Positions 1-64,000 of a stretch of DNA of 64,000 bases are shown here, piece by piece. A model generated the notes under the pieces. The model saw nothing but the letters and a program-made list of their open reading frames with translations, was not told the DNA's origin and did not search any database. Within the stretch, counting starts at the first letter, position 1, and each line of letters opens with the position of its first letter. The DNA comes from Allomuricauda sp. (lineage in GTDB: Bacteria > Bacteroidota > Bacteroidia > Flavobacteriales > Flavobacteriaceae), in assembly GCA_017795045.1 (NCBI GenBank), contig CP051244.1, forward strand, positions 3,473,527 to 3,537,526. The letters run 5' to 3'. The position numbers and the translations under genes were made by a program.

Positions 1-263
1 CCAAGACCACCGAACAAAACTATACCCTGTTGAACCATTTGGACCTTTTCAAGACGTTCGGCTTGCCTCTTTTGATTGGATTGAGCCGAAAATCCATGAT
101 CTATAAAGTATTGGATTCCAACCCAAAGGAAGCTTTGAACGGCACCACCGCCCTCCACACGATTGCGTTATTGAAAGGGGCAAATATTCTACGGGCCCAT
201 GATGTCAAGGAGGCTATGGAATGTGTGAAACTGGTATCGGCCTTAAAAGCCAATGCCCTCTAG
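1..263 (+). CDS. folP: Dihydropteroate synthase, C-terminal fragment
   Basis: Only the last ~87 codons lie in the window; the gene enters from the left edge in frame (first full codon at base 3). The visible part carries the C-terminal hallmark of dihydropteroate synthase: the strand ending in IGLSRKSMI, then the NGTTALHTIALLKGANILRAHDV segment, here split as NGTTALHT and LRAHDV, which forms the end of the TIM barrel and contributes to pterin-diphosphate binding (family knowledge). The enzyme joins 6-hydroxymethyl-dihydropterin diphosphate to p-aminobenzoate in folate synthesis. It lies directly upstream of the diadenylate cyclase gene, a folP-cdaA order common in Bacteroidota. The cdaA start lies ~45 bp beyond this stop. 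Confidence 0.93.
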   Translation, partial: KTTEQNYTLLNHLDLFKTFGLPLLIGLSRKSMIYKVLDSNPKEALNGTTALHTIALLKGANILRAHDVKEAMECVKLVSALKANAL

Positions 264-307
264 TTTTTGGTTCTTCTATTTTTGCTAATTTTACAAAAAC
301 ACCGCGG

Positions 308-1093
308 TTGGATTTTCTAAATTTTCTCGAGTTTAAAATCACAGATATCATAGACATTGTCTTAGTGGCCGCGCTACTCTACTACGTGTACAAATTGGTG
401 CGGGGCACTGTGGCCATCAATATCTTTATTGGAATCGTCATTGTTTGGGCCTTGTGGAAGCTCACGGAACTGCTGCAAATGAAAATGATCAGCAGTATGG
501 TGGGTGGGTTCATGAATATTGGGCTTATTGCCTTGATCATTGTGTTCCAGCAGGAAATCCGGAAATTTTTATTGATGATCGGTTCCACCAATCTGGCCTC
601 CAAGCGAAGTTTTATCCGTCATTTCAAGTTTTTGAAACAGGAAGCCATGCCCTCGGACACGGATGTGGATGCCATTGTTGCGGCCTGTGACCGCATGGCC
701 GATACCAAGACAGGGGCCATTATTGTGATGGAGCGCAACAATTCGTTGGATATTGTCAAGTCTACTGGCGATGCCATGAACATTGAGATTACCCAACCGA
801 TTTTGGAGAGTATTTTCTTCAAGAACAGCCCGCTCCATGATGGCGCCATAGTGATCCAGGACAATTTTATTACGGCAACCCGGGTAATCTTACCTGTTTC
901 CAACGACCGTAACATTCCATTACGTTTTGGATTAAGGCATAGAGCCGCCGTGGGCATTACCGAGAAAACAGATGCCGTTTGTCTGGTGGTGAGTGAGGAA
1001 ACCGGTTCCATCTCCTACATTAAAAATGGGGAATTCATTCCTTTTAAAAATGTGGAAGAGTTAATTGCCCTCATCAAAAAAGACCTTGAATAG
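308..1093 (+). CDS. cdaA: Diadenylate cyclase CdaA (c-di-AMP synthase)
   Basis: Membrane-bound diadenylate cyclase that condenses two ATP into cyclic di-AMP. Three predicted membrane helices (~14-30, 37-53, 68-84) precede a DisA_N catalytic domain with both signature motifs: DGA at 178-180 (HDGAIVI) and RHR at 210-212 (LRHRAAVG). The reading frame is open back to an ATG at 221, but that would overlap folP by 43 bp and add 29 residues of unlikely sequence. I chose the TTG at 308 (then DFLNFLEFKITD), which matches the usual start of Bacteroidota CdaA; this is an inference. The 261-aa length fits the family. The stop codon overlaps the GTG start of the next gene by one base, suggesting translational coupling. 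Confidence 0.92.
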   Translation: MDFLNFLEFKITDIIDIVLVAALLYYVYKLVRGTVAINIFIGIVIVWALWKLTELLQMKMISSMVGGFMNIGLIALIIVFQQEIRKFLLMIGSTNLASKRSFIRHFKFLKQEAMPSDTDVDAIVAACDRMADTKTGAIIVMERNNSLDIVKSTGDAMNIEITQPILESIFFKNSPLHDGAIVIQDNFITATRVILPVSNDRNIPLRFGLRHRAAVGITEKTDAVCLVVSEETGSISYIKNGEFIPFKNVEELIALIKKDLE

Positions 1094-1857
1094 TGGAATG
1101 CAAAAATTGCCATACCGGTTTACATCCTGACTATGGTTATTGCCCTTCTTGTGGCGCGAAAGTAATTCGCGATAGACTCACCCTTAAAAGCGTTACTCAG
1201 GATTTAGTCTATCTGGTCTTTAATCTAGACAATACCCTATTCAAAACTTTCAGGCATCTCTTCACACAACCAGAGCGTGTCATCACTGGTTACATCTCGG
1301 GAACCAGAAAAAAACACATGAGTCCCTTTAGCTACTTTGCCATAGCCATAACGTTGGTGGGAATTCTGTTTTTTGTGCTTCGGAATGTATATCACATTGA
1401 TTTGACACCGGGCAACATCACCCGCAATGGGAAAACACCGAATATGGATTATATATTCGACTATCAGAGTATCATTACCTATTTGATCGTCCCGATGTAT
1501 GCCTTGATGACATGGTTCCTTTTTTTTGACAAGAAAAAAATGAATTTCACGGAACATTTGGTGGCCAATGCCTACATAACCGGGCAAATCTCCATGGTTC
1601 AAGTGATTGTTTGCCTACCGTTATTTGGGTTAACAAACCTAAGATATGACCTTTTTACCTGGATTTTTTTACTCCTGACAGTAACCTACCAATTCTATGT
1701 ATTCAAAAAAATATATCAAATTGGTTTTTGGAGCGCTTTTCTCCGTGGTTTTATCTACCTCATTCTCTTTACCATACTCATGCTGGTCATTGGAACACTA
1801 ATTTTGTTCGTTTCCTTGGCCACGGGACGAGTATCCCTAGAGGATTTTAGGGCATAA
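1093..1857 (+). CDS. DUF3667-like zinc-ribbon membrane protein
   Basis: A 254-aa protein starting with GTG overlapping the cdaA stop. The N-terminus holds a four-cysteine zinc ribbon (C3, C6, C17, C20: CKNC...CPSC). A short soluble stretch follows, then about five hydrophobic segments (around 78-98, 123-140, 160-180, 190-210 and 220-245). This layout, N-terminal zinc ribbon plus YISGTRKKHMSPFSYF-type motif and polytopic C-terminal part, matches the DUF3667 family, whose function is unknown. Its coupling to cdaA suggests co-expression with c-di-AMP synthesis, but no functional link can be shown from sequence. It ends 3 bp before the stop of the convergent ABC exporter gene, with no terminator between them. 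Confidence 0.75.
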   Translation: MECKNCHTGLHPDYGYCPSCGAKVIRDRLTLKSVTQDLVYLVFNLDNTLFKTFRHLFTQPERVITGYISGTRKKHMSPFSYFAIAITLVGILFFVLRNVYHIDLTPGNITRNGKTPNMDYIFDYQSIITYLIVPMYALMTWFLFFDKKKMNFTEHLVANAYITGQISMVQVIVCLPLFGLTNLRYDLFTWIFLLLTVTYQFYVFKKIYQIGFWSAFLRGFIYLILFTILMLVIGTLILFVSLATGRVSLEDFRA

Positions 1858-1860
1858 AAA

Positions 1861-3636
1861 TCAGGCAACTTCCTCAGCTAAGAACTGTGCCTCATATAGG
1901 TCGCTGTAGTACCCTCCTTTTTTCAAAAGCTCTTTATGGGCACCTATTTCAACGATTTGCCCTTGATCCATGACAATGATCTTGCTGGCCTTTTTAATGG
2001 TGGCGAGTCGATGGGCAATGATGATGGACGTTCTTCCTTCGGTAATCTTGTCCGTGGCCTGTTGAATCAGTTGTTCGGAATAGGTGTCCACCGAGGAAGT
2101 GGCCTCATCCAATATCAAAATGCTTGGATTGCTTACGTAGGCCCTCAAAAAGGCGATCAATTGGCGCTGTCCACTGGAAAGCATAGAACCCCTTTCCTTC
2201 ACATTGTATTGATATCCACCGGGAAGGCTGGAAATAAAATCATGTACTCCTATTTGCTTGGCGGCATCCTCTATCTGGGACACGGTTATGGACTCATCAC
2301 GCAATGAAATGTTATGGGCTATAGTGTCCGCAAACAGGAAGACATCCTGCAATACAATGGCAATATGGGACCTCAGGGATTTTAGGGTGTACTCTTGAAT
2401 ATTGATACCATCCACTAAAATCGAACCAGAATTGATCTCGTAAAACCGGTTGAGCAGATTGATGATAGTGGATTTTCCAGCTCCGGTTGCCCCAACAATG
2501 GCCACGGTTTCACCGGCATCCACCTTAAAAGAAATGCCATGGAGCACCTCTTCATCCTTAATGTAGCCAAACCGTACATCATTGAACTCGATATCTCCTT
2601 TGACTTCTGCTTTTTCCACATCGCCTTCATCGGCAATATGGCTATCCGTATCCAAAATCTTGAACACCCGGTTGGCAGCCACCATTCCCATTTGAAGGGT
2701 GTTGAACTTATCGGCAATCTGTCGCAACGGACGGAACAAAAGGTCCATCAGGAAAAAGAAGGCAAAAATGGAACCTGTATCGTTGAGGGCCACATTTTCA
2801 ATATTCTGGATCACCCCAAAATAAACCACCATACCAATTCCTATGGAATAGGATATCTCGGCCACTGGGAAGAAGATGGAGTTGTACCAAACCGTCTTGA
2901 GCCATGCATTTTGATGTTTCTCATTGATGACCCTGAACTTTTCCTTTTCGATTTCCTCTCGGTTAAAAAGTTGTACGATCTTCATCCCAGCGATGCGTTC
3001 CTGCACAAAGGAATTGAGGTTGGCCACCTGCGCCCGGACCTCAATAAAAGCCACTTTCATAGCTTGCTGAAACAAACGCGTAGCAATCAAAATCACCGGT
3101 AAAATGGCAAAAACGATCAAGGCCAGCTTCCAATTGGTGTATAGCATAATGGCCGCACCCAATAACATTTTGAGGACATCGGCCACGATCATAAAAAATC
3201 CTTGACTGAAAATTTCACCGATACGTTGCATATCGGCCACGGCCCTTGTGACCAAAACCCCAATGGAGGAGTTGTCAAAATAGGTCATTTTAAAGCTCAT
3301 CATCTTTTCAAAAAGACGGATACGGATATCCTTGATCACGGATTCCCCCAAAAGGTTGGCGTAATAGCTGAACAAGAGTTGGGTGACCACCTGCCCTACC
3401 AATACCGCCAACATAAAAAGTATGGTGGTCAACAATTTTTGACTGTCCTTGTTCTCCAAGGCCTCGTTGACGATGTCACGCACCAAGATGGGAATTTCCA
3501 CTGCAAAAGCTGCTGAAAGTATGGCCGCAAGTGCCACTACCCAAAAGATGCCCCTGTAGGGTTTGGTGTGTGCAAAAACCCGTTTGAACAGGCCAAAATC
3601 AAATGCTTTTCCTATTTCGTCACTTTTGCTCATCAA
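1861..3636 (-). CDS. MsbA-like ABC exporter (fused permease/ATPase)
   Basis: A half-size type IV ABC exporter of 591 aa. The N-terminal membrane domain (about six helices, residues ~28-310) is followed by the nucleotide-binding domain: Walker A GATGAGKST at 382-390, Q-loop near 430, signature LSSGQ at 486-490, Walker B ILILDE at 506-511 and an AHRL H-loop near 544. All catalytic motifs look intact, so it should be an active homodimeric or heterodimeric exporter. The substrate cannot be read from sequence; lipids or drugs are usual for MsbA/LmrA-like members. Its start overlaps the truA stop by 17 bp, so the two are probably one transcript. A second Met lies one codon downstream and either could be the start. 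Confidence 0.88.
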   Translation of the reverse strand: MMSKSDEIGKAFDFGLFKRVFAHTKPYRGIFWVVALAAILSAAFAVEIPILVRDIVNEALENKDSQKLLTTILFMLAVLVGQVVTQLLFSYYANLLGESVIKDIRIRLFEKMMSFKMTYFDNSSIGVLVTRAVADMQRIGEIFSQGFFMIVADVLKMLLGAAIMLYTNWKLALIVFAILPVILIATRLFQQAMKVAFIEVRAQVANLNSFVQERIAGMKIVQLFNREEIEKEKFRVINEKHQNAWLKTVWYNSIFFPVAEISYSIGIGMVVYFGVIQNIENVALNDTGSIFAFFFLMDLLFRPLRQIADKFNTLQMGMVAANRVFKILDTDSHIADEGDVEKAEVKGDIEFNDVRFGYIKDEEVLHGISFKVDAGETVAIVGATGAGKSTIINLLNRFYEINSGSILVDGINIQEYTLKSLRSHIAIVLQDVFLFADTIAHNISLRDESITVSQIEDAAKQIGVHDFISSLPGGYQYNVKERGSMLSSGQRQLIAFLRAYVSNPSILILDEATSSVDTYSEQLIQQATDKITEGRTSIIIAHRLATIKKASKIIVMDQGQIVEIGAHKELLKKGGYYSDLYEAQFLAEEVA

Positions 3637-4372
3637 ATCGTTCTTTTGGATATAAAACCTTGGTCAAATATAATCCTTTTGCCGGGACGGATACCCCTGC
3701 CTCACCCCTATCCTTGCTCTCCAATATCGTGTTGATATCCTCCGGGTTTATCTTCCCCATCCCTACATCCAGCAACGTTCCCACTATGGCCCTCACCATG
3801 TTCCTCAGAAAACGATCTGCCGTGATGGTGAACACCCATTTGTCTTCTTTTTTTTCCCAAACAGCTTTTTTCACATTACACAAAAAGGTCTTTACATCAC
3901 TGTTGGATTTGGAAAAGCACTCAAAATCCTTATGCCCCAATAAAAGGGAAGTGGCTTGGTTCATCGCCTCCAAATCCAGGGAATGCTTTGCATAATGGGC
4001 AAAATCGAAATAAAAGGGGTTCTTTTCCTGAACCAACCAATATTCATAGGTACGTTCAACAGCATCAAACCGGGCATGGGCCTCGGGAACCATTCGAAAT
4101 ATCCCCTGAACGGAAATATCTTCGGGCAAAAAAGCATTCAGTCGATACACCAATTCTTCCCTGTCCCTAATCTCATCAAAATCGAAATGGGCAAACATCT
4201 CCTTCGCATGCACACCGGTATCGGTCCTGCCCGCTCCCACGACGCTCAACTTCTGTCGCAAAAGGGTGGACAAGGCTTTTTCAAGCACTTCCTGCACGGT
4301 AATGGCATTGGGTTGGTTCTGCCATCCGTGGTATGCTTTCCCGAAATAGGAAAATTGGATAAAATATCTCAA
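3620..4372 (-). CDS. truA: tRNA pseudouridine synthase A
   Basis: Converts uridines 38-40 in the tRNA anticodon stem-loop to pseudouridine. The start FIQFSYFGKAYHGWQNQ is the typical TruA opening, and the catalytic loop AGRTDTGVHA gives Asp51 as the expected nucleophile. The C-terminal FLRNMVR motif (residues ~188-194) is also present. Length 250 aa fits the family. It is the first gene of a two-gene minus-strand unit with the ABC exporter, overlapping it by 17 bp. An 88-bp gap separates it from the divergent metallophosphoesterase gene. Confidence 0.95.
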   Translation of the reverse strand: MRYFIQFSYFGKAYHGWQNQPNAITVQEVLEKALSTLLRQKLSVVGAGRTDTGVHAKEMFAHFDFDEIRDREELVYRLNAFLPEDISVQGIFRMVPEAHARFDAVERTYEYWLVQEKNPFYFDFAHYAKHSLDLEAMNQATSLLLGHKDFECFSKSNSDVKTFLCNVKKAVWEKKEDKWVFTITADRFLRNMVRAIVGTLLDVGMGKINPEDINTILESKDRGEAGVSVPAKGLYLTKVLYPKERFDEQK

Positions 4373-4460
4373 AGGGATCCCTTACTTTTAAGTTGTTAAA
4401 GATAATCCAATCCCACCCAACACGAACCCAAGCTCTATTTTTTAGCATATTTTTAGCGTT

Positions 4461-4955
4461 ATGACCAAGATTCTTTTACTCTCGGACACCCACGGACATA
4501 TAGATTCCAACATCTTAAAGTATGCGGCGCAGGCCGATGAAATTTGGCATGCAGGGGACATTGGAAGTTTGGAGGTGACCGACCAATTGGAGGCCTTAAA
4601 GCCTGTTCGTGGGGTACACGGCAACATTGACGACCATGTGATTCAAAAGGAATTTCCAGAAAACAATCGGTTTATGTGTGAGGGTGTGGATGTATGGATC
4701 ACGCATATAGGGGGCTATCCGAACAGATATAATGTCAGGGTACGGGATGAGATTCGCAATAATCCCCCAAAACTATTCATCTGTGGGCATTCCCATATCT
4801 TAAAGGTGATGAACGACAAAAAACTAGGGTTGCTTCACATGAATCCCGGCGCATGCGGCAAACATGGGTTTCATCAAATACGAACCATGCTCAGGTTTGT
4901 GATAGACGGGGATAAAATCTCGGATTTGGAGGTAATTGAATTGGGACAACGATAG
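4461..4955 (+). CDS. YfcE-family metallophosphoesterase
   Basis: A 164-aa calcineurin-like phosphoesterase. The full metal-binding set is visible: DTHGH (D9, H11), GDIG (D33), GNIDD (N55), H82 and the GHSH motif (H110, H112). The small size and order match the YfcE/MJ0936 phosphodiesterase family, which uses two divalent metals and cleaves artificial phosphodiesters; the physiological substrate is generally unknown. It is transcribed divergently from truA and ends in a bidirectional terminator shared with the DUF4293 gene. Confidence 0.9.
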   Translation: MTKILLLSDTHGHIDSNILKYAAQADEIWHAGDIGSLEVTDQLEALKPVRGVHGNIDDHVIQKEFPENNRFMCEGVDVWITHIGGYPNRYNVRVRDEIRNNPPKLFICGHSHILKVMNDKKLGLLHMNPGACGKHGFHQIRTMLRFVIDGDKISDLEVIELGQR

Positions 4956-4965
4956 CCGAAAAACA

Positions 4966-4991
4966 AAAATCCCGACCAAGGCCGGGATTTT
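4966..4991. terminator. Bidirectional intrinsic terminator
   Basis: Perfect 9-bp stem: AAAATCCCG at 4966-4974 pairs with CGGGATTTT at 4983-4991 across an 8-base loop. The A- and T-ends make it work in both directions, between the phosphoesterase (+) and DUF4293 (-) genes. Confidence 0.85.
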
Positions 4992-5021
4992 CTTCGCACT
5001 AATACTACTAAGATGTTAGGT

Positions 5022-5432
5022 TTAACGTAAGCGATCAACAGATTTTACAAGATCTTCATCCTTTTTGATAGCCCTGTTGGCCAGGACCAGAAAAACGATA
5101 GAAAATACAGGAATCAGCATCCCAATACCCTTCTCAGAGACCTGGGTCTCTCCGGATAGACTTAGCGACCGATAAACGAAAAATCCTAGTAAAAAAAGAT
5201 TCAATATCATATTCAATCTGTTTACCACAAATTGATTTTGTCTGTTTTTATACATTAAAATGGACACTACGGCCAAGACCGCAGATACATAAAACACAAT
5301 GCTGACCAACACTTCGTTTTGGGCATAGATTTCCGCACCATCAACCGTTACCCACAAATTCAGAAAAAAGGGAAGTACACCCGTTAACAGGGCGACTACC
5401 AGCAAAAAAAACGTCTGAATCCGTTGAATCAT
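5022..5432 (-). CDS. DUF4293 family membrane protein
   Basis: A 136-aa integral membrane protein with four predicted helices (about 6-26, 43-61, 72-92 and 103-121) and a charged C-terminal tail. The opening MIQRIQTFFLLVVALLTG and the layout match the Bacteroidota-specific DUF4293 family; no function is known. In flavobacteria this gene is commonly found beside rho, as here, where it is divergent from rho. A TATTTTTG -7 element sits ~23 bp upstream of the start. Confidence 0.8.
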   Translation of the reverse strand: MIQRIQTFFLLVVALLTGVLPFFLNLWVTVDGAEIYAQNEVLVSIVFYVSAVLAVVSILMYKNRQNQFVVNRLNMILNLFLLGFFVYRSLSLSGETQVSEKGIGMLIPVFSIVFLVLANRAIKKDEDLVKSVDRLR

Positions 5433-5454
5433 TGTGCAAATTGCTTTGGAAATG

Positions 5455-5462
5455 CAAAAATA
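5455..5462 (-). promoter_or_regulatory. Putative -7 element for DUF4293 gene
   Basis: Reads TATTTTTG on the minus strand, an exact match to the Bacteroidota TAnnTTTG -7 consensus. It lies 23 bp upstream of the ATG. No good TTG -33 element was found at 18-21 bp. Confidence 0.4.
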
Positions 5463-5626
5463 GGCGTCTTTTTGAAAAATGAGCCCATATTCTTAAAAAA
5501 TAATTTGTATACTTGTGGCGTTATTAGCGAAGTACTTACCCAGGAAATCTTTCCTCCAGTAGCACCCCAATAACTTTTACTTCAATTATTTTCAGATTTA
5601 GACACGTTTAACTTATTCATCACTTA

Positions 5627-7219
5627 ATGTTCGAGATTTCAGATCTAAAAGCTAAAAAGCTTCCTGAACTGCAAGAAATTGCAAAGGGTCTTAACGTCCC
5701 CAAATTCAAGTCTTTAAAAAAATTGGACTTGGTATACCAAATTCTTGATGTACAGGCATCCAACCCAAAAGCGGTAGTAGAGACCGCAGCTGTTCCCGAG
5801 AAAAAAGCTGCAGCTCCAAAACCCCGACGCGAAAGAACTCCACGCCCCAAGGCGCAAGCTCCGGCCCAGGAGCAAAAAAACACCCCCAAAGAAACCACTG
5901 AGAATGTAAAAGAAACTGGTTCCGAGGAGAAAAAAGAAGAAACCAAAGGACATGCTCCCAAAAAAGAGCACAAACAAAATAGTCCACAAAAGGGACAAAA
6001 CAATAGGAGAAACAACCAACACCAAAAAAACAATTCGCACGACAAAAAGAACAGTAATTTTGACAAAGACTTGAAAAACAGGTATAAAGAGCCTGAGTTT
6101 GAGTTTGACAGCATTATTGAGAGCGAAGGGGTATTGGACATTATGCAGGACGGATACGGGTTCTTGCGTTCTTCGGACTACAACTATCTTTCCTCTCCCG
6201 ATGATATTTATGTGTCACAATCCCAAATTAGATTGTTTGGTCTAAAATCAGGAGATACAGTTTTAGGAAACATTAGACCTCCGAAAGAAGGTGAAAAGTA
6301 TTTCCCTTTGATCAAGGTGAACAAAATCAACGGTTTGGATCCCCAAGTGGTCCGTGACCGTGTTGCTTTTGAACACTTGACACCTTTGTTCCCAAAGGAA
6401 AAATTCAAATTGGCAGAAAGACAAAGCACTATCTCAACACGAATCATGGACTTGTTCTCACCTATTGGTAAGGGACAACGTGGTATGATCGTATCACAGC
6501 CCAAAACGGGCAAGACCATGCTCTTGAAGGATATTGCCAACGCCATTGCCGCCAACCATCCCGAGGTATACCAAATCATCCTTTTGATTGATGAGCGTCC
6601 TGAGGAGGTTACCGACATGCAACGTAATGTACGTGGCGAGGTGGTTGCCTCTACCTTTGACAAGGAGGCTTCCGAGCACGTGCGTGTAGCCAATATTGTA
6701 TTGGACAAAGCCAAAAGATTGGTGGAATGTGGTCATGATGTAGTGATCCTTTTGGACTCCATCACACGTTTGGCCCGTGCTTACAATACGGTACAGCCCG
6801 CCTCCGGAAAGGTATTGAGTGGTGGTGTTGATGCCAATGCCCTACACAAGCCCAAAAGGTTCTTTGGTGCGGCCAGAAATATTGAAAACGGTGGATCTCT
6901 TTCCATCATCGCCACGGCATTGACAGAGACCGGGTCCAAAATGGACGAGGTTATCTTTGAGGAATTCAAGGGTACGGGTAATATGGAACTTCAGTTGGAT
7001 AGACGTATTTCCAACCGAAGGATCTTCCCTGCCATCGACCTTATTTCTTCCTCTACGCGAAGAGACGACCTATTGTTGGATGAAAATACCATTCAACGTA
7101 TGTGGATCATGCGCAAGTATTTAGCGGACATGAACCCTGTGGAAGCCATGGAGTTTATGGAGCAGCGTATAAAACAAACCAGGAACAACGAAGAGTTCCT
7201 ATTGACCATGAATGAATAG
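5627..7219 (+). CDS. rho: Transcription termination factor Rho
   Basis: Hexameric RNA-dependent ATPase that ends transcription of untranslated RNA. Order: N-terminal Rho_N helical domain (residues ~1-42), a low-complexity insert (~45-158) rich in Lys, Glu, Gln, Asn and Pro, the cold-shock-like RNA-binding domain (~165-235, with [14 protein letters not shown]), then the RecA-type ATPase with Walker A PKTGKTM (~292-298), [13 protein letters not shown] and the downstream Q/R-loop regions. At 530 aa it is ~110 residues longer than E. coli Rho, wholly because of the insert, which is typical of Bacteroidota. The 194-bp upstream gap implies a long leader, consistent with the autoregulation known for rho. 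A strong terminator follows. Confidence 0.97.
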
Positions 7220-7251
7220 TTATTTTTTAATATACTGTAATTCAATAATTT

Positions 7252-7283
7252 AAAAACCCTCAGGAAAATTCCTGAGGGTTTTT
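7252..7283 (+). terminator. Intrinsic terminator of rho
   Basis: 13-bp perfect stem (AAAAACCCTCAGG at 7252-7264 with its complement at 7271-7283) around a 6-base loop, followed by a T-run. Confidence 0.9.
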
Positions 7284-7356
7284 TCTTTACCCGTTTTAAA
7301 GAAAAAGCATATCTTTAAATCGTTTCCTCAAAACCGAACTTTAATACTTTGAAAAG

Positions 7357-8034
7357 ATGAAAAAAAACAGAAAAATAGCAGCTATTGGTCTAGGTGCTTT
7401 TTTACTCATGCTTGGGGCATGTCAGCAAGCTCCAAAAAAGGAAGAATCCACAGAATCCAATGCCGCTGAACAATCCCAAGAAAGGATTGAGCCCCCCAAA
7501 GGAATCATTTCCTTGGAAGAATCAAAGTCCCTGTACGATAATTACACCAAGAACAGGGCTGAAATCATTCAACAGTTTGAAGCAGAACGCAGCCCGGAAA
7601 GCAAGTTTGAAGTTGCCCGGTTCACCGCATTCAGCTACGAAGAGATCAAACAATACATGGCTTTCTTGGAGCAAGAAGCCCAAAATGCGCAAGTGGACAT
7701 TTCCTCACTTCGTTTTTATTTTGCCAATTATCCAGATCAGGAAGATTTCCCCGATGGAAAGAAAATTGTGCATCCCAGACAGAATTCCATTTTTATCGTT
7801 CCTGCCATGAAAGCAGATGGCGGTGAATACGGATTCTATATTGGTGCCGATGGCAAAGCAAAACTCATCAAAAATGCCGTAGGGCAAACCGAAGTGGGTA
7901 GTACCTTGGACAACAAACAAAAATCGCAAGCCAGTTTCGTGCCCAGTCTCAGTAGCCCCGCAAGTGCCGCAGGAGAACAAAGCCTTGCCCTGAACAGAGG
8001 GAACTCATCCCCTCCACCATGGACTGATTATTAA
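7357..8034 (+). CDS. Hypothetical lipoprotein
   Basis: A 225-aa protein with a lipoprotein signal peptide: basic start MKKNRK, hydrophobic core, lipobox LGAC with Cys22. The mature part begins with a charged, Glu/Gln-rich linker and continues as a soluble domain (~50-185) with the pattern ARFTAFSYEEIKQYMAFLEQEA and a strand-rich core. The tail is Ser/Pro-rich and ends SPPPWTDY. I recognise no characterised family; it resembles lipoproteins annotated only as hypothetical in flavobacteria. It sits 13 bp upstream of a polytopic membrane protein, so the two are probably co-transcribed and may act together at the envelope. Confidence 0.7.
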   Translation: MKKNRKIAAIGLGAFLLMLGACQQAPKKEESTESNAAEQSQERIEPPKGIISLEESKSLYDNYTKNRAEIIQQFEAERSPESKFEVARFTAFSYEEIKQYMAFLEQEAQNAQVDISSLRFYFANYPDQEDFPDGKKIVHPRQNSIFIVPAMKADGGEYGFYIGADGKAKLIKNAVGQTEVGSTLDNKQKSQASFVPSLSSPASAAGEQSLALNRGNSSPPPWTDY

Positions 8035-8047
8035 TTAATAGACCGTC

Positions 8048-8737
8048 ATGGTCCAAGAGCTCTACACTTTTTTAAAGGATCAGTACTATCTTCCTTTGTA
8101 CTTATTGACATGGCTAATATCGGTATTTACGTATAGACGGTATTTTGACACCGTCTTAAAATACTTACCCATGTTCATTGCCTACACCTTCTTTACGGAG
8201 TTGCTCGGCTATTTTATTAAATATTATGAAGATTTCCAGTTCTTCTCGGATGAGCGGTACGCTTGGCGCAATATCATCATTTATAATATCTACCAGATCA
8301 TTACATTTTTGTTTTTCTGCCGGATATACTATAAAACCATTCAATCCAAGCAGTATAAAAAATGGATACGATACGGGGTCATGGTGATGCTATTGGGGTA
8401 TGTGGTAAACATTTTCTTTAAAAACCCCTTTTATGAAGGCCTCTTCTATGGAGACATTGTAGGATCTTGGGTTTTGATCATGAGCATCATTTTTTACTTT
8501 AAGGAAAAAAGACAGGAAATCAATCCCTATCCCCAAAAAAACAATTTGTTGTTTTGGATAAGTCTGGGCAGTTTTATCTTTTACCTGACAGTACCCTACA
8601 TATTACTGATTGGCCACACCAATGCCAACTTATGGTTCTATTTACATTTGCGAAGCGCCTTACTTTTTCTTATTTTGATTTTGTATACCTTTTTTATCAT
8701 TGGTTTGTTGCTAGGGCAGAGAAAAGCCTTCCGTTGA
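8048..8737 (+). CDS. Polytopic membrane protein of unknown function
   Basis: A 229-aa protein, strongly hydrophobic, with about seven predicted membrane helices spread evenly from residue ~14 to ~222. It has many aromatic residues and short charged loops (for example FKEKRQEINPYPQKN near 150). No catalytic motif or known family was recognised. It follows the lipoprotein gene by 13 bp on the same strand, so the two likely form a small operon, closed by the terminator shared with rpsT. Confidence 0.7.
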   Translation: MVQELYTFLKDQYYLPLYLLTWLISVFTYRRYFDTVLKYLPMFIAYTFFTELLGYFIKYYEDFQFFSDERYAWRNIIIYNIYQIITFLFFCRIYYKTIQSKQYKKWIRYGVMVMLLGYVVNIFFKNPFYEGLFYGDIVGSWVLIMSIIFYFKEKRQEINPYPQKNNLLFWISLGSFIFYLTVPYILLIGHTNANLWFYLHLRSALLFLILILYTFFIIGLLLGQRKAFR

Positions 8738-8774
8738 ACACAATCCAAAGAAGAATAGAAAAAGTTTAGACCAT

Positions 8775-8805
8775 AAAAAAAGCTCCCTATAAGGGAGCTT
8801 TTTTT
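8775..8805. terminator. Bidirectional intrinsic terminator
   Basis: Stem AAAAAAAGCTCCCT (8775-8788) with its complement 8792-8805 around a 3-base loop. The A-run and T-run on either side allow termination of both the membrane-protein gene (+) and rpsT (-). Confidence 0.88.
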
Positions 8806-8825
8806 ATACTGATTTATGACAAATG

Positions 8826-9077
8826 TTACATTCCTGCAACTCTGCTCATCAATTTGCTTTTCAAGTTGGAAGCCTTATTGGCGTGGATAATATTCTTCTT
8901 CGCCAATTTATCAATCATTCCAACAACAGTAGGCAACAAAGCCTCTGCAGCTTTCTTGTCTTCCTCGCTACGCAATTTCTTGATGGCATTACGCACGGTT
9001 TTGTGCTGATACCTATTACGCAAGCGTACTGCTTCGTTTCTTCTGATTCTCTTTAATGCTGACTTATGGTTTGCCAT
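8826..9077 (-). CDS. rpsT: 30S ribosomal protein S20
   Basis: An 83-aa basic helical protein with the standard S20 opening [15 protein letters not shown], binding 16S rRNA early in 30S assembly. Length and composition fit the family throughout. It lies 34 bp downstream of two tRNA-Glu genes on the same strand. The only convincing promoter is upstream of the tRNAs, so it may be part of a tRNA-tRNA-rpsT transcript. Confidence 0.96.
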
Positions 9078-9111
9078 TGCCTAAATTTATACTTTCTAAA
9101 TCCTTTTTTTG

Positions 9112-9183
9112 TAGCCCGTAGGGGAATCGAACCCCTGTTACCAGGATGAAAACCTGGCGTCCTAACCCCTAGACGAACGGGCC
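9112..9183 (-). tRNA. tRNA-Glu (anticodon TTC), copy 2
   Basis: A 72-nt cloverleaf on the minus strand: acceptor GGCCCGT/ACGGGCT, anticodon stem CCAGG/CCTGG with loop TTTTCAT (anticodon TTC), T-arm with GGTTCGAATCC and discriminator A. No CCA is encoded, so the CCA end would be added enzymatically. It is identical to the copy at 9243-9314; 59 bp separate them. Confidence 0.97.
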
Positions 9184-9242
9184 GTAATTAATTTGAAAAC
9201 CTGATCAAAGACCAGTGTTTTCCAGTATTCCATTGAACTTTG

Positions 9243-9314
9243 TAGCCCGTAGGGGAATCGAACCCCTGTTACCAGGATGAAAACCTGGCGTCCTAACCCC
9301 TAGACGAACGGGCC
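9243..9314 (-). tRNA. tRNA-Glu (anticodon TTC), copy 1
   Basis: Sequence identical to the copy at 9112-9183, with anticodon TTC in loop TTTTCAT and no encoded CCA. It is the promoter-proximal copy; a TTG-N19-TATTTTTG promoter lies ~24 bp upstream. Tandem identical tRNA genes usually arise by local duplication. Confidence 0.97.
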
Positions 9315-9337
9315 ATAAGGTTGCACAATTGCGGATG

Positions 9338-9367
9338 CAAAAATACAACTATTTTTAAGTCTTGCAA
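9338..9367 (-). promoter_or_regulatory. Promoter of the tRNA-Glu pair
   Basis: On the minus strand TTG (9367-9365), 19-bp spacer, then TATTTTTG (9345-9338), an exact TAnnTTTG match at the Bacteroidota sigma-A spacing. It is 24 bp from the first tRNA base and may also serve rpsT. Confidence 0.6.
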
Positions 9368-9393
9368 CAGTAATTATTATTTTTTGCACCTAC

Positions 9394-10869
9394 TTAATAA
9401 GCCTTTGCAAACAATACCCTTTGGGCAGATGGTTTTCCGGTTACCATACACACTCCCTCTTCCTTTTCCACATTCAACGGAATGCAGCGAATGGTGGCCT
9501 TGGTGTCTTCCTTTACCCGCTCTTCGGTTTCGGCCGTTCCGTCCCAATGTGCGGAGACAAATCCACCCTTTTCCTCAATCACACGCTTAAACTCCTCGTA
9601 GGTATCCACTTGGGTGATATGCTCCTTTCTATACGCAAGGGCTTTATTGTAAATGTTCTCTTGGATTTCGTTCATGAGGGACACCACCTTTTCCACAACA
9701 TCTTCCGCCTTTACGGACTCTTTTTGCATGGTATCCCTTCGAGCCACTTCATAGGTCCCATTTTCCAAATCGCGTTGCCCAACGGCCAAACGCACGGGAA
9801 CTCCTTTCAGTTCATACTCATTGAACTTGAATCCCGGTTTATGGGTATCCCTTTTATCGTATTTTACTGAAAGACCCTTGGAACGTAGCTCCTTCACCAA
9901 AGGTTCCACTTTTTCAGAAATGGCATCCAACTGGTCCAGTCCTTTATAAATAGGCACAATCACCACTTGAATGGGTGCCAGTTTAGGCGGAAGCACCAAA
10001 CCATTGTCATCACTGTGTGTCATGACCAAGGCTCCCATGAGTCGTGTGGAAACCCCCCAAGAGGTAGCCCATACATATTCCTGTTTTCCTTCTTTATTGG
10101 CGAATTTCACATCAAATGCCTTGGCAAAGTTCTGCCCCAAAAAGTGTGAGGTTCCCGCTTGGAGTGCTTTTCCGTCTTGCATCAATGCCTCGATACAGTA
10201 CGTTTCCTCCGCTCCTGCAAAACGCTCGCTGGCGGTCTTGGTTCCCTTCATTACCGGAACACCCATATGCTCTTCAACAAACTCGGCATATACGTTCATC
10301 ATTTGTTCCGCTTCGGCCACGGCTTCTTCCCGAGTGGCATGGGCCGTATGCCCTTCTTGCCATAAAAACTCGGCCGTGCGTAAAAAGAGACGTGTACGCA
10401 TTTCCCATCGCACCACATTGGCCCATTGGTTCACCATAATGGGCAAATCGCGGTAGGACTGCACCCATCTTCTATACGTATCCCAAATAATGGTTTCGGA
10501 AGTAGGACGCACAATGAGCTCCTCTTCCAACTTGGCGTCCTCATCCACAATGATCCCACTACCGTCCTCCGCATTCTTCAATCGGTAATGGGTAACCACT
10601 GCACATTCCTTCGCAAAACCTTCTACGTGACTTGCCTCCTTACTTAAGTAAGATTTAGGAATGAACAAGGGGAAATAAGCATTCTCATGACCCGTTTCCT
10701 TGAACATTTTATCCAATTGGGCCTGCATCTTTTCCCATATGGCATAACCATAGGGTTTAATGACCATACACCCTCTAACTCCCGAATTCTCAGCTAAATC
10801 TGACTTTACGACAAGTTCATTATACCATTTGGAATAATCCTCTGCTCTACTCGTTAAATTTTTACCCAT
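9394..10869 (-). CDS. proS: Prolyl-tRNA synthetase, archaeal/eukaryotic type
   Basis: Class II synthetase of 491 aa charging tRNA-Pro. It is the short ProRS class (no INS editing domain, C-terminal zinc-domain-like extension) found in archaea, eukaryotes and Bacteroidota. Supporting segments: [17 protein letters not shown] at the start, [21 protein letters not shown] with motif-2 region [27 protein letters not shown], given here as RWEMRTR and [11 protein letters not shown], and the anticodon-binding domain with [19 protein letters not shown]-type sequence in the last third. Without the INS domain, mischarged Ala-tRNA-Pro must be cleared by a separate protein if at all. It is divergent from the Ser/Arg-rich lipoprotein gene. 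Confidence 0.95.
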
Positions 10870-10963
10870 CTACTATAGTTTGGCACAAAACTTGTGATTT
10901 TATTAGCGAAATAATTCGGTAAAACTAATTATTTTTAATATGTTCAACAATAAAAATTGCGCA

Positions 10964-12256
10964 ATGATAAAGTTAATACCCCACAGAAAATTTCAAGCTC
11001 TTGCCATACTCCCAGTGGCCACCCTCCTTGTGGCTTCCTGTGGATCGTATCAGCAAGCTTCCTATTACGAAGATGGCATTTATTCAAGCGGTGACCGCGT
11101 AGTCCGTGTAGAGAAAAAATCTGCAGAGGCCATGCGGATTGAGGAACAGGAACAAAACATATATGGCGATTATTTTGGCCAAAAGGCTGATGAATATGCC
11201 GAAATATTGGACGAGGAAATCTTCACCGATATTGATAGCTATTCCAGTCAAATGCAAAACGACACCATTCCATTGGGTGAGCAAACCGACTATTTCGCCT
11301 ACAACAACACCTATAATGGCAACCCCGGATGGGGAGACAACCCTACCAGCCTTACCATCAATGTATACGACAACAATTGGGGATGGGGTGGCTTTTACGG
11401 CTGGAACGACCCTTATTGGAATTTTGGCTGGGGCTATCCTTACTACGACTGGGGATGGGGCTGGAACAGACCTTGGAGATTTAACCGTTGGGGCTGGGGC
11501 GGATACTACGGTTGGGGCGGTTACCCTTACTATGGTGGCTGGGGATATGCAGGCTACTATGGTGGTTGGGGCGGATACTACAACTACGGCTGGAGACCCT
11601 ATTACAACAACAACTATTACGGTAGAAATTATGCCTATAACCGTACTCGAAGAGGGTACAATACCATTCCCGGAACAACTCTTAGAAGAAGTTCCAATTT
11701 GGCCGCTAGGACCAGAACAAGCGGATACACCTCAAGATATAGGACGGACAGTGGACGCTCCAATTTAAGTAGAAGAACGGCTACTACCTCAAGAAGTTCC
11801 AGAACCTATAGCGGTTTGGGTTCAAGACGAACCGTAAGCGCCGATGCCATGGCACGGAACAGGGATTACAGAAGCAGCAGAAGTACGCGGACCACTCCAA
11901 GATATAGCAACGGTGGCTCAAGCACATACAGATCTTACGGAAGCTCTCCTTCCACAAGAAGCAGTGGCACCTACAGACGAAGTGGGACCGTGAACCGCAG
12001 CTCTTCCTCACCAAGCTATCGCAGCTCCGGAAGAAGCACAAGAAGTTACCAATCTTCCAGAAGTAGTGCTCCAAGCCGAAGCAACTATAGCAGATCTTCT
12101 TCTCGGTCAAGCTCAAGAAGCAGTGGCTATAGAAGCAGTGGCTCCAGTGCCAGAAGCAGTGGAAGCTACAGAAGTTCCGGTAGTAGCTCCAGAAGTTCTG
12201 GAGGTAGATCTAGCGGCGGCTCGCGCTCATCAGGAAGAAGTGGCGGAAGACAGTAA
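10964..12256 (+). CDS. Low-complexity Gly/Trp/Tyr- and Ser/Arg-rich lipoprotein
   Basis: A 430-aa lipoprotein (Cys26 in VASC) whose frame is open from an ATG at 10940; I prefer the ATG at 10964 because it gives a standard signal peptide. Three parts are visible: an acidic segment (~30-105); a Gly/Trp/Tyr-rich block (~110-225) with repeated WGWG, GGYYGW and YYGG words; and a long Ser/Arg/Gly/Thr tail (~225-430) of RSSG, SSRS and RSSSR words giving a strongly basic C-terminus. No domain is recognised. Similar low-complexity lipoproteins occur next to proS in flavobacteria. The composition suggests an extended, disordered envelope protein, possibly binding anionic polymers; this is inference. 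The FadL-like gene follows 38 bp later. Confidence 0.75.
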   Translation: MIKLIPHRKFQALAILPVATLLVASCGSYQQASYYEDGIYSSGDRVVRVEKKSAEAMRIEEQEQNIYGDYFGQKADEYAEILDEEIFTDIDSYSSQMQNDTIPLGEQTDYFAYNNTYNGNPGWGDNPTSLTINVYDNNWGWGGFYGWNDPYWNFGWGYPYYDWGWGWNRPWRFNRWGWGGYYGWGGYPYYGGWGYAGYYGGWGGYYNYGWRPYYNNNYYGRNYAYNRTRRGYNTIPGTTLRRSSNLAARTRTSGYTSRYRTDSGRSNLSRRTATTSRSSRTYSGLGSRRTVSADAMARNRDYRSSRSTRTTPRYSNGGSSTYRSYGSSPSTRSSGTYRRSGTVNRSSSSPSYRSSGRSTRSYQSSRSSAPSRSNYSRSSSRSSSRSSGYRSSGSSARSSGSYRSSGSSSRSSGGRSSGGSRSSGRSGGRQ

Positions 12257-12294
12257 ATCCCAGAAATCCATCTTAACTCATTAAAAAATTGAAA

Positions 12295-13794
12295 ATGAAA
12301 CGAATCTCAACTTTCATAATGGTATTGGCATGCACTTTTGCAACGGCGCAAACCATAGACGACGTTTTGCGGTACAGTACCGAAAATATTCAGGGAACGG
12401 CCAGGTTCCAAGCCATGGGCGGTGCATTTGGCGCACTTGGTGGCGATTTATCGGCCTTGAATGTGAACCCTGCCGGCTCTGCGGTCTTCAATTTTAGTGA
12501 ACTGAGCGTCACCGGGTCCAACTATCACAGAAACAATGATGCCCTTTTTGGGAACAGCCTTCGAAATACCACGGATAACTCATTGGAATTCAATCAGATT
12601 GGTGGGGTTTTGGTATTCAAATCCGCAAACAGTCCATGGCAGAAACTTGCATTGGCCTTTAACTATGACATGGTCCAAAACTTTGATGACAGATTTGTTG
12701 CCGAAGGAAATACCGCTTTAGGTATAGACAACTACTTTTTAAATTTTGCGCAAGGACAAGCCCTTGGCCCCTTACGTGTACAACAGGGCGAATTTATTGA
12801 GGACGCCTATCTGGACATTGGTTCCAGTCTTGGGTTTGGTGCCCAACAAGCCTTTCTCGGGTTTCAAGCAGGCATTATTGAACCTACGGTGAACGATGAT
12901 GACAACACTTCCTATTTTTCCAATGCGGAATACAACAGTGTCAATCAGGAATACCGACAGAGCACTAGCGGTTACAACAGCAAATTCACCGTGAACTTTG
13001 CTGGACAATACCAAGAAAACCTTTATTTAGGGGCTTCCCTGAACTTCCATAATATTTTGTACGATAGAGTCACACTTATGGATGAAACTGGATACAATCA
13101 GGATTCACCCGTGCAATTCACCACCTTTGACAATCTTTTGCACACAGAGGGATATGGATTTTCCTTCAGTTTGGGCGCCATAGCCAAATTGAACGAAAGT
13201 GTCCGTGTTGGTGGTAGCTATCAATCCCCTACCTGGTATGAGTTGACGGATGACACATCACAGCGCATCAACTCTTCATTGGCGGTGTCCGACATCAATT
13301 TTATTGACTTTGGTATCGTGAACCTATACGAAGAGTATCGAATCAAGACCCCGGGTAAACTTACCGGAAGCGTTGCGATTGTATTTGGACAGGATGGCCT
13401 GTTGAGTTTTGACTATGGATACCAAGATATGTCCCAGGCTGAGCTTAGACCTACATCAGATCCAAATTTTTCTTCGGAAAACGATTTTATAGCTGACGCC
13501 TTGGGTGTTGTAAACACCTATCGATTGGGTGGGGAATTCCGTATTGATGAAGTGAGTTTAAGAGCAGGATATCGCTACGAGCAAAGTCCTTATGAAAATG
13601 GGGAGATCATCGGGGACCTAAATGGTTTCTCCGGTGGTATTGGCTACAGCTTTGGCGGAAGCAGACTGGACTTGGCCTTTAGCCGAACAGAACAGGATGT
13701 AAACACCTTCCTGTTTGATTCCGGCATCAACAGCGCAGCCATGATCAATAGAATCAACACCAATATCTCCTTGGGATATACGGTCAAGTTCTAA
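12295..13794 (+). CDS. OmpP1/FadL-family outer-membrane transport protein
   Basis: An outer-membrane barrel of 499 aa from the ATG at 12295 (a TTG two codons earlier is in frame but less likely). Signal peptide MKRISTFIMVLACTFATAQ, then the family opening: QGTARFQAMGGAFGALGGD followed by LSALNVNPAGSAVF, the N-terminal plug-like segment with the conserved NPAG motif of FadL/TodX transporters. The rest is alternating strands, with GGIGYSFGG and a terminal aromatic residue in VKF. Such proteins carry hydrophobic compounds across the outer membrane; in flavobacteria they are often labelled hemin receptor without evidence. Substrate unknown. Confidence 0.85.
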   Translation: MKRISTFIMVLACTFATAQTIDDVLRYSTENIQGTARFQAMGGAFGALGGDLSALNVNPAGSAVFNFSELSVTGSNYHRNNDALFGNSLRNTTDNSLEFNQIGGVLVFKSANSPWQKLALAFNYDMVQNFDDRFVAEGNTALGIDNYFLNFAQGQALGPLRVQQGEFIEDAYLDIGSSLGFGAQQAFLGFQAGIIEPTVNDDDNTSYFSNAEYNSVNQEYRQSTSGYNSKFTVNFAGQYQENLYLGASLNFHNILYDRVTLMDETGYNQDSPVQFTTFDNLLHTEGYGFSFSLGAIAKLNESVRVGGSYQSPTWYELTDDTSQRINSSLAVSDINFIDFGIVNLYEEYRIKTPGKLTGSVAIVFGQDGLLSFDYGYQDMSQAELRPTSDPNFSSENDFIADALGVVNTYRLGGEFRIDEVSLRAGYRYEQSPYENGEIIGDLNGFSGGIGYSFGGSRLDLAFSRTEQDVNTFLFDSGINSAAMINRINTNISLGYTVKF

Positions 13795-13817
13795 CATAAA
13801 GCATTTTGAAAAAATAT

Positions 13818-13840
13818 AAGGTCGGAGGAATTCCGGCCTT
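13818..13840. terminator. Terminator between FadL-like and T9SS genes
   Basis: 8-bp stem AAGGTCGG/CCGGCCTT (one G-T wobble) with a 7-base loop and a T-rich tract after it on the plus strand. It ends the FadL-like gene 24 bp after its stop and lies 8 bp from the convergent T9SS gene end. Confidence 0.65.
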
Positions 13841-13847
13841 TTTCTTT

Positions 13848-15287
13848 TTAGCGCACCAAGGAAAAGTGTCTGCGAACGGACCGCGCCACCAATACCCCTT
13901 GGTCATCACGATCATATTCCAACTTAAACCAATAGTCCGAAGAAGGTAAGTCCCTTCCATTGAACGTACCATCCCAACCCGCATTGATATCCAACTGCTT
14001 CAACAATTTACCATAGCGGTCAAAGATGAATACCGTTGGATTGGACAACTGGTCAATACCATACACATTCCAGCTATCGTGCACTCCATCCCCATTGGGC
14101 GTGAAGAATTTGGGATAGCCCACCACCAAAAACGGAATCGGGTCCGACATTCCACATCCATTCTTATCATTGATGACCACTTCGTTCATTCCGGGAGGTA
14201 CATCTATAAAAATGGGGTCGTCCTGAAATTCCCCGCCATTGATGGCATATTCATAATCCCCATCCCCATCGGGTACAAACTCAACGTTATAGGGGTCCGT
14301 TTGGTCGCTGTATACCAAATCATCCAAAATGGTTACCGTTAAACTTGGGATACCATAATACGTGATTAAAATATCATCCGTAATAGGAGTACCAAAGGTA
14401 TGCTCAATGGTTACTCGATATCGTCCAGAATTGGGACTGGTCACTGTATATTCCACCTCAGTGGGTCCACTGGCCAGAACGGTTTCATACGTTCCGTCAT
14501 CATCGGCATCAAGCTCCCAAGTCACATTGGTAATATTTGGACCGGCAGGAGAGTTTAGTGCACTTAAAACAATATCCGGGTCACCTTCACAGGCTGTAAT
14601 ATCCAATCCCAAAAATTCATCCCGAAGCGTACAATCCAAGGCCGTATCTTGATCGTTATCCACCGAAGTACCGGTAAATGTCAGGATAAACGACTCTGGG
14701 TCATCATCAAAATTGGTGTTATAATTGTTGATGTACAGGTAGTAGATTTCACCCGCGGTGACATCCAGCCATTCATCATAGGTATTTTGGCTCTGTTTTA
14801 CAAAGGGAGCTCCTTCCCTACCATCCACGGGGTTGACCCCAATTCCTGTAAAACCGGTATCATTGGTCTCGTAATTGCATCGAATGGGCTGGGCGGTTCC
14901 ATCACCCACTATGGTACAAAAATTTTGTCCCGTGGTCTGGTCAAAAGGTCCGTATACCGCAAAATCCCACTCTGCCGTGATAATACCACCCGGACTGGGA
15001 AGCGCTTCAATATCAAATCCAATTTGCCCATCGGTACCTGCCCTAAAAACGTACCAGCCCGTATTGTGCTCAATATTGGCCGAGCTATTGCTCCCTTTTT
15101 CCAAACAACCTGTCTGGATGATTACCTCGGGGTCAAAATCGTCAATATCCCCACTCCCATCAGTGGTTCCCATAATAGGGGCATCTGCACACACAGGAAT
15201 AGCTGTTCTACAATCTGGGGAGTTTTGAGCGCTTGCTGCCAAAAAGGAAAGTAAAAAGCAACATACAGCGCTAAATAGAGCTCTCAT
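13848..15287 (-). CDS. T9SS type B sorting-domain secreted protein (479 aa)
   Basis: A secreted protein with signal peptide MRALFSAVCCFLLSFLAASA, a conserved N-terminal domain (~22-205: SPDCRTAIPVCADAP ... WYVFRAGTDGQIGFDIE ... WDFAVYGPF ... YYLYINNY), one Ig/PKD-like module (~215-310), a short strand repeat and a C-terminal type B sorting domain (~395-479). That last domain shows the standard signs: FFTPNGDGVHDSW, IFDRYGKLLKQL, GWDGTFNG, LPSSDYWF and a final FSLVR. The domain targets proteins through the type IX system to the cell surface or medium. The next gene upstream is a longer paralogue. The N-terminal domain resembles a lectin-like or jelly-roll fold, so an adhesin or glycan-binding role is possible but unproven. 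Confidence 0.88.
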   Translation of the reverse strand: MRALFSAVCCFLLSFLAASAQNSPDCRTAIPVCADAPIMGTTDGSGDIDDFDPEVIIQTGCLEKGSNSSANIEHNTGWYVFRAGTDGQIGFDIEALPSPGGIITAEWDFAVYGPFDQTTGQNFCTIVGDGTAQPIRCNYETNDTGFTGIGVNPVDGREGAPFVKQSQNTYDEWLDVTAGEIYYLYINNYNTNFDDDPESFILTFTGTSVDNDQDTALDCTLRDEFLGLDITACEGDPDIVLSALNSPAGPNITNVTWELDADDDGTYETVLASGPTEVEYTVTSPNSGRYRVTIEHTFGTPITDDILITYYGIPSLTVTILDDLVYSDQTDPYNVEFVPDGDGDYEYAINGGEFQDDPIFIDVPPGMNEVVINDKNGCGMSDPIPFLVVGYPKFFTPNGDGVHDSWNVYGIDQLSNPTVFIFDRYGKLLKQLDINAGWDGTFNGRDLPSSDYWFKLEYDRDDQGVLVARSVRRHFSLVR

Positions 15288-15400
15288 AGAATTTTTGGGG
15301 CTAAAGGTTATGCTACATATAACCTCTATAACTCCATAGTAAGCCCTTTTAGTATTTTTTGTCGAAAAAATATGCCGTTAATCGATGAAATGCATTTCAC

Positions 15401-17203
15401 CTACCGTACCAAAGAAAAATGGCTCTGAAGATATTTGGCGTCCACTCTATTACCGTTATCATCCAAATAGGACAATTTGAACCAATAATCGGTTGAAGGC
15501 AATGGTTGACCATTCAAGTTTCCGTCCCATCCGGCATCAAACTCCGTCATCTGTTTGATCAATTTACCATAGCGGTCATAAATGGTGACTATGGGCGAGC
15601 TCAATTCTGAAAGCCCTTCCACATGCCACTGTTCGTTGAGCACATCTCCGTTTGGCGAAAAGCTGGACAGATAACCTACCACCACAATATCTTCCTTGAC
15701 CTCACCACACCCATAAATATCGCGCATGGTGACTTCATGCCTTCCGGGAAGGACATCTTCAAAGGTATTGCTGGACTGAAAATCCCCATCATCCAATCGG
15801 TATTCCAGTTCGGTATTGCTTTCAGTGATGATCCTAACCGTATTCCTCGGTTTAAAGTCATCGATTTCCACATCCGTTATCACCGGCAATTCTGAAATAT
15901 TCACGGTAATGGTCTTGGTGGTTTCACAAGAGGAACCACTGGAGGTATGGGTAGCGGTGACCGTATATTCCCCTTCTTGGGAAACCATGATACTAGGACT
16001 TTGCTCCCCTGTACTCCATTGATAGGTATAATTGGGATTGGGCATGGTCTCCCCAATGACGATGGCACCAGCTCCTTCACAAATCACCATCTGTTCCGAA
16101 AAGGTCAGTTCCGGGACCTCAATGGCATCCAACACAAAACTTTCGGACGCATCATAACAATCCGGATTGGCCAATGAAGTGGTTCTCACATAAACAGTTT
16201 CTTGCCCTGGGCTTTTAGCGTATTGCTTTTCCAAAGGATTTATTCCTGCATCGGCATCAGCTTGTGAACTATGGTAGCTCACTATAAAATCGTTTGGACT
16301 TTGGGAACCTAAGGCCTCCCCGTCTTTTGTTTCTAGGCCAAAAATGGTATCGGGTGTATGGCAAAAAGCCACATCACCCATGGTTCCCGTGACAGGAATG
16401 GCATTGAACCCCACTTGGACATCACTTATAATGGTACCCGTCCCGGTTGCGACCACAACCCGGTATTGCGCAGAATTTGGCACGGTATAGGTAGAAGCAT
16501 TGGCTCCCGAGATCAATTGAAATCCACTGCCCGTATCCCTGTACCACTCATAATTTACCGCACCAGAGGTGGTGGCATCCAAAACCACGGTTTCATCCGC
16601 ACAAGCAGCTATCGGTGGCCCCAAAAGATTGTTGATGATGGAACAGTCCAAGGCATCATAGGGATTGGTCAACCAAATATCGCCTGTAAACTGTATGGAA
16701 AATCCAGAATTGACATTGCTAAAGTTGTTGATGAACAGATAGTAATCCTGTCCAGGTTCCACTTGGAGCCAATCTTCATAGTGGACGGATTCTTCATCAC
16801 CCGTTGGGTCTACCCCCACTCCAATAAATCTTTTGGAGTCGCTATTATCAAAAAAATTACATCGAATAGGCTCTCCCAATGAGCTGCAATCACTGGCTTG
16901 GTAGAGTGCAAAATCCCAGTCTTCCGAGCTATTGTGTCCAATATTGAACCCCAATTGCCCTGATGCCCCAGTACGAAAACGGTACCATGCCGAGTTGGAT
17001 TCTATGGTTCCCGAGACAGTCTGCTCCAAACAACCGCTAGAAGCGGCCCCATAGAAGTCATCCGTACCAAAACCATTGGTCCCCCCATTAATGGGCGTGT
17101 TGTTACAAATGGGAATAACGGTGGCACAATCCGGCGATACTTGGGAATGTCCAAATTGCCAGAACAAACAACATAATAGAATCTTTAAAACGGGTTTTAC
17201 CAT
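15401..17203 (-). CDS. T9SS type B sorting-domain secreted protein (600 aa)
   Basis: Paralogue of the downstream gene, same strand, 113 bp apart. Signal peptide MVKPVLKILLCCLFWQFGHSQ; an N-terminal domain with the same pattern (SPDCATVIPICNNTP, WYRFRTGASGQLGFNIG, DWDFALYQ, YYLFINNF) over ~22-190; then three Ig/PKD-like modules (~195-270, 272-365, 370-445), the middle one with the AQADADAG-like spacing SSQADADAGINPL seen in bacterial surface repeats; a strand repeat (~450-510); and a type B C-terminal domain (SFSPNGDVLNEQW, IYDRYGKLIKQM, GWDGNLNG, LPSTDYWF, HFSLVR). The extra modules make it the longer of the pair. Surface adhesion is the likeliest role; the ligand is unknown. Confidence 0.88.
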   Translation of the reverse strand: MVKPVLKILLCCLFWQFGHSQVSPDCATVIPICNNTPINGGTNGFGTDDFYGAASSGCLEQTVSGTIESNSAWYRFRTGASGQLGFNIGHNSSEDWDFALYQASDCSSLGEPIRCNFFDNSDSKRFIGVGVDPTGDEESVHYEDWLQVEPGQDYYLFINNFSNVNSGFSIQFTGDIWLTNPYDALDCSIINNLLGPPIAACADETVVLDATTSGAVNYEWYRDTGSGFQLISGANASTYTVPNSAQYRVVVATGTGTIISDVQVGFNAIPVTGTMGDVAFCHTPDTIFGLETKDGEALGSQSPNDFIVSYHSSQADADAGINPLEKQYAKSPGQETVYVRTTSLANPDCYDASESFVLDAIEVPELTFSEQMVICEGAGAIVIGETMPNPNYTYQWSTGEQSPSIMVSQEGEYTVTATHTSSGSSCETTKTITVNISELPVITDVEIDDFKPRNTVRIITESNTELEYRLDDGDFQSSNTFEDVLPGRHEVTMRDIYGCGEVKEDIVVVGYLSSFSPNGDVLNEQWHVEGLSELSSPIVTIYDRYGKLIKQMTEFDAGWDGNLNGQPLPSTDYWFKLSYLDDNGNRVDAKYLQSHFSLVR

Positions 17204-17309
17204 AAAAGACTGTAGGTTTGGGCATTATAAAAGTAGAAAGTCCCCCTCCTTAACAATAATTTATGTTGTCAAACCCCCGCTATCAGATGTTAAATAGTTC
17301 ATTAATGTA

Positions 17310-17317
17310 TATCTTTG
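17310..17317 (+). promoter_or_regulatory. Putative -7 element of folE
   Basis: TATCTTTG, an exact TAnnTTTG match ending 19 bp before the folE ATG. The -33 region has no clear TTTG. Confidence 0.45.
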
Positions 17318-17336
17318 CTTTCTTGAAGAAACAGCT

Positions 17337-18017
17337 ATGAAAATAGAGCAGGCATTGGAAGAACAGTATGAAGATAGGGGCAACGATCATGTTGGCTCTT
17401 CAACCGAGACCCCTATGAGGGAAGATGCTTTTGTATTGAGTGATGAGGAAAAAATTGAACGGATACAGAAAAGTGTACGTGAAATTATGTTGACTCTCGG
17501 CCTCGATTTGGATGATGACAGCTTGGCCGGAACACCTAAAAGAGTGGCCAAGATGTACGTTAAGGAAGTTTTTGGTGGACTGCATCCCAAAAGAAAGCCG
17601 GAATCCTCCACATTCAAAAACAAATACAAGTACGGCGAAATGTTGGTGGAAAAGAACATTGTGCTGTATTCCACTTGTGAACACCACTTATTGCCCATCG
17701 TGGGAAGGGCACACATTGCCTATATTTCCAACGGTACGGTGGTAGGGCTTTCCAAAATGAACCGTATTGTGGACTATTATGCCAAACGACCCCAAGTACA
17801 GGAACGATTGAACATCCAGATCGTGAAAGAGATGCAAAGGGTACTGGGCACCGAAGATGTAGCCTGTGTTATTGATGCAAAACACCTTTGCGTAAATTCA
17901 AGGGGAATCCGTGATATTGAAAGCAGCACAGTGACATCTGAATATGGTGGAAAATTCAAAGATGAAGCCGTAAGACGGGAGTTTTTGGATTACATTAACC
18001 TGGATACCGACTTTTAA
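17337..18017 (+). CDS. folE: GTP cyclohydrolase I
   Basis: Converts GTP to 7,8-dihydroneopterin triphosphate, the first step of folate synthesis. Zinc ligands are visible as Cys114 and His117 in STCEHHLLP and Cys185 in HLCVNSRG; the AGTPKRVAKMY segment (~64-74) is also typical. At 226 aa it has an N-terminal extension (~1-35) of acidic, non-conserved sequence before the catalytic core, common in flavobacteria. It is likely co-transcribed with cysS, 14 bp downstream. Confidence 0.96.
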   Translation: MKIEQALEEQYEDRGNDHVGSSTETPMREDAFVLSDEEKIERIQKSVREIMLTLGLDLDDDSLAGTPKRVAKMYVKEVFGGLHPKRKPESSTFKNKYKYGEMLVEKNIVLYSTCEHHLLPIVGRAHIAYISNGTVVGLSKMNRIVDYYAKRPQVQERLNIQIVKEMQRVLGTEDVACVIDAKHLCVNSRGIRDIESSTVTSEYGGKFKDEAVRREFLDYINLDTDF

Positions 18018-18031
18018 TCCTACCTTTTTAA

Positions 18032-19513
18032 ATGCAACTTTTTAAAGATCAAAATCTAAAAGTACACAATTCACTTTCTGGAAAAAAAGAGGTTTTTCAA
18101 CCCATAAACGAAGGCCATGTGGGCATGTATGTATGTGGCCCAACGGTGTATAGCAATGTACATTTGGGCAACTGCCGTACTTTCATGTCCTTCGATATGA
18201 TTTTCAGGTACTTTAAACATTTGGGGTATAAAGTTCGCTATGTTCGGAATATTACCGATGCCGGACATTTGGAAAACGATGCCGATGACGGGGAGGACAA
18301 AATTGCCAAAAAAGCCAAGTTGGAGCAGATTGAACCCATGGAAGTGGTACAACGCTACACCGTGGATTTCCATAACACCCTGCAACAATTCAACCTATTG
18401 CCCCCAAGCATAGAGCCCACGGCAACAGGACACATTATTGAGCAGATAGAGATCATCAAGGATATTCTGGAAAAAGGATTTGCTTACGAGGTCAATGGTT
18501 CCGTGTATTTTGATGTGGTCAAGTTCAACAAAGACCACGAATATGGAAAGTTGAGCGGAAGGAAGTTGGAAGATATGATCGCCAACACCCGTGAGCTTAC
18601 CGCCCAGGATGAAAAACAAAATCCGCAGGATTTTGCACTTTGGAAAAAAGCCGAACCGCAGCACATTATGCGCTGGCCTTCACCATGGGGCGATGGCTTC
18701 CCAGGCTGGCATTTGGAATGCACCGCCATGAGCACCAAATATTTGGGAGAGACCTTTGATATTCACGGCGGGGGAATGGATTTAAAGTTTCCGCACCACG
18801 AATGCGAAATTGCGCAGGCCGAGGCCAGTACAGGAAAATCTCCTGTAAAATATTGGCTTCATGCCAATATGCTTACCCTTAACGGAAAGAAAATGTCCAA
18901 ATCCACGGGCAACAATATTTATCCCTCTGAAATCATAAGTGGTAACAACGACATTTTGAGCAAGGCCTATTCCCCTGCCACAGTACGTTTTTTCATGATG
19001 CAGGCCCACTACACCAGTATCTTGGACCTCAGTGATGATGCGCTCCAGGCTTCGGAAAAGGGATACAACCGATTGATGGATGCCCTAAACTGCTTGGAAG
19101 GTTTAAAAACGGGCACATCCTCTAATTTTGATGTCGAGGCATGGAAGCAAAAATGCTACGATGCCATGAACGATGATTTCAACACCCCCATCCTTATTGC
19201 ACATCTTTTTGATGCCGTAAAACACATCAACCTGATCAAGGAAGGGGACGAAACCATCACTGAAGCGGACAAAGCTTTGCTTGCATCCACTATGAACAGT
19301 TTTGTTTATGATGTTCTGGGTATTGAGAACCAATCCATGGGCCAAAATGATTCCAACGCTTTGAACGGTGTCATGGAATTGCTGATTGAACTACGTAATG
19401 AAGCCAGGGCCAACAAGGATTTTGCCACTTCGGACAAAATCAGGGATGAATTGACCACCTTGGGCATCCAGTTAAAGGATGGAAAGGACGGCACCACGTT
19501 CAGCATCAATTAA
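18032..19513 (+). CDS. cysS: Cysteinyl-tRNA synthetase
   Basis: Class I synthetase of 493 aa charging tRNA-Cys. The HIGH-type motif is HLGN at 44-47 within [11 protein letters not shown]; the zinc site starts with Cys35 in MYVCGPTVY and continues with the WHLECTAMS and HHECEIAQ segments; the KMSKS loop appears as [10 protein letters not shown] around residue 288. The C-terminal helical tRNA-binding region ends near [18 protein letters not shown], the usual CysS tail. It ends only 5 bp from the convergent AraC-type regulator, with no terminator between. Confidence 0.96.
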
Positions 19514-19518
19514 TAGAA

Positions 19519-20424
19519 TCAACCCATAAACTTGGACTGGTATTCTCCGGGAGATGCTTTGATTTTTCGTTTGAACAATCGATTGAAATAGGAACGGTTT
19601 TCAAAACCGCACTCCAAGTAGATTTCCTTTATCTTTTTATTGGGGTCCTGCAAAAGCTTTACGGCCATTTTAATCCGTTCACTGTTGATATATTCTATTG
19701 GAGTTACCCCCAATTCCTCTTTAAAGGTCTTATGAAAATGGGATTCGCTCATGCAGGCCTTTTTACTCAGTTCACCCACCGATAGGTTTTCATGCAAATG
19801 ACTGGAGATATAATCAATGGCATAGGCCAATCGGTTATGACCCGCCAACTTTGAGGCATTTTGTCCAATGGTCTCTCTTCTGCTCCCCTGAAGAATACGA
19901 ACAATCAGCTCCTGTAACATATTGTCCACAAAGAAATCCTTGGAGGGGTGGTTTTCGGTGAAAAGATAGAGCAACCGCTGGATAATACCATAGATACTGG
20001 CATCATTGGTAAAATGGAAATTGTAGTCCACAAAGGTCCATTCAGACCCATCATGTTTGGGCATGGTCTCGTTCATGAGCCCAATGACCCTGCGTATCTT
20101 CTCATCCGATATGGCCATGGCCAAACAGCGGGTAGGGTTATCTTGATCGGCCTCGGGAAAATCTATGCACATCATTTCATTGGAAGGCAAAATCAAGGAT
20201 TCCCCAGGTAAAAAATCAAATGACTTCTTATCTCGAAGATGCATCACCTTCTTTCCAATGAGCATAGAGGCCAATACAGGCTGGTCAAATTGAAGCAAGA
20301 CCCGTTCCGCCTGCAGATGCGTTTCAAAAACATGCATGGCGGCATTGTTCAGGGTATAGGAAGTTTGGTTTTCCACCAAATGTTCCAGTTTTCGATCCTT
20401 AAAAAATCGTTCGGAAAGCTGCAT
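19519..20424 (-). CDS. AraC-family regulator, likely controls the aldehyde dehydrogenase operon
   Basis: A 301-aa regulator with an N-terminal effector domain (~1-180, including FDFLPGESLILPSNE, a cupin-like strand pair) and a C-terminal AraC double helix-turn-helix (~200-298: LSVGELSKKACMSESHFHKTF and the second helix pair ending IYLECGFENRSYFNRLFKR, in shorter words LSKKACMSESHFHKTF and CGFENRSYFNRLF). The frame is open to an ATG at 20487, but the extra 21 residues look like upstream sequence; I prefer the ATG at 20424, giving MQLSERFFKDRKLEHLVEN. It is divergent from the aldehyde dehydrogenase-DUF779 pair, the usual place for its activator. The inducer is unknown; an aldehyde or alcohol is likely. 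Confidence 0.85.
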   Translation of the reverse strand: MQLSERFFKDRKLEHLVENQTSYTLNNAAMHVFETHLQAERVLLQFDQPVLASMLIGKKVMHLRDKKSFDFLPGESLILPSNEMMCIDFPEADQDNPTRCLAMAISDEKIRRVIGLMNETMPKHDGSEWTFVDYNFHFTNDASIYGIIQRLLYLFTENHPSKDFFVDNMLQELIVRILQGSRRETIGQNASKLAGHNRLAYAIDYISSHLHENLSVGELSKKACMSESHFHKTFKEELGVTPIEYINSERIKMAVKLLQDPNKKIKEIYLECGFENRSYFNRLFKRKIKASPGEYQSKFMG

Positions 20425-20635
20425 ATCGATACCTACTTCGTAAAATTTCAACCTAATACTTATTAAATATAAAAAAATATGCTGCATTAATTGTTAAAAA
20501 CACAACCACGAACAGTATTGTTCACTAGAATAATAGAATACGTCAGATGAGCGGGTATCAAATTCAATACTTTTAGAATCAACACATTGGACCTTATGTC
20601 CTTCTAAAAATTAATTACAACAAACACCCAGTATT

Positions 20636-22159
20636 ATGAGCAATGTACAAACTACGGAACGTAGCGTTTTGGAAAAACCTACGTTCAAAAACCAGTATGA
20701 AAACTACATCGGCGGCAAGTGGACACCACCTACCAAAGGCGATTATTTTGACAACATCTCGCCAGTAGATGGACAAGCGTTCACCAAAATTGCACGATCT
20801 ACGGCCGAGGATATCGAGAAAGCCATTGATGCCGCTTGGGAAGCCGCACCAGAATGGAACAGCTCATCGGCCACCTACCGCAGCAACCTATTGTTGAAGA
20901 TTGCCGATGCCATGGAAAAGAATCTTGAAGTATTGGCCCGAGCAGAAACCTGGGACAATGGAAAACCGTTAAGGGAAACCCGTGCCGCCGATCTTCCATT
21001 GGCCATAGATCATTTCAGGTATTTTGCCGGAGTGATCCGCGCCGAGGAAGGTTCGGTCAGCGAATTGGATTCGAACACGGTCTCCATGAACATTTTGGAA
21101 CCTTTGGGCGTAGTGGGACAAATCATTCCTTGGAATTTTCCCTTACTAATGGCCGCATGGAAAGTGGCCCCTGCACTGGCCGCCGGGAACTGCGTGGTAC
21201 TAAAACCTGCAGAACAGACCCCTGTGGGCATTCTGGTATTCATGGAACTGATCGAGGATATCCTTCCTGCCGGGGTACTCAATATTGTCAACGGATTTGG
21301 GGTTGAAGCCGGAAAACCCTTGGCCTCCAGTCCGCGTATCAACAAAGTGGCCTTTACCGGTGAAACCACTACAGGGCAATTGATCATGCAGTATGCTTCA
21401 AAAAATATCACCCCCGTAACTTTGGAATTGGGCGGCAAATCCCCCAACGTGTTCTTTGAAAGTATCATGGATGCCGATGATGAATTCTTTGACAAATGTC
21501 TGGAAGGCGCCGTGATGTTCGCTTTGAACCAAGGAGAAGTCTGTACCTGCCCATCCCGAATGCTGGTTCAGGAAAGCATCTTTGACCAGTTCATCGAACG
21601 TGTGGTGGAGCGTACCAAAGCAGTAAAGTTGGGGCATCCGCTCGACCCGGACACCATGATGGGCGCCCAGGCCTCCAACGATCAGTATGAGAAAATCCTC
21701 AACTACATCAACATAGGGAAAGAAGAGGGTTGTGAGGTACTTACCGGCGGTGATGCTGCCTATAACGAAGGACTCGAGGGTGGATACTATATTCAGCCTA
21801 CCATCTTAAAAGGGAATAACAAAATGCGGGTCTTCCAAGAGGAAATCTTTGGTCCCGTGGTCTGCGTTACCACGTTCAAGGATGAAGCCGAGGCCTTGGA
21901 AATAGCCAATGACACCCTCTATGGACTTGGCGCCGGGGTATGGACCCGCGACATGCACCAGGCCTACAAAATCTCAAGGGAAATACAAGCCGGTAGGGTT
22001 TGGGTAAATTGTTACCACGCCTATCCTGCCCATGCTCCCTTTGGGGGATACAAAAAATCAGGTATTGGTAGGGAAACCCATAAAATGATGCTCAATCATT
22101 ACCGACAAACCAAAAACATGCTGATTTCCTACGACAAAAGCGCTTTGGGCTTTTTCTAA
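20636..22159 (+). CDS. NAD(P)-dependent aldehyde dehydrogenase (ExaC/AldB-like)
   Basis: Oxidises an aldehyde to the acid with NAD(P)+. 507 aa with the family motifs in place: IIPWNFPL (~163-170) for the cofactor-binding Asn167, KPAEQTP (~190-196), FTGET (~240), catalytic base Glu264 in LELGGKSPN and catalytic Cys303 in [11 protein letters not shown]. The second cysteine (Cys305) and GEVCTC context match the ExaC/acetaldehyde-dehydrogenase subgroup. The DUF779 gene follows 7 bp later and the AraC regulator is divergent, a cassette associated with short-chain alcohol and aldehyde oxidation. Acetaldehyde is a plausible substrate, not shown here. Confidence 0.93.
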
Positions 22160-22166
22160 AACACAG

Positions 22167-22550
22167 ATGATGACAGAACGCGTTTTGGTTTCGGAAGATG
22201 CCATGAAAATCATAGACCAGCTTAGGGAAGCGCATGGTGAACTCATGTTCCACCAAAGTGGCGGCTGTTGTGATGGTTCCTCTCCCATGTGCTTTCCAAA
22301 AGGGGAGTTGATGCTCAATGAGACCGATGTGTGGTTGGGGGCTATCCATGACTGTGATTTCTACATGAGTAAAGACCAATTTGACTATTGGCAACACACC
22401 CAACTTACCGTTGATGTGACCAAGGGGCGTGGTTCCAGCTTTAGTTTGGAAATTCCCTTGGGCATCCGTTTCGTAATCAAATCCCGAATGTTCACGGACC
22501 AGGAACGGGAACATTTGACCCCGATTCATTTGGCGTCAGAAGAAGTATGA
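22167..22550 (+). CDS. DUF779 protein, partner of aldehyde dehydrogenase
   Basis: A 127-aa protein with the DUF779 hallmark [14 protein letters not shown] (~31-44, four Cys in all) and [14 protein letters not shown] (~54-67). It starts 7 bp after the aldehyde dehydrogenase stop and is surely co-transcribed. DUF779 genes accompany ExaC-type aldehyde dehydrogenases in many bacteria; the biochemical role is not settled. The GGCCDG and histidine residues suggest metal or redox chemistry, which is only an inference. MMTER offers two adjacent starts. Confidence 0.88.
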
Positions 22551-22555
22551 CTCTT

Positions 22556-22583
22556 GCCCCGGCTTAAGTCGGGGCTTTTTTTT
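22556..22583 (+). terminator. Terminator of the aldehyde dehydrogenase operon
   Basis: 6-bp GC stem GCCCCG/CGGGGC (22556-22561 with 22570-22575), extendable by wobble, followed by eight T. It lies 5 bp after the DUF779 stop. Confidence 0.8.
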
Positions 22584-22608
22584 ACCTTGCATGTCCTTAT
22601 CCCTTGCG

Positions 22609-22830
22609 ATGAAACGAATTTTGATAGCCCCCTTTGTATTGCTGGTAAGAGCCTATCAACTGCTTATTTCCCCATACCTTCCCGCTACCTGTAGGTACTC
22701 CCCCACATGCTCGCAATACACCTTGGAAGCCCTAAAGAAGCATGGTCTGTTCAAAGGAGGATGGCTTTCCTTAAAACGAATAGCAAGCTGCAATCCATGG
22801 GGCGGTAAAGGATATGACCCTGTACCCTGA
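22609..22830 (+). CDS. yidD: Membrane protein insertion efficiency factor YidD
   Basis: A small (73-aa) YidD protein that helps YidC insert membrane proteins. The family core is complete: [23 protein letters not shown] in pieces LLISPYLP and [16 protein letters not shown]-like EALKKHG, and [13 protein letters not shown] at the end. An ATG at 22591 is in frame, but the family normally starts at MKR-LLIAPF, so I chose 22609. It directly follows the terminator of the DUF779 gene and precedes lgt by ~125 bp. That gap shows no evident structure. Confidence 0.92.
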
Positions 22831-22954
22831 CTACAACCATAAATTCGCAATGCCTGTAAACTTTTATAAGTCGTAACAGCAACAGGGGTCAAAAATGCAA
22901 TAATCCAACGGCCCGTCCACTCAAAGTAGTTATATTAGTCCAAAAATTAGTTTG

Positions 22955-23923
22955 ATGTATTTTCTTGGTTTTAATTGGAATCCCGAAGGAACACTGTTCA
23001 AAATAGGATTCATTCAGATAAAATATTACAACCTACTTTGGATTGCCGCCTTTGTAGTGGGTTGGTTTATTATGAAAAGGATTTTCGAAAGAGAGAAAAA
23101 GTCCATGGAAAAACTGGACTCCCTTTTCATATACACCGTGGTTTCCATTATGTTGGGCGCCCGTTTGGGACATGTCTTTTTTTATGACTGGGCGTATTAC
23201 AAAAAGCACTTGTTGGAAATTCTTTTACCCATTCGGGAGAGTGCCAACAGTACCTTGTTTGGCTTTATAAACGGGTATGAGTTTACAGGTTTTACAGGAC
23301 TTGCCAGCCATGGCGCCACCATTGCCGCCATCATTGGGGTATGGCTCTATTGCAGAAAATGGGACGATATAGGGGTGGTATGGTTGTTGGACCGTTTGGT
23401 GATTCCCTCTGCCATTGGTGCCTGCTTTGTCCGTATCGGCAACTTTTTCAATTCCGAGATCAATGGGAAGATTGTGGACAAGTCCTTTTTTCTGGCCACT
23501 CGATTTATCCGGGATTCCGATGACATGCCCTTACACAAGGCCATAGCCTTGACCCAAGAAAAAACGGAACAGGCCGCATACAATACCATTGAAAACAACC
23601 CTGAATTCATCGATGTTTTGCAATCTATCCCCTACAGGCATCCCGCACAGTTGTATGAAGGCATATGCTACCTATTTGTATTCGTTATCCTGTATCTGCT
23701 CTATTGGAAAACGAACAAAGGAAATAAAAGAGGGTTCCTTTTTGGATTGTTCTTGGCACTTTTGTTCTCGGTTCGTTTTGCGGTGGAATTTTTCAAGAAA
23801 AGTCAAGGAGGGTTTGAGGAAAACCTGGGACTTTTTTCCACTGGGCAATGGTTAAGCATCCCCTTGATCGTTCTTGGGATTCTTTTCATGTACAAGCCGA
23901 TACCCTCAACAAGATATCACTAA
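22955..23923 (+). CDS. lgt: Prolipoprotein diacylglyceryl transferase
   Basis: Inner-membrane enzyme transferring diacylglycerol from phosphatidylglycerol to the lipobox Cys of prolipoproteins. About seven membrane helices; Lgt signature elements seen are GARLGHVFFYD (~70-80), SHGATIAAI (~117-125) and the GNFFNSEINGK segment (~165-175). 322 aa from the ATG at 22955; a TTG immediately before it is not needed. The length exceeds the E. coli enzyme because of a loop (~185-215). Three of its neighbours are themselves predicted lipoproteins. The last bases abut the DUF192 gene start (23926), so the two are likely co-transcribed. Confidence 0.95.
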   Translation: MYFLGFNWNPEGTLFKIGFIQIKYYNLLWIAAFVVGWFIMKRIFEREKKSMEKLDSLFIYTVVSIMLGARLGHVFFYDWAYYKKHLLEILLPIRESANSTLFGFINGYEFTGFTGLASHGATIAAIIGVWLYCRKWDDIGVVWLLDRLVIPSAIGACFVRIGNFFNSEINGKIVDKSFFLATRFIRDSDDMPLHKAIALTQEKTEQAAYNTIENNPEFIDVLQSIPYRHPAQLYEGICYLFVFVILYLLYWKTNKGNKRGFLFGLFLALLFSVRFAVEFFKKSQGGFEENLGLFSTGQWLSIPLIVLGILFMYKPIPSTRYH

Positions 23924-23925
23924 TT

Positions 23926-24402
23926 ATGCGTTACCTGCCCATTGTCTTTTTTTTCCTTATCGTAGTTTCGTGCAAAACGGAGAACAAGAAAGAAATAAAG
24001 ACTGCTACGATTGAATTCAAAAAAGAGGGGGAACTTTCCATTCTGCAACGTGAAACGGATTCCCTCTTGGTCCATTTTGACATTGAAATTGCCGATACCG
24101 ACTACGAGACCCAAACCGGCCTCATGTACCGGGAATCCATGGAACAAAATCAAGGAATGCTCTTTATTTTCCCCGATGTGGCCATGCATTATTTTTACAT
24201 GAAGAACACCGAGATTCCCTTGGACATCATCTATATTGATGATGCTCTGAAAATTGCCAGCTTTCAGAAAAATGCACGGCCCAATGATGAAACTAGTCTT
24301 TCCTCAGAGGTCCCTATCAAATACGTCTTGGAAGTTAATGCCGGGCTTTCCGACAAGCTGGGACTGCAAGTGGGCGACAGTATTTCCTTTACCAAAAAAT
24401 AA
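23926..24402 (+). CDS. DUF192 lipoprotein
   Basis: A 158-aa lipoprotein: signal MRYLPIVFFFLIVVSC with lipidated Cys16, followed by the DUF192 domain (~45-155: FDIEIADTDYETQTGLMYRESM, split as EIADTDYETQTGLMYR, then GMLFIFPD, FYMKNTEIPLDIIYID and YVLEVNAG). The domain has a small barrel fold; function unknown. The frame is open further upstream, inside lgt, but the ATG at 23926 gives a perfect lipoprotein signal. It overlaps the next GNAT gene by one base (TAATG), a sign of translational coupling. Confidence 0.88.
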   Translation: MRYLPIVFFFLIVVSCKTENKKEIKTATIEFKKEGELSILQRETDSLLVHFDIEIADTDYETQTGLMYRESMEQNQGMLFIFPDVAMHYFYMKNTEIPLDIIYIDDALKIASFQKNARPNDETSLSSEVPIKYVLEVNAGLSDKLGLQVGDSISFTKK

Positions 24403-24926
24403 TGTCGAAATATCTCCTGGAAGGCCAAACTACGGAGCGATTGCTCTTTCGCAGTATCCAACCATCGGATTTTGATGATTGGCTGCCGTTTTACCATGAG
24501 CCCAAATCTACCCAGTATTGGGACGGTCTTCCCTCAGACCCCGTTGAAGCATGCCAGTTACAATTTGACCGTATTTTTGAACGCTATGAAAATGATTTGG
24601 GCGGCATGAACGCCTTGGTCCTTCAAGAAACCGGGCAATTGGCAGGCATCTGCGGCCTACTTGTCCAAACAGTCGACCAGATGGAGGAACTGGAAATAGG
24701 CTATTCCGTATTGCCCCAGTTTTGGCAACAGGGTTTTGCCATTGAAGCGGCCCAAAAATGTAAGGAATTTGCTTTTGAACATCATTTTGCCGATTCCTTG
24801 ATTTCCATCATCCATGTAGACAATGTTCCTTCGCAAAAAGTGGCCTTGAAAAATGGCATGCATTTACAAAAGACCACTTCCTACAAAGACAATCCAGTAC
24901 ATATTTTTAGGGTAGATCGGGCATAA
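24402..24926 (+). CDS. GNAT acetyltransferase, RimJ/RimL-like
   Basis: A 174-aa N-acetyltransferase (Acetyltransf_3 type). Visible are the opening TERLLFRSIQPSD, the ELEIGYSVLPQFWQQGFAIEA stretch, in short LEIGYSVLPQFWQQG, that forms motif A for acetyl-CoA pyrophosphate binding, and HVDNVPSQKVALKNGM (motif B). Substrate unknown: it could modify a protein N-terminus or a small amine. The start overlaps the DUF192 stop (TAATG), making it the last gene of the lgt-DUF192-GNAT run. Confidence 0.85.
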   Translation: MSKYLLEGQTTERLLFRSIQPSDFDDWLPFYHEPKSTQYWDGLPSDPVEACQLQFDRIFERYENDLGGMNALVLQETGQLAGICGLLVQTVDQMEELEIGYSVLPQFWQQGFAIEAAQKCKEFAFEHHFADSLISIIHVDNVPSQKVALKNGMHLQKTTSYKDNPVHIFRVDRA

Positions 24927-24967
24927 TCTCTAATTTCATGCCTTGAATATAGATTTTCCTCCAAAGC

Positions 24968-26227
24968 ATGCAAAGCACCAGAAATTTTGCCGTTTTAATC
25001 AATAATGCCTCCAACACATCCAGCTTGATCCACAATCTATTGCATCAAGTTTTTGTGGAAGGCTTTGAAGAGTTGACCCAAAAAAAAGGAGCATTGTTTT
25101 CACGAAAGGAGATAGAACGGTTCATGGACGAAGAAGAACGGCACGATCTCAAAATCTTGACCCATTCCACTCATCAGTCTTTAAAATCCATGAGCAGTGG
25201 GGAGCAAAAAAAGGCACTGCTTAACCACTTAATGAATCAAAACACTGATTTTCTCGTTTTGGTGAATCCATTTGATAATTTGGACTCGGCTACGCAAACC
25301 TATTTAAAGGAAGAATTTTGCACTATTGGGACAACTAAAATATTGGTTCAACTGGTAAGCCGGTCGGAGGACATCCTACCCATCACCACGGACTTTTTTA
25401 AGCTTGAAGGAAATACCTTAGTTCAGTACACCTCCAAAGAATCCTTATGGGAAGCCAATCAACAGAATACCACATCATTTTCTGGGTCAATCCCCCCTCC
25501 GTTGGACCCCATCCCCCTTGACGATTTGGAACTGGTTCATTTTGATGGCGTATCGGTCAGTTTTGACGGTAGAAAAGTCCTGGATACCATCCAATGGAAA
25601 GTAAAACAGGGAGAGTTTTGGCAACTGATAGGTCCCAACGGCAGTGGAAAAACCACACTTTTATCCATGATTACCGGAGACAGCCACAAAGGGTACGGGG
25701 AAAAACTTTCGCTTTTTGGCAAGAGAAAAGGCAGTGGGGAGAGTGTCTGGGACCTCAAAAAAAAGATTGGCTATTACACTCCGGCCATGACCGATAAATT
25801 TGGAGGGTACCACACCCTGGAACATATGGTCATCTCAGGACTTCACGATTCCATTGGACTATATGTGCTGCCCACACAGACCGAAAAACTATTGGCCCGC
25901 GAATGGCTCAAGGTTTTGAATCTGTACGACAAAAGAGACCAACTATTTCGAGAGCTTTCTGCAGGGAACAAACGGTTGGTCATGACTGCCCGCGCCATGA
26001 TCAAACACCCGCCACTTCTTATTTTGGATGAACCCACTGCCGGACTGGACGATGCTGGTGCAGCCCTTTTCGTGGCATTGGTCAATAAAATTGCCCAAGA
26101 AAGCCATACGACTATTATTTTTGTTTCGCATAGAACCGAAGCCGGGTTGAATCCCCAATTCAACTATGTACTGAATATGAAAGCCACAGGTTCGGTTGGA
26201 AAGGTTATCCATTATGAAAATCCGTAG
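24968..26227 (+). CDS. Double ABC ATPase with degenerate first half (ModF/PhrA-like)
   Basis: A 419-aa soluble protein with two ABC-ATPase units and no membrane part. The second (~190-419) is complete: Walker A GPNGSGKTT at 222-230, signature LSAGN near 331, Walker B LLILDEPTAGLDD near 352 and H-loop FVSHRTEAG. The first (~1-165) has lost Walker A (NNASNTSSL where it would be) and the Walker B glutamate (VLVNPFDNLD), though a signature-like SSGEQ (76-80) remains. The pattern fits ModF/PhrA-like ATPases. No permease gene is nearby, so transport is not supported. The next gene overlaps its end by 14 bp. Confidence 0.85.
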   Translation: MQSTRNFAVLINNASNTSSLIHNLLHQVFVEGFEELTQKKGALFSRKEIERFMDEEERHDLKILTHSTHQSLKSMSSGEQKKALLNHLMNQNTDFLVLVNPFDNLDSATQTYLKEEFCTIGTTKILVQLVSRSEDILPITTDFFKLEGNTLVQYTSKESLWEANQQNTTSFSGSIPPPLDPIPLDDLELVHFDGVSVSFDGRKVLDTIQWKVKQGEFWQLIGPNGSGKTTLLSMITGDSHKGYGEKLSLFGKRKGSGESVWDLKKKIGYYTPAMTDKFGGYHTLEHMVISGLHDSIGLYVLPTQTEKLLAREWLKVLNLYDKRDQLFRELSAGNKRLVMTARAMIKHPPLLILDEPTAGLDDAGAALFVALVNKIAQESHTTIIFVSHRTEAGLNPQFNYVLNMKATGSVGKVIHYENP

Positions 26228-26729
26228 AGCTACCAAGGCAGACGCCACCAGTATTGCCCTTTTGGGCAGGTTTACCTTTACCGAGACCTTTGGTCATCTC
26301 TTTAAGGACAAGACCGATTTGTTGGACTATTACAATCGGACCTTTGCTGTGGAAAAGCTGGCCAAGAGTTTGCAAAAAAATAGCAATGCTTATTGGCTGG
26401 CCCATATTAACGGACTTCCAGTGGGATATGCAAAACTTAAACTGCATTCCCCTTCCCCTTTTATTGATTCCAAAAATGTGTGCCAACTCCAAAAGATATA
26501 TGTCCTCAAGGATTTTCTATCCCAAAAAGTAGGTTTGGCCCTCCAGACCGAACTCCTACAAAAAGCCCAATCGGATGGTTTTGAACACATCTGGCTTTCT
26601 GTGCTCAAGGAAAATAAAAGAGCCATTGCATTTTATGAAAAGAATGGTTTTTCATTCCTTGGAAGCCACTCTTTTCAAATTGGGGCCGAGCATTTTGAGT
26701 TTCATGCCATGGGTAAAAAACTCCTCTAA
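26214..26729 (+). CDS. GNAT acetyltransferase
   Basis: A 171-aa GNAT-fold acetyltransferase starting at the ATG 26214 (MKIRRATKADATSIALLG). An in-frame start lies at 26196 but is inside the ABC gene. The ABC-ATPase stop is overlapped by 14 bp, implying co-translation. The central part (QLQKIYVLKDFLSQKVGLALQTEL) resembles motif A with a weaker pyrophosphate loop (SQKVG instead of R/Q-x-x-G-x-G/A); motif B is KENKRAIAFYEKNGF. Substrate unknown. Confidence 0.83.
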   Translation: MKIRRATKADATSIALLGRFTFTETFGHLFKDKTDLLDYYNRTFAVEKLAKSLQKNSNAYWLAHINGLPVGYAKLKLHSPSPFIDSKNVCQLQKIYVLKDFLSQKVGLALQTELLQKAQSDGFEHIWLSVLKENKRAIAFYEKNGFSFLGSHSFQIGAEHFEFHAMGKKLL

Positions 26730-26751
26730 GCAAAGTATAACCCATACAAAA

Positions 26752-26782
26752 AATAAAAGCCGCTCAATGAGCGGCTTTTATT
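26752..26782. terminator. Bidirectional terminator
   Basis: 14-bp stem AATAAAAGCCGCTC (26752-26765) with its complement at 26769-26782 and a 3-base loop, between the GNAT gene (+) and secDF (-). Confidence 0.88.
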
Positions 26783-26802
26783 CATATAATCTAAAACTTA
26801 AT

Positions 26803-29766
26803 CTATGCTGTCACTCCAGCAATTTTCTTCTTCAAAGAATCGAACATCACAGGTGTTGCGATGAACACGGATGAGTAGGTACCTACAATCACACCAATGA
26901 TCATGGCGAACATGAATCCTCTTAAACTCTCTCCTCCAAATATGAAGATGGCCAATAATACGATCAGCGTGGTCAAGGATGTATTCAATGTACGGCTCAA
27001 AGTACTGTTCAAAGCCTCGTTGATATTCTCACCAGCTTTCCAACCTTTAAGGCCCACTATTTCCCGGATTCGGTCAAATACCACCACGGTATCGTTCAAC
27101 GAGTAACCAATTACCGTAAGAATGGCCGCAATAAACGCTTGGTCGATTTCCATGTTAAAAGGCATCACGCTACCGGTTAGTGAGAAGATTCCCAATACGA
27201 TCACCACATCGTGGAACACCGCTACAACGGCACCCAATGAGAACTGCCATTTTCTAAATCGCAATAGGATATAAAGGAATACTACCGCCAATGATCCCAG
27301 AATGGCCAAGAAGGCATTTTTCTTGATATCATCCGCTATGGTAGGTCCTACTTTTACCGACTGCAAGATTCCTATGGATTTTTCAGATGCCCCTACGGTA
27401 AAGTCTTCAAAGGAAGTACCATCGGGCAAGTATTTTTGAAGTGTGGTGTAAAGCATGTCCTGAATCTCGCTATCAACTTCCACACCTTCCTCATCCACTT
27501 TATATGGAGTGGTCACCTTAATCTGGTTGGCATCCCCAAAAGTTTTCACATTGGTTCCGCTACCAAATACCTCATTCAACTCTGAAGCAATTTCTGAAGG
27601 GTTCACCGCTTTCTCAAAACGAATCTGATAGGAGCGTCCCCCGATGAAATCAACCCCTTGCTGAAGTCCATTGGTGAATAGGGAAAATGTACTTACCACC
27701 AACAAAATTCCAGAAATAATGTAGGCTATCTTTCTTTTGGACAAGAAATCAATATGCAGATTGCTGAACAAGTTCTTGGTAATCGCTGTGGAGAAATCCA
27801 AACGTCTACCCTTTTTGGCCGTGTAGGCCTCAATCATCAATCGAGTTACAAAAATGGCCGTGAACAAAGATGTTACGATACCTATCAATAAGGTAGTGGC
27901 AAATCCTTTAATGGGTCCTGAACCAAAAACGAAAAGAATGATCGCGGTCAACCCAGTGGTAATGTTCGCATCCAAAATAGAGGACAATGCATTTCCAAAA
28001 CCATCAGCAATGGCTTGGGCCTTTCCTTTCCCTCGGACCAACTCTTCTTTTATCCTTTCAAAAATAAGCACGTTGGCATCCACTGACATACCAATGGTCA
28101 ACACGATACCTGCTATACCGGGAAGGGTCAATACCGCTCCCAAACTTGTCAATACCCCAAAAATCAACAGAATGTTGAATATTAGGGCTATGTCTGCAAA
28201 GACACCTGCTCTTCCGTAGTAGAAAATCATCCATACCAACACGAAGGCCATGGCTATCATAAACGACATAAAACCACTGTCAATGGCCTCTTGCCCCAAT
28301 GATGGTCCAACCACCTCGGATTGGATAATCTCGGCAGATGCAGGAAGTTTACCCGCACGCAATACATTGGCAATATCCTTGGTCTCGTTTACGGTAAAGG
28401 TTCCCGTGATCTCAGAACGTCCACCTGAAATGGGTCCTGTGGAAACTCCGGGAGCTGTATATACTTTATTGTCCAAAACAATGGCGATACCGGTTTGGTT
28501 ACCATAGGCATCCCCAGTAAGTTTCTCCCATTCCTTGGCACCGCGAGTGTTCATGGTCATGTTCACCGCAGGCTTGTTATATTGGTCAAAAGTGTCCTGA
28601 GCGTCAGAAACTACATCACCACTGATTCTTGGAACCCCGTCCCTATTGGATTTAAGGGCATATAATTCCACTACTTCAGCATCTTGGGCCGGTCTCTCCC
28701 AAAGAAACTTGACAAACTGAATGTCGTTAGGCACCAATCTTTTAATCTGGGGCATTCTTAAATACCCACCGATTTCCGCCGTATCCGATACCAAAGCCCT
28801 TGCTATGGCATGGCTTCCTGGATTGGCAGGAATCAATTTGCCCAACAATGGATTCGTCTGCGGAGTCATGTCCAAAGAATCTTGGGCCACATCGGACAAT
28901 AAGGAATCTATTTCGGATTCTGGCTTGGCAATGACTTCCTCAACCACTTCTGGCTCCAAAATCTCTTTCAATCTTTCATTGGCACTTACCAAGAAGGCAC
29001 CCAAACTTTGGTTTCCTTGCTCATAGGTTTCCCAAAATTCCAACTGGGCGGTACTGGACAGCAATTCCTGTGCACGGGCAATATCCCTTGCGCCTGGAAG
29101 TTCGACCAAAATACGGCCAGAGTTTCCTTCACGCTGAATGTTTGGTTGAGTTACCCCAAAACCATCGATACGCTCACGGAGTACCTCAAATGCAGAAACA
29201 ATGGACTCATCAATCTTTCTTCTGATGATAGGCTTCACCTCATCATCGGTCATTTGAAAATTGATATCATCACTAAGGCCCTTATTGGCAAAAATATCCG
29301 GAGAGGCCAGTTTGGTATCTCCCTTGATATTGTCAAAAGCTTCAAAAAACAGCTCCAAATAAGTAGCGTCGCTATTTTTGGAGGCATTATCGGCATCTGC
29401 CAATGCTTTGTTGAAAACCGGGTTTTTGGTATTGTTGGCCAAACCTTTCAAGATGTCCTTTACGGAAATCTGCAGGGTAACGTTGATCCCTCCTTTAAGG
29501 TCCAACCCCTTGTTCAGCTCCTTTTTCTTGGCATCATCATAGCTGGTAAAGCCCAAAACAGTGTTGTCACTGATGGAATCCAAATACGATGCCTCTAAAG
29601 CTTCACGCTTGGCGACATAATCTTCCTCAGCTTCCGAAATTTGGCTAACAGCGTAAGTCTCAGCATCCTTTTCCAACTTACTTGTAATAAAAGTAAAGGA
29701 TAACTGATAGATACTCACCAAGCCAAAAAGGATCGCGAAAAGCCTTATAAGTCCTTTATTCTGCAT
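26803..29766 (-). CDS. secDF: Protein translocase subunits SecD and SecF, fused
   Basis: A 987-aa fusion of the two SecYEG accessory proteins that pull preproteins through using the proton gradient. One helix at ~8-28, a long periplasmic SecD head (~30-500, with DLKGGINVTLQI and SGRILVELPGA), six helices with the GMSVDANVLIFERIKEE motif (~585-600) carrying the conserved Asp, then the SecF half from ~690 with ISGILLVVSTFSLF, its own periplasmic part, and GYSLNDTVVVFDRIRE. Fused SecDF is normal in Bacteroidota. A promoter-like TTG-N20-TATATTTG is just upstream. Confidence 0.96.
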   Translation of the reverse strand: MQNKGLIRLFAILFGLVSIYQLSFTFITSKLEKDAETYAVSQISEAEEDYVAKREALEASYLDSISDNTVLGFTSYDDAKKKELNKGLDLKGGINVTLQISVKDILKGLANNTKNPVFNKALADADNASKNSDATYLELFFEAFDNIKGDTKLASPDIFANKGLSDDINFQMTDDEVKPIIRRKIDESIVSAFEVLRERIDGFGVTQPNIQREGNSGRILVELPGARDIARAQELLSSTAQLEFWETYEQGNQSLGAFLVSANERLKEILEPEVVEEVIAKPESEIDSLLSDVAQDSLDMTPQTNPLLGKLIPANPGSHAIARALVSDTAEIGGYLRMPQIKRLVPNDIQFVKFLWERPAQDAEVVELYALKSNRDGVPRISGDVVSDAQDTFDQYNKPAVNMTMNTRGAKEWEKLTGDAYGNQTGIAIVLDNKVYTAPGVSTGPISGGRSEITGTFTVNETKDIANVLRAGKLPASAEIIQSEVVGPSLGQEAIDSGFMSFMIAMAFVLVWMIFYYGRAGVFADIALIFNILLIFGVLTSLGAVLTLPGIAGIVLTIGMSVDANVLIFERIKEELVRGKGKAQAIADGFGNALSSILDANITTGLTAIILFVFGSGPIKGFATTLLIGIVTSLFTAIFVTRLMIEAYTAKKGRRLDFSTAITKNLFSNLHIDFLSKRKIAYIISGILLVVSTFSLFTNGLQQGVDFIGGRSYQIRFEKAVNPSEIASELNEVFGSGTNVKTFGDANQIKVTTPYKVDEEGVEVDSEIQDMLYTTLQKYLPDGTSFEDFTVGASEKSIGILQSVKVGPTIADDIKKNAFLAILGSLAVVFLYILLRFRKWQFSLGAVVAVFHDVVIVLGIFSLTGSVMPFNMEIDQAFIAAILTVIGYSLNDTVVVFDRIREIVGLKGWKAGENINEALNSTLSRTLNTSLTTLIVLLAIFIFGGESLRGFMFAMIIGVIVGTYSSVFIATPVMFDSLKKKIAGVTA

Positions 29767-29804
29767 GGATTATTAAATTTTTAGAAGTTTTCTTAAACAG
29801 CGTG

Positions 29805-29835
29805 CAAATATATCATTTCCGATAAGATTTGCCAA
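29805..29835 (-). promoter_or_regulatory. Promoter of secDF
   Basis: Minus strand: TTG (29835-29833), 20-bp spacer, TATATTTG (29812-29805), an exact -7 match. Predicted leader ~33 nt. Confidence 0.6.
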
Positions 29836-29890
29836 TAGAAATTGATGTAATTGCAATTCTACTTTACGGTTACGCCATAAAAACAAAAAA

Positions 29891-29964
29891 TGTCATTTTG
29901 AACCAGAGGCGAAATCCTAGAATCATTTCCGGGAAATCCACCGCTTTTTTGGCTCAAAATGACA
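29891..29964. repeat. Extragenic palindromic element
   Basis: Outer arms TGTCATTTTGAACC (29891-29904) and GGCTCAAAATGACA (29951-29964) are inverted repeats with one G-T wobble in 14 pairs. Inside is a smaller palindrome (ATTTC CGG GAAAT). The whole could fold into a ~74-nt hairpin between mdh and secDF, both minus-strand. The TCATTTTGA/TCAAAATGA arms resemble dispersed repeats of Bacteroidota intergenic regions. It could also act on mdh mRNA 3' end formation. Confidence 0.6.
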
Positions 29965-29988
29965 CTTTATATGGTATCCTGACCTAAA

Positions 29989-30915
29989 TTACAGTTGAAG
30001 CAGTCCGTTGGTTTTTTTAACCCCGGCAGCACTTTCCTGCATCTTGGCCTTTTCGGCATCGCTAAGCTCTATCTCAACGATTTTCTCTATACCGTTTTTA
30101 CCCAACAACACGGGAACTCCTATACAGATATCGTCCAATCCGTACTCTCCTTCCAAAAATGTGGAACATGGGTACATTTTCTTTTGGTCGCAAGCAATGG
30201 CCTGTACCAACCCGGAAACCGCAGCTCCGGGGGCATACCAAGCACTGGTTCCCAATAGCTTGGTCAACGTGGCGCCACCAACTTTGGTCTCTTCCACGAC
30301 CCACTGCATTTTATCTTCGGAAAGGAATTCCGAAACTTTTACACTATTTCGTGTGGCATGTTCAATTAGAGGTACCATACCCACATCACTGTGTCCACCG
30401 ATTACCATTCCATCCACATCAGAGATGGGTGCCTCAAGCGCTTCGGCCAATCTGTACTTGAAACGGGCACTGTCCAAAGCACCACCCATACCAATGATCC
30501 TGTTCTTGGGAAGACCTGTGGCCTTGTGCACCAAATAAGTCATGGTATCCATAGGGTTACTCACTACAATGATGATGGTATTTGGGGAATGCTCCAAAAG
30601 GTTGGTAGCCACAGTCTTTACAATTCCTGCATTGATTCCTATAAGTTCTTCCCGTGTCATTCCCGGTTTACGTGGAATTCCTGAGGTGATTACCGCAATA
30701 TCGCTACCCGCTGTCTTGGAATAATCATTGGTGGTCCCGGTAATCTTGCTATCGAAACCATTCAAGGACGCTGTTTGCATCAAATCCATGGCCTTTCCTT
30801 CGGCATATCCTTCCTTGATGTCCAACAAAACAACTTCTGATGCAAAATTTTTCATTGCAATATACTCCGCACAGCTTGCTCCAACTGCGCCTGCTCCAAC
30901 TACGGTAACTTTCAT
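29989..30915 (-). CDS. mdh: Malate dehydrogenase
   Basis: NAD-dependent TCA-cycle enzyme interconverting malate and oxaloacetate. 308 aa of the LDH-like MDH type. Rossmann motif VGAGAVGASCA near the start, substrate-binding Arg in GIPRKPGM (~80-87), VVSNPMDTMTYL (~115-126), GMGGALDSARFK (~143-154) and the catalytic His in IGGHSDVGMVPL (~173-184). A TATTTTTG -7 box sits ~27 bp before the ATG. The palindromic element downstream may be its transcript end. Confidence 0.95.
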   Translation of the reverse strand: MKVTVVGAGAVGASCAEYIAMKNFASEVVLLDIKEGYAEGKAMDLMQTASLNGFDSKITGTTNDYSKTAGSDIAVITSGIPRKPGMTREELIGINAGIVKTVATNLLEHSPNTIIIVVSNPMDTMTYLVHKATGLPKNRIIGMGGALDSARFKYRLAEALEAPISDVDGMVIGGHSDVGMVPLIEHATRNSVKVSEFLSEDKMQWVVEETKVGGATLTKLLGTSAWYAPGAAVSGLVQAIACDQKKMYPCSTFLEGEYGLDDICIGVPVLLGKNGIEKIVEIELSDAEKAKMQESAAGVKKTNGLLQL

Positions 30916-30941
30916 GTTTATAGGTTTAAATTTTAATCGCT

Positions 30942-30949
30942 CAAAAATA
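30942..30949 (-). promoter_or_regulatory. Putative -7 element of mdh
   Basis: TATTTTTG on the minus strand, 27 bp upstream of the ATG. A T-rich GTTT lies at -33 distance (19-bp spacer). Confidence 0.45.
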
Positions 30950-31165
30950 AGGCATTTAGCCCAGAAAAAAACTGACTTTCACCAGTTTTAGTGCTTCAAA
31001 TCTTGACACATAACACAAATGGACAAAATCCATTGAATTGTTAACAAAATATGCAGTTCATCGAAGATATGGTCCAAATTGGATGTAAGCCCCATCCCTC
31101 ACGCAATACTTTCCTACAAATTAACGTTCTCATAGTCCCAAAATCTGTTTTAACCTACTTGACCT

Positions 31166-31537
31166 ATGAAGAAGCTCTTCTCATTGCTGTCCATAATAGG
31201 CCTTGTTGCCATAAGCAACTGTAGCCGAATCCCAGAGAACAATGACCCTATTTTGGGCATCTGGGCCAAAACACAAACCTCATCCATTGAGGGAAAAAGT
31301 TCCAACACCACCCGCGAAGAATGGATTTTCAATGATGTTTACCTAGGAAGATACCAAAGCTATTCCAATTCCAAACTGGTTTTTTATACCGATTTTAAGT
31401 GGTCCGAAGAAAACGGCACCTACACCATAATTTACGGTGACCCACAGGTTACCGATATCACGGTCAATTTAGAACATGCAAGCGACCCTGAGATTTTAAC
31501 CCTGGAAAATGGTTCGGTCTTTGCCACCAGGGATTAA
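31166..31537 (+). CDS. Small lipocalin-like lipoprotein
   Basis: A 123-aa lipoprotein (lipid Cys19 in ISNC). The mature part starts with DPILGIWAKTQTSS, the GxW motif common at the start of lipocalin-like DUF proteins, then alternating strands (EEWIFNDVYLGRYQSY, KLVFYTDFKWSEENGTYTI). It is shorter than a typical lipocalin (~150 aa), so the family is uncertain. The 250 bp between it and the divergent mdh gene show no other clear feature. Confidence 0.7.
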   Translation: MKKLFSLLSIIGLVAISNCSRIPENNDPILGIWAKTQTSSIEGKSSNTTREEWIFNDVYLGRYQSYSNSKLVFYTDFKWSEENGTYTIIYGDPQVTDITVNLEHASDPEILTLENGSVFATRD

Positions 31538-31562
31538 CTGGCAAGACTACCTATATGAGAAT

Positions 31563-31591
31563 AAAAGGCCCCAACTTTGTTGGGGCCTTTT
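31563..31591. terminator. Bidirectional terminator
   Basis: 13-bp perfect stem AAAAGGCCCCAAC/GTTGGGGCCTTTT around TTT, between the lipoprotein (+) and DUF6588 (-) genes. Confidence 0.92.
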
Positions 31592-31615
31592 TAATGGTCG
31601 GTTATATTTTCTGTC

Positions 31616-32629
31616 TTACCTAAATCCAAAGTTTACACCAAAGGTAAAGGTGTTGAATTCCCCTATGTTGTAATCAGCATTGAGTCGAAAAAACCCCAGC
31701 TTCAGTTTGGTGCCGACATTGGCCACTACTCCGCTAACTTTATTACTGATTTTGAACGGGTCTTCGTAAGTGGTCTGAAAAGGTCCAGACTGCACCTGAT
31801 AAGTTCCCAGAACGTCGGTATCGGATTTTCCGGTGATGTATCCCAATCCGCCATAGAAATTGATCACTGGCAAACGTGTGGACGCCACAGCGCTGAAATT
31901 CCATGAGCTGAACTTGGCATCGATGCGTTGGTTTTCCCCATCGATTACATCGGTATCGGTAAAATCGTATTCCCCGCTCAGATTGGTATACCCGATTACC
32001 GCGGAAATGGCAACGGGAAGTATCTTATCGGCTGGAAGGTGCTTGGTAAAATCGTGCTGTATCCCGAATCCGAAGAGACCGATCTTCACATCATCCGTAT
32101 TGATTTTAGGCAAAAACCGCGCTTTCACTTCGGTTCCCTTAATGAGCCCCACACTGGCCTGAATATACCCTGAAGGCACAAAATTAAGATTTTCAGAAGC
32201 CAAACCGGACGGCAATTCAAAGTCCACACGCTCGGTAACACCCGGGGCTATCTCTGCTTCCACATAGACTCCTACGCCTTCAATGTCCCCTAAAGCAGTG
32301 GACACCAATTTGGAGGTACTGCCATCTTCAAACTGGAGATTTTCATAATCGTTCGTATCCAGGGTGAACGCTTTTTTATTGTCTTTGTTCTTGAATCCCG
32401 TAAGGTTTCCTACAATGGAAATCTCAAAACCGCCCAAGGGCTTCGCATCGGCGGTATTGTACCATCCATTGGAAATGCTGTAAACCCCGGCTTCGGTAAC
32501 CGGATTCAACCATGCCGTGGTAAACCGTTCAGCATCATCAAGACCTGCGGCCAGAATGTCGTTAAGATTGGATTGGGCCATTGCCAAGGAAAAATTGCAC
32601 AATGTCACCAAAAGAATTATTTTTTTCAT
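31616..32629 (-). CDS. DUF6588-like outer-membrane beta-barrel protein
   Basis: A 337-aa secreted protein: signal MKKIILLVTLCNFSLAMAQ, then a strand-rich sequence with alternating aromatic residues and a terminal FGVNFGFR (last residues F-R), typical of a barrel. The opening LNDILAAGLDDAERFTTAWLNPV and GFEISIVGNL match what I recall of the DUF6588 family; this assignment is moderate. No function known. It lies downstream of gyrB but behind a terminator, so it probably has its own promoter. Confidence 0.7.
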   Translation of the reverse strand: MKKIILLVTLCNFSLAMAQSNLNDILAAGLDDAERFTTAWLNPVTEAGVYSISNGWYNTADAKPLGGFEISIVGNLTGFKNKDNKKAFTLDTNDYENLQFEDGSTSKLVSTALGDIEGVGVYVEAEIAPGVTERVDFELPSGLASENLNFVPSGYIQASVGLIKGTEVKARFLPKINTDDVKIGLFGFGIQHDFTKHLPADKILPVAISAVIGYTNLSGEYDFTDTDVIDGENQRIDAKFSSWNFSAVASTRLPVINFYGGLGYITGKSDTDVLGTYQVQSGPFQTTYEDPFKISNKVSGVVANVGTKLKLGFFRLNADYNIGEFNTFTFGVNFGFR

Positions 32630-32653
32630 TTTGTAAAATTTTTACCTAAAACT

Positions 32654-32683
32654 AAAAAACTCGCCTTTGTGGGGCGAGTTTTT
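32654..32683 (-). terminator. Terminator of gyrB
   Basis: 11-12-bp stem AAAAACTCGCC/GGCGAGTTTTT with a 7-base loop, ~20 bp after the gyrB stop on the minus strand. Confidence 0.82.
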
Positions 32684-32702
32684 GTTGTGAAACAGCTGAT
32701 AT

Positions 32703-34643
32703 CTATGCGTCTATGTTGGCATAAACAGCATTTTTCTCTATAAATTCCCTCCTCGGAGGCACCTCATCACCCATCAACATGGAGAAAATTCGGTCAGATT
32801 CCGTGGCGTTGTCTATAGTTACTTGGCGCAAGGTCCTAAATTCAGGATTCATGGTGGTATCCCATAATTGTTCGGCATTCATCTCACCAAGACCCTTGTA
32901 ACGTTGGATGCTGGCCCCACCGTTCATGGACTCAATGATTTCATCCCTTTCCCTGTCATTCCAAGCATAGCGTCTTTTGGCTCCTTTTTTCACCAAATAC
33001 AATGGCGGAGTGGCAATATAAACGTGTCCGTTCTCGATCAACTCACGCATGTATCGGAAGAAAAACGTAAGAATCAAGGTTTCAATGTGGCTACCATCCA
33101 CATCCGCATCACACATGATCACAACTTTATGGTAGCGCAATTTGTCCAAGTTCAACGCCTTGCTATCTTCTTCGGTACCGATGGTTACCCCAAGGGCGGT
33201 ATAAATATTCTTGATTTCCTCATTTTCGAAGACCTTGTGTTGCATGGCTTTTTCAACATTCAGGATTTTACCCCGAAGCGGCAGGATGGCCTGAAAGTTC
33301 CTATCCCTACCTTGTTTGGCCGTACCTCCCGCGGAATCTCCCTCCACCAAGAACACTTCGCACTTGGTAGGATCCTGTTCCGAGCAATCTGAAAGTTTTC
33401 CAGGCAACCCCCCCACACTCATGGGGTTTTTGCGCTGTACCAACTCACGGGCCTTGGCAGCCGCATGCCTTGCCTGCGCGGCCAGCTTTACTTTCTCTAC
33501 AATCTGTTTGGCATCTTCAGGATGCTCTTCCAGATAATCGGTCAACATTTCAGAAACGGCCTGACTAACGGCACTGGTTACCTCACGGTTACCCAGTTTG
33601 GTCTTGGTCTGACCTTCAAATTGGGGTTCTGCTACCTTTACGGACACAATGGCCGTAAGTCCTTCCCTAAAATCGTCCCCGGATATTTCAAACTTCAATT
33701 TGTCCAACATACCGGAATTATCGGCATATTTCTTTAGTGTGGTGGTAAGACCCCTTCTAAAACCGGACAAGTGCGTACCTCCTTCGTGGGTATTGATGTT
33801 GTTCACATAGGAATGCAGGTTCTCGGTATATCCTGTATTGTAGACCATGGCCACTTCAACAGGAATGCCATTTTTCTCTCCTTCCATGGAGATGACACTT
33901 TGAATCAATGGTTCACGGTTGCCATCCAAGAATTTGATGAATTCCTTCAATCCTTCTTCGGAATGGAAGGTTTCGGAAATAAACTCTCCTTTATCGTCCT
34001 TATTCCGTTTATCCGTCAATGTAATGGTGATGCCCTTGTTCAGATAGGCCAGTTCACGCATTCTATTGGATAGGGTTTCATAGCTATACTCCGTGGTTTG
34101 GGAGAAAATGGTATCATCTGGCACAAAAGTGACGATGGTACCGGTTTCATTGCTATCCCCAACACTTTTGACCGGGTACAGTGTTTTTCCCCTTTCATAT
34201 TCCTGTTCCCAAATCTTACCTTCACGGTAGACGGTTGCCTTTAAGTGTTTTGAAAGTGCGTTCACACAGGATACCCCGACCCCGTGAAGACCCCCGGATA
34301 CCTTGTACGAGTCCTTGTCGAACTTACCCCCGGCACCGATCTTGGTCATGACCACTTCCAAGGCAGAAACACCTTCTTTTTTATGCAAGCCCACAGGGAT
34401 ACCCCTACCGTTGTCCTTGGTAGTGATGGAATTGTCCTCGTTGATGATCACATCAATGGTATCACAATATCCAGCCATGGCCTCATCGATGGAGTTGTCC
34501 ACTACTTCATATACCAAATGGTGCAACCCTCTGACCCCTACATCGCCAATATACATGGAAGGTCTCATACGTACGTGCTCCATACCCTCAAGGGCCTGGA
34601 TACTATCCGCCGAGTACTGTTTTTTATTCGCTTCTTCGCTCAT
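32703..34643 (-). CDS. gyrB: DNA gyrase subunit B
   Basis: ATPase subunit of gyrase, which adds negative supercoils. 646 aa. GHKL ATPase motifs: EVVDNSIDEAMAG (~45-57), NGRGIPVG (~77-84), GGLHGVGVSCVNAL (~117-130). TOPRIM domain: EGDSAGG (~430) with acidic DADVDGSHI (~505), then the C-terminal IQRYKGLGEMN. The QRYKGLGEMN/ ILPLRGKILNVE combination points to GyrB over ParE, and the length is typical of Bacteroidota GyrB. A TATATTTG -7 box precedes it by ~37 bp. Confidence 0.95.
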   Translation of the reverse strand: MSEEANKKQYSADSIQALEGMEHVRMRPSMYIGDVGVRGLHHLVYEVVDNSIDEAMAGYCDTIDVIINEDNSITTKDNGRGIPVGLHKKEGVSALEVVMTKIGAGGKFDKDSYKVSGGLHGVGVSCVNALSKHLKATVYREGKIWEQEYERGKTLYPVKSVGDSNETGTIVTFVPDDTIFSQTTEYSYETLSNRMRELAYLNKGITITLTDKRNKDDKGEFISETFHSEEGLKEFIKFLDGNREPLIQSVISMEGEKNGIPVEVAMVYNTGYTENLHSYVNNINTHEGGTHLSGFRRGLTTTLKKYADNSGMLDKLKFEISGDDFREGLTAIVSVKVAEPQFEGQTKTKLGNREVTSAVSQAVSEMLTDYLEEHPEDAKQIVEKVKLAAQARHAAAKARELVQRKNPMSVGGLPGKLSDCSEQDPTKCEVFLVEGDSAGGTAKQGRDRNFQAILPLRGKILNVEKAMQHKVFENEEIKNIYTALGVTIGTEEDSKALNLDKLRYHKVVIMCDADVDGSHIETLILTFFFRYMRELIENGHVYIATPPLYLVKKGAKRRYAWNDRERDEIIESMNGGASIQRYKGLGEMNAEQLWDTTMNPEFRTLRQVTIDNATESDRIFSMLMGDEVPPRREFIEKNAVYANIDA

Positions 34644-34679
34644 ATATTCTTGTGTTTGCCTTCAAATTTTCAAATCCTA

Positions 34680-34687
34680 CAAATATA
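34680..34687 (-). promoter_or_regulatory. Putative -7 element of gyrB
   Basis: TATATTTG on the minus strand, exact TAnnTTTG match, 37 bp upstream of the ATG. No clear -33 element. Confidence 0.45.
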
Positions 34688-34803
34688 AGTAATACCCCCA
34701 TGAAATAGGCCCTAGAAGCCCCCTGAACCCCCTAAGTTATCAACAAAAAAATGTGGAAAACCAACAACTTCCCGCTCTGGGCATCCAAAGCGTAACAAAA
34801 ACA

Positions 34804-34829
34804 AAAAGCCCCTTCTCCAAGGGGCTTTT
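34804..34829 (-). terminator. Terminator of asnB
   Basis: 11-bp stem AAAAGCCCCTT/AAGGGGCTTTT with a CTCC loop, ~58 bp downstream of the asnB stop on the minus strand. Confidence 0.82.
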
Positions 34830-34886
34830 CCGACTAATTGAAAATGAAACAAAACAACATCTTCCTTCTACATAATCTTAAAATTC

Positions 34887-36557
34887 TTATTTAACATAGG
34901 CATCGGTGTGTACATTGGCCACAGCCCTACCTGATGGGTCGTTCATGTTCTTGAAGGCTTCGTCCCACTCCAGTGCAATCTTGGTGCTACAGGCCACTGA
35001 TGGTTCTTGTGGCACACTCAACGCTGCTGCATCGGAAGGGAAGTGACTTTCAAAAATGGAACGGTAATAGTATTCTTCCTTGGACGTTGGGGTCTGGATA
35101 GGGAACTTAAAGTGGGCATTGGCCAATTGCTCATCGCTCACCTCTTCCTGCACCAAACTCTTCAACGTATCTATCCAGCTATATCCCACACCATCCGAAA
35201 ACTGCTCTTTTTGCCTCCAGGCCACACTTTCGGGCAAGTAGGATTCAAATGCTTTACGGACTACCCACTTCTCCATACGCTCTCCATTGATCATCTTATC
35301 CTTTGGGTTGATTCGCATGGCTACATCCATGAACTCCTTGTCCAAAAACGGAACCCTGCCCTCTATACCCCATGCCGCCAAGGATTTGTTGGCACGAAGA
35401 CAATCGTACATGTGGAGCTTATCCAATTTCCGTACGGTCTCTTCATGGAAATCCTTTGGACTTGGCGCCTTGTGGAAATATAGGTATCCTCCAAAAAGCT
35501 CATCGGCACCTTCTCCCGAAAGGACCATTTTTATCCCCATGGACTTAATGACCCTGGCCATAAGGTACATGGGCGTGGAAGCCCTGATCGTGGTAATGTC
35601 GTAGGTTTCCAGGTTATAGATCACATCCTTGATGGCATCCAAGCCTTCTTGAATGGTGAATTTTATCTCGTGATGTACGGTCCCAATATGATCGGCCACT
35701 TTTTGTGCGGCGGCTAAATCCGGCGAACCTTCCAAGCCTACCGAAAAGGAGTGCAACTGGGGCCACCATGCATCGGCAGTATCCCCGGACTCAATACGTT
35801 TTTGGGAATATCTTTTGGCAATGGCCGAGGTAACCGAGGAATCCAATCCCCCGGACAACAGAACCCCATAGGGCACATCGGACATCAACTGACGATGCAC
35901 GGCGTCTTCCAAAGCTTTTTTCACCTCGGCAATACTGGTCTCGTTTTCCTTGACGGCCTCGTACTCCATCCAATCCCTCTTGTACCATCTTTTAAACTCC
36001 CCATCCGAACTGTGCATATAATGTCCGGGAGGAAAAAGTTCTATTTTGGAACAGGTTCCCTCCAAGGCTTTCAATTCCGAAGCCGCATAAAAGGTCCCGT
36101 TCTTGTCCCATCCAATATATAGGGGAATGATTCCCATGTGATCTCTGGCGATGAAATATTCATCTTTCTCACTATCATAGATGGCAAAGCCAAAAATGCC
36201 GTTCATTTCATCAATGAAGTCCACTCCTTTTTTCTGATAGAGTGCCAAAATCACCTCACAGTCGGACTGCGTCTTGAACTCGTACTCCCCTTCAAACTGC
36301 TTTCTGAGTTCCCTGTGATTATATATTTCGCCATTGGCAGCCAAAACCAGCTTGCCATCGGCACTGAATAAAGGCTGTTTTCCTGAAGCCGGATCTACAA
36401 TGGCCAATCGCTCATGGGCCAAAATAGCTTTGTCATCTGCATAAATTCCACTCCAATCCGGACCTCTGTGCCTTATCTTTTTTGACATCTCCAGTAATTG
36501 TGGTCTAAGTACCTCTGTACTTTCCTTCACATCAAATGCGCATACAATTCCACACAT
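34887..36557 (-). CDS. asnB: Asparagine synthase (glutamine-hydrolysing)
   Basis: Makes asparagine from aspartate, ATP and glutamine. 556 aa. N-terminal class II glutaminase with catalytic Cys2 (MCGIVCAFD), RHRGPDW and NGEIYNH (~74-80); C-terminal synthetase domain with the PP-loop LLSGGLDSS (~233-241) and VLSGEGADELFGGY (~345-358). Length matches the E. coli AsnB class. It is divergent from DUF2911 across ~240 bp of AT-rich DNA. In that gap I see the DUF2911 -7 box and a weaker CATATTTG on the asnB side, and nothing else. Confidence 0.95.
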   Translation of the reverse strand: MCGIVCAFDVKESTEVLRPQLLEMSKKIRHRGPDWSGIYADDKAILAHERLAIVDPASGKQPLFSADGKLVLAANGEIYNHRELRKQFEGEYEFKTQSDCEVILALYQKKGVDFIDEMNGIFGFAIYDSEKDEYFIARDHMGIIPLYIGWDKNGTFYAASELKALEGTCSKIELFPPGHYMHSSDGEFKRWYKRDWMEYEAVKENETSIAEVKKALEDAVHRQLMSDVPYGVLLSGGLDSSVTSAIAKRYSQKRIESGDTADAWWPQLHSFSVGLEGSPDLAAAQKVADHIGTVHHEIKFTIQEGLDAIKDVIYNLETYDITTIRASTPMYLMARVIKSMGIKMVLSGEGADELFGGYLYFHKAPSPKDFHEETVRKLDKLHMYDCLRANKSLAAWGIEGRVPFLDKEFMDVAMRINPKDKMINGERMEKWVVRKAFESYLPESVAWRQKEQFSDGVGYSWIDTLKSLVQEEVSDEQLANAHFKFPIQTPTSKEEYYYRSIFESHFPSDAAALSVPQEPSVACSTKIALEWDEAFKNMNDPSGRAVANVHTDAYVK

Positions 36558-36769
36558 AAATCGAGTATTAGTAACAATTTCTATGCAAATATGACCTTAT
36601 ATGTTTTTAAATAAAACAAATAATACATTTTTAATTTCATTATAACATATTTATATGGATTTATAAAACGTATTGAAAGTATAAAATGTGTTTTCATTAA
36701 AATATTGAACACTTTGTAAGGTTCATAAATTTTAACGTCTCTTTATTAAAACAGCATCTTTTTACATCC

Positions 36770-36777
36770 TAGTTTTG
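36770..36777 (+). promoter_or_regulatory. -7 element of DUF2911 gene
   Basis: TAGTTTTG, exact TAnnTTTG, 21 bp before the ATG at 36799. It includes the TTG at 36775, ruling against that codon as a start. Confidence 0.5.
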
Positions 36778-36798
36778 AAAACAACTAAAATCGCAATC

Positions 36799-37329
36799 AT
36801 GAAAAATGTATTCTTATTTACTTTTTTAACCTTGGCGTTGGTCTTTACTTCTGAGCTAACGGCACAGAACTTCAGCGGATTGGACAAAAGTCCGGCCGAT
36901 ATTGCCACCTACCCTACCAGCTATAGGGAATCCGACAAAGCCATAAAAGTTATTTACAGCCGTCCGCAATTGAAAGGACGTAGCATTTCAGAGCTTGCCC
37001 CGGCCGGAAAGGTATGGCGGACCGGAGCCAATGAATGCACGGAAATCATTCTGTATAAGGACGCCAACATTGGTGGAAAAGCCGTTAAAGCGGGCACTTA
37101 TTCACTTTTCACTATTCCCGGTGACAACGAATGGACAGTTATCCTAAACAGTAATTTGAACCAATGGGGCGCTTACTCGTATGATAGTGCCGCCGATGTT
37201 GCAAGGGTTACGGCAAAGGCCGGTACCGATGATGAGGAGTTGGAGGCATTTTCCATCACCTTTGAAGATGAAGGTGATATGGTCTTAGGATGGGGAACCA
37301 CCCGTGTTTTCCTACCCATCAGTTTCTAA
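36799..37329 (+). CDS. DUF2911 secreted protein
   Basis: A 176-aa protein with signal peptide MKNVFLFTFLTLALVFTSELTAQ and the DUF2911 domain: SPAD, IKVIYSRPQLKGR (~47-59), WRTGANECTEI (~73-83), AGTYSLFTIPG (~98-108) and WGAYSYD. The family is common in Bacteroidota and its function is unknown; it is predicted periplasmic. The start was chosen at the ATG 36799 because an in-frame TTG at 36775 falls inside the -7 element. It is a single-gene unit with its own promoter and terminator. Confidence 0.88.
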   Translation: MKNVFLFTFLTLALVFTSELTAQNFSGLDKSPADIATYPTSYRESDKAIKVIYSRPQLKGRSISELAPAGKVWRTGANECTEIILYKDANIGGKAVKAGTYSLFTIPGDNEWTVILNSNLNQWGAYSYDSAADVARVTAKAGTDDEELEAFSITFEDEGDMVLGWGTTRVFLPISF

Positions 37330-37350
37330 AATTTATTGCTATGAAAAAGG

Positions 37351-37379
37351 AAAGGGAGGCATAAGCCTCCTTTTTTTTT
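37351..37379 (+). terminator. Terminator of DUF2911 gene
   Basis: 10-bp stem AAAGGGAGGC/GCCTCCTTTT (one G-T pair) with ATAA loop and ten T. The T-run reaches the stop codon of the convergent amidohydrolase gene. Confidence 0.85.
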
Positions 37380-38997
37380 ATTTTACTTGGACCCCCGCAA
37401 CATAAACTTGATCTGCCGTCAGCTGGGGAACCTGCTCTATGGGAACGTTCATAATATCCTCGCTCAGAATCACAAAATCGGCAAGTTTACCGGGTTCTAT
37501 GCTTCCTTTCTCTTGCTCCTCAAAATTGGAATGGGCCGCCCAAATGGTCATTCCTTTCAGGGTTTCTTCGCGGGACAGGGCGTTTTCCATTTGAAATCCT
37601 TCCTCAGGGTAGTTATTGACATCCTTTCGGGCCACCGCAGCATAAAAGGTTAAGAACGGACTCACTTGCTCCACAGGAAAATCGGTTCCCAAAGCTACAG
37701 TTCCCGCTTTGTCCAATAGTTTTTTGAAGGCATAGGCCCCTTTTACGCGATCCGGCCCCAAACGGTCTTCGGCCCAATACATATCGCTAGTGGCATGGGT
37801 GGGTTGTATGGATGGAATGATTCCTTTCTCAAAATAATCGAAATCCGCGGGAGAGATTACCTGTGCGTGTTCCACCTTCCAACGACGGTCTTGTTTTCCT
37901 TCCAAAGCTTTTTCGTAGGCTCGCAATACCACTACATTGGCAGAATCCCCAATGGCATGGGTATTCATTTGATAGTCCGATGCGGCAATACGCTCTGCCA
38001 ACGCCCCAATTTGATCCACCGGAGTGACCATGGCCCCAAAATGACCGGGCTGATCGGAATAAGGCGCTCTTAACGCTGCCCCTCTAGATCCCAATGCACC
38101 ATCCCCATATACTTTTACGGAGCGCACATTCAACTTCTCGGTTTTAATGATTCCCTTGTTCAGGAAATAATCCAGGTTCGAAGGAGAACTGCTTACCATG
38201 GCGTATACCCGAATGGACAAATCCCCAGCTTGCTGCAGACTGTCTATAAGCTCAATGGTTTCCCGGTCCAAACCGGCGTCATCCACTGTGGTCAATCCAT
38301 AATCGAAACATAGTTTTTCGGCATCTTTTAGTGCCTGTACCTGTGCTTGTTTATCGGGTTGGGGCATAATGGCGTAGACCATTCCCATGGGGCCATCCAC
38401 CAAAACTCCTGTCAATTTTCCATCCTTTTTGATGATATCACCCCCTACGGCCTTGGTATCCACAGTGATTCCGGCCAAATCCAAAGCCTTTTGGTTGACC
38501 AAAATTGCATGTCCATCGATTCTACTCAGTACAACAGGCGTATCCGGAAATATTTCGTCCAATTTGCCCTTGGTGGGAAACTCCTTCACTTCCCAATCGT
38601 TCTGGTCCCATCCCCTGCCAAAAACAAAATCGGACGGGCGTTCTTCCTGAAAGGCCACAACCTTATCCAAGATTTCTTCAAAACTGGTGGTCCCCACCAA
38701 ATCCACTACCTGTTGGTTCAGTCCCAGTGCATAAAAATGACAATGGGCGTCAATGAAACCGGGAACTATGGTCTTCCCTTTGGCATCCAGTTCTTCCTTT
38801 GCGGTATATTTTTGATAGATATCGGCAGTTTCAGTCACGGCCACAAATTTCCCATCTTTGATGGCCATGCAACAGGCCTTGGAAAAATCGTCATCAACCG
38901 TATAAATATTGGCATTGTAAACGATTAAATCTACTTCTTCTTTTGGATTGCAGGCCAGGAATAAACCTATGGAGAACAGGAGGATATACTTTTTCAT
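37378..38997 (-). CDS. Amidohydrolase lipoprotein (YtcJ-like, Amidohydro_3)
   Basis: A 539-aa metal-dependent hydrolase with a lipoprotein signal (Cys16 in LFLACNPK). Metal-site motifs: GFIDAHCHF (~80-88) for the HxH pair, GWDQNDW (~140), the VEHAQVI histidine (~370) and late Asp in GTDFPVE (~445). The fold and order match the YtcJ/Amidohydro_3 family, whose substrates are mostly unknown N-acyl or imide compounds. An in-frame ATG at 39018 would add seven residues ahead of a clear signal peptide, so I chose 38997. Periplasm-facing lipidated amidohydrolases are common in flavobacteria. Confidence 0.88.
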   Translation of the reverse strand: MKKYILLFSIGLFLACNPKEEVDLIVYNANIYTVDDDFSKACCMAIKDGKFVAVTETADIYQKYTAKEELDAKGKTIVPGFIDAHCHFYALGLNQQVVDLVGTTSFEEILDKVVAFQEERPSDFVFGRGWDQNDWEVKEFPTKGKLDEIFPDTPVVLSRIDGHAILVNQKALDLAGITVDTKAVGGDIIKKDGKLTGVLVDGPMGMVYAIMPQPDKQAQVQALKDAEKLCFDYGLTTVDDAGLDRETIELIDSLQQAGDLSIRVYAMVSSSPSNLDYFLNKGIIKTEKLNVRSVKVYGDGALGSRGAALRAPYSDQPGHFGAMVTPVDQIGALAERIAASDYQMNTHAIGDSANVVVLRAYEKALEGKQDRRWKVEHAQVISPADFDYFEKGIIPSIQPTHATSDMYWAEDRLGPDRVKGAYAFKKLLDKAGTVALGTDFPVEQVSPFLTFYAAVARKDVNNYPEEGFQMENALSREETLKGMTIWAAHSNFEEQEKGSIEPGKLADFVILSEDIMNVPIEQVPQLTADQVYVAGVQVK

Positions 38998-39047
38998 GGA
39001 ACGGATGGTTTCCTCCAAAAATAGAAAATGTAGGGAATATTCAGGGG

Positions 39048-40136
39048 TTACTCATCCACAAACTCAGTCATCACGAATTCCACCCTGCGGTTTTTTCTTC
39101 GGGCTTTATCCGTAAGGGTAGTATCCAAGGGGACTTTGTCCCCATATCCTTTGTAGGTAATCCTGTTCTTTTCGAGGCCGAGGCCCATAAGATATTTGGC
39201 AACGCTACTGGCCCGTTCCTTGGATAGGACATCGTTATAGGAATCGGAACCCAAATCGTCCGTATGCCCACTGATGGACACTTTGAGGTTGGGATGTTTT
39301 TCCAGGTATTCAAACACATCTTGAAGGCTTTGCTTGGCCTTGGGCTGAAGATCAAATCGGTCAAATTTAAAATTGACATGATCCAATACATAAACTTCAT
39401 TGGGCTGGTATTCGGGACCCAGATAGGTTAACGAAATATCATCCAAATAGTAATAGGCATAGCCTTCCGCATTGGGATTGTTGTTTTTAAAATGGAGATA
39501 ACGCGTAGCGGCATTGCTCATGAAATTACCCAGAATGAGGTGCGTTTCAAATCCTTTGGCCACAATATCCATGGTGAGTTCCGTCCAATTTTGCTTGTCA
39601 TCATAAAAATGGGGCGCAGAGAACTGTTTAATATGGGTGGTCTGTACAATCTGAGACGTCAAAGCCCTGTGGGAAAGTTGTCTTTTCGTGTGAATGGACA
39701 AAGGTTTTTCCGCAAATACGGCCCCCATATCCATTACGGCCCCATCCGATTTTTCGGAAAGGCTCATAACCAGTCGCAAGCGATATCGATGTCCTCTTTG
39801 CAAGGTTTCGGTCAAGTGTATCTGAATATATTCCCTGTAATCCTTTGGGGCATACAGATACATTCCTGCATAAGCAGTACCCTCAAAGGCCTCTTGTTTC
39901 CCTTTAAAGTTCATGGGAATACCCAATTTGGTCCTGCTACATTCGTTGAAATAGTCCGTGGTTCCCAAGGTAGGTGCACTCCAATGTTCCGCATCCTTGT
40001 TCAGGTTGCTCATTTTAACGGGGCAGGTCTTGTAATCCTCAAAACCCCCATTACGAACTAAGTTCTGGGCCTTTGTTGAAGAAAACATTAGCACAAAGCC
40101 AATGGAAAGCACTATGTGAAAGCGTCGTAGCTGCAT
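39048..40136 (-). CDS. OmpA-family cell-wall-binding protein
   Basis: A 362-aa protein: signal MQLRRFHIVLSIGFVLMFSSTKAQ, an N-terminal strand-rich domain (~25-235, NLVRNGGFEDYKTCP, a carbohydrate-binding-like opening), and a C-terminal OmpA-like peptidoglycan-binding domain (~250-360: NFKFDRFDL, SGHTDDLGSDSYND, LSKERASSVAKYL, YKGYGDKVP, RRKNRRVEF). The last motif set binds diaminopimelate in peptidoglycan (family knowledge). I chose the ATG at 40136 over 40163. The NGGFEDYxxCP opening is shared by many flavobacterial OmpA proteins. Confidence 0.88.
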   Translation of the reverse strand: MQLRRFHIVLSIGFVLMFSSTKAQNLVRNGGFEDYKTCPVKMSNLNKDAEHWSAPTLGTTDYFNECSRTKLGIPMNFKGKQEAFEGTAYAGMYLYAPKDYREYIQIHLTETLQRGHRYRLRLVMSLSEKSDGAVMDMGAVFAEKPLSIHTKRQLSHRALTSQIVQTTHIKQFSAPHFYDDKQNWTELTMDIVAKGFETHLILGNFMSNAATRYLHFKNNNPNAEGYAYYYLDDISLTYLGPEYQPNEVYVLDHVNFKFDRFDLQPKAKQSLQDVFEYLEKHPNLKVSISGHTDDLGSDSYNDVLSKERASSVAKYLMGLGLEKNRITYKGYGDKVPLDTTLTDKARRKNRRVEFVMTEFVDE

Positions 40137-40238
40137 GGTTTCCAATTGAATTGGAGCAACCAATCATGGTACACATTTGGGACTGGCGCAAGGTTTACAA
40201 CGCCATTTTTAACAAATTATTGCGTATTTACCTACAAA

Positions 40239-41990
40239 TCAGAAGTCAAACTTGTAAGACACCCCTGCCAAGGCCTGAAAGCCCTGTACCCTAAAATTGG
40301 CCCATCGCTGGTAATCGCTGTTGGCGATATTGGATGCCTTTACGAATACTGAAAGCTGCTCATTGATGTGATACCCGGCATGGGCATTGGCATCGAAAAA
40401 GCTGTCCAAAGTAACTATGGCCGAAGGAAACTCGAACGGTTCCGCTCCCACAGTTGCCTGCGATACCAAGTCATCGCGTTCGCCTACGTAGAAGAGATTG
40501 GCCCCAAAATACCATTGATCATTGATTTGGTAATCCATGAACAGAGACCCCTTGATGGTAGGCAGGTTCCAAGCGGGATTATCCGTTTCGGTATCATAAT
40601 CATAAAATTCCGCATTGACGCCCAAGCTAAAGTTACGATTCACATCCACGTTCAACTCCCCAAAAATGCCCAAGGTTTTTACATCATCATAAAAAACCTG
40701 GAAGGAATTGCCGTAGTAGTAGCTTTTTTCATCATCCCGAAGCAGGTTCTGTGGATTCAAAAAGAAAAGCGGTTTCCCGTTCTCTGCCGTGTAAGACCCC
40801 TTGATGTTATAGCCGATATTGGAAGTCAACTGTCCTTTGAGTCCCACATAGCCCTCGTACTGTTGGTCGGTGGGCATTATATTCAATGTGGGTGACACAT
40901 AGGGATTATCCATTACAAAATCGTGATAGGAATTCTGTTTCAGTTCGCCCTCGATCCCTCCGTAGGCAATCACGTTTTCGTCCAATACCCTATAAGAAGC
41001 AGTAACCGCAGGGTAGATATAGAAATTACTGTCGCTGTTCTCCGTATCCAATCCATACACAAAACTGGCCCCGAGGTTCACGGTAAGGTCATCCCTTAAA
41101 ATCAAAAGGCTGGGTGTGACCCCTGCTTGCAATTGGCTGTAGTTGATTTCGCCGTCATTGGCCGTATTGTTCAGCGAGGCATTCTTAAAATTCCCGTTCA
41201 CAAAGTCCACCTTGGCCCCAATCGTCACCAATTCTTCGGTAATGGGCAATTCCAAAGTAGGATTGATGACCACACGGTTCTCCCCGGACTCGGTGGCATC
41301 CCAAAAGCGGCGCAACAAGATATTTCCGGTTTTAAAGAACGAATCCTCCATGTTGAGATGCGCCTTGGCCTCGGCATTGAAATAGTTTTGCTGTTCGTCC
41401 ATGGCAGCCACGGTAGTTTCATCGAACGCATCATTCTCAATACCGTACCAATTGTACAATTGATGTTGCAATCCGATGCTGGCACCCCAATCCATGTACC
41501 GATCCTTTTTGGCGTAGGAGGCGTTCAATTTGGTGTTGTAGAAATCGGTTTCCAAGGGGGTCGAATCCAAATCTCCACGGGAAGATTGGTGGGTCAATCC
41601 AAAATCCAACAAATCCTCCCCCCGATTAAATTCCCGACTGGTGTATACATCCACAAGGGCATTATTGTAATTGCCCAATCCTACCGAAGCATAGGAATTG
41701 TACAAGGTGGGGGGCGGCGTCCGCTCCACTCCAGAGGCTTTTCCTTTGGCCGGGGTAAAGGTTGAGGCCACAGGGACCGAAAAAATACTGTAATCGATTT
41801 TCTTCTTTTGCAGTACTATGGAATCATTGAGGTTGGGTGCCGACTTTATTTTGAAGGCATCCGAAACGGTGGGGGAATACGGTTTTACCACCGTTACCGT
41901 TTCCGTACCAATGTCATCGGTTTCTTGGGCGACAACGATTCCATAAAGGCTCAAAAATATCAGTGAAAATATATAGGTTCTCTTTTGCAT
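40239..41990 (-). CDS. Outer-membrane beta-barrel protein, SusC/TonB-receptor-like without plug
   Basis: A 583-aa predicted barrel with signal MQKRTYIFSLIFLSLYGIVVAQ, then a conserved leader (TVTVVKPYSPTVSDAFKIK and YSIFSVPVASTFTPAKGKA), and barrel strands to a terminal aromatic (YKFDF). It is often labelled TonB-dependent receptor, but I find no plug domain; the leader has VTVVKPYSP near the start that could act like a TonB-box-type segment, which is speculative. It is 13 bp downstream of a 1007-aa TPR protein and probably co-transcribed with it. The two are a recurring pair in Bacteroidota as far as I recall. Confidence 0.8.
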   Translation of the reverse strand: MQKRTYIFSLIFLSLYGIVVAQETDDIGTETVTVVKPYSPTVSDAFKIKSAPNLNDSIVLQKKKIDYSIFSVPVASTFTPAKGKASGVERTPPPTLYNSYASVGLGNYNNALVDVYTSREFNRGEDLLDFGLTHQSSRGDLDSTPLETDFYNTKLNASYAKKDRYMDWGASIGLQHQLYNWYGIENDAFDETTVAAMDEQQNYFNAEAKAHLNMEDSFFKTGNILLRRFWDATESGENRVVINPTLELPITEELVTIGAKVDFVNGNFKNASLNNTANDGEINYSQLQAGVTPSLLILRDDLTVNLGASFVYGLDTENSDSNFYIYPAVTASYRVLDENVIAYGGIEGELKQNSYHDFVMDNPYVSPTLNIMPTDQQYEGYVGLKGQLTSNIGYNIKGSYTAENGKPLFFLNPQNLLRDDEKSYYYGNSFQVFYDDVKTLGIFGELNVDVNRNFSLGVNAEFYDYDTETDNPAWNLPTIKGSLFMDYQINDQWYFGANLFYVGERDDLVSQATVGAEPFEFPSAIVTLDSFFDANAHAGYHINEQLSVFVKASNIANSDYQRWANFRVQGFQALAGVSYKFDF

Positions 41991-42003
41991 GCTGTGTCTG
42001 GAT

Positions 42004-45000
42004 TTAGTTTCCGTTGGGGTCTACTGAAGAATTGCTTTCGGCCTGTTTGGCCTTGATCACGGTGAGCTCCCCTTTGGCTTCGGCGACGATATCATCAAAC
42101 TCGGCAAAGTTGCTGATCACACTTTCCAAGATATAGGTGGCCTGAAAAGCATCACCCAAATTGTAAAAGTTCTTGGCCATGATCACCAGTCCTTTGCCTC
42201 CCCATTTCTTGTAGGCCGAATAGTCTTTTGCCAATTTTTGAACGGCTACATTCGAGCCTTCAAAATCCTGTTCTTGGTTCTTGAAATAGGCGTCGTAATA
42301 CCAAGCTTCGGCCGCCAACTCACCCGTGGCAATTTTCTTCACATCCTGATATGCGGTCTTGGCCAGGGCCTCATTGTTTGTTGCGATGGCAGATCGCGCT
42401 ATCATGATTTGGGCATCGCTCTTGATGCGGTCATCAATTTTGGGTGCTTTCAACACTTTTTCTGCATAAGCAATGGTCTGACGGTAATCCTCTTGTCCGT
42501 AATACCCTTTCATTAAATTGGATTGGGCAAAGGTTCGGTTTTCCACAATGTCCGCACTGCTTTCCAATCGTTTTAGATAGGGAATGGCACTTTTGTAATC
42601 CTGTTTTTCCACATAGATCTCACAGACCCGGGTAAGGGCCTGTTCGGTATATTCGCCATTTCCGTTGTTGGTCACTGTTTGATATTTGGGCAGGGCCTTG
42701 TCCTTTTCTCCTTTGGAGAAGTACAATTGGGCCAATGAAAAATTGGCGTTTTGGGCATGGAGCCCATTTGGAAATTCCTTTAAATAATCTTCGTAGCCCC
42801 GAATGGCGGCATCGGTTTTCCCTTCCACATATTTCCGGTCGGCCGATTCAAAACTGGCATTGTCCAGTTCGGCATCGGTAACTTCCACGAAATCCAGATT
42901 ACGGGCCCAAGCGGCATACTCACTTACCCTTCCTTCGTCCACATAAACCAATTTGGCCGTGGCCACCGCCTGTTTGGCCTCTGGGGTGTTGGGATACTTC
43001 TGGACCACTTCCTTGAGCTTGTCCAATGCCTGTTGGTTTCTACTAGCGTTGTAGTGCACCAATCCCTGCCTTAGCATTCCACGAGGAGCGAATTTGCTCT
43101 GTGAATACTCCGCGACCAATCGGTCATAGGTCCTCAACCCTTCACTTTCCTGACCATTTTTAATCAAGGAGTTCCCCAGTTCAAAAAGGGCATCGTCCCG
43201 TAAGGTAGAGGTAGGATATCGGGTCAAAAATTCGTTCAAACCTTCAATTTTGGCCGAATTGTTCCCCAAAAATCCGCTGCTGAGTGTTTTCTGAAAAGCA
43301 GCATAATCCCGTTCCGGGCCATTCATTTTGGAGGATTCATCATAGGCCCTCATGGCCAATTGGTATTTGCTGGTCACAAAATAGCTGTCCCCTAATCGCA
43401 AATAGCCATCGTTCTTCCGTTGGTCATCAAGTGTATTGGAATTCACCACATTTTTGAAATAGGCAATGGCATTGTTGTAATCCTTCAACTTAAAATAGCA
43501 GTATCCCAGATTGTAATCCAGTTCTGGATATTCCGGCATAGAACGGGCTGCTGGAAGACTTTGTAATTTCACAAAATCCACCAAGGCTTCCTCAAAACGG
43601 TTCAATCTATAGGCCGATTCTGCCTTCCAGTAAAGGGTCCTAGCTTCAAATCCTTTATTTTCCGCACTCCTCAACGATTTGGAAAATCGTTCCAATGCAG
43701 CTTCGTAATCCCCATCAATAAAGAGTTCCACCCCACGGTAAAAGGCCACTTTCTGATACGTCTCTTTACTGGCGTAGTTTTTATTCTCTTCCAACAGTTG
43801 CATCGCTCCTTCAAAATTTTTGGAGGTGATATAAGAATCCACCAAAAGCTCTTGAATTTCCAATTGGTACTTATCCTTTGGATATTTTTCAAGATAAGAG
43901 GTCAATACTTGTGGAACGGGTTCGTAGGCATTGCCTATCTCATAACTGAGCCGTGCGTAGTTGAGAAAAGCATCTTTTTGGATTTCTGGGCTGAAGTCCA
44001 TCTGGGAAGCATTCCGAAAGGCATTGAGGGCCTCCGATTTTTTGTCCAGCTTCAGATAGCATTCCGCTAAATGGTAATAGGCATTCTGCGACACGTTGTT
44101 GTTACCCCCTATAATTTTATTGAACTGTTGGATTGCATTTTCATAGTCACCTTGCTTGTAATGACTGTAACCCAACAGATAGTAATCCGTGTTGCTCCAT
44201 TTTCCCCGCTTTCCCTTGTATTCTTCCAAATAGGGAATAGCTTCGGCATATTGCTTCAAGTTAAAATAGCTTTCTCCTATAATTTTGTTGAGTTCGGAAA
44301 CTTCCTGCCTATTGGATTTGGGCAATTGCTTTTTGGCCATGGCAATGGCCTCCTCGAACTTGCCCAGTTTAAAATTCAAGTCCGCTTGGTAATACGATAA
44401 TTTTTCGTTTAGCACATCTTGGTCGGTGATTTGGTCGAAGCGAGCGGTGGCCTGATCATAGTCATCTTGCTCATAGGCGATGTAACCTAAATAGTACTTG
44501 GCCTGCGACCCATATTTTTGGGAAGTGCTCACCTTGTTCAGATAGCGTTCGGCCTCTTGTGGTCTTTTGGAAGCGTAAAGGGCATATCCGTTATTGAAAT
44601 TGAACCGTTCCCTATCTGAATAGGCCATGGCGGATTCATCCACTTTCTTGTACCATTTTAGGGCGTAGGGGTATTTTCCAGTCTCAAAATAGTAATCGGC
44701 CACATCCAAAAATGCAGAGTTCCGTTTGGTGGAGGTGGGATAGCGCTCCACAAAATCCTCCATCATTTTATCGGCTCCGCGCTGGTTCAAACGAATGGCG
44801 GCATTGGCAGCGTAGTAAGCGCTATTGGCCTCGGTCTCTTGGTCCTTGGTGCTGGCCTTCACCTCTTCAAAGATGGTCTGTGCCGCTTGGTACTGTTGGT
44901 TATTGTACAAGGCCAGAGCGTCTTGGTATGCTTTGTTTTCGTGGGTATATACTTTGGTTTCCTGTGCCGAAAGCACAAAAAAAGTTCCCAATACCATGGG

Positions 45001-45027
45001 AATAAGGAGGAGGTTTTTTCGATTCAT
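42004..45027 (-). CDS. Large tetratricopeptide-repeat protein
   Basis: A 1007-aa exported protein: signal MNRKNLLLIPMVLGTFFVLSAQ, then about 20 or more TPR-like helix pairs across ~30-990. Clear units include ALYNNQQYQAAQTIFEEV, AKYYLGYIAYEQDDYDQATARFDQI-type sequence (as YLGYIAYEQDDYDQA), GYSHYKQGDYENAIQQF, YYHLAECYLKLDKKSEAL and LGYCYFKLKDYNNAIAYF. It most resembles YbgF/BamD-type periplasmic TPR proteins, with no enzyme domain. The outer-membrane barrel gene follows after 13 bp. A role as a periplasmic scaffold for the barrel partner or envelope assembly is inference. Confidence 0.85.
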   Translation of the reverse strand: MNRKNLLLIPMVLGTFFVLSAQETKVYTHENKAYQDALALYNNQQYQAAQTIFEEVKASTKDQETEANSAYYAANAAIRLNQRGADKMMEDFVERYPTSTKRNSAFLDVADYYFETGKYPYALKWYKKVDESAMAYSDRERFNFNNGYALYASKRPQEAERYLNKVSTSQKYGSQAKYYLGYIAYEQDDYDQATARFDQITDQDVLNEKLSYYQADLNFKLGKFEEAIAMAKKQLPKSNRQEVSELNKIIGESYFNLKQYAEAIPYLEEYKGKRGKWSNTDYYLLGYSHYKQGDYENAIQQFNKIIGGNNNVSQNAYYHLAECYLKLDKKSEALNAFRNASQMDFSPEIQKDAFLNYARLSYEIGNAYEPVPQVLTSYLEKYPKDKYQLEIQELLVDSYITSKNFEGAMQLLEENKNYASKETYQKVAFYRGVELFIDGDYEAALERFSKSLRSAENKGFEARTLYWKAESAYRLNRFEEALVDFVKLQSLPAARSMPEYPELDYNLGYCYFKLKDYNNAIAYFKNVVNSNTLDDQRKNDGYLRLGDSYFVTSKYQLAMRAYDESSKMNGPERDYAAFQKTLSSGFLGNNSAKIEGLNEFLTRYPTSTLRDDALFELGNSLIKNGQESEGLRTYDRLVAEYSQSKFAPRGMLRQGLVHYNASRNQQALDKLKEVVQKYPNTPEAKQAVATAKLVYVDEGRVSEYAAWARNLDFVEVTDAELDNASFESADRKYVEGKTDAAIRGYEDYLKEFPNGLHAQNANFSLAQLYFSKGEKDKALPKYQTVTNNGNGEYTEQALTRVCEIYVEKQDYKSAIPYLKRLESSADIVENRTFAQSNLMKGYYGQEDYRQTIAYAEKVLKAPKIDDRIKSDAQIMIARSAIATNNEALAKTAYQDVKKIATGELAAEAWYYDAYFKNQEQDFEGSNVAVQKLAKDYSAYKKWGGKGLVIMAKNFYNLGDAFQATYILESVISNFAEFDDIVAEAKGELTVIKAKQAESNSSVDPNGN

Positions 45028-45356
45028 AGTGTTCTACGCTGTTCTCGACTAACTTTTACCATAACGTCAAAATTTGAGCCAAAGTATATTTAGATCGTAA
45101 TATGTCGAATTTACATTGGGTATTCCTTGGTGGTTTTTCAAGAATTACTACTTTTGGTTTCAAAGCTCGATTACCTCTAGAGCTTTCATACCTCAAAAAT
45201 AACAATGTCATCAACATCTTGTCCAAGTTCAAGGACAATCTGTGGCATTTTTTTGTTTTCACAGTTCAACCTCACAGTACCGATCAAGGGCCACAACCTC
45301 TTTTGCCTTTGATCAAACACATTGTTCATCTGATGTTTAATCCAATATGCAGAGCC
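45028..45356. other. 329-bp intergenic region between TPR gene and lemA
   Basis: Divergent promoter region. The frame of lemA is open across most of it by chance, but no conserved protein sequence is seen. It holds an inverted repeat at 45282-45314 (10-bp arms GATCAAGGGC and GCCTTTGATC, one wobble, 13-base loop) 43 bp before the lemA ATG. I see no other feature. Confidence 0.6.
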
Positions 45357-45905
45357 ATGACTTATGCCATTATTCTTTTTATTGTACTTCTTTTATTGAT
45401 CATTTTTTTGTTCAACAATTTAATCGCCAAAAAAAACAAGACCCTCGAAGCCTACAGCAGTATAGATGTTATGCTGAAAAAGAGAACAGACCTGATTCCC
45501 CAATTGGTAAAAACGGTCAAGGGATATATGGTCCATGAACGGGAAACCCTGACCGAAATCACCAAATTGCGAGAGAAAATCGTGACCCAAGACCATACCA
45601 ACGAAGAGCGGTTGAACCTAGAAAACCAAATGAACCAAATGTTGGGGAAACTCCAGATAGCCGTTGAAGCTTATCCTGATCTGAAATCGAGTGAAAATTT
45701 TCTACTACTCCAATCCAGTTTAAACGAGGTGGAAGAACAAATTTCTGCCGCAAGAAGGGCTTATAATGCATCCGTAAACTCCTTTAACAATGCCTTGGAA
45801 ATGTTTCCTTCCAATCTTGTGGGCAAAATCATGGGGTATTCCCCAAAAACCTTTTTTATCATCGACCCCTTGGAAGCGGAACTCCCATCAATCTCCTTTG
45901 ACTAA
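45357..45905 (+). CDS. lemA: LemA family protein
   Basis: A 182-aa LemA protein from the ATG at 45357: one N-terminal helix (TYAIILFIVLLLLIIFLFN), then the all-helical domain with LEAYSSIDVMLKKRTDLIPQLV, short KKRTDLIPQLVKTVKG, and YPDLKSSENFLLLQSSLNEVE (as YPDLKSSENFL) and the ISAARRAYN motif. It is displayed in the membrane or periplasm; function unknown. An upstream in-frame ATG at 45102 would add 85 residues without LemA-like sequence, so I rejected it. The next gene, a DUF3137 protein, follows by 9 bp, the usual LemA partner. Confidence 0.92.
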   Translation: MTYAIILFIVLLLLIIFLFNNLIAKKNKTLEAYSSIDVMLKKRTDLIPQLVKTVKGYMVHERETLTEITKLREKIVTQDHTNEERLNLENQMNQMLGKLQIAVEAYPDLKSSENFLLLQSSLNEVEEQISAARRAYNASVNSFNNALEMFPSNLVGKIMGYSPKTFFIIDPLEAELPSISFD

Positions 45906-45914
45906 AGTTTTAGG

Positions 45915-47027
45915 ATGATGGATTTTACAACCCTAAAAAAGGAACTCCTGCCATTACTGACAAAGGCTGAGAAACTACGCAAGCGCTATCGTTTCTTTAA
46001 GGTTGGCAATGCATTCTTCATTGCCATCATACTCGTTGGCTTTACCTCTTTGCCCATCTTCATGTATACCAGCAGTGCCAGTTATCTCAAATGGATGAAT
46101 CAATTGTCCCAAGCCCATTCATGGTTTTCCTTCCAAACCATCATGGTGTTGTACTGGATTCCATTTTTTGTGTTCTTGACAGCATCACAAAACCTGAAAA
46201 ACAAGTATAAAGGGGCGGAAAGGGAAATTCTAAAAACCGTTCTCAAGAAAACAGCTCCTGAGTTTGCATTCAATGAAAACCTACAGATCACCTCCAAGGA
46301 AATAGAGGCCAGTAAACTCATCCCAAGCTATCTCCAGGTGAATTCACCAAAACATCACACACGACCTAAAGTCCACAATCTCAACTTTGGTCTCTTATCG
46401 GGAAAAATACGGGAGACTTCCATAAAGATGGGTGATGTAAAGATCCTCAATCAAAGCCTTTATGGCTCCTATCTTATGTATATTCCCTTTTTCACCCATT
46501 TCATGTTGTTCTCCACCTACCTGAGACCATGGCTTTCCAAAAAGCATAGCTTTGAACAGACCGGAAGCAGTTTCCTAGGCATGTTTGCCATCATGGACTT
46601 CAACAAAAAATTCAATGGTACCACCATTGTCCTTCCCGATCAGCTTGAAAAAAGAGTGGGGTACCTTGCAAAGACCATCCAACAATTGAACCTGAACCGA
46701 GACCCTTTGGTCAACCTTGAAAACCCTGAGTTTGAAAAAGAGTTTGTGGTCTACAGTACCGATCAGGTGGAGGCACGCTATATTTTGACCCCTTCCCTAA
46801 TGGAACGAATAACCAACCTAAAAAGAAAGGTGAACAAACCGATCATGCTTTCATTCAAAGAAAACAAGCTGTATATGGGAGTACATCATCCCTATGGCTT
46901 TTTCAGTTTGAACGACAGCAAGAACTTGACCACGTCCAACGCCATTGAGCTCTTTTATGAAGATATCAGCGCCGCCATGGGCATTGTGGAGGATTTGAAC
47001 CTGAATACCAAAATCTGGAAACAATGA
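45915..47027 (+). CDS. DUF3137 membrane protein, LemA partner
   Basis: A 370-aa protein with two hydrophobic helices near the N-terminus (about 30-50 and 75-93), another at ~195-210, and a C-terminal soluble part. The GMFAIMDFNKKFNGTTIVLPD segment (as MDFNKKFNGTTIVLPD) and EDISAAMGIVEDLNLNTKIW match the DUF3137 pattern, whose genes are typically adjacent to lemA. The biochemical role is unknown. Two start codons (45915, 45918) are equally possible. It is 9 bp downstream of lemA. Confidence 0.78.
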   Translation: MMDFTTLKKELLPLLTKAEKLRKRYRFFKVGNAFFIAIILVGFTSLPIFMYTSSASYLKWMNQLSQAHSWFSFQTIMVLYWIPFFVFLTASQNLKNKYKGAEREILKTVLKKTAPEFAFNENLQITSKEIEASKLIPSYLQVNSPKHHTRPKVHNLNFGLLSGKIRETSIKMGDVKILNQSLYGSYLMYIPFFTHFMLFSTYLRPWLSKKHSFEQTGSSFLGMFAIMDFNKKFNGTTIVLPDQLEKRVGYLAKTIQQLNLNRDPLVNLENPEFEKEFVVYSTDQVEARYILTPSLMERITNLKRKVNKPIMLSFKENKLYMGVHHPYGFFSLNDSKNLTTSNAIELFYEDISAAMGIVEDLNLNTKIWKQ

Positions 47028-47064
47028 CCTTGTTTGCCCACCAAAACTTGCATTAACGATTTAT

Positions 47065-47098
47065 TTTGATACTATTACAGTAAATTCAAATACTTTTG
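47065..47098 (+). promoter_or_regulatory. Putative promoter of ftsE
   Basis: TTTG at 47065-47068, then TACTTTTG at 47091-47098 (exact -7 match); spacer 22 bp, slightly long. The ftsE ATG is 23 bp after it. Confidence 0.45.
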
Positions 47099-47120
47099 TA
47101 TAGTTTCCTGAAGAGATATT

Positions 47121-47804
47121 ATGCCTGAAACCATTGTAAAATTAGAGGACGTAGCCGTATTCCAAAATGAGAACCTTGTCCTGCAGAACATTGATCTTGA
47201 AGTAAAAAAAGGTGAGTTTGTATACATCATTGGAAAAACGGGCAGCGGTAAAAGTAGTTTTATGAAAACACTTTATGCCGATATTCCCCTGAAACAAGGC
47301 AATGGCCAAGTGGCAGATTTTGACCTAAGAAAGCTCGAGGAAAAGAACATCCCCTACCTACGTAGAAAACTGGGCATTGTTTTTCAGGATTTTAAATTGC
47401 TCCCTGATCGCAACGTGAACAACAATCTTCTTTTTGTGCTCAAAGCCACCGGTTGGACAGACCCGTCAAAAATGAATGCCAAAATCGAAGAGGTTCTGGA
47501 CAAGGTCGGCATGAAATCCAAAGGATTCAAGTATCCCCATGAACTTTCCGGCGGGGAACAGCAACGCATTGCCATTGCCCGCGCCCTTTTGAACGACCCA
47601 GAACTTATCTTGGCAGACGAGCCCACTGGAAACCTGGATCCACAGACCAGCGTGGAGGTCATGAAAGTGCTTCAGGAAATCAACCAGAATGGTCGCACCA
47701 TAATCATGGCCACCCATGACTACGCATTGATCTTGAAATACCCGCATAAAACCTTGAAATGTGACGGAAGCAAGGTTTTTGAGGTTGTACAGAAGGCAGT
47801 TTGA
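47121..47804 (+). CDS. ftsE: FtsE-like cell division ABC ATPase
   Basis: A 227-aa ABC ATPase with no membrane part. Walker [10 protein letters not shown] (~37-45), Q-loop [11 protein letters not shown] (~90-100), signature [14 protein letters not shown] (~142-155) and Walker [14 protein letters not shown] (~161-173) and ATHD. The [10 protein letters not shown]-type Q-loop and the length match FtsE, which with FtsX controls peptidoglycan hydrolysis at division. No ftsX lies next to it: a LytS-type kinase follows. The assignment to FtsE versus a LolD/MacB-like ATPase is therefore likely but not certain. Confidence 0.83.
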
Positions 47805-47918
47805 GTTCTTTGAGGACCAAAAAATGACATTAACCCTGCACTGGAAGGTGTTCACCTCATTTTTTTAATCTTTGATTCTCATTGGACTAGGTTTAATCGT
47901 TAACCTAAACGTAAACAT

Positions 47919-48944
47919 TTGAAAAATCGCAACCTTTGGATCAACTTCCTAATCGGTATGGGATTACTGAGTGTCCCCATACTGACCTCTCCGGATTTTG
48001 GCTCATTCCAGAATATGGCCAAGGCACCTGGTTTCCAACGCAGTCTTTTGGCATATTTTCTGCTATTTGCCTTCTTCTATCTGAACTACTATATTTTGAT
48101 ACCCAAATTTTATTCAAAGGAAAAAAGATGGATCTACGCATTTCTTCTGTTGGCTTGCTTTATAGTTGTTTCCTTCACCCCCAATCTCATTATAAACAAC
48201 CCAAAACCTCCATCTACACTCCCCTTTCCGAATACTCCACCCCACAAAACGGCTCCCATTGACCTTTTTGGTTTCAGGGACACGTTCATTGTCCAGTTCT
48301 CCATGATTGCCTTCCTTTCAATTTTGCTTCGATTGGACAATAGGCTCAATGCCATTCAAAATGAGAAATTGAAAGCCGAGGTGAACTATCTAAAAGCCCA
48401 GATCAATCCCCACTTTTTGTTCAATACACTGAACAGTGTTTATGCCCTTACCTTAAAGAAATCGGATGAGGCGCCATGGGCGGTATTAAAGCTATCGGAA
48501 ATGATGCGTTATGTGGTTACGGAAAGCCATGCCGAAAAAGTATCCTTGGAACGTGAAATTCAGTACATAACGGATTACATAGACCTGCAGAAGCTTCGAA
48601 TGGGCAAACATGCCAACTTGGTTTATGAGATACAAGGAAACCCCAAAGGCCAAAAAATCGCTCCTATCATACTGATCAACTATGTTGAAAATGCTTTCAA
48701 ATATGGAGTAAACCCGGACGAACTTTCCAATATCCGTATTTTTATCAATATTGGATTCCATAATGTTGAGCTAATCGTTGAGAATAAAATCACCGTAAAG
48801 AATAGCAGCTTTATGGAACCAACAACAGAGGGCAATAAAAACACCAGGAAGCGACTGGATTACTTTTATCCCGAAAAATACCAATTGCACATAGACCAAA
48901 GAGACAATTTTTATATGGTGAACCTTTCAATCGACCTTTCATGA
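47919..48944 (+). CDS. LytS/YehU-type sensor histidine kinase
   Basis: A 341-aa kinase with a TTG start and four N-terminal helices (~8-22, 43-62, 72-90, 121-137), then the His_kinase/HATPase core: QINPHFLFNTLN with phospho-acceptor His165, and NYVENAFKYGV (~248-258) as the N-box. No extracellular ligand-binding domain is visible, so it probably senses in the membrane. The downstream LytTR regulator overlaps by 4 bp (ATGA), confirming a two-component pair. TTG is chosen because no closer ATG keeps helix one; M14 would be the next. Confidence 0.85.
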   Translation: MKNRNLWINFLIGMGLLSVPILTSPDFGSFQNMAKAPGFQRSLLAYFLLFAFFYLNYYILIPKFYSKEKRWIYAFLLLACFIVVSFTPNLIINNPKPPSTLPFPNTPPHKTAPIDLFGFRDTFIVQFSMIAFLSILLRLDNRLNAIQNEKLKAEVNYLKAQINPHFLFNTLNSVYALTLKKSDEAPWAVLKLSEMMRYVVTESHAEKVSLEREIQYITDYIDLQKLRMGKHANLVYEIQGNPKGQKIAPIILINYVENAFKYGVNPDELSNIRIFINIGFHNVELIVENKITVKNSSFMEPTTEGNKNTRKRLDYFYPEKYQLHIDQRDNFYMVNLSIDLS

Positions 48945-49624
48945 TAAAAGCTGTGGCATTGGACGATGAAGTATTGGCACTGGAAATCATCCAAGCCTAC
49001 TGTGACCAAATCGAATATTTGGATTTGGCACACACTTTTACCGAACAAGGCAAGGCCATCCGCTATCTCAACAAATTCGATGTAGACCTACTCTTTCTGG
49101 ATATTCGAATGCCAGGGTTGAATGGACTGGAACTTTATAAATCCTTGAAACAGCAGACCAAGGTTATATTTGCCACTGCTTATGACCATTACGCCTTGGA
49201 AGGTTTCAATGTAAACGCCATTGATTATCTATTAAAACCATTTTCCTTCCAACGCTTTCTGACCGCCGTGGAGAAAACCAAAAGACAACTGGAGCTGGAA
49301 CGGGCCAACCCCAATGTCCAAACGCACCTATCTATCCGGGCCGACTATAAACTGCACCATATTTCCCTTGAGGATATTATACTGATCGAAGCCTTTGACG
49401 ATTATGTGAAGATTATCTTGGAGGACGATACTAAAATTGTGGCCAGGTCCACCATGAAGGACATCTATGAAAAACTCCCCAAACCCATGTTTCTAAGAGC
49501 ACATCGTTCCTTCATCGTGCCAACAAAAAAAATAAATGGTATCTATAAAGATGTGGCCAAAATTGGTGAATTCGCCATTCCATTGGGTAAATCATACAAA
49601 GCCAATATTTTAGAAAACCTTTAA
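48941..49624 (+). CDS. LytTR response regulator
   Basis: A 227-aa regulator. Receiver domain (1-~120) with acidic pocket D8/D9, phospho-acceptor Asp54 in LFLDIRMPGLNG and Lys99 in IDYLLKPF. The C-terminal LytTR DNA-binding domain (~128-227) has ILIEAFDDYVKI, MKDIYEKLP, FLRAHRSFIV and IPLGKSYK. It is the partner of the kinase upstream; targets are unknown. LytTR proteins bind direct repeats upstream of promoters, but none were identified here. Confidence 0.93.
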   Translation: MIKAVALDDEVLALEIIQAYCDQIEYLDLAHTFTEQGKAIRYLNKFDVDLLFLDIRMPGLNGLELYKSLKQQTKVIFATAYDHYALEGFNVNAIDYLLKPFSFQRFLTAVEKTKRQLELERANPNVQTHLSIRADYKLHHISLEDIILIEAFDDYVKIILEDDTKIVARSTMKDIYEKLPKPMFLRAHRSFIVPTKKINGIYKDVAKIGEFAIPLGKSYKANILENL

Positions 49625-49729
49625 CAATCCTACTCCTTTCACCTCACCTTTCAAGGCATTGACCGCAATAATTACCATCAGCTTTGGTGCCGATATAGAT
49701 TTACCCCATAATCATTAAAATATTGTGAT

Positions 49730-50518
49730 ATGAAACGAAAGGAATTTCTAAAAGGCATGGGGTTGGCCGGCTTGTCCGTGACCAGTTTATCGCTTTTGAC
49801 CTCCTGTTCAAAAGACAATGAAGACTCCCTTTACATAGATGATGAATCAAGCACTGATACTACTTCAGAAAGTGATACCGACACTACTTCAGAAAGTGAT
49901 ACAGGGTCTACTTCCTCTGAAGACTGTGAAGTAACCCCGAGTGAGACCGAAGGACCGTTCCCAACCCACGACCCGGAAGATTTGGAACGCGTTGACATTG
50001 TTGGGGACCGTACTGGAATTGATTTGGACATGAACATCACCATTCGCAACGTCAATGATAGCTGTAATGCGCTCGAAGGCGCCATAGTGGATGTATGGCA
50101 TTGCGATAAGGATGGAAATTATTCAGAATATGGAGGCAGTGGCATGCAGTCCACCAATTATACCAATACCAGCTTTTTACGTGGCAGACAGGTAAGCAAT
50201 TCCAGTGGAACTGTAGAATTCGCGACTATCTTTCCCGGATGGTACAACGGACGATCAAAACACATACACGTTCACATCTATGATGCGGATGGCAATTCTC
50301 TGTTGGTTACCCAGATTGCTTTTCCGGAAGGAGAGAACAGTGCAGTGGTACGCGTAAATGCCGCCAGTGAATATGGATATACCAAGGGTATGAACGGGTA
50401 CACCTACCATTCCCAAGACAACGTTTTTAGCGATGGCGTAGATGAAGAATTGGCCAGTGTTGGAGGCAGTGTTTCTGAAGGATTTACTCTTACCCACGAT
50501 ATATACGTCAATGCCTAA
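49730..50518 (+). CDS. Intradiol-dioxygenase-like lipoprotein
   Basis: A 262-aa protein with a lipoprotein signal (KRKEFLKGMGLAGLSV..., Cys26 in LLTSC) and a Ser/Thr/Asp linker (~38-65) from a 24-bp DNA repeat. The rest (~66-262) is an intradiol dioxygenase fold: Tyr131 in DGNYSEYGG, Tyr172 in GWYNGR and His178/His180 in KHIHVH are the four expected non-haem iron ligands. The pattern ETEGPFPTHDP and GTVEFATIFPGWY are typical of the protocatechuate 3,4-dioxygenase-like lipoproteins. Known intradiol enzymes cleave catechols in the cytoplasm; this one would face the periplasm or outside. Substrate unknown. Confidence 0.85.
   Translation: MKRKEFLKGMGLAGLSVTSLSLLTSCSKDNEDSLYIDDESSTDTTSESDTDTTSESDTGSTSSEDCEVTPSETEGPFPTHDPEDLERVDIVGDRTGIDLDMNITIRNVNDSCNALEGAIVDVWHCDKDGNYSEYGGSGMQSTNYTNTSFLRGRQVSNSSGTVEFATIFPGWYNGRSKHIHVHIYDADGNSLLVTQIAFPEGENSAVVRVNAASEYGYTKGMNGYTYHSQDNVFSDGVDEELASVGGSVSEGFTLTHDIYVNA
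49859..49902 (+). repeat. 24-bp tandem repeat in dioxygenase linker
   Basis: The 20-base word ACTACTTCAGAAAGTGATAC occurs at 49859-49878 and 49883-49902, period 24 bp. It encodes TTSESDTD twice in the linker after the lipobox, so linker length can change by slippage in eight-residue steps. Confidence 0.7.
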
Positions 50519-50524
50519 ACCATT

Positions 50525-51193
50525 TTGAAGATGATTGTCCAGCACCCTGCCCAACTATTTGTGAGCCACAAAAGAGCATGTGATCGATCCGAACAATACA
50601 GATGCCTCTCCGTACCACTACAAAACAATAAAAAGCTTAAAAAAGTTGTACGGCTTTCCGATGAGACCTTGGCTCCAAGAGCATCCAGATCTTTTACTAC
50701 CGAGGAAGACATTTCCCTTATTTTGATCCCATTGGTAGGTAGCATTACCTATTGTTCCAATGGTTCAAATGAATTGCACACATTTCCAGAGGAATTCCAG
50801 GTCATTAACCTTAAAAAGGGAAACGCTTTCCGCATTACCAATAAAAACGAAGATGTTCTGGTCAACTATCTTCAGATTTGGGTGAAAATGGACTTGGTCC
50901 CGGAAAAAATAACTTTTGATACCTATTCCCATAACCAACTGAACATCATTTATGGAAAGAAGCCCGTTAATATCCTATTTGGGGTTTTTGATGGAAGAAA
51001 GGAAGGCTTCTTTACCACCACTGAACAAGAAAACACACTTCTGACCTTTGTGATCAATGGTGCTTTTGAGGTACAAAATCGGTTGTTGGAATCTAGGGAT
51101 AGCTTGATATTAAGCCGTACAAGACTGTTGGAGTTGGAAGCTCTTTCAGAAAATGCCATTGTTTTGATAGTGGAAGAAAATAATTCATGTTGA
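50525..51193 (+). CDS. Pirin/cupin-like protein
   Basis: A 222-aa protein with cupin-type features: LSDETLAPRASRSFTTEEDISLILIPLVG (split as DETLAPRA and DISLILIPLVGSI) and VLVNYLQIW, which resemble flavobacterial proteins labelled pirin-related. The first cupin metal-binding His motif seen in pirin (HxH) is not recognisable, so it may be metal-free. It starts 6 bp after the dioxygenase gene stop and may share a transcript with it. Function unknown. Confidence 0.65.
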   Translation: MKMIVQHPAQLFVSHKRACDRSEQYRCLSVPLQNNKKLKKVVRLSDETLAPRASRSFTTEEDISLILIPLVGSITYCSNGSNELHTFPEEFQVINLKKGNAFRITNKNEDVLVNYLQIWVKMDLVPEKITFDTYSHNQLNIIYGKKPVNILFGVFDGRKEGFFTTTEQENTLLTFVINGAFEVQNRLLESRDSLILSRTRLLELEALSENAIVLIVEENNSC

Positions 51194-51214
51194 CTTGGTT
51201 TTGTTTTTGATCCC

Positions 51215-51255
51215 AAAGGCCAGACCGTTACCAAAAGTAACTGTTCTGGTCTTTT
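51215..51255 (+). terminator. Terminator after pirin-like gene
   Basis: Imperfect long stem: AAGGCCAGACCGTTAC side with GTAACTGTTCTGGTCTT side around CAAAA, followed by T-rich sequence. Confidence 0.6.
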
Positions 51256-51345
51256 TGCTATTAAACCATATAGTCTTCAAAACACATTATTATCATTCCC
51301 AAAAACTTTTTTGTTTCTTTGCCCAAACAAAAATTCCTTCCATTT

Positions 51346-52104
51346 ATGGAAATTCTTGGTATTGATATTGGTGGATCGGGCATTAAAGGAGCCTTGGTGA
51401 ATGCAGAAACTGGCGAAATGTTAACCGAAAGGTATCGCATTCCCACTCCAAAGTCCAGAAAACCGAAGGACATGGCCAAAGTTGTAGCCGAAATTGTGGA
51501 ACACTTCAATTATAGTGGACCTGTGGGCTGTGGCTTTCCTACCATTGTAAAAAACGGAGTCTGTATATCCCCTGGTAATTTGGACCCTAGCTGGGTAGGC
51601 GTCAACATTGATGAATTGTTCACCGAAGCCACCGGGCACGAGGTTACCGTTTTGAACGATGCCGATGCCGCTGGTTATGCCTCCATGAACTACGGTGCCG
51701 GAAAGGGTCAGGATGGCCTTGTGATCATGATCACCATTGGTACCGGGTTGGGCAGTGGAGCTTTCTACAATGGCGTTCTACTTCCCAATTTTGAATTGGG
51801 ACAGATTCCCTATAAAAAATACAAGAAGATTGAAAAGTGGGCCGCGGCCTCTGCCAAGGAGCGCGAAGGGCTCAGCTACAAAAAGTGGGGCAAGCGTTTC
51901 AATAAATTCCTGAATTTGGTGGAATTGATCGTAAACCCCGACCTGATCATTGTTGGCGGAGGTACGTCAAAGGACTGGGATCAGTTTAAACATCTGATCG
52001 ATGTTGAAACCAAAGTGGTAAAAGCGGAACTGATGAACCATGCCGGAATCATTGGGGCTGCCGTAGGTTGTTTGCGCGAACAGCATCACGGGCACTTGCA
52101 TTGA
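51346..52104 (+). CDS. ppgK: Polyphosphate glucokinase (ROK family)
   Basis: A 252-aa ROK-family kinase starting at the ATG 51346 (an in-frame TTG at 51319 is less likely). Motifs: [10 protein letters not shown] (~6-15) for phosphate binding, GVGFPT-type GCGFPTIV (~62-69), catalytic [10 protein letters not shown] (~103-112), TIGTGLGSG (~132-140), and the C-terminal [10 protein letters not shown] (~205-214). The short length and the [17 protein letters not shown] segment match strictly polyphosphate-using or polyP/ATP glucokinases in this phylum. The typical ROK zinc motif (CxCGxxGC) is absent, as in polyphosphate glucokinases. It is convergent with typA; the 93 bp between hold no clear terminator. 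Confidence 0.85.
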
Positions 52105-52197
52105 TCCAGTAAGAATCAAGTTCAAGTACAAACCCACCGCCAGTGGACAATTCCGTTGGCAATCTCCAGTAAGGGACGCTAAAAACGTCTTGACTCC

Positions 52198-53997
52198 TTA
52201 GCTTGCCTTGTTTCGCTTACGGTCTACTTCCTTCAAATAAATTTTTCGAAGTCTAAGATGGTTGGGAGTTACCTCAACATACTCATCTTTTTGGATGTAT
52301 TCCAAGGCTTCTTCCAATGAAAACTTGATGGCCGGTACAATTTTGGCCTTGTCATCCGCACCGGCGGAACGAACATTGGAAAGTTTCTTGGTCTTGGTCA
52401 CGTTTATGGTCATGTCATCTCCCCTGGAGTTTTCACCAATTACCTGACCTTCATAGATTTCCTCTCCCGGATCAATGAAAAACTTACCTCTTTCCTGCAA
52501 TTTATCAATGGAATAAGGAATAGCGGTTCCATTTTCCATGGAAATCAAGGAACCGTTCAATCGCTGTGCAATGTCCCCTTTCAAGGGTTGGTATTCCTTA
52601 AATCGGTGGGCCATAATGGCCTCACCGGCAGTAGCGGTCAACAATTGGTTTCGCAATCCAATGATCCCCCTGGAAGGAATCATGAATTCACATACCATTC
52701 TGGAGCCTTTGGCCTCCATACTAATCATTTCCCCTTTTCTTACGGAAACCATTTCCACAGCCTTTCCGGAAACCTCTTCTGGCAAATCTATGGTGAGGTG
52801 CTCCACGGGCTCACATTTTACACCATCCACTTCCTTGATGATTACCTGCGGCTGTCCAATCTGAAGTTCGTAACCTTCCCTACGCATGGTCTCGATCAAA
52901 ACGGAAAGGTGCAATACCCCACGGCCAAACACCATGAATTTATCGGCACTGTTGGTCTCCTGTACCCTAAGGGCCAAGTTCTTCTCCAACTCCTTTTCCA
53001 ATCTTTCCTTGATATGCCTTGAGGTAACAAACTTCCCATCCTTTCCAAAAAATGGACTGTCATTGATGGTGAACAACATACTCATGGTGGGTTCATCAAT
53101 GGCGATGGTCTTCAACTTTTCAGGATTTTCAAAATCCGCTACGGTATCCCCTATTTCAAAACCTTCCATACCTACAATGGCACAAATATCGCCAGCAGTT
53201 ACTTCCGAAACTTTTTGTCTGCCCAGACCTTCAAAGGTGAACAGCTCCTTGATGCGCGTCTTTACAATGCTGCCGTCCCGCTTCACCAAAGAAATTTGTT
53301 GTCCCTCCTTTAAAGTACCACGTTGCAACCTACCAATGGCGATTCGCCCGGTAAAGGATGAAAAATCCAAGGATGTGATCAGCAACTGAGTGGAACCTTG
53401 CTCTGGTTTAAATTCCGGGATATGTTCCACCACCATGTCCAAAAGTGGTTCAATATTTTCGGTAGGTTTTTGCCAATCGGTACTCATCCAGTTGTTCTTG
53501 GCAGAGCCATATACCACTGGGAAATCCAATTGCCATTCCTCGGCACCCAATTCAAACATAAGGTCAAATACCTTTTCATGCACCTCTTCGGGCGTACAGT
53601 TTTCTTTATCCACCTTGTTGACCACCACGCAGGGTTTCAATCCAAGGTCAATGGCCTTTTGCAATACAAAACGGGTCTGTGGCATAGGGCCTTCAAAGGC
53701 ATCCACCAGCAACAATACCCCATCGGCCATGTTGAGGACACGTTCCACTTCCCCACCGAAATCGGCGTGCCCAGGGGTATCTATAATATTGATCTTGGTG
53801 TCTTTGTATTGAACGGAAACATTCTTGGAAACAATGGTGATTCCGCGCTCCCGCTCCAGGTCGTTGTTGTCCAAAATTAAATCGCCCTTGTTCTCATTAT
53901 CCCGAAACAACTGGCAGTGATACATAATTTTATCAACCAAAGTAGTCTTACCGTGGTCTACGTGGGCAATGATTGCGATGTTCTTGATTTTGGACAT
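52198..53997 (-). CDS. typA: GTP-binding translational regulator TypA/BipA
   Basis: A 599-aa elongation-factor-like GTPase acting on the ribosome under stress and low temperature. G-motifs: AHVDHGKTTLVDK (~10-22), DTPGHADFGGEVER (~75-88) and VVNKVDKENC (~128-137). The C-terminal BipA-specific domain is present (LDERGKFF-like LQERGKFFIDPG, ENSRGDDMTINVTKTKKLSN, as ENSRGDDMTINV). Size and order match TypA. A TTG-N18-TATCTTTG promoter is ~20 bp upstream. Confidence 0.95.
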   Translation of the reverse strand: MSKIKNIAIIAHVDHGKTTLVDKIMYHCQLFRDNENKGDLILDNNDLERERGITIVSKNVSVQYKDTKINIIDTPGHADFGGEVERVLNMADGVLLLVDAFEGPMPQTRFVLQKAIDLGLKPCVVVNKVDKENCTPEEVHEKVFDLMFELGAEEWQLDFPVVYGSAKNNWMSTDWQKPTENIEPLLDMVVEHIPEFKPEQGSTQLLITSLDFSSFTGRIAIGRLQRGTLKEGQQISLVKRDGSIVKTRIKELFTFEGLGRQKVSEVTAGDICAIVGMEGFEIGDTVADFENPEKLKTIAIDEPTMSMLFTINDSPFFGKDGKFVTSRHIKERLEKELEKNLALRVQETNSADKFMVFGRGVLHLSVLIETMRREGYELQIGQPQVIIKEVDGVKCEPVEHLTIDLPEEVSGKAVEMVSVRKGEMISMEAKGSRMVCEFMIPSRGIIGLRNQLLTATAGEAIMAHRFKEYQPLKGDIAQRLNGSLISMENGTAIPYSIDKLQERGKFFIDPGEEIYEGQVIGENSRGDDMTINVTKTKKLSNVRSAGADDKAKIVPAIKFSLEEALEYIQKDEYVEVTPNHLRLRKIYLKEVDRKRNKAS

Positions 53998-54016
53998 AAC
54001 CTATTTTTTAAGCCCG

Positions 54017-54045
54017 CAAAGATACTGCTATTTTCTACTTGTCAA
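54017..54045 (-). promoter_or_regulatory. Putative promoter of typA
   Basis: Minus strand TTG (54045-54043), 18-bp spacer, TATCTTTG (54024-54017), exact -7 match, 20 bp from the ATG. Confidence 0.5.
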
Positions 54046-54097
54046 TACGCTAAAGTGTTATTTTTATCTTATTGATTTTGAGAAAGTTTCAAAAACC

Positions 54098-54637
54098 TTA
54101 TCTCTTTGGAATCACCCAACCGAGCTTTAGAGCCATCAACATTCCGGGACCAGTGTCAAATTCATCAAAAAAAAGGGCGGGGCCAACCTCAAATCGAAAC
54201 TGTAGTCCTTTCTGTCCAGTCCGCTGAAGACCATACACCGCGCCTACGCCACCAAAAAAGTCAGAAACGTAGTCCAAATCTCCGATTACGGCCTTTCCCC
54301 CTTGAATGGCAAAGGTGGGGGCAATATAATTTCCCGTATTGCCCGCAATACGCTTTTCCTTATTCAAACGTCTGTCAAAATTATAGTAGTACCGATATTG
54401 TAATCGCCCAATTGGATAAATACCGATCCCACTATCAAAAAAGGTGGATTCCCGATATGCAAACCCAATAGTTGCTTCTGCCGCCAAAGAAGAGTTATTG
54501 GAAACCCCATATTCATACACAACTCCTGGAAGCAAGAAATTCAGGGTCAATTGATGGTCTTCAGTATACTTTGTGGATTGGGCCACAACAAAGTTTCCAA
54601 AGAATACTACAAAAAGTAAGGAAGCAATGTTTTTCAT
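54098..54637 (-). CDS. Outer-membrane barrel protein, tandem paralogue A
   Basis: A 179-aa secreted protein: signal MKNIASLLFVVFFGNFVVAQ (start at 54637; an ATG at 54670 precedes it). Strand-rich body with PGVVYEYGV..NSSL, RLQYRYYYNFDRR, GNTGNYIAPTFAI, GGVGAVYGLQR and a C-terminal LGW. The same words occur in the next gene, so the two arose by duplication. Size suggests a small eight-stranded barrel; function unknown. It is the downstream copy, 67 bp from its paralogue. Confidence 0.75.
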   Translation of the reverse strand: MKNIASLLFVVFFGNFVVAQSTKYTEDHQLTLNFLLPGVVYEYGVSNNSSLAAEATIGFAYRESTFFDSGIGIYPIGRLQYRYYYNFDRRLNKEKRIAGNTGNYIAPTFAIQGGKAVIGDLDYVSDFFGGVGAVYGLQRTGQKGLQFRFEVGPALFFDEFDTGPGMLMALKLGWVIPKR

Positions 54638-54703
54638 GGATGTTGGATTGAGTATGGTTTGGTTCCTCAAACATCACGCCAAAAAACATATTTATTGATG
54701 CTG

Positions 54704-55261
54704 TCAACGCCCCACACACCATCTTTTTTCACTCACAATCCAGCCCAAGCTCAAATTTACCACGGGATAAATGCCCCCTTTAAAAGGCCCCACATAGTAC
54801 CCTGCTCCGGCATCAATGGAGAAACTTATTCCGGAATCATAGCTGCGCTGTACCCCATATACCAGACCTCCATAGCCATGAACCCCATCCACAACCCTGT
54901 TCTCCACCACACGACTCCCGGGTGAAAATATCGCTGCCGAAGGGGCCAAGTAATTCCCGGAATTCCCATAGATGGGTTTTCTTCTTCGCTGTCTCCCATT
55001 GAAATTGTGATAATATCGGTTCTGGACCGTGATGGCGGGGAAAAAATCAAGATTTTCCATAGGTGCTGTACTGGCGGGCTCCAAAGCCATCTGCCAAGCT
55101 ACCCGCACATCCAATGTACTGTTCACTCCCAAACCCATTTCGTACTCCACCCCTGGGTTAAAAATGTTGATTTTGATTTGCCGAATCTCGCAATTCATAC
55201 CGTATTGGGCAAAGGAAGAAATACCGGAAAACAAGAATACCATATAAAGAAAACGACGCAT
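54704..55261 (-). CDS. Outer-membrane barrel protein, tandem paralogue B
   Basis: A 185-aa paralogue of the adjacent gene. Signal MRRFLYMVFLFSGISSFAQ; shared words are PGVEYEMGLGVNSTL, NRYYHNFNGRQRRRK, GNSGNYLAPSAAI, GGLVYGVQR and SLGWIV. It has an extra stretch near ~60-72. Both copies face the same way on the minus strand, convergent with nothing and divergent from kdsA. Function unknown. Confidence 0.75.
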   Translation of the reverse strand: MRRFLYMVFLFSGISSFAQYGMNCEIRQIKINIFNPGVEYEMGLGVNSTLDVRVAWQMALEPASTAPMENLDFFPAITVQNRYYHNFNGRQRRRKPIYGNSGNYLAPSAAIFSPGSRVVENRVVDGVHGYGGLVYGVQRSYDSGISFSIDAGAGYYVGPFKGGIYPVVNLSLGWIVSEKRWCVGR

Positions 55262-55307
55262 GGTAGGTTAATTTGGTATTCTTATAACATTTACTTTTTC
55301 AAAATAG

Positions 55308-55315
55308 TATTTTTG
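55308..55315 (+). promoter_or_regulatory. Putative -7 element of kdsA
   Basis: TATTTTTG, exact TAnnTTTG, only 10 bp upstream of the first ATG (55326). Transcription would begin ~55321, giving a very short leader and favouring the second ATG (55332). Confidence 0.4.
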
Positions 55316-55325
55316 TTGAAAATAT

Positions 55326-56150
55326 ATGCCCATGCGATTAGATGCCATTTCCCAAATAAAACATGCCGATAGCAACAACTTTTTTCTATTGGCCGGTCCC
55401 TGCGCCATTGAAGGCGAGGAAATGGCCATGCGAATAGCGGAAAAGGCAGTGGCCATCACGGATAAACTGCAAATTCCCTATGTGTTCAAAGGAAGTTTTA
55501 AGAAGGCCAATCGAAGTCGCATTGATTCCTTTACCGGAATCGGGGATGAAAAGGCATTGAAAATCCTGAGAAAAGTCTCCGAGACCTTCAAGGTGCCCAC
55601 GGTTACCGACATCCATGAAATTTCGGATGCCTCGATGGCCGCCGAGTATGTGGATGTGCTTCAAATACCTGCATTTTTGGTACGCCAGACCGATTTGGTG
55701 GTCGCCGCTGCAGAAACCGGAAAGGTGGTCAATCTAAAGAAAGGGCAGTTTATGAGCCCTGAAAGCATGAAACATGCCGTTACCAAGGTTACGGAAACAG
55801 GCAACGAACAGGCCATTATTACAGATAGAGGTACCATGTTCGGCTATCAGGACATGATTGTTGACTTTAGGGGCATTCCCACTATGAAGCAGTACGCACC
55901 TGTGGTATTGGATGTGACCCACTCCCTACAACAGCCCAACCAATCCTCTGGGGTTACCGGGGGTAGACCAGCACTGATCGGCACCATGGCCCGCGCGGGT
56001 ATCGCAGCTGGTGTGGACGGTCTTTTTATGGAAACCCATTTTGACCCAGCCAATGCCAAAAGTGATGGTGCAAACATGCTGGATCTAAGCTTATTGGAAA
56101 AATTACTCACCGATTTAACGGCCATCCGACGTACCATTAACTCCCTCTAA
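55326..56150 (+). CDS. kdsA: 3-deoxy-8-phosphooctulonate synthase (KDO8P synthase)
   Basis: Condenses arabinose 5-phosphate with PEP for the lipid A inner core. 274 aa. The family core is intact: FKGSFKKANRS (~55-64), PAFLVRQTDL (~115-124), KKGQFMSPE (~138-146), DRGTMFGYQ (~167-175) and VTGGRPA. Metal-site residues appear as Cys26 (LAGPCAIE), His199 (DVTHSLQ), Glu236 (FMETHFDP) and Asp247 (KSDGAN). The Cys in AGPC indicates the metal-dependent class; metal-independent enzymes have Asn there. Two starts (55326, 55332) are possible. It is followed by 162 bp containing the control region of the iron operon. Confidence 0.95.
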   Translation: MPMRLDAISQIKHADSNNFFLLAGPCAIEGEEMAMRIAEKAVAITDKLQIPYVFKGSFKKANRSRIDSFTGIGDEKALKILRKVSETFKVPTVTDIHEISDASMAAEYVDVLQIPAFLVRQTDLVVAAAETGKVVNLKKGQFMSPESMKHAVTKVTETGNEQAIITDRGTMFGYQDMIVDFRGIPTMKQYAPVVLDVTHSLQQPNQSSGVTGGRPALIGTMARAGIAAGVDGLFMETHFDPANAKSDGANMLDLSLLEKLLTDLTAIRRTINSL

Positions 56151-56218
56151 CATACACATTAAGTAAAGTTCAATGATTAACCCATTGTTAATCATGTGAT
56201 TAGAATTTTTTTTCAACT

Positions 56219-56239
56219 TTATTTTTAATTAGTCTAAAT
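56219..56239 (-). promoter_or_regulatory. Fur-like operator box 1
   Basis: 21-bp box reading ATTTAGACTAATTA then AAAATAA on the minus strand. It matches box 2 in 19 of 21 bases but in the opposite orientation, and sits 4 bp upstream of the -33 TTG region of the receptor promoter. Confidence 0.6.
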
Positions 56240-56243
56240 ATTC

Positions 56244-56275
56244 CTTGCGTAAGTAGGCATCGGCTTATACATTTG
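56244..56275 (+). promoter_or_regulatory. Promoter of the iron-uptake operon
   Basis: TTG at 56245-56247, 20-bp spacer, TACATTTG at 56268-56275, an exact -7 match. Predicted start near 56281, ~30 bp before the ATG. Confidence 0.65.
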
Positions 56276-56285
56276 CAATCAAAAT

Positions 56286-56308
56286 TTATTTAGACCAATT
56301 ATAAATAA
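56286..56308 (+). promoter_or_regulatory. Fur-like operator box 2
   Basis: 23 bp with outer arms TTATTTA/TAAATAA; core ATTTAGACCAATTA. Resembles the ATTTAGA-type half sites of Fur-family boxes in Bacteroidota (recalled, not searched). It overlaps the expected transcription start and ends 4 bp before the ATG, so repressor binding would block initiation. Confidence 0.62.
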
Positions 56309-56312
56309 CCTC

Positions 56313-58634
56313 ATGAAGAATATATTTCTCCTCCTCAGTTTTGCGGTATGTTTTGCTTCGCACGCACAAACTGGAAGCCTTAAAGGCAAAGTGATCGATT
56401 CAAGAAACAATCCACTATCCAACGTAAACATTGCCATTTCACATACCAGTCTGGGTACCACTACGGATGATTCCGGTAGTTACCTGATTCAGGATCTGTC
56501 CCCTGGCTCCTATACCCTTACCTTTTCAATGATAGGGTATGAAAGCCAGACCATTTCAGCAAATGTTTTGGCCAACAGAACAACTTCTGTAACCACCATA
56601 GCCTTGATTGAAAAGAACGAACAATTGAACGAGGTGATTGTTGAAGGCCATCAAAACAAGTACGTGGAAAATGAGCCTTCCACTTCTTTACGGTTAAAGA
56701 CCAAATTGGTGGAGCTGCCCCAAAATGTACAGGTCATCAGTTCTGAAATCCTTCAAGACCAACAGGCCACAAGCATCATGGATGGCGTTATCCGTAATGT
56801 CAGTGGAGTGACCATGTTGGAACACTGGGGACATTTTGCCCGCATCAACATGCGCGGTTTTCGTTTGCCTGCCTTCAGAAATGGTATCAATGTTCAAGAT
56901 AGCTGGGGACCATTGTCTGAAGATATGAACACCGTGGAACGCATTGAATTTGTCAAAGGTCCTGCCGGATTTATGATGTCTGCCGGTGAACCTGGCGGTT
57001 TCTATAACGTAGTCACCAAAAAGCCTACCGAGCAATTTATTGCCAATGCTTCTTTCAGTGTCGGAAGTTTCGATTTTCACCGTGGTACCGTTGATGTTAG
57101 CGGAAAACTCTCCGAAAATGGAAAACTATTGGGACGGTTCAATGCCATGTTGCAAACCAGCGATAGCCATAGGGGCAATGAGGATGTTACCCGATACGGT
57201 ATAGCCCCCTCTCTTACCTACAAATTTTCAGACCGGACTTCCGTTACCGCGGAAATGAACCTACAACAAGCCGAATCTTACATTGGTTCTGCCTATGTTT
57301 TTGCACCCTCCAGTGCCGGATATGCCAGTTTGGACAGGGATTTTAAATTCACCAATAACGATTACCCAGTAACGGACATCCAAGAGGTGACCTTCTTTGC
57401 CAACCTAAAGCATGAGTTTTCCGATAATTGGAGTATGGAAGGACAATTGGGGTATTTGCGCTATGATCAAGTAGGTAATTCAACCTGGTTGCTTTCCCTT
57501 CAGGAAAATGGGGATGCCTATCGCTATGTATCCAAATGGGATGCGCTTTCCTTGGGCAAGTATGCACAAGTATATCTTTATGGAAATTTCAATACGGGTG
57601 GTGTTTCCCATAAGGTCATGGGAGGCTTTGACTATAGTGACAAGTCGTACTGGGCCGATTGGTTTGAATCTTCCGTAGTGGATACCACTACCCCGTTCAA
57701 TATTTTCAATCCGGTTTATGGTACCAGTCCAGAGCCTGTTTTTGACCGTTCTGCCTCTGTTCAATATCGTAATGGTGGCACTCCTTATGGTGCGAATACT
57801 GTAAGAGCCTATTATGCCCAAGATGAGATTGGGTTCCTCGATAACCATATCCGATTTACATTGGCTGGTAGATACACCAATCTCTATACCCTTGGCAAAA
57901 CAGAAACAGATGATGTTTTTACCCCGCGGGTAGGTTTAAGTGTGGATATTGTTCCCACCTTGACCGCCTACGCATTGTACGACCAATCCTTTTTACCACA
58001 AAGTGGCGTGAACAGCTCAGGCGAATTGCTTAATGACCCTGTGGAAGGAAAAGACATTGAAGGAGGTATCAAGGCCAACTTCTTTGATGGGAGACTGCGG
58101 ACGTCATTGGGTGTTTATAAAATCAACAAAAACAAAATCTTGGTGGGCGACCCAGCCTATCCCAACGATAATTTCTCCATCTACTCCGGTGAAATCGAAT
58201 CCAAGGGAATTGAATTTGATGCACAAGGGCAGATTACCCCAGAATTGAACATCATTCTCAACTATGCCAACACCAATGTAAAAGATAAATCGGGCAGCCT
58301 TGTGGCCGGCCACTCCAAACATGTGACCAATGGATGGTTGAACTACAATTTTTCCGAGACATCGGCATTGAGCGGATTTGGGGCATCCTTGGGATATCAA
58401 TACCAATTGGACCGTTCCACATGGGCTTGGGCCGCTGACAACCAATCCGACCTACCCAACTATTTCAGGTTAGATGGGGCCCTATCATGGAGAAATGACC
58501 ATTTCAGGGTTCAATTGAACATCAACAATATCCTTGATGAATACCTGTATTCCGGGTCTGATTATGGAACCTATCTGTACTGGCAATCAGAACCGGGAAT
58601 CAACGGTAGGGTAACCGTAGCATACACCTTTTAA
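56313..58634 (+). CDS. TonB-dependent siderophore receptor
   Basis: A 773-aa outer-membrane receptor importing a ferric siderophore. Signal peptide ~1-19; a CarboxypepD_reg-like domain (~22-105: LKGKVIDSRNNPLSNVNIAI and YLIQDLSPGSY); a plug (~125-245: LPQNVQVISSEILQDQQA, INMRGFRLPAFRNGI, RIEFVKGPAGFMMSAGEPGG in parts, FYNVVTKKP); and a barrel ending VTVAYTF. The KGPAGFMMSAGEPGGF motif is the siderophore-receptor plug signature. The N-terminal regulatory-like domain is common in Bacteroidota TonB receptors. It opens a five-gene operon and has the paired Fur-like boxes upstream. The siderophore is unknown. Confidence 0.93.
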   Translation: MKNIFLLLSFAVCFASHAQTGSLKGKVIDSRNNPLSNVNIAISHTSLGTTTDDSGSYLIQDLSPGSYTLTFSMIGYESQTISANVLANRTTSVTTIALIEKNEQLNEVIVEGHQNKYVENEPSTSLRLKTKLVELPQNVQVISSEILQDQQATSIMDGVIRNVSGVTMLEHWGHFARINMRGFRLPAFRNGINVQDSWGPLSEDMNTVERIEFVKGPAGFMMSAGEPGGFYNVVTKKPTEQFIANASFSVGSFDFHRGTVDVSGKLSENGKLLGRFNAMLQTSDSHRGNEDVTRYGIAPSLTYKFSDRTSVTAEMNLQQAESYIGSAYVFAPSSAGYASLDRDFKFTNNDYPVTDIQEVTFFANLKHEFSDNWSMEGQLGYLRYDQVGNSTWLLSLQENGDAYRYVSKWDALSLGKYAQVYLYGNFNTGGVSHKVMGGFDYSDKSYWADWFESSVVDTTTPFNIFNPVYGTSPEPVFDRSASVQYRNGGTPYGANTVRAYYAQDEIGFLDNHIRFTLAGRYTNLYTLGKTETDDVFTPRVGLSVDIVPTLTAYALYDQSFLPQSGVNSSGELLNDPVEGKDIEGGIKANFFDGRLRTSLGVYKINKNKILVGDPAYPNDNFSIYSGEIESKGIEFDAQGQITPELNIILNYANTNVKDKSGSLVAGHSKHVTNGWLNYNFSETSALSGFGASLGYQYQLDRSTWAWAADNQSDLPNYFRLDGALSWRNDHFRVQLNINNILDEYLYSGSDYGTYLYWQSEPGINGRVTVAYTF

Positions 58635-58687
58635 GCAACCATAACATTGGGCCCATTGCATATATGGGCCTTTAAAAACCTGATATC

Positions 58688-59407
58688 ATGAAAACAAATT
58701 GCATTGCGTTATTGCTCTTCCTTTTTGGACTGGCTTCTGCCAACGCCCATTACCTATGGATAGAGACCGAGGGCAACGGAACCTTGGGCCAGCCCCATGA
58801 AGTCCGTGTGCACTTTGGGGAATACACCTATGGGGTTATTGAAGAGGTGGAAGGGGAAGCTTTCCCAGCCGTTTCAAAGTTTACCCTTTGGGTAATTGCT
58901 CCCGATGGCACTAAAACCCAACTGAACACCACTCCCAAGAAAGACCATTATCTGGCCCATTTCACTCCAAACAAGAATGGTGTGTACACAGTGGTAATGA
59001 ACAATGATGAGATTGATGTCATTGATTACACCCAGTATGATTTTGGCATCTTCAAAACCCATTATCACTCAACCGCCAAGGTCCGGATAGGCAGTACAGA
59101 TGCCGATACCAAAACAGCAAATCCCAACGGTATTGTGGTAAAGCAATTGGCCAATAATGGGAATGAAGTCAAACTTCAAGTACTGTACAAAGACCAACCT
59201 TTGGCAAAAAACGAATTGCAAGTCTATGTGGCGGACCTTTGGTCAAAGACCTTGCACACCGATGACAATGGCGAAGTATCCTTTGCCCTGCCTTGGAACA
59301 CCAAGTACATTGTGGAGACCACGACCAAAGAAGAAGTTCCTGGCACATACAAAGGGGATGACTATGAGTTTATTTGGCATTGCGCCACCTATTGCATAAA
59401 ACCATAA
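58688..59407 (+). CDS. DUF4198 periplasmic protein
   Basis: A 239-aa secreted protein with signal MKTNCIALLLFLFGLASANA, starting HYLWIETEG, the DUF4198 opening, with histidines that could bind metal (His21, and more at YNPH-like loops such as FKTHYHSTAK). The fold is predicted strand-rich with an Ig-like C-terminal half (LQVYVADLWSKTLHTDDNGEVSF, as DNGEVSFALPW). It lies 53 bp after the receptor and 3 bp before the next gene. DUF4198 members are linked to periplasmic metal handling in annotation, without firm evidence. Confidence 0.82.
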   Translation: MKTNCIALLLFLFGLASANAHYLWIETEGNGTLGQPHEVRVHFGEYTYGVIEEVEGEAFPAVSKFTLWVIAPDGTKTQLNTTPKKDHYLAHFTPNKNGVYTVVMNNDEIDVIDYTQYDFGIFKTHYHSTAKVRIGSTDADTKTANPNGIVVKQLANNGNEVKLQVLYKDQPLAKNELQVYVADLWSKTLHTDDNGEVSFALPWNTKYIVETTTKEEVPGTYKGDDYEFIWHCATYCIKP

Positions 59408-59410
59408 GCT

Positions 59411-59743
59411 ATGGTGACCCTTATTTCATTGCTCACTTTTATGGCCTTTTATCTGCTTTACGGTACCTCTAAAAAGATGGCCGCCATAGGTGAACTGGGC
59501 ACTGAAAAATGGACAGGTGAACATAAAAAAATAGCTCAATCAGCCAGTTTGGCCCTAATGATTTTTTCATTGGGGCTTAGCTGTTTTTTATGGGGTCTTG
59601 GTTCCGGAACCTTCACTTTTTTCATCCTTTTGATGACCGTTGCCAGTTTGGTGATTCTCCTGGCCCCCTTACGCTTGTTGAACTATCGCTTTTTGGGTAT
59701 CCTTTTTTTATGTTCCATCCTTTTTGAAACTTTATTGTTTTAA
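59411..59743 (+). CDS. DUF3325-like small membrane protein
   Basis: A 110-aa protein of four predicted helices (~3-18, 42-62, 66-84, 90-108). The size, gene position before the PepSY-TM gene and helix pattern match the DUF3325 proteins found in siderophore receptor operons of Proteobacteria; sequence identity is too low for certainty by eye. It starts 3 bp after the DUF4198 stop and 3 bp before the next gene. Confidence 0.62.
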   Translation: MVTLISLLTFMAFYLLYGTSKKMAAIGELGTEKWTGEHKKIAQSASLALMIFSLGLSCFLWGLGSGTFTFFILLMTVASLVILLAPLRLLNYRFLGILFLCSILFETLLF

Positions 59744-59746
59744 CCT

Positions 59747-60046
59747 ATGCCAGCCAACAAAAAATATTTGACCCCATCCCCCTCGCAACGATTTGCCAAA
59801 ATAACCGCTGCCATTTTGGGAGGTCTTATGGTGGCCATTATGTTCCATATGGCCTTGGCCAGTTGGTTCAACCACGTAGCTGTTATTATTACCAGTACAT
59901 TTTCCGCTTTCATCCTTTGGGCCGTACTGATGGTCTTGGCTTTTTTGGGCAAGAACGGATGGAAGGTCTGGGGCATGTATCTCTTGGCCAGTTTAGTGCT
60001 CTTTGTCATATTTTATTTTGGAAACCAAACCAACCCTCTTGTTTAA
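59747..60046 (+). CDS. DUF3649-like small membrane protein
   Basis: A 99-aa protein with three predicted helices (~19-41, 47-67, 73-92). Position and size match DUF3649-type iron-uptake proteins placed between DUF3325 and PepSY-TM genes. The assignment rests mostly on synteny. It ends 4 bp before the PepSY gene. Confidence 0.58.
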   Translation: MPANKKYLTPSPSQRFAKITAAILGGLMVAIMFHMALASWFNHVAVIITSTFSAFILWAVLMVLAFLGKNGWKVWGMYLLASLVLFVIFYFGNQTNPLV

Positions 60047-60050
60047 AACT

Positions 60051-61622
60051 ATGGGAAACCGCATTTACAATATTTTGTTCCATACGCATACCGTGAGTGG
60101 TATTGTGATCAGTGTGGCACTCTATGTCATTTTTTTTACGGGATCTTTCTCTTTTTTCAGGGATGAAATTGCCAATTGGCAACGTGGACATTCCGTAAGT
60201 CAGGAAGATGCATTGCCCGGCAGCATGGATGGGCATCTTAACGACCTTTCCAAAGAGTACAATTTGTACGGTCGGGATGTGGAACTGCGACATTATTACA
60301 ACGAAAGAAGTATTTCCGTAAACTTGGGGGCTTCCAAGGATTCATTGGCATCAGAAGAGGAAAAAACTCCCGTATTTTTCTATTTGGACCCCGAGGCCAA
60401 GACCAAGACCAATAATTACGCGAGCAATTACCATTTGGGGGAGTTCTTATACCGACTCCATTTTCTCGATCAGATTCCGTACCCCTATGGCCGTTACTTG
60501 GCCGGATTGGTGGCTTTCTTTTTTCTGTTTGCGATCATTACGGGCATACTGGTACATTGGAACAAAATTGTCTCCAACTTTTATGTGTTTCGCCCTTGGG
60601 CCAAAATAAAAGCAATGTGGACCGATGCCCATACTGCCCTTGGGGTGATAGGATTTCCATTCCAGTTTGTATATGCCGTTACCGGGGCCTTTTTCCTGTT
60701 GAAGGGCATATTGATGCTTCCTCTTGTAGCGGGGCTCTACGATGGTGACCAAAACCAATTGTTTGAAGATCTGGAATACAACCACCCGGTTTACGAATTC
60801 CAGAACGAAAAACTGGACCAAACCATCAACTTGGACCAATATATTGCCGAGATGAAAGAAGAATGGGGTGATTTTAGGGTTACGGAGACCCATATTTTCA
60901 ACTATGGCGACCAAAACATGCACGCCGCCATTAGCGGATATCTTGGGTATGACACCAAACTGAACGGTCTGGGATACCGTATTTATAAAATTGCTGACGG
61001 TTCCATTGAGCAAGAGAAAGTACCGATTACCCAAACTTCTTATTTGGATGGGGTAAAAAATATGATGTTCCGTCTCCATTTTGGTGATTATGCAGGCTAT
61101 GGCTTACGAGTGATCTCCTTTATCCTTGGACTGGTCTCTTGCTTTGTCATCCTCTCTGGGATTATGATTTGGTTGGTGGCACGAGATAAAAAGAACATCC
61201 CGGAAAAACGCCGAAAGTTTAACCAACAAGTGGCGAATTGGTATATGGCCATCTGCCTTACCTTGTTGCCCGTTACCGCTTTGGAATTTATCATCGTAAA
61301 GTTTGCACCCACAGTAAATATGGGTTTCCTCTACCAAACCTATTTTCCAATTTGGTTGGTCGCAAGCGTGTTCTTTATCCTTAAAAAGGATATTGCCTTT
61401 ACCAATAAATGGACTTTGATCTCTGGTGGCATTTTGGGCTTGTTGGTTCCGATTGCCAATGGAATCACAACAGGCAATTGGATGTGGATAGCCTATCAAA
61501 ATGGATATCAACATATCCTTTTGGTGGATTTGCTTTGGCTGGTTTTGGGTATTGCCTCACTTTGGATCGCTTTCTTCAAACTAAGTACAGAAAGGGCCGA
61601 ACTGACGCCAACCAAAGGTTGA
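60051..61622 (+). CDS. PepSY-associated TM protein (PiuB/FpvG-like reductase)
   Basis: A 523-aa inner-membrane protein beginning at the ATG 60051 (an in-frame start at 60003 lies inside the previous gene). Helices are at ~13-35, 150-180, 205-232, 340-365, 395-415, 425-445, 455-475 and 480-500, with a large periplasmic PepSY segment (~40-150, 240-330). Conserved helix-linked His residues occur in HTHTVSG (~11-17), RLHFLDQIPYPYGR, WNKIVSNFYVF and DAHTALG. PepSY-TM proteins of this kind reduce ferric siderophores from the periplasmic side (FpvG, FoxB). The set here suggests the same role. It is the last operon gene and is tail-to-tail with DUF1801. Confidence 0.85.
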   Translation: MGNRIYNILFHTHTVSGIVISVALYVIFFTGSFSFFRDEIANWQRGHSVSQEDALPGSMDGHLNDLSKEYNLYGRDVELRHYYNERSISVNLGASKDSLASEEEKTPVFFYLDPEAKTKTNNYASNYHLGEFLYRLHFLDQIPYPYGRYLAGLVAFFFLFAIITGILVHWNKIVSNFYVFRPWAKIKAMWTDAHTALGVIGFPFQFVYAVTGAFFLLKGILMLPLVAGLYDGDQNQLFEDLEYNHPVYEFQNEKLDQTINLDQYIAEMKEEWGDFRVTETHIFNYGDQNMHAAISGYLGYDTKLNGLGYRIYKIADGSIEQEKVPITQTSYLDGVKNMMFRLHFGDYAGYGLRVISFILGLVSCFVILSGIMIWLVARDKKNIPEKRRKFNQQVANWYMAICLTLLPVTALEFIIVKFAPTVNMGFLYQTYFPIWLVASVFFILKKDIAFTNKWTLISGGILGLLVPIANGITTGNWMWIAYQNGYQHILLVDLLWLVLGIASLWIAFFKLSTERAELTPTKG

Positions 61623-61988
61623 TCATTTCCAAAAACCCTTATGGTTTACGGTTTCTGCATCTTTGATAACGGCTACAAAGACTTCAGCATCAAGATCCTC
61701 CAGAGTATGGTACCGAAGTGAACGCATTACTTTTCTACCCTCGGTGACCATTTTATCTAAATGAACGCTAAGGTGTGCCGAACTCCAAAAGCCTACATCC
61801 ACATAGCCTTTTTTAGGGGACACATTTAGGTAACAAAATGGTTTCCCCTTCAGATAATAGAAAGGAATGCGATACTTGTATTTGAGTTCCACATCAGGTA
61901 CCTTGCTCTCTACTAAGACCTGTAATTGCAAAAGAATGCTTTTAAAAGGTTCGGGTTGATCTAGGATATAAGCTTCGGCGGGGTTCAT
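61623..61988 (-). CDS. DUF1801 (YdhG-like) protein
   Basis: A 121-aa soluble protein with the DUF1801 pattern: LQVLVESKVPDVELKYKYRIPFYYL (as VPDVELKYKYRIPFYY), PFCYLNVSPKKGYVDVGF and GRKVMRSLRYHTLEDLD. The family fold resembles a YjbR-like/iron-chaperone domain; function is not established. It directly abuts the PepSY gene stop (61622/61623) on the opposite strand. Confidence 0.85.
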   Translation of the reverse strand: MNPAEAYILDQPEPFKSILLQLQVLVESKVPDVELKYKYRIPFYYLKGKPFCYLNVSPKKGYVDVGFWSSAHLSVHLDKMVTEGRKVMRSLRYHTLEDLDAEVFVAVIKDAETVNHKGFWK

Positions 61989-62074
61989 GTATCAAAAATC
62001 AGAAATTGATTCCATTTTACCATTTCTTAATCCAAATTATTTTTCTTGTAAAGCAATAATGCAAGAACGTTTCA

Positions 62075-62082
62075 TACATTTG
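62075..62082 (+). promoter_or_regulatory. Putative -7 element of PHP gene
   Basis: TACATTTG, exact TAnnTTTG match, 16 bp before the ATG at 62099. No -33 match at normal spacing. Confidence 0.4.
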
Positions 62083-62098
62083 GAAAAAACCGACCACC

Positions 62099-63220
62099 AT
62101 GAAACTCCAACCTCTCTTTTTGCTCCTCTTTGCCTCCGTTGTGATTTTTGCCCAAGAGCATTCGCACACCAGCTCAAAAGCGATGACCTTCCCAGATGTT
62201 CCCAATTATAAAACCCTAAAAACAGATTTCCATCAGCACACGGTTTTCTCGGATGGAAATGTTTGGCCCACCATTAGGGTATCGGAAGCCCTACGGGAAA
62301 ATTTGGACGTGATTTCCTTAACCGAGCATTTGGAGTATCAACCGCATAAGGAGGATATTCCCCATCCCGATAGAAACCGTTCTTTTGAGTTGGCCTTGGC
62401 CGAAGCAAAGGACCATGACCTTTTGATCATCAATGGTTCTGAAATCACCCGCGGCGCCCCCATGGGTCACAACAATGCCATTTTTATCCAAGATGCCAAT
62501 AAGTTGTTGCATGACAAGGCGGAAACTGTTTTTGGGGAAGCCAAAAAACAAGGGGCCTTTGTATTTTGGAACCACCCGGCATGGTATCCGCAATCTCCAA
62601 AAGGAAATCCCATTTTAAGCGATTTCCAAAAAGAACGTATCAAAAACGGGGAATTGCAGGGTATAGAGGTCATCAATATGGGAGACTACGCGGAAGAATC
62701 CTTGGCCTTGGCCCTAGAGAACAATCTTACCATTATGGGCACCAGTGACATCCATGGTTTAATTGATTGGGACTATACTGAAAAAGGCCATAATCGCCCC
62801 ATTACTTTGGTTTTTGCAAAAGAAAAAACAGCGGAATCGGTTAGAGAAGCGTTGTTTGCAGGACGTACCGTTGCCGTATACAACTCCCTTTTGGTCGGGA
62901 AGGAAGAGAACCTATTGCCCCTGCTCAAAGCATGCATTTCCATTGAGGAAGCCACATACATCAACAAAACCTCCATTTTAAAGGTTACCCTAAAGAATTT
63001 ATCAAGCAGTGATTTGATCTTTGAGAACCAGATGCCGTATACCTTTTACTCCAGTCCTGCAGTGTTCACCGTTCCAGCAGAGGGCACTAAAGTGATTCAA
63101 ATAAAAACCTTGGAAAAACTGGATTCCCTATCCTTAAACCTAAAGGCGTTGGGAGCCTATGTAGCACCCAAACAGCATCCTACCGTTCAGTGGGACATTA
63201 CCGTTGAAAACAAGGATTAA
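62099..63220 (+). CDS. PHP-domain phosphoesterase (Sb-PDE-like), exported
   Basis: A 373-aa secreted protein: signal MKLQPLFLLLFASVVIFA, then a PHP domain (~40-255). Metal motifs are DFHQHTVFSDG (~43-53), LTEHLEYQ (~75-82), NGSEITRG (~115-122), FWNHPAW (~155-161) and GTSDIHGL (~212-219). A C-terminal beta domain (~260-373) with KVTLKNLSSSDLIF follows. This architecture fits the Sb-PDE phosphodiesterase family, active on phosphodiester bonds outside the cytoplasm. The substrate is unknown. It overlaps the convergent small gene by 4 bp. Confidence 0.86.
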   Translation: MKLQPLFLLLFASVVIFAQEHSHTSSKAMTFPDVPNYKTLKTDFHQHTVFSDGNVWPTIRVSEALRENLDVISLTEHLEYQPHKEDIPHPDRNRSFELALAEAKDHDLLIINGSEITRGAPMGHNNAIFIQDANKLLHDKAETVFGEAKKQGAFVFWNHPAWYPQSPKGNPILSDFQKERIKNGELQGIEVINMGDYAEESLALALENNLTIMGTSDIHGLIDWDYTEKGHNRPITLVFAKEKTAESVREALFAGRTVAVYNSLLVGKEENLLPLLKACISIEEATYINKTSILKVTLKNLSSSDLIFENQMPYTFYSSPAVFTVPAEGTKVIQIKTLEKLDSLSLNLKALGAYVAPKQHPTVQWDITVENKD

Positions 63221-63492
63221 GCCACGGAAAAGAGTTCGTGTCCGTTGATTTCCGTATCAAAATCGATACGGATTTTTTCAATGTGGTCCGCTGGGGTCTT
63301 GTCCGAAATCCACACCCATTGGTTTTTCATATCCACATCAAAATGAAAACAGGAAAAATCGGTACAGCAATCTCCATCGAACTTGGATAGCAGAAACTTG
63401 GTAATTCTGGGCCTAAGCCTATATTCCATGTCTATGCATGCCCGTTTAGCGGAGGAATCGGCATGGTCTGACAATATCCAATTGAACTTCAT
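63217..63492 (-). CDS. Small conserved-looking hypothetical protein
   Basis: A 91-aa protein, MKFNWILSDHADSSAKRACI..., with several Cys (RACIDMEY, GDCCTDFSCFH) and an acidic strand-rich second half (WVWISDKTPADHIEKIRID). No family recognised. The CCTDFSC cluster could bind metal but that is only a suggestion. It lies tail-to-tail with the PHP gene, overlapping by 4 bp, and 79 bp upstream is the partial dehydrogenase on the same strand side. Confidence 0.5.
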   Translation of the reverse strand: MKFNWILSDHADSSAKRACIDMEYRLRPRITKFLLSKFDGDCCTDFSCFHFDVDMKNQWVWISDKTPADHIEKIRIDFDTEINGHELFSVA

Positions 63493-63570
63493 TTTCAGCA
63501 GAATAAGAGAATCAATATACTAAAAAATACACTATGTTCCACAACGTGTTCCGTATACCGATGAAATGGG

Positions 63571-64000
63571 CTATTCCACCCCTTCCACATATTTTTGGAG
63601 ATAGGCGAATCGGGGCGTCAATTTTCCATTTTGGGTCATCCGGGCCCGTTCCAAAATACCATCCTCATCCCCATTGAAAAAAGCTGGGATCACATATTTG
63701 GAGAACGCCTCCCCAAAACCATTACTGGCATCCCTTGGCAATTCGCAAGGAAGGTTGTCCACCGCCATGACCGCTATGGCTTTGGCATCCATAAAGTCAA
63801 TTTCCGTTTCCGAAATGGGGTCATAGCCATATATGGGATCGGCAATGGTTGATGGTCGTATAGTGGAAGCCACGGGACCATCTATATCACAACTGATATC
63901 GGCCACCACCTTAATCTTGAAATCAGGATGCCTTGCATCTTCCCTTGTATAGAGATATGGGGCGCCATCCCCATAAAAATGTCCTGCAATATAGAAGTCG
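63571..64000 (-). CDS. Saccharopine/lysine-dehydrogenase-like NAD(P) oxidoreductase, C-terminal part
   Basis: Only the last ~143 codons are in the window; the gene continues past 64000. From the edge the frame reads DFYIAGHFYGDGAPYLYT..., then VVADISCDIDGPVASTIRPS, PIYGYDP, FMDAKAIAVMAVDNLPCELPRDAS and a helical end. This is the C-terminal signature of the AlaDH/PNT-like saccharopine dehydrogenase (lysine-forming) group frequent in Bacteroidota. It binds NAD(P) in the part outside the window. Whether the substrate is saccharopine or another amino acid cannot be told. Confidence 0.82.
   Translation of the reverse strand, partial: DFYIAGHFYGDGAPYLYTREDARHPDFKIKVVADISCDIDGPVASTIRPSTIADPIYGYDPISETEIDFMDAKAIAVMAVDNLPCELPRDASNGFGEAFSKYVIPAFFNGDEDGILERARMTQNGKLTPRFAYLQKYVEGVE

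Follow-up and report, generated by a model that had tools for sequence, protein, structure and literature searches.

A probable iron-repressed operon for reductive xenosiderophore uptake in Flagellimonas/Allomuricauda, with an apparently exchangeable receptor

The window analysed here, a 64,000-nucleotide stretch of a Flagellimonas/Allomuricauda genome near F. olearia, contains five co-directed genes (56313-61622, plus strand) that probably form an iron-repressed operon for xenosiderophore uptake. A PepSY_TM protein would reduce iron in the periplasm, a DUF4198 protein would bind the metal or its complex, Fe(II) would enter through FeoAB and the receptor would be exchangeable. ORF analysis gives, in order, a TonB-dependent siderophore receptor of type A (56313..58634), assigned by TIGR01783 score, CarbopepD_reg_2 domain and segment identities; a DUF4198 gene (58688..59407); a DUF3325-type small membrane protein (59411..59743); a second small membrane protein (59747..60046); and a PepSY_TM siderophore-reductase-like protein of 523 aa (60051..61622), whose start is an ATG within a longer TTG ORF beginning at 60003. 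The ORF coordinates confirm the gaps of 53, 3, 3 and 4 bp first reported between the genes. Pfam matches above cut-off were obtained for the receptor barrel (2e-34), DUF4198 (1.9e-14) and PepSY_TM (2.5e-53). A neighbourhood survey of 42 loci in other genomes found the four downstream genes complete, with the same order and strand, in 40, the exceptions being one that is cut (L019) and one with the PepSY gene about 1 kb further on (L043). The arrangement is therefore more than chance.

The sequence-only reading had likened the last protein to the reductases FpvG and FoxB, and domain and fold comparisons both favour this prediction. PF03929 is matched at 182.3 bits against a cut-off of 28.8, and FoxB (7abw) is the only fold match of the AF2 model (pLDDT 83.2) at E < 0.001 (Foldseek E 1.4e-9), with Z 16.1 and rmsd 6.3 across 302 residues (VIA). 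A PDB sequence search with the protein alone gave nothing useful, and a profile reached FoxB only at E 2.1. Five histidines (His13, 137, 169, 194 and 343) are invariant in a 67-row alignment and again in nine rows that include five proteobacterial homologues; their matching to the heme ligands of FoxB comes from that weak HMMER alignment (E 2.1). Residues 5-382 are FoxB-like, while 383-523 form additional membrane helices with conserved polar residues Cys402, Asn470 and Asp493.

These several helices beyond FoxB could also suit a permease that carries the ferric siderophore intact across the inner membrane, with iron released in the cytoplasm, a role proposed for Alteromonas PepSY genes (PMC7190382); the genome does encode a cytosolic SIP-family ferric-siderophore reductase. 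FoxB, however, is described as reducing in the periplasm (PMC10866019, PMC13038864), the five histidines are invariant, and the SIP gene sits in its own FecCD operon rather than in this one. We regard a permease as unlikely and prefer a periplasmic reductase, in which electrons would cross the inner membrane by way of two hemes to reduce the bound Fe(III), as the fold and the histidines suggest, with the two small membrane proteins as partners. HiuB/HiuC and FpvG/FpvH likewise work with small membrane partners (PMC13001220, PMC6954188).

The proposed DUF3325 homology of the third protein is supported at the level of its family: PF11804 scores 21.9 bits on the window protein, below the cut-off of 26.8 (E 2e-4), and is matched by 39 of 44 homologues at E <= 1, the best at 9e-7. 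The description of the fourth protein as DUF3649-like holds only as a distant relationship. PF12365 (DUF3649) is matched by none of its 53 homologues at E <= 1 and has no site above cut-off anywhere in the genome, but hhalign links the protein, with a probability of 96.6% (E 6.6e-10), to nine partner proteins from Proteobacteria; three of these score to PF12365, and two crossed controls gave 0.1%. This profile-profile comparison, the sole source of the link, points to a distant relative of DUF3649-type PepSY_TM partners. Pfam also matched this protein and its homologues to SpoIIGA and other families, but these weak and scattered matches were rejected as support.

The DUF4198 protein has a 20-residue signal peptide (58688..58747), with a cleavage site placed by eye between ANA and H. 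The mature, periplasmic part (58748..59407) starts with His1, a residue present in 51 of 51 rows when these are trimmed to the cleavage site so read, and bears a C-terminal WHCATYC motif. The N-terminal histidine is a predicted metal ligand and the protein a candidate periplasmic iron carrier, which would bind the released metal ion or complex. A PDB sequence search gave nothing useful; the AF2 model (pLDDT 95.5) is closest in fold to Zcp (Z 21.3) and the nickel-bound DUF4198 9gcb (Z 16.8), residues 1..219 aligning with 1..212 of the latter. Among the papers listed in a literature search, one (PMC13343924) names Zcp, a single time. Counterparts of the second 9gcb ligand, His18, are not well conserved (His17 in 37% and His22 in 71% of 49 rows, by alignment only). 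The Ideonella DUF4198 binds Ni(II) (PMC12537917) and Zcp structures contain Zn, Co or Cu; the metal bound here may therefore be other than iron. Taken further, the whole operon might serve a metallophore that carries Ni, Co, Zn or Cu, with DUF4198 as metal chaperone. Besides these folds, the copper-linked PepSY_TM protein CrpH (PMC13038864) and the presence of CntO, a metal-pseudopaline receptor, among the PDB relatives of the receptor would fit such a role, but the box before the operon also occurs beside a FUR-family gene, before TonB receptors and at feoAB, the receptor scores above a siderophore cut-off and the nickel-site His18 lacks a well conserved counterpart. We consider acquisition of another metal very unlikely. 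DUF4198 is, moreover, dispensable in the module, which counts against our preferred explanation of iron uptake: it is missing (L030) or a 66-aa remnant (L015) in two of 42 contig loci, and among 25 family loci with about 1.5 kb of upstream sequence 13 showed no DUF4198 gene (of 27, which omit L068, two cut by contig ends, L070 and L072, were excluded).

Iron regulation, also proposed at the outset, finds support in motif evidence. On either side of the promoter lies a copy of a 23-bp iron-box-like motif, the two being inverted relative to each other. Operator 1 (56219..56241, minus strand), ATATTTAGACTAATTAAAAATAA, has 2 mismatches to TTATTTAGACYAATTAYAAATAA and lies 3 bp before the -33 TTG; operator 2 (56286..56308, plus strand), TTATTTAGACCAATTATAAATAA, has 0 mismatches and stops 4 bp upstream of the receptor ATG. 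The Bacteroidota-type promoter between them (56245..56275, plus strand) was read by eye as TTG at 56245-56247, a 20-bp spacer and TAcaTTTG at 56268-56275, using the -33/-7 consensus, which we take to apply here. As a side observation, sigma-70-type promoter-like sites were about as frequent as expected by chance (14 against 13.5) and terminator-like sites somewhat more frequent than expected (13 against 6.9, s.d. 2.5); neither was used. At <= 3 mismatches the box occurs in 40 of 40 related operons examined and at 7 sites genome-wide, compared with 0 for the reversed pattern and none in Markov sequence of three genome-lengths. This operon accounts for two of the seven, one (genome position about 3177094) lies beside a FUR-family gene, two precede TonB receptors and the remaining two belong to a locus that also carries DUF6686 and FMN_bind genes; 4-mismatch copies lie upstream of feoA, of a second PepSY operon and of an operon that combines a receptor with FecCD and SIP genes. 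The paired boxes would be bound by a repressor in its iron-loaded form, probably Fur, and the motif can serve as a candidate iron operator for this bacterial group. A literature search on the Fur box in Flavobacterium/Bacteroidetes returned nothing on this operon among the matches listed (titles and abstract starts).

A divergent AraC-type regulator adjoins the operon in 11 of 40 upstream regions (L019 and L036 excluded), all from sister genera. AraC-type siderophore regulators sense an intracellular ligand, and its presence there would argue for some cytosolic entry, as a permease would provide. Allowing up to 5 mismatches, 28 loci have two boxes without AraC, 11 have one box with AraC and one (L043) has one box without it; since only 2-3 changes fall on the tree, we make no causal claim about AraC loss and second-box gain.

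Under iron scarcity the receptor would, to judge from its family, bring the ferric siderophore of another organism, perhaps of the hydroxamate type, into the periplasm. The window was said to lack siderophore synthesis genes, and whole-genome domain searches extend this, IucA/IucC and the NRPS condensation domain being absent from the entire genome. The reported lack of an inner-membrane ABC importer stands for FecCD, the ABC type searched, in the window, but is weak evidence for periplasmic iron release: three FecCD genes lie elsewhere, two forming one operon with the SIP-family cytosolic reductase. After reduction, Fe(II) would probably enter through FeoAB, by analogy with FsrB plus FeoAB (PMC10760861); the feoA promoter carries a weaker box, whose 4 mismatches count against this step. 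A self-contained reductive importer, with FoxB-like reduction, hand-on by DUF4198 and passage of Fe(II) through the C-terminal helices and small proteins without FeoB, seems distinctly unlikely. Its chassis would not be siderophore-specific, so different siderophore receptors could precede it and marine flavobacteria could diversify by plug and barrel exchange. The operon bears on the question, for most PepSY_TM systems, of how siderophore Fe(III) is taken and how the ion crosses the inner membrane.

The receptor scores 229.3 bits to TIGR01783 against a cut-off of 223.5, the sole one of 33 in the genome above it; the type B receptor of F. olearia scores 261.7. Residues 1-112 are the signal peptide and a CarboxypepD-like N-domain (CarbopepD_reg_2 at 23-110), ending at EQLNEVIVEG, TonB-box-like by eye, after which plug and barrel follow. 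By sequence its best PDB relatives are alcaligin, pyochelin, pyoverdine, pseudopaline (CntO), ferrioxamine and ferrichrome receptors. In 26 Flagellimonas loci (excluding L019, a short contig with no receptor visible), two receptor types, about 29% identical and with about a quarter of barrel residues in common, precede related modules, and each of the four possible pairings of receptor and module occurs (label counts leave out L011, which has both). One swap is clear; its junctions lie where the receptor N-domain ends and close to the cleavage site of the DUF4198 signal peptide. Signal-peptide identity is 0.90 for B-B, 0.45 for A-A and 0.34 for A-B pairs, against 0.81-0.87 for the mature part (L015, a remnant, excluded), suggesting that the signal peptide travels with the receptor type. 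PepSY is 96% identical between F. pelagia, which has receptor A, and F. aequoris, which has receptor B. Comparison of the loci shows the downstream module to behave as a chassis, before which receptor plug and barrel appear to have been exchanged between species. This exchange, like the paired operators and the N-terminal histidine as predicted metal ligand, was out of reach of the sequence-only reading.

The two types might instead descend from an ancestral tandem pair through differential loss. Four loci (L011, L040, L041 and L043) have an A and a B receptor in tandem, both types are found in Galbibacter/Joostella as well as Flagellimonas, and recombination between two tandem N-domains would likewise leave the N-domain constant. 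The L011 tandem, however, looks derived: its receptor A lies behind a decayed copy of the B-type DUF4198 signal peptide, has part of a promoter box before it, and is accompanied by a DUF4198 signal peptide that is the same as in L018. The A receptors of L011 and L018 are 96.5% identical, with a 4-fold divergence of 0.37 that is lower than for kdsA (0.51) or PepSY (0.55). Furthermore, the species grouping favoured by kdsA is rejected by the PepSY data (p-AU 3e-6), although resolution of the kdsA tree is weak (of 22 inner branches, 6 are starred and 11 open; L021, which has no kdsA, left out) and all trees are single-gene with one strain per species. On balance we find tandem loss doubtful and favour exchange between species. 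The idea that receptor B swept recently through the genus was rejected, the mean 4-fold divergence of this receptor (0.507) being close to that of kdsA (0.583) and PepSY (0.524). A literature search on receptor exchange gave nothing on this operon among the matches listed (titles and abstract starts). The near-identical reductase module behind two receptor types makes reductase promiscuity directly testable, and the locus is a recombination spot through which marine Bacteroidota may switch to pirating a different siderophore.

The operon is a variant among the known systems FoxB, HiuABC and XusABC. The supposition that a Bacteroidota version with DUF4198 is less described was not wholly correct: DUF4198 is already described with PepSY_TM (PMC8238504, on 1500 gene clusters; PMC7190382), and Bacteroidota PepSY siderophore systems are represented by XusABC (PMC13142918) and by HiuC synteny (PMC13001220). 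The flavinylated PepSY clusters (PMC8238504) and the Alteromonas iron-limitation clusters (PMC7190382) similarly combine PepSY_TM with secreted DUF4198, sometimes with a receptor, but those described have ApbE and/or DUF2271; neither ApbE nor DUF2271/FMN_bind was matched in the ten proteins scanned from the operon and its surroundings, the two ApbE genes of the genome lying outside the window and DUF2271 in its second PepSY operon. FpvGHJK of Pseudomonas aeruginosa also joins a PepSY reductase to membrane partners and a periplasmic protein but serves the siderophore that the bacterium itself makes, together with the binding proteins FpvC/F and the ABC transporter FpvDE (PMC6954188); nothing like FpvC/F or FpvDE is found among the same ten proteins. 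XusABC of Bacteroides shares the pairing of a xenosiderophore receptor and a PepSY protein in Bacteroidota but uses the surface lipoprotein XusB (DUF4374) (PMC13142918). None of the five genes here is DUF4374, a DUF4374-like protein (below cut-off) lying elsewhere in the genome beside another receptor with a box. Proteobacterial receptor/DUF3649/PepSY/DUF3325 loci on Methylosinus and Paracoccus plasmids (10 of the 93 plasmid records with a PepSY match were examined) place the same three kinds of inner-membrane part beside a receptor, in another gene order and with no DUF4198 annotated. HiuABC of Caulobacter crescentus resembles the operon in its receptor, PepSY protein and small membrane partner, in Fur regulation, in having no known siderophore synthesis and in the FeoAB route proposed for Fe(II), but has three genes; we liken it by description rather than HiuC sequence. 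The main text of PMC13001220 does not contain the word DUF. Finally, FoxB, FhuB and FsrB share PF03929, the FoxB fold over residues 5-382, probably the invariant histidines, and the adjoining receptor, whereas here the protein is longer, at 523 aa with its extra C-terminal helices, and the operon adds two small membrane partners and DUF4198.

The operon (56313-61622) runs in one direction through genes for a TonB-dependent receptor, a DUF4198 protein, a DUF3325-type protein (protein 3), a small fourth protein (protein 4) and a PepSY_TM protein. The five ORFs and the gaps of 53, 3, 3 and 4 bp given by the sequence-only reading all match the ORF coordinates. With Pfam, the receptor, DUF4198 and PepSY_TM exceed their own cut-offs and DUF3325 is seen on protein 3 under its cut-off (E 2e-4). 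The surrounding genome is a single contig of 3.76 Mb. Among named organisms, Flagellimonas olearia has the PepSY protein nearest to the one in the operon (97%). PepSY homologues (E <= 1e-100) occur in 40 of 71 genus genomes, two of these being just 43-44% identical, and homologues of the fourth protein in 22 of 149 genomes sampled from the family.

The two small membrane proteins had been named DUF3325-like and DUF3649-like. Of 44 protein 3 homologues, 39 match DUF3325 at E <= 1; of 53 for protein 4, not one matches DUF3649. For profile comparison, small proteins encoded next to PepSY_TM genes were therefore gathered from 10 of 93 plasmid records; three of the nine first-partner proteins among them score to PF12365. 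For protein 4, the first-partner set gave 96.6% (E 6.6e-10) against 0.1% for the DUF3325-type proteins, which links it to the former alone. The link of protein 3 with the DUF3325-type proteins is looser (40.4%, E 2.9e-4), and for it the first-partner set gave 0.1%. Because the links pair off in this manner, both names point the right way, DUF3649 at profile level only.

Two receptor types occupy the first position of the operon: A, at least 67% identical to that of the window, and B, the type of F. olearia, at 28-29%. The 26 Flagellimonas/Allomuricauda loci, window included, comprise 12 with A, 13 with B and one, L011, with both. L010, from a MAG labelled Algicola sp., groups inside Flagellimonas in both operon and kdsA, the gene used for species comparison, and is probably mislabelled. 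In the PepSY tree of the 26 loci a 17-row clade (100/100) stands beside nine others, and all four combinations of receptor and module occur (in the clade, four A and 12 B, plus L011; outside it, eight A and one B). Receptor type changes at least four times on this tree (25 rows labelled) and six times on the weakly resolved kdsA tree (24 labelled). The trees also conflict: a clade of the window, F. olearia and F. alvinocaridis is supported by kdsA but rejected by the PepSY data (p-AU 3e-6), and the 17-row clade is rejected by kdsA at 0.014. In some species the difference may reflect loss from an ancestral tandem of both receptors.

Exchange of the receptor is clearest when F. aequoris (L024, B) is set against F. 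pelagia (L028, A), its sister. Compared in 60-base steps, these loci are 80-100% identical in the receptor N-domain, 37-69% through plug, barrel and DUF4198 signal peptide, and 82-97% from the mature DUF4198 onward. The comparison with F. olearia (B), which is distant, shows the opposite, 73-93% in plug and barrel and 50-88% thereafter. Throughout Flagellimonas, the N-domain (residues 1-112) hardly separates the types (A-A 0.64, A-B 0.64, B-B 0.79), whereas in plug and barrel they are fully distinct (A-B 0.35 and 0.23, against 0.77-0.96 inside each type); type changes number three on the N-domain tree and one on the plug-barrel tree, and A as a single clade is rejected for the N-domain (p 0.018). 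Between the window and F. olearia, identity is 88-96% in kdsA, 49-64% in the receptor and 88-95% in the last three genes. Their N-domains differ too (0.58), so the left junction is not alike in every exchange. The DUF4198 signal peptide accompanies receptor B (B-B 0.90, A-B 0.34, A-A only 0.45). L011 looks like an intermediate of the exchange: a degenerate B-type signal peptide precedes its receptor A, which brings a DUF4198 signal peptide identical to that of L018.

The promoter is flanked by two inverted copies of TTATTTAGACYAATTAYAAATAA, a 23-bp iron-box-like motif. Seven sites with up to three mismatches exist in the genome, against none for the reversed pattern; a Markov control of three genome-lengths gave none at that threshold and two at up to four mismatches. 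Of the five that lie outside this operon, one precedes a receptor whose siderophore-receptor score is under cut-off, one precedes a TonB receptor that has a DUF4374-like protein next to it, one adjoins DUF6686 and FUR-family genes, and two belong to a locus carrying DUF6686 and FMN_bind. With four mismatches, boxes precede feoAB, a receptor-FecCD-SIP operon and a second PepSY operon. The DUF6686 genes at L120 7890-8240 and L119 12700-13053, both elsewhere in this genome, each adjoin a box and are candidate iron-stress proteins.

All 40 related operons examined carry a box: 28 have two, 11 have one together with a divergent AraC-family gene, and L043 has one and no AraC match. The arrangement changes just two to three times on the PepSY tree. 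That a repressor acts at the boxes we infer. The AraC-family regulator lies upstream, where Flagellimonas has its second box, at L029, L031, L033-L035, L037, L039-L042 and L044, from Maribacter, Galbibacter, Zobellia, Polaribacter, Joostella and further relatives.

The second PepSY operon (L123, genome C1:730000-749500, genes 7681-16033) encodes a receptor, two exported-looking proteins, DUF2271 and a 731-residue PepSY-flavodoxin-NAD reductase fusion, and is a PepSY system of a different type from the one in the window. In L119 (C1 ~3180000), a TonB receptor (15522-17915) and a protein weakly like DUF4374, the XusB family (17954-19414), follow an iron box and are perhaps a Xus-type receptor pair. 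A flavodoxin-like gene on the minus strand of L119 (10915-11471), close to a box, was named by eye and gave no match in Pfam; it seems to be divided between two short ORFs, which may reflect a frameshift or an assembly error.

No DUF4198 gene other than that of the operon was found in the genome. The predicted structure of the protein (pLDDT 95.5) matches Zcp (Z 21.3) and the nickel-bound DUF4198 9gcb (Z 16.8), other listed entries reaching at most 7.0. Histidine is the first residue of the predicted mature protein in 51 of 51 rows, which were trimmed to a cleavage site chosen by eye. The Ideonella DUF4198 is described as binding nickel through His1 and His18 (PMC12537917). Near the second ligand position there is no well-conserved histidine, the candidates being present in 37% and 71% of 49 rows. 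Also conserved are mature His211 (98%), Cys212 (96%) and Cys216 (88%; full-length 231, 232 and 236). DUF4198 is not obligatory for the operon: within the roughly 1.5 kb covered ahead of the fourth gene it is present at 12 of the 27 loci from the family, or 12 of 25 once two truncated by contig ends are set aside. At L015 a 66-residue remnant (6158-6355) accompanies receptor, DUF3325-type, fourth and PepSY genes that are all present, a natural loss.

The predicted PepSY structure (pLDDT 83.2) has the siderophore reductase FoxB as its sole match under E 0.001; VIA-align places model residues 5-382 on FoxB 1-378 (Z 16.1 over 302 residues), the next-best entry scoring 8.2. All 67 aligned rows share His13, 137, 169, 194 and 343, which are likewise invariant in a nine-row alignment including five proteobacterial homologues. 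FoxB binds two hemes via histidines on each membrane face (PMC13038864). Some of the five invariant residues are presumably heme ligands here. Residues 383-523 form additional helices outside the match; Cys402 is present in 97% of 67 rows, and among 45 rows Asp493 is universal and Asn470 reaches 90% or more.

Compared with sub-family models, receptor A scores best, all far under cut-off, with FoxA, FhuA and others, which we take to be hydroxamate receptors. The operon is not classed with XusABC because, unlike that system, it has no DUF4374, nor with the flavinylated PepSY systems because these have ApbE or DUF2271 and it has neither. It is filed instead as a FoxB-type PepSY_TM operon of variant architecture and, by analogy, most likely works like FoxB, HiuABC and XusABC.
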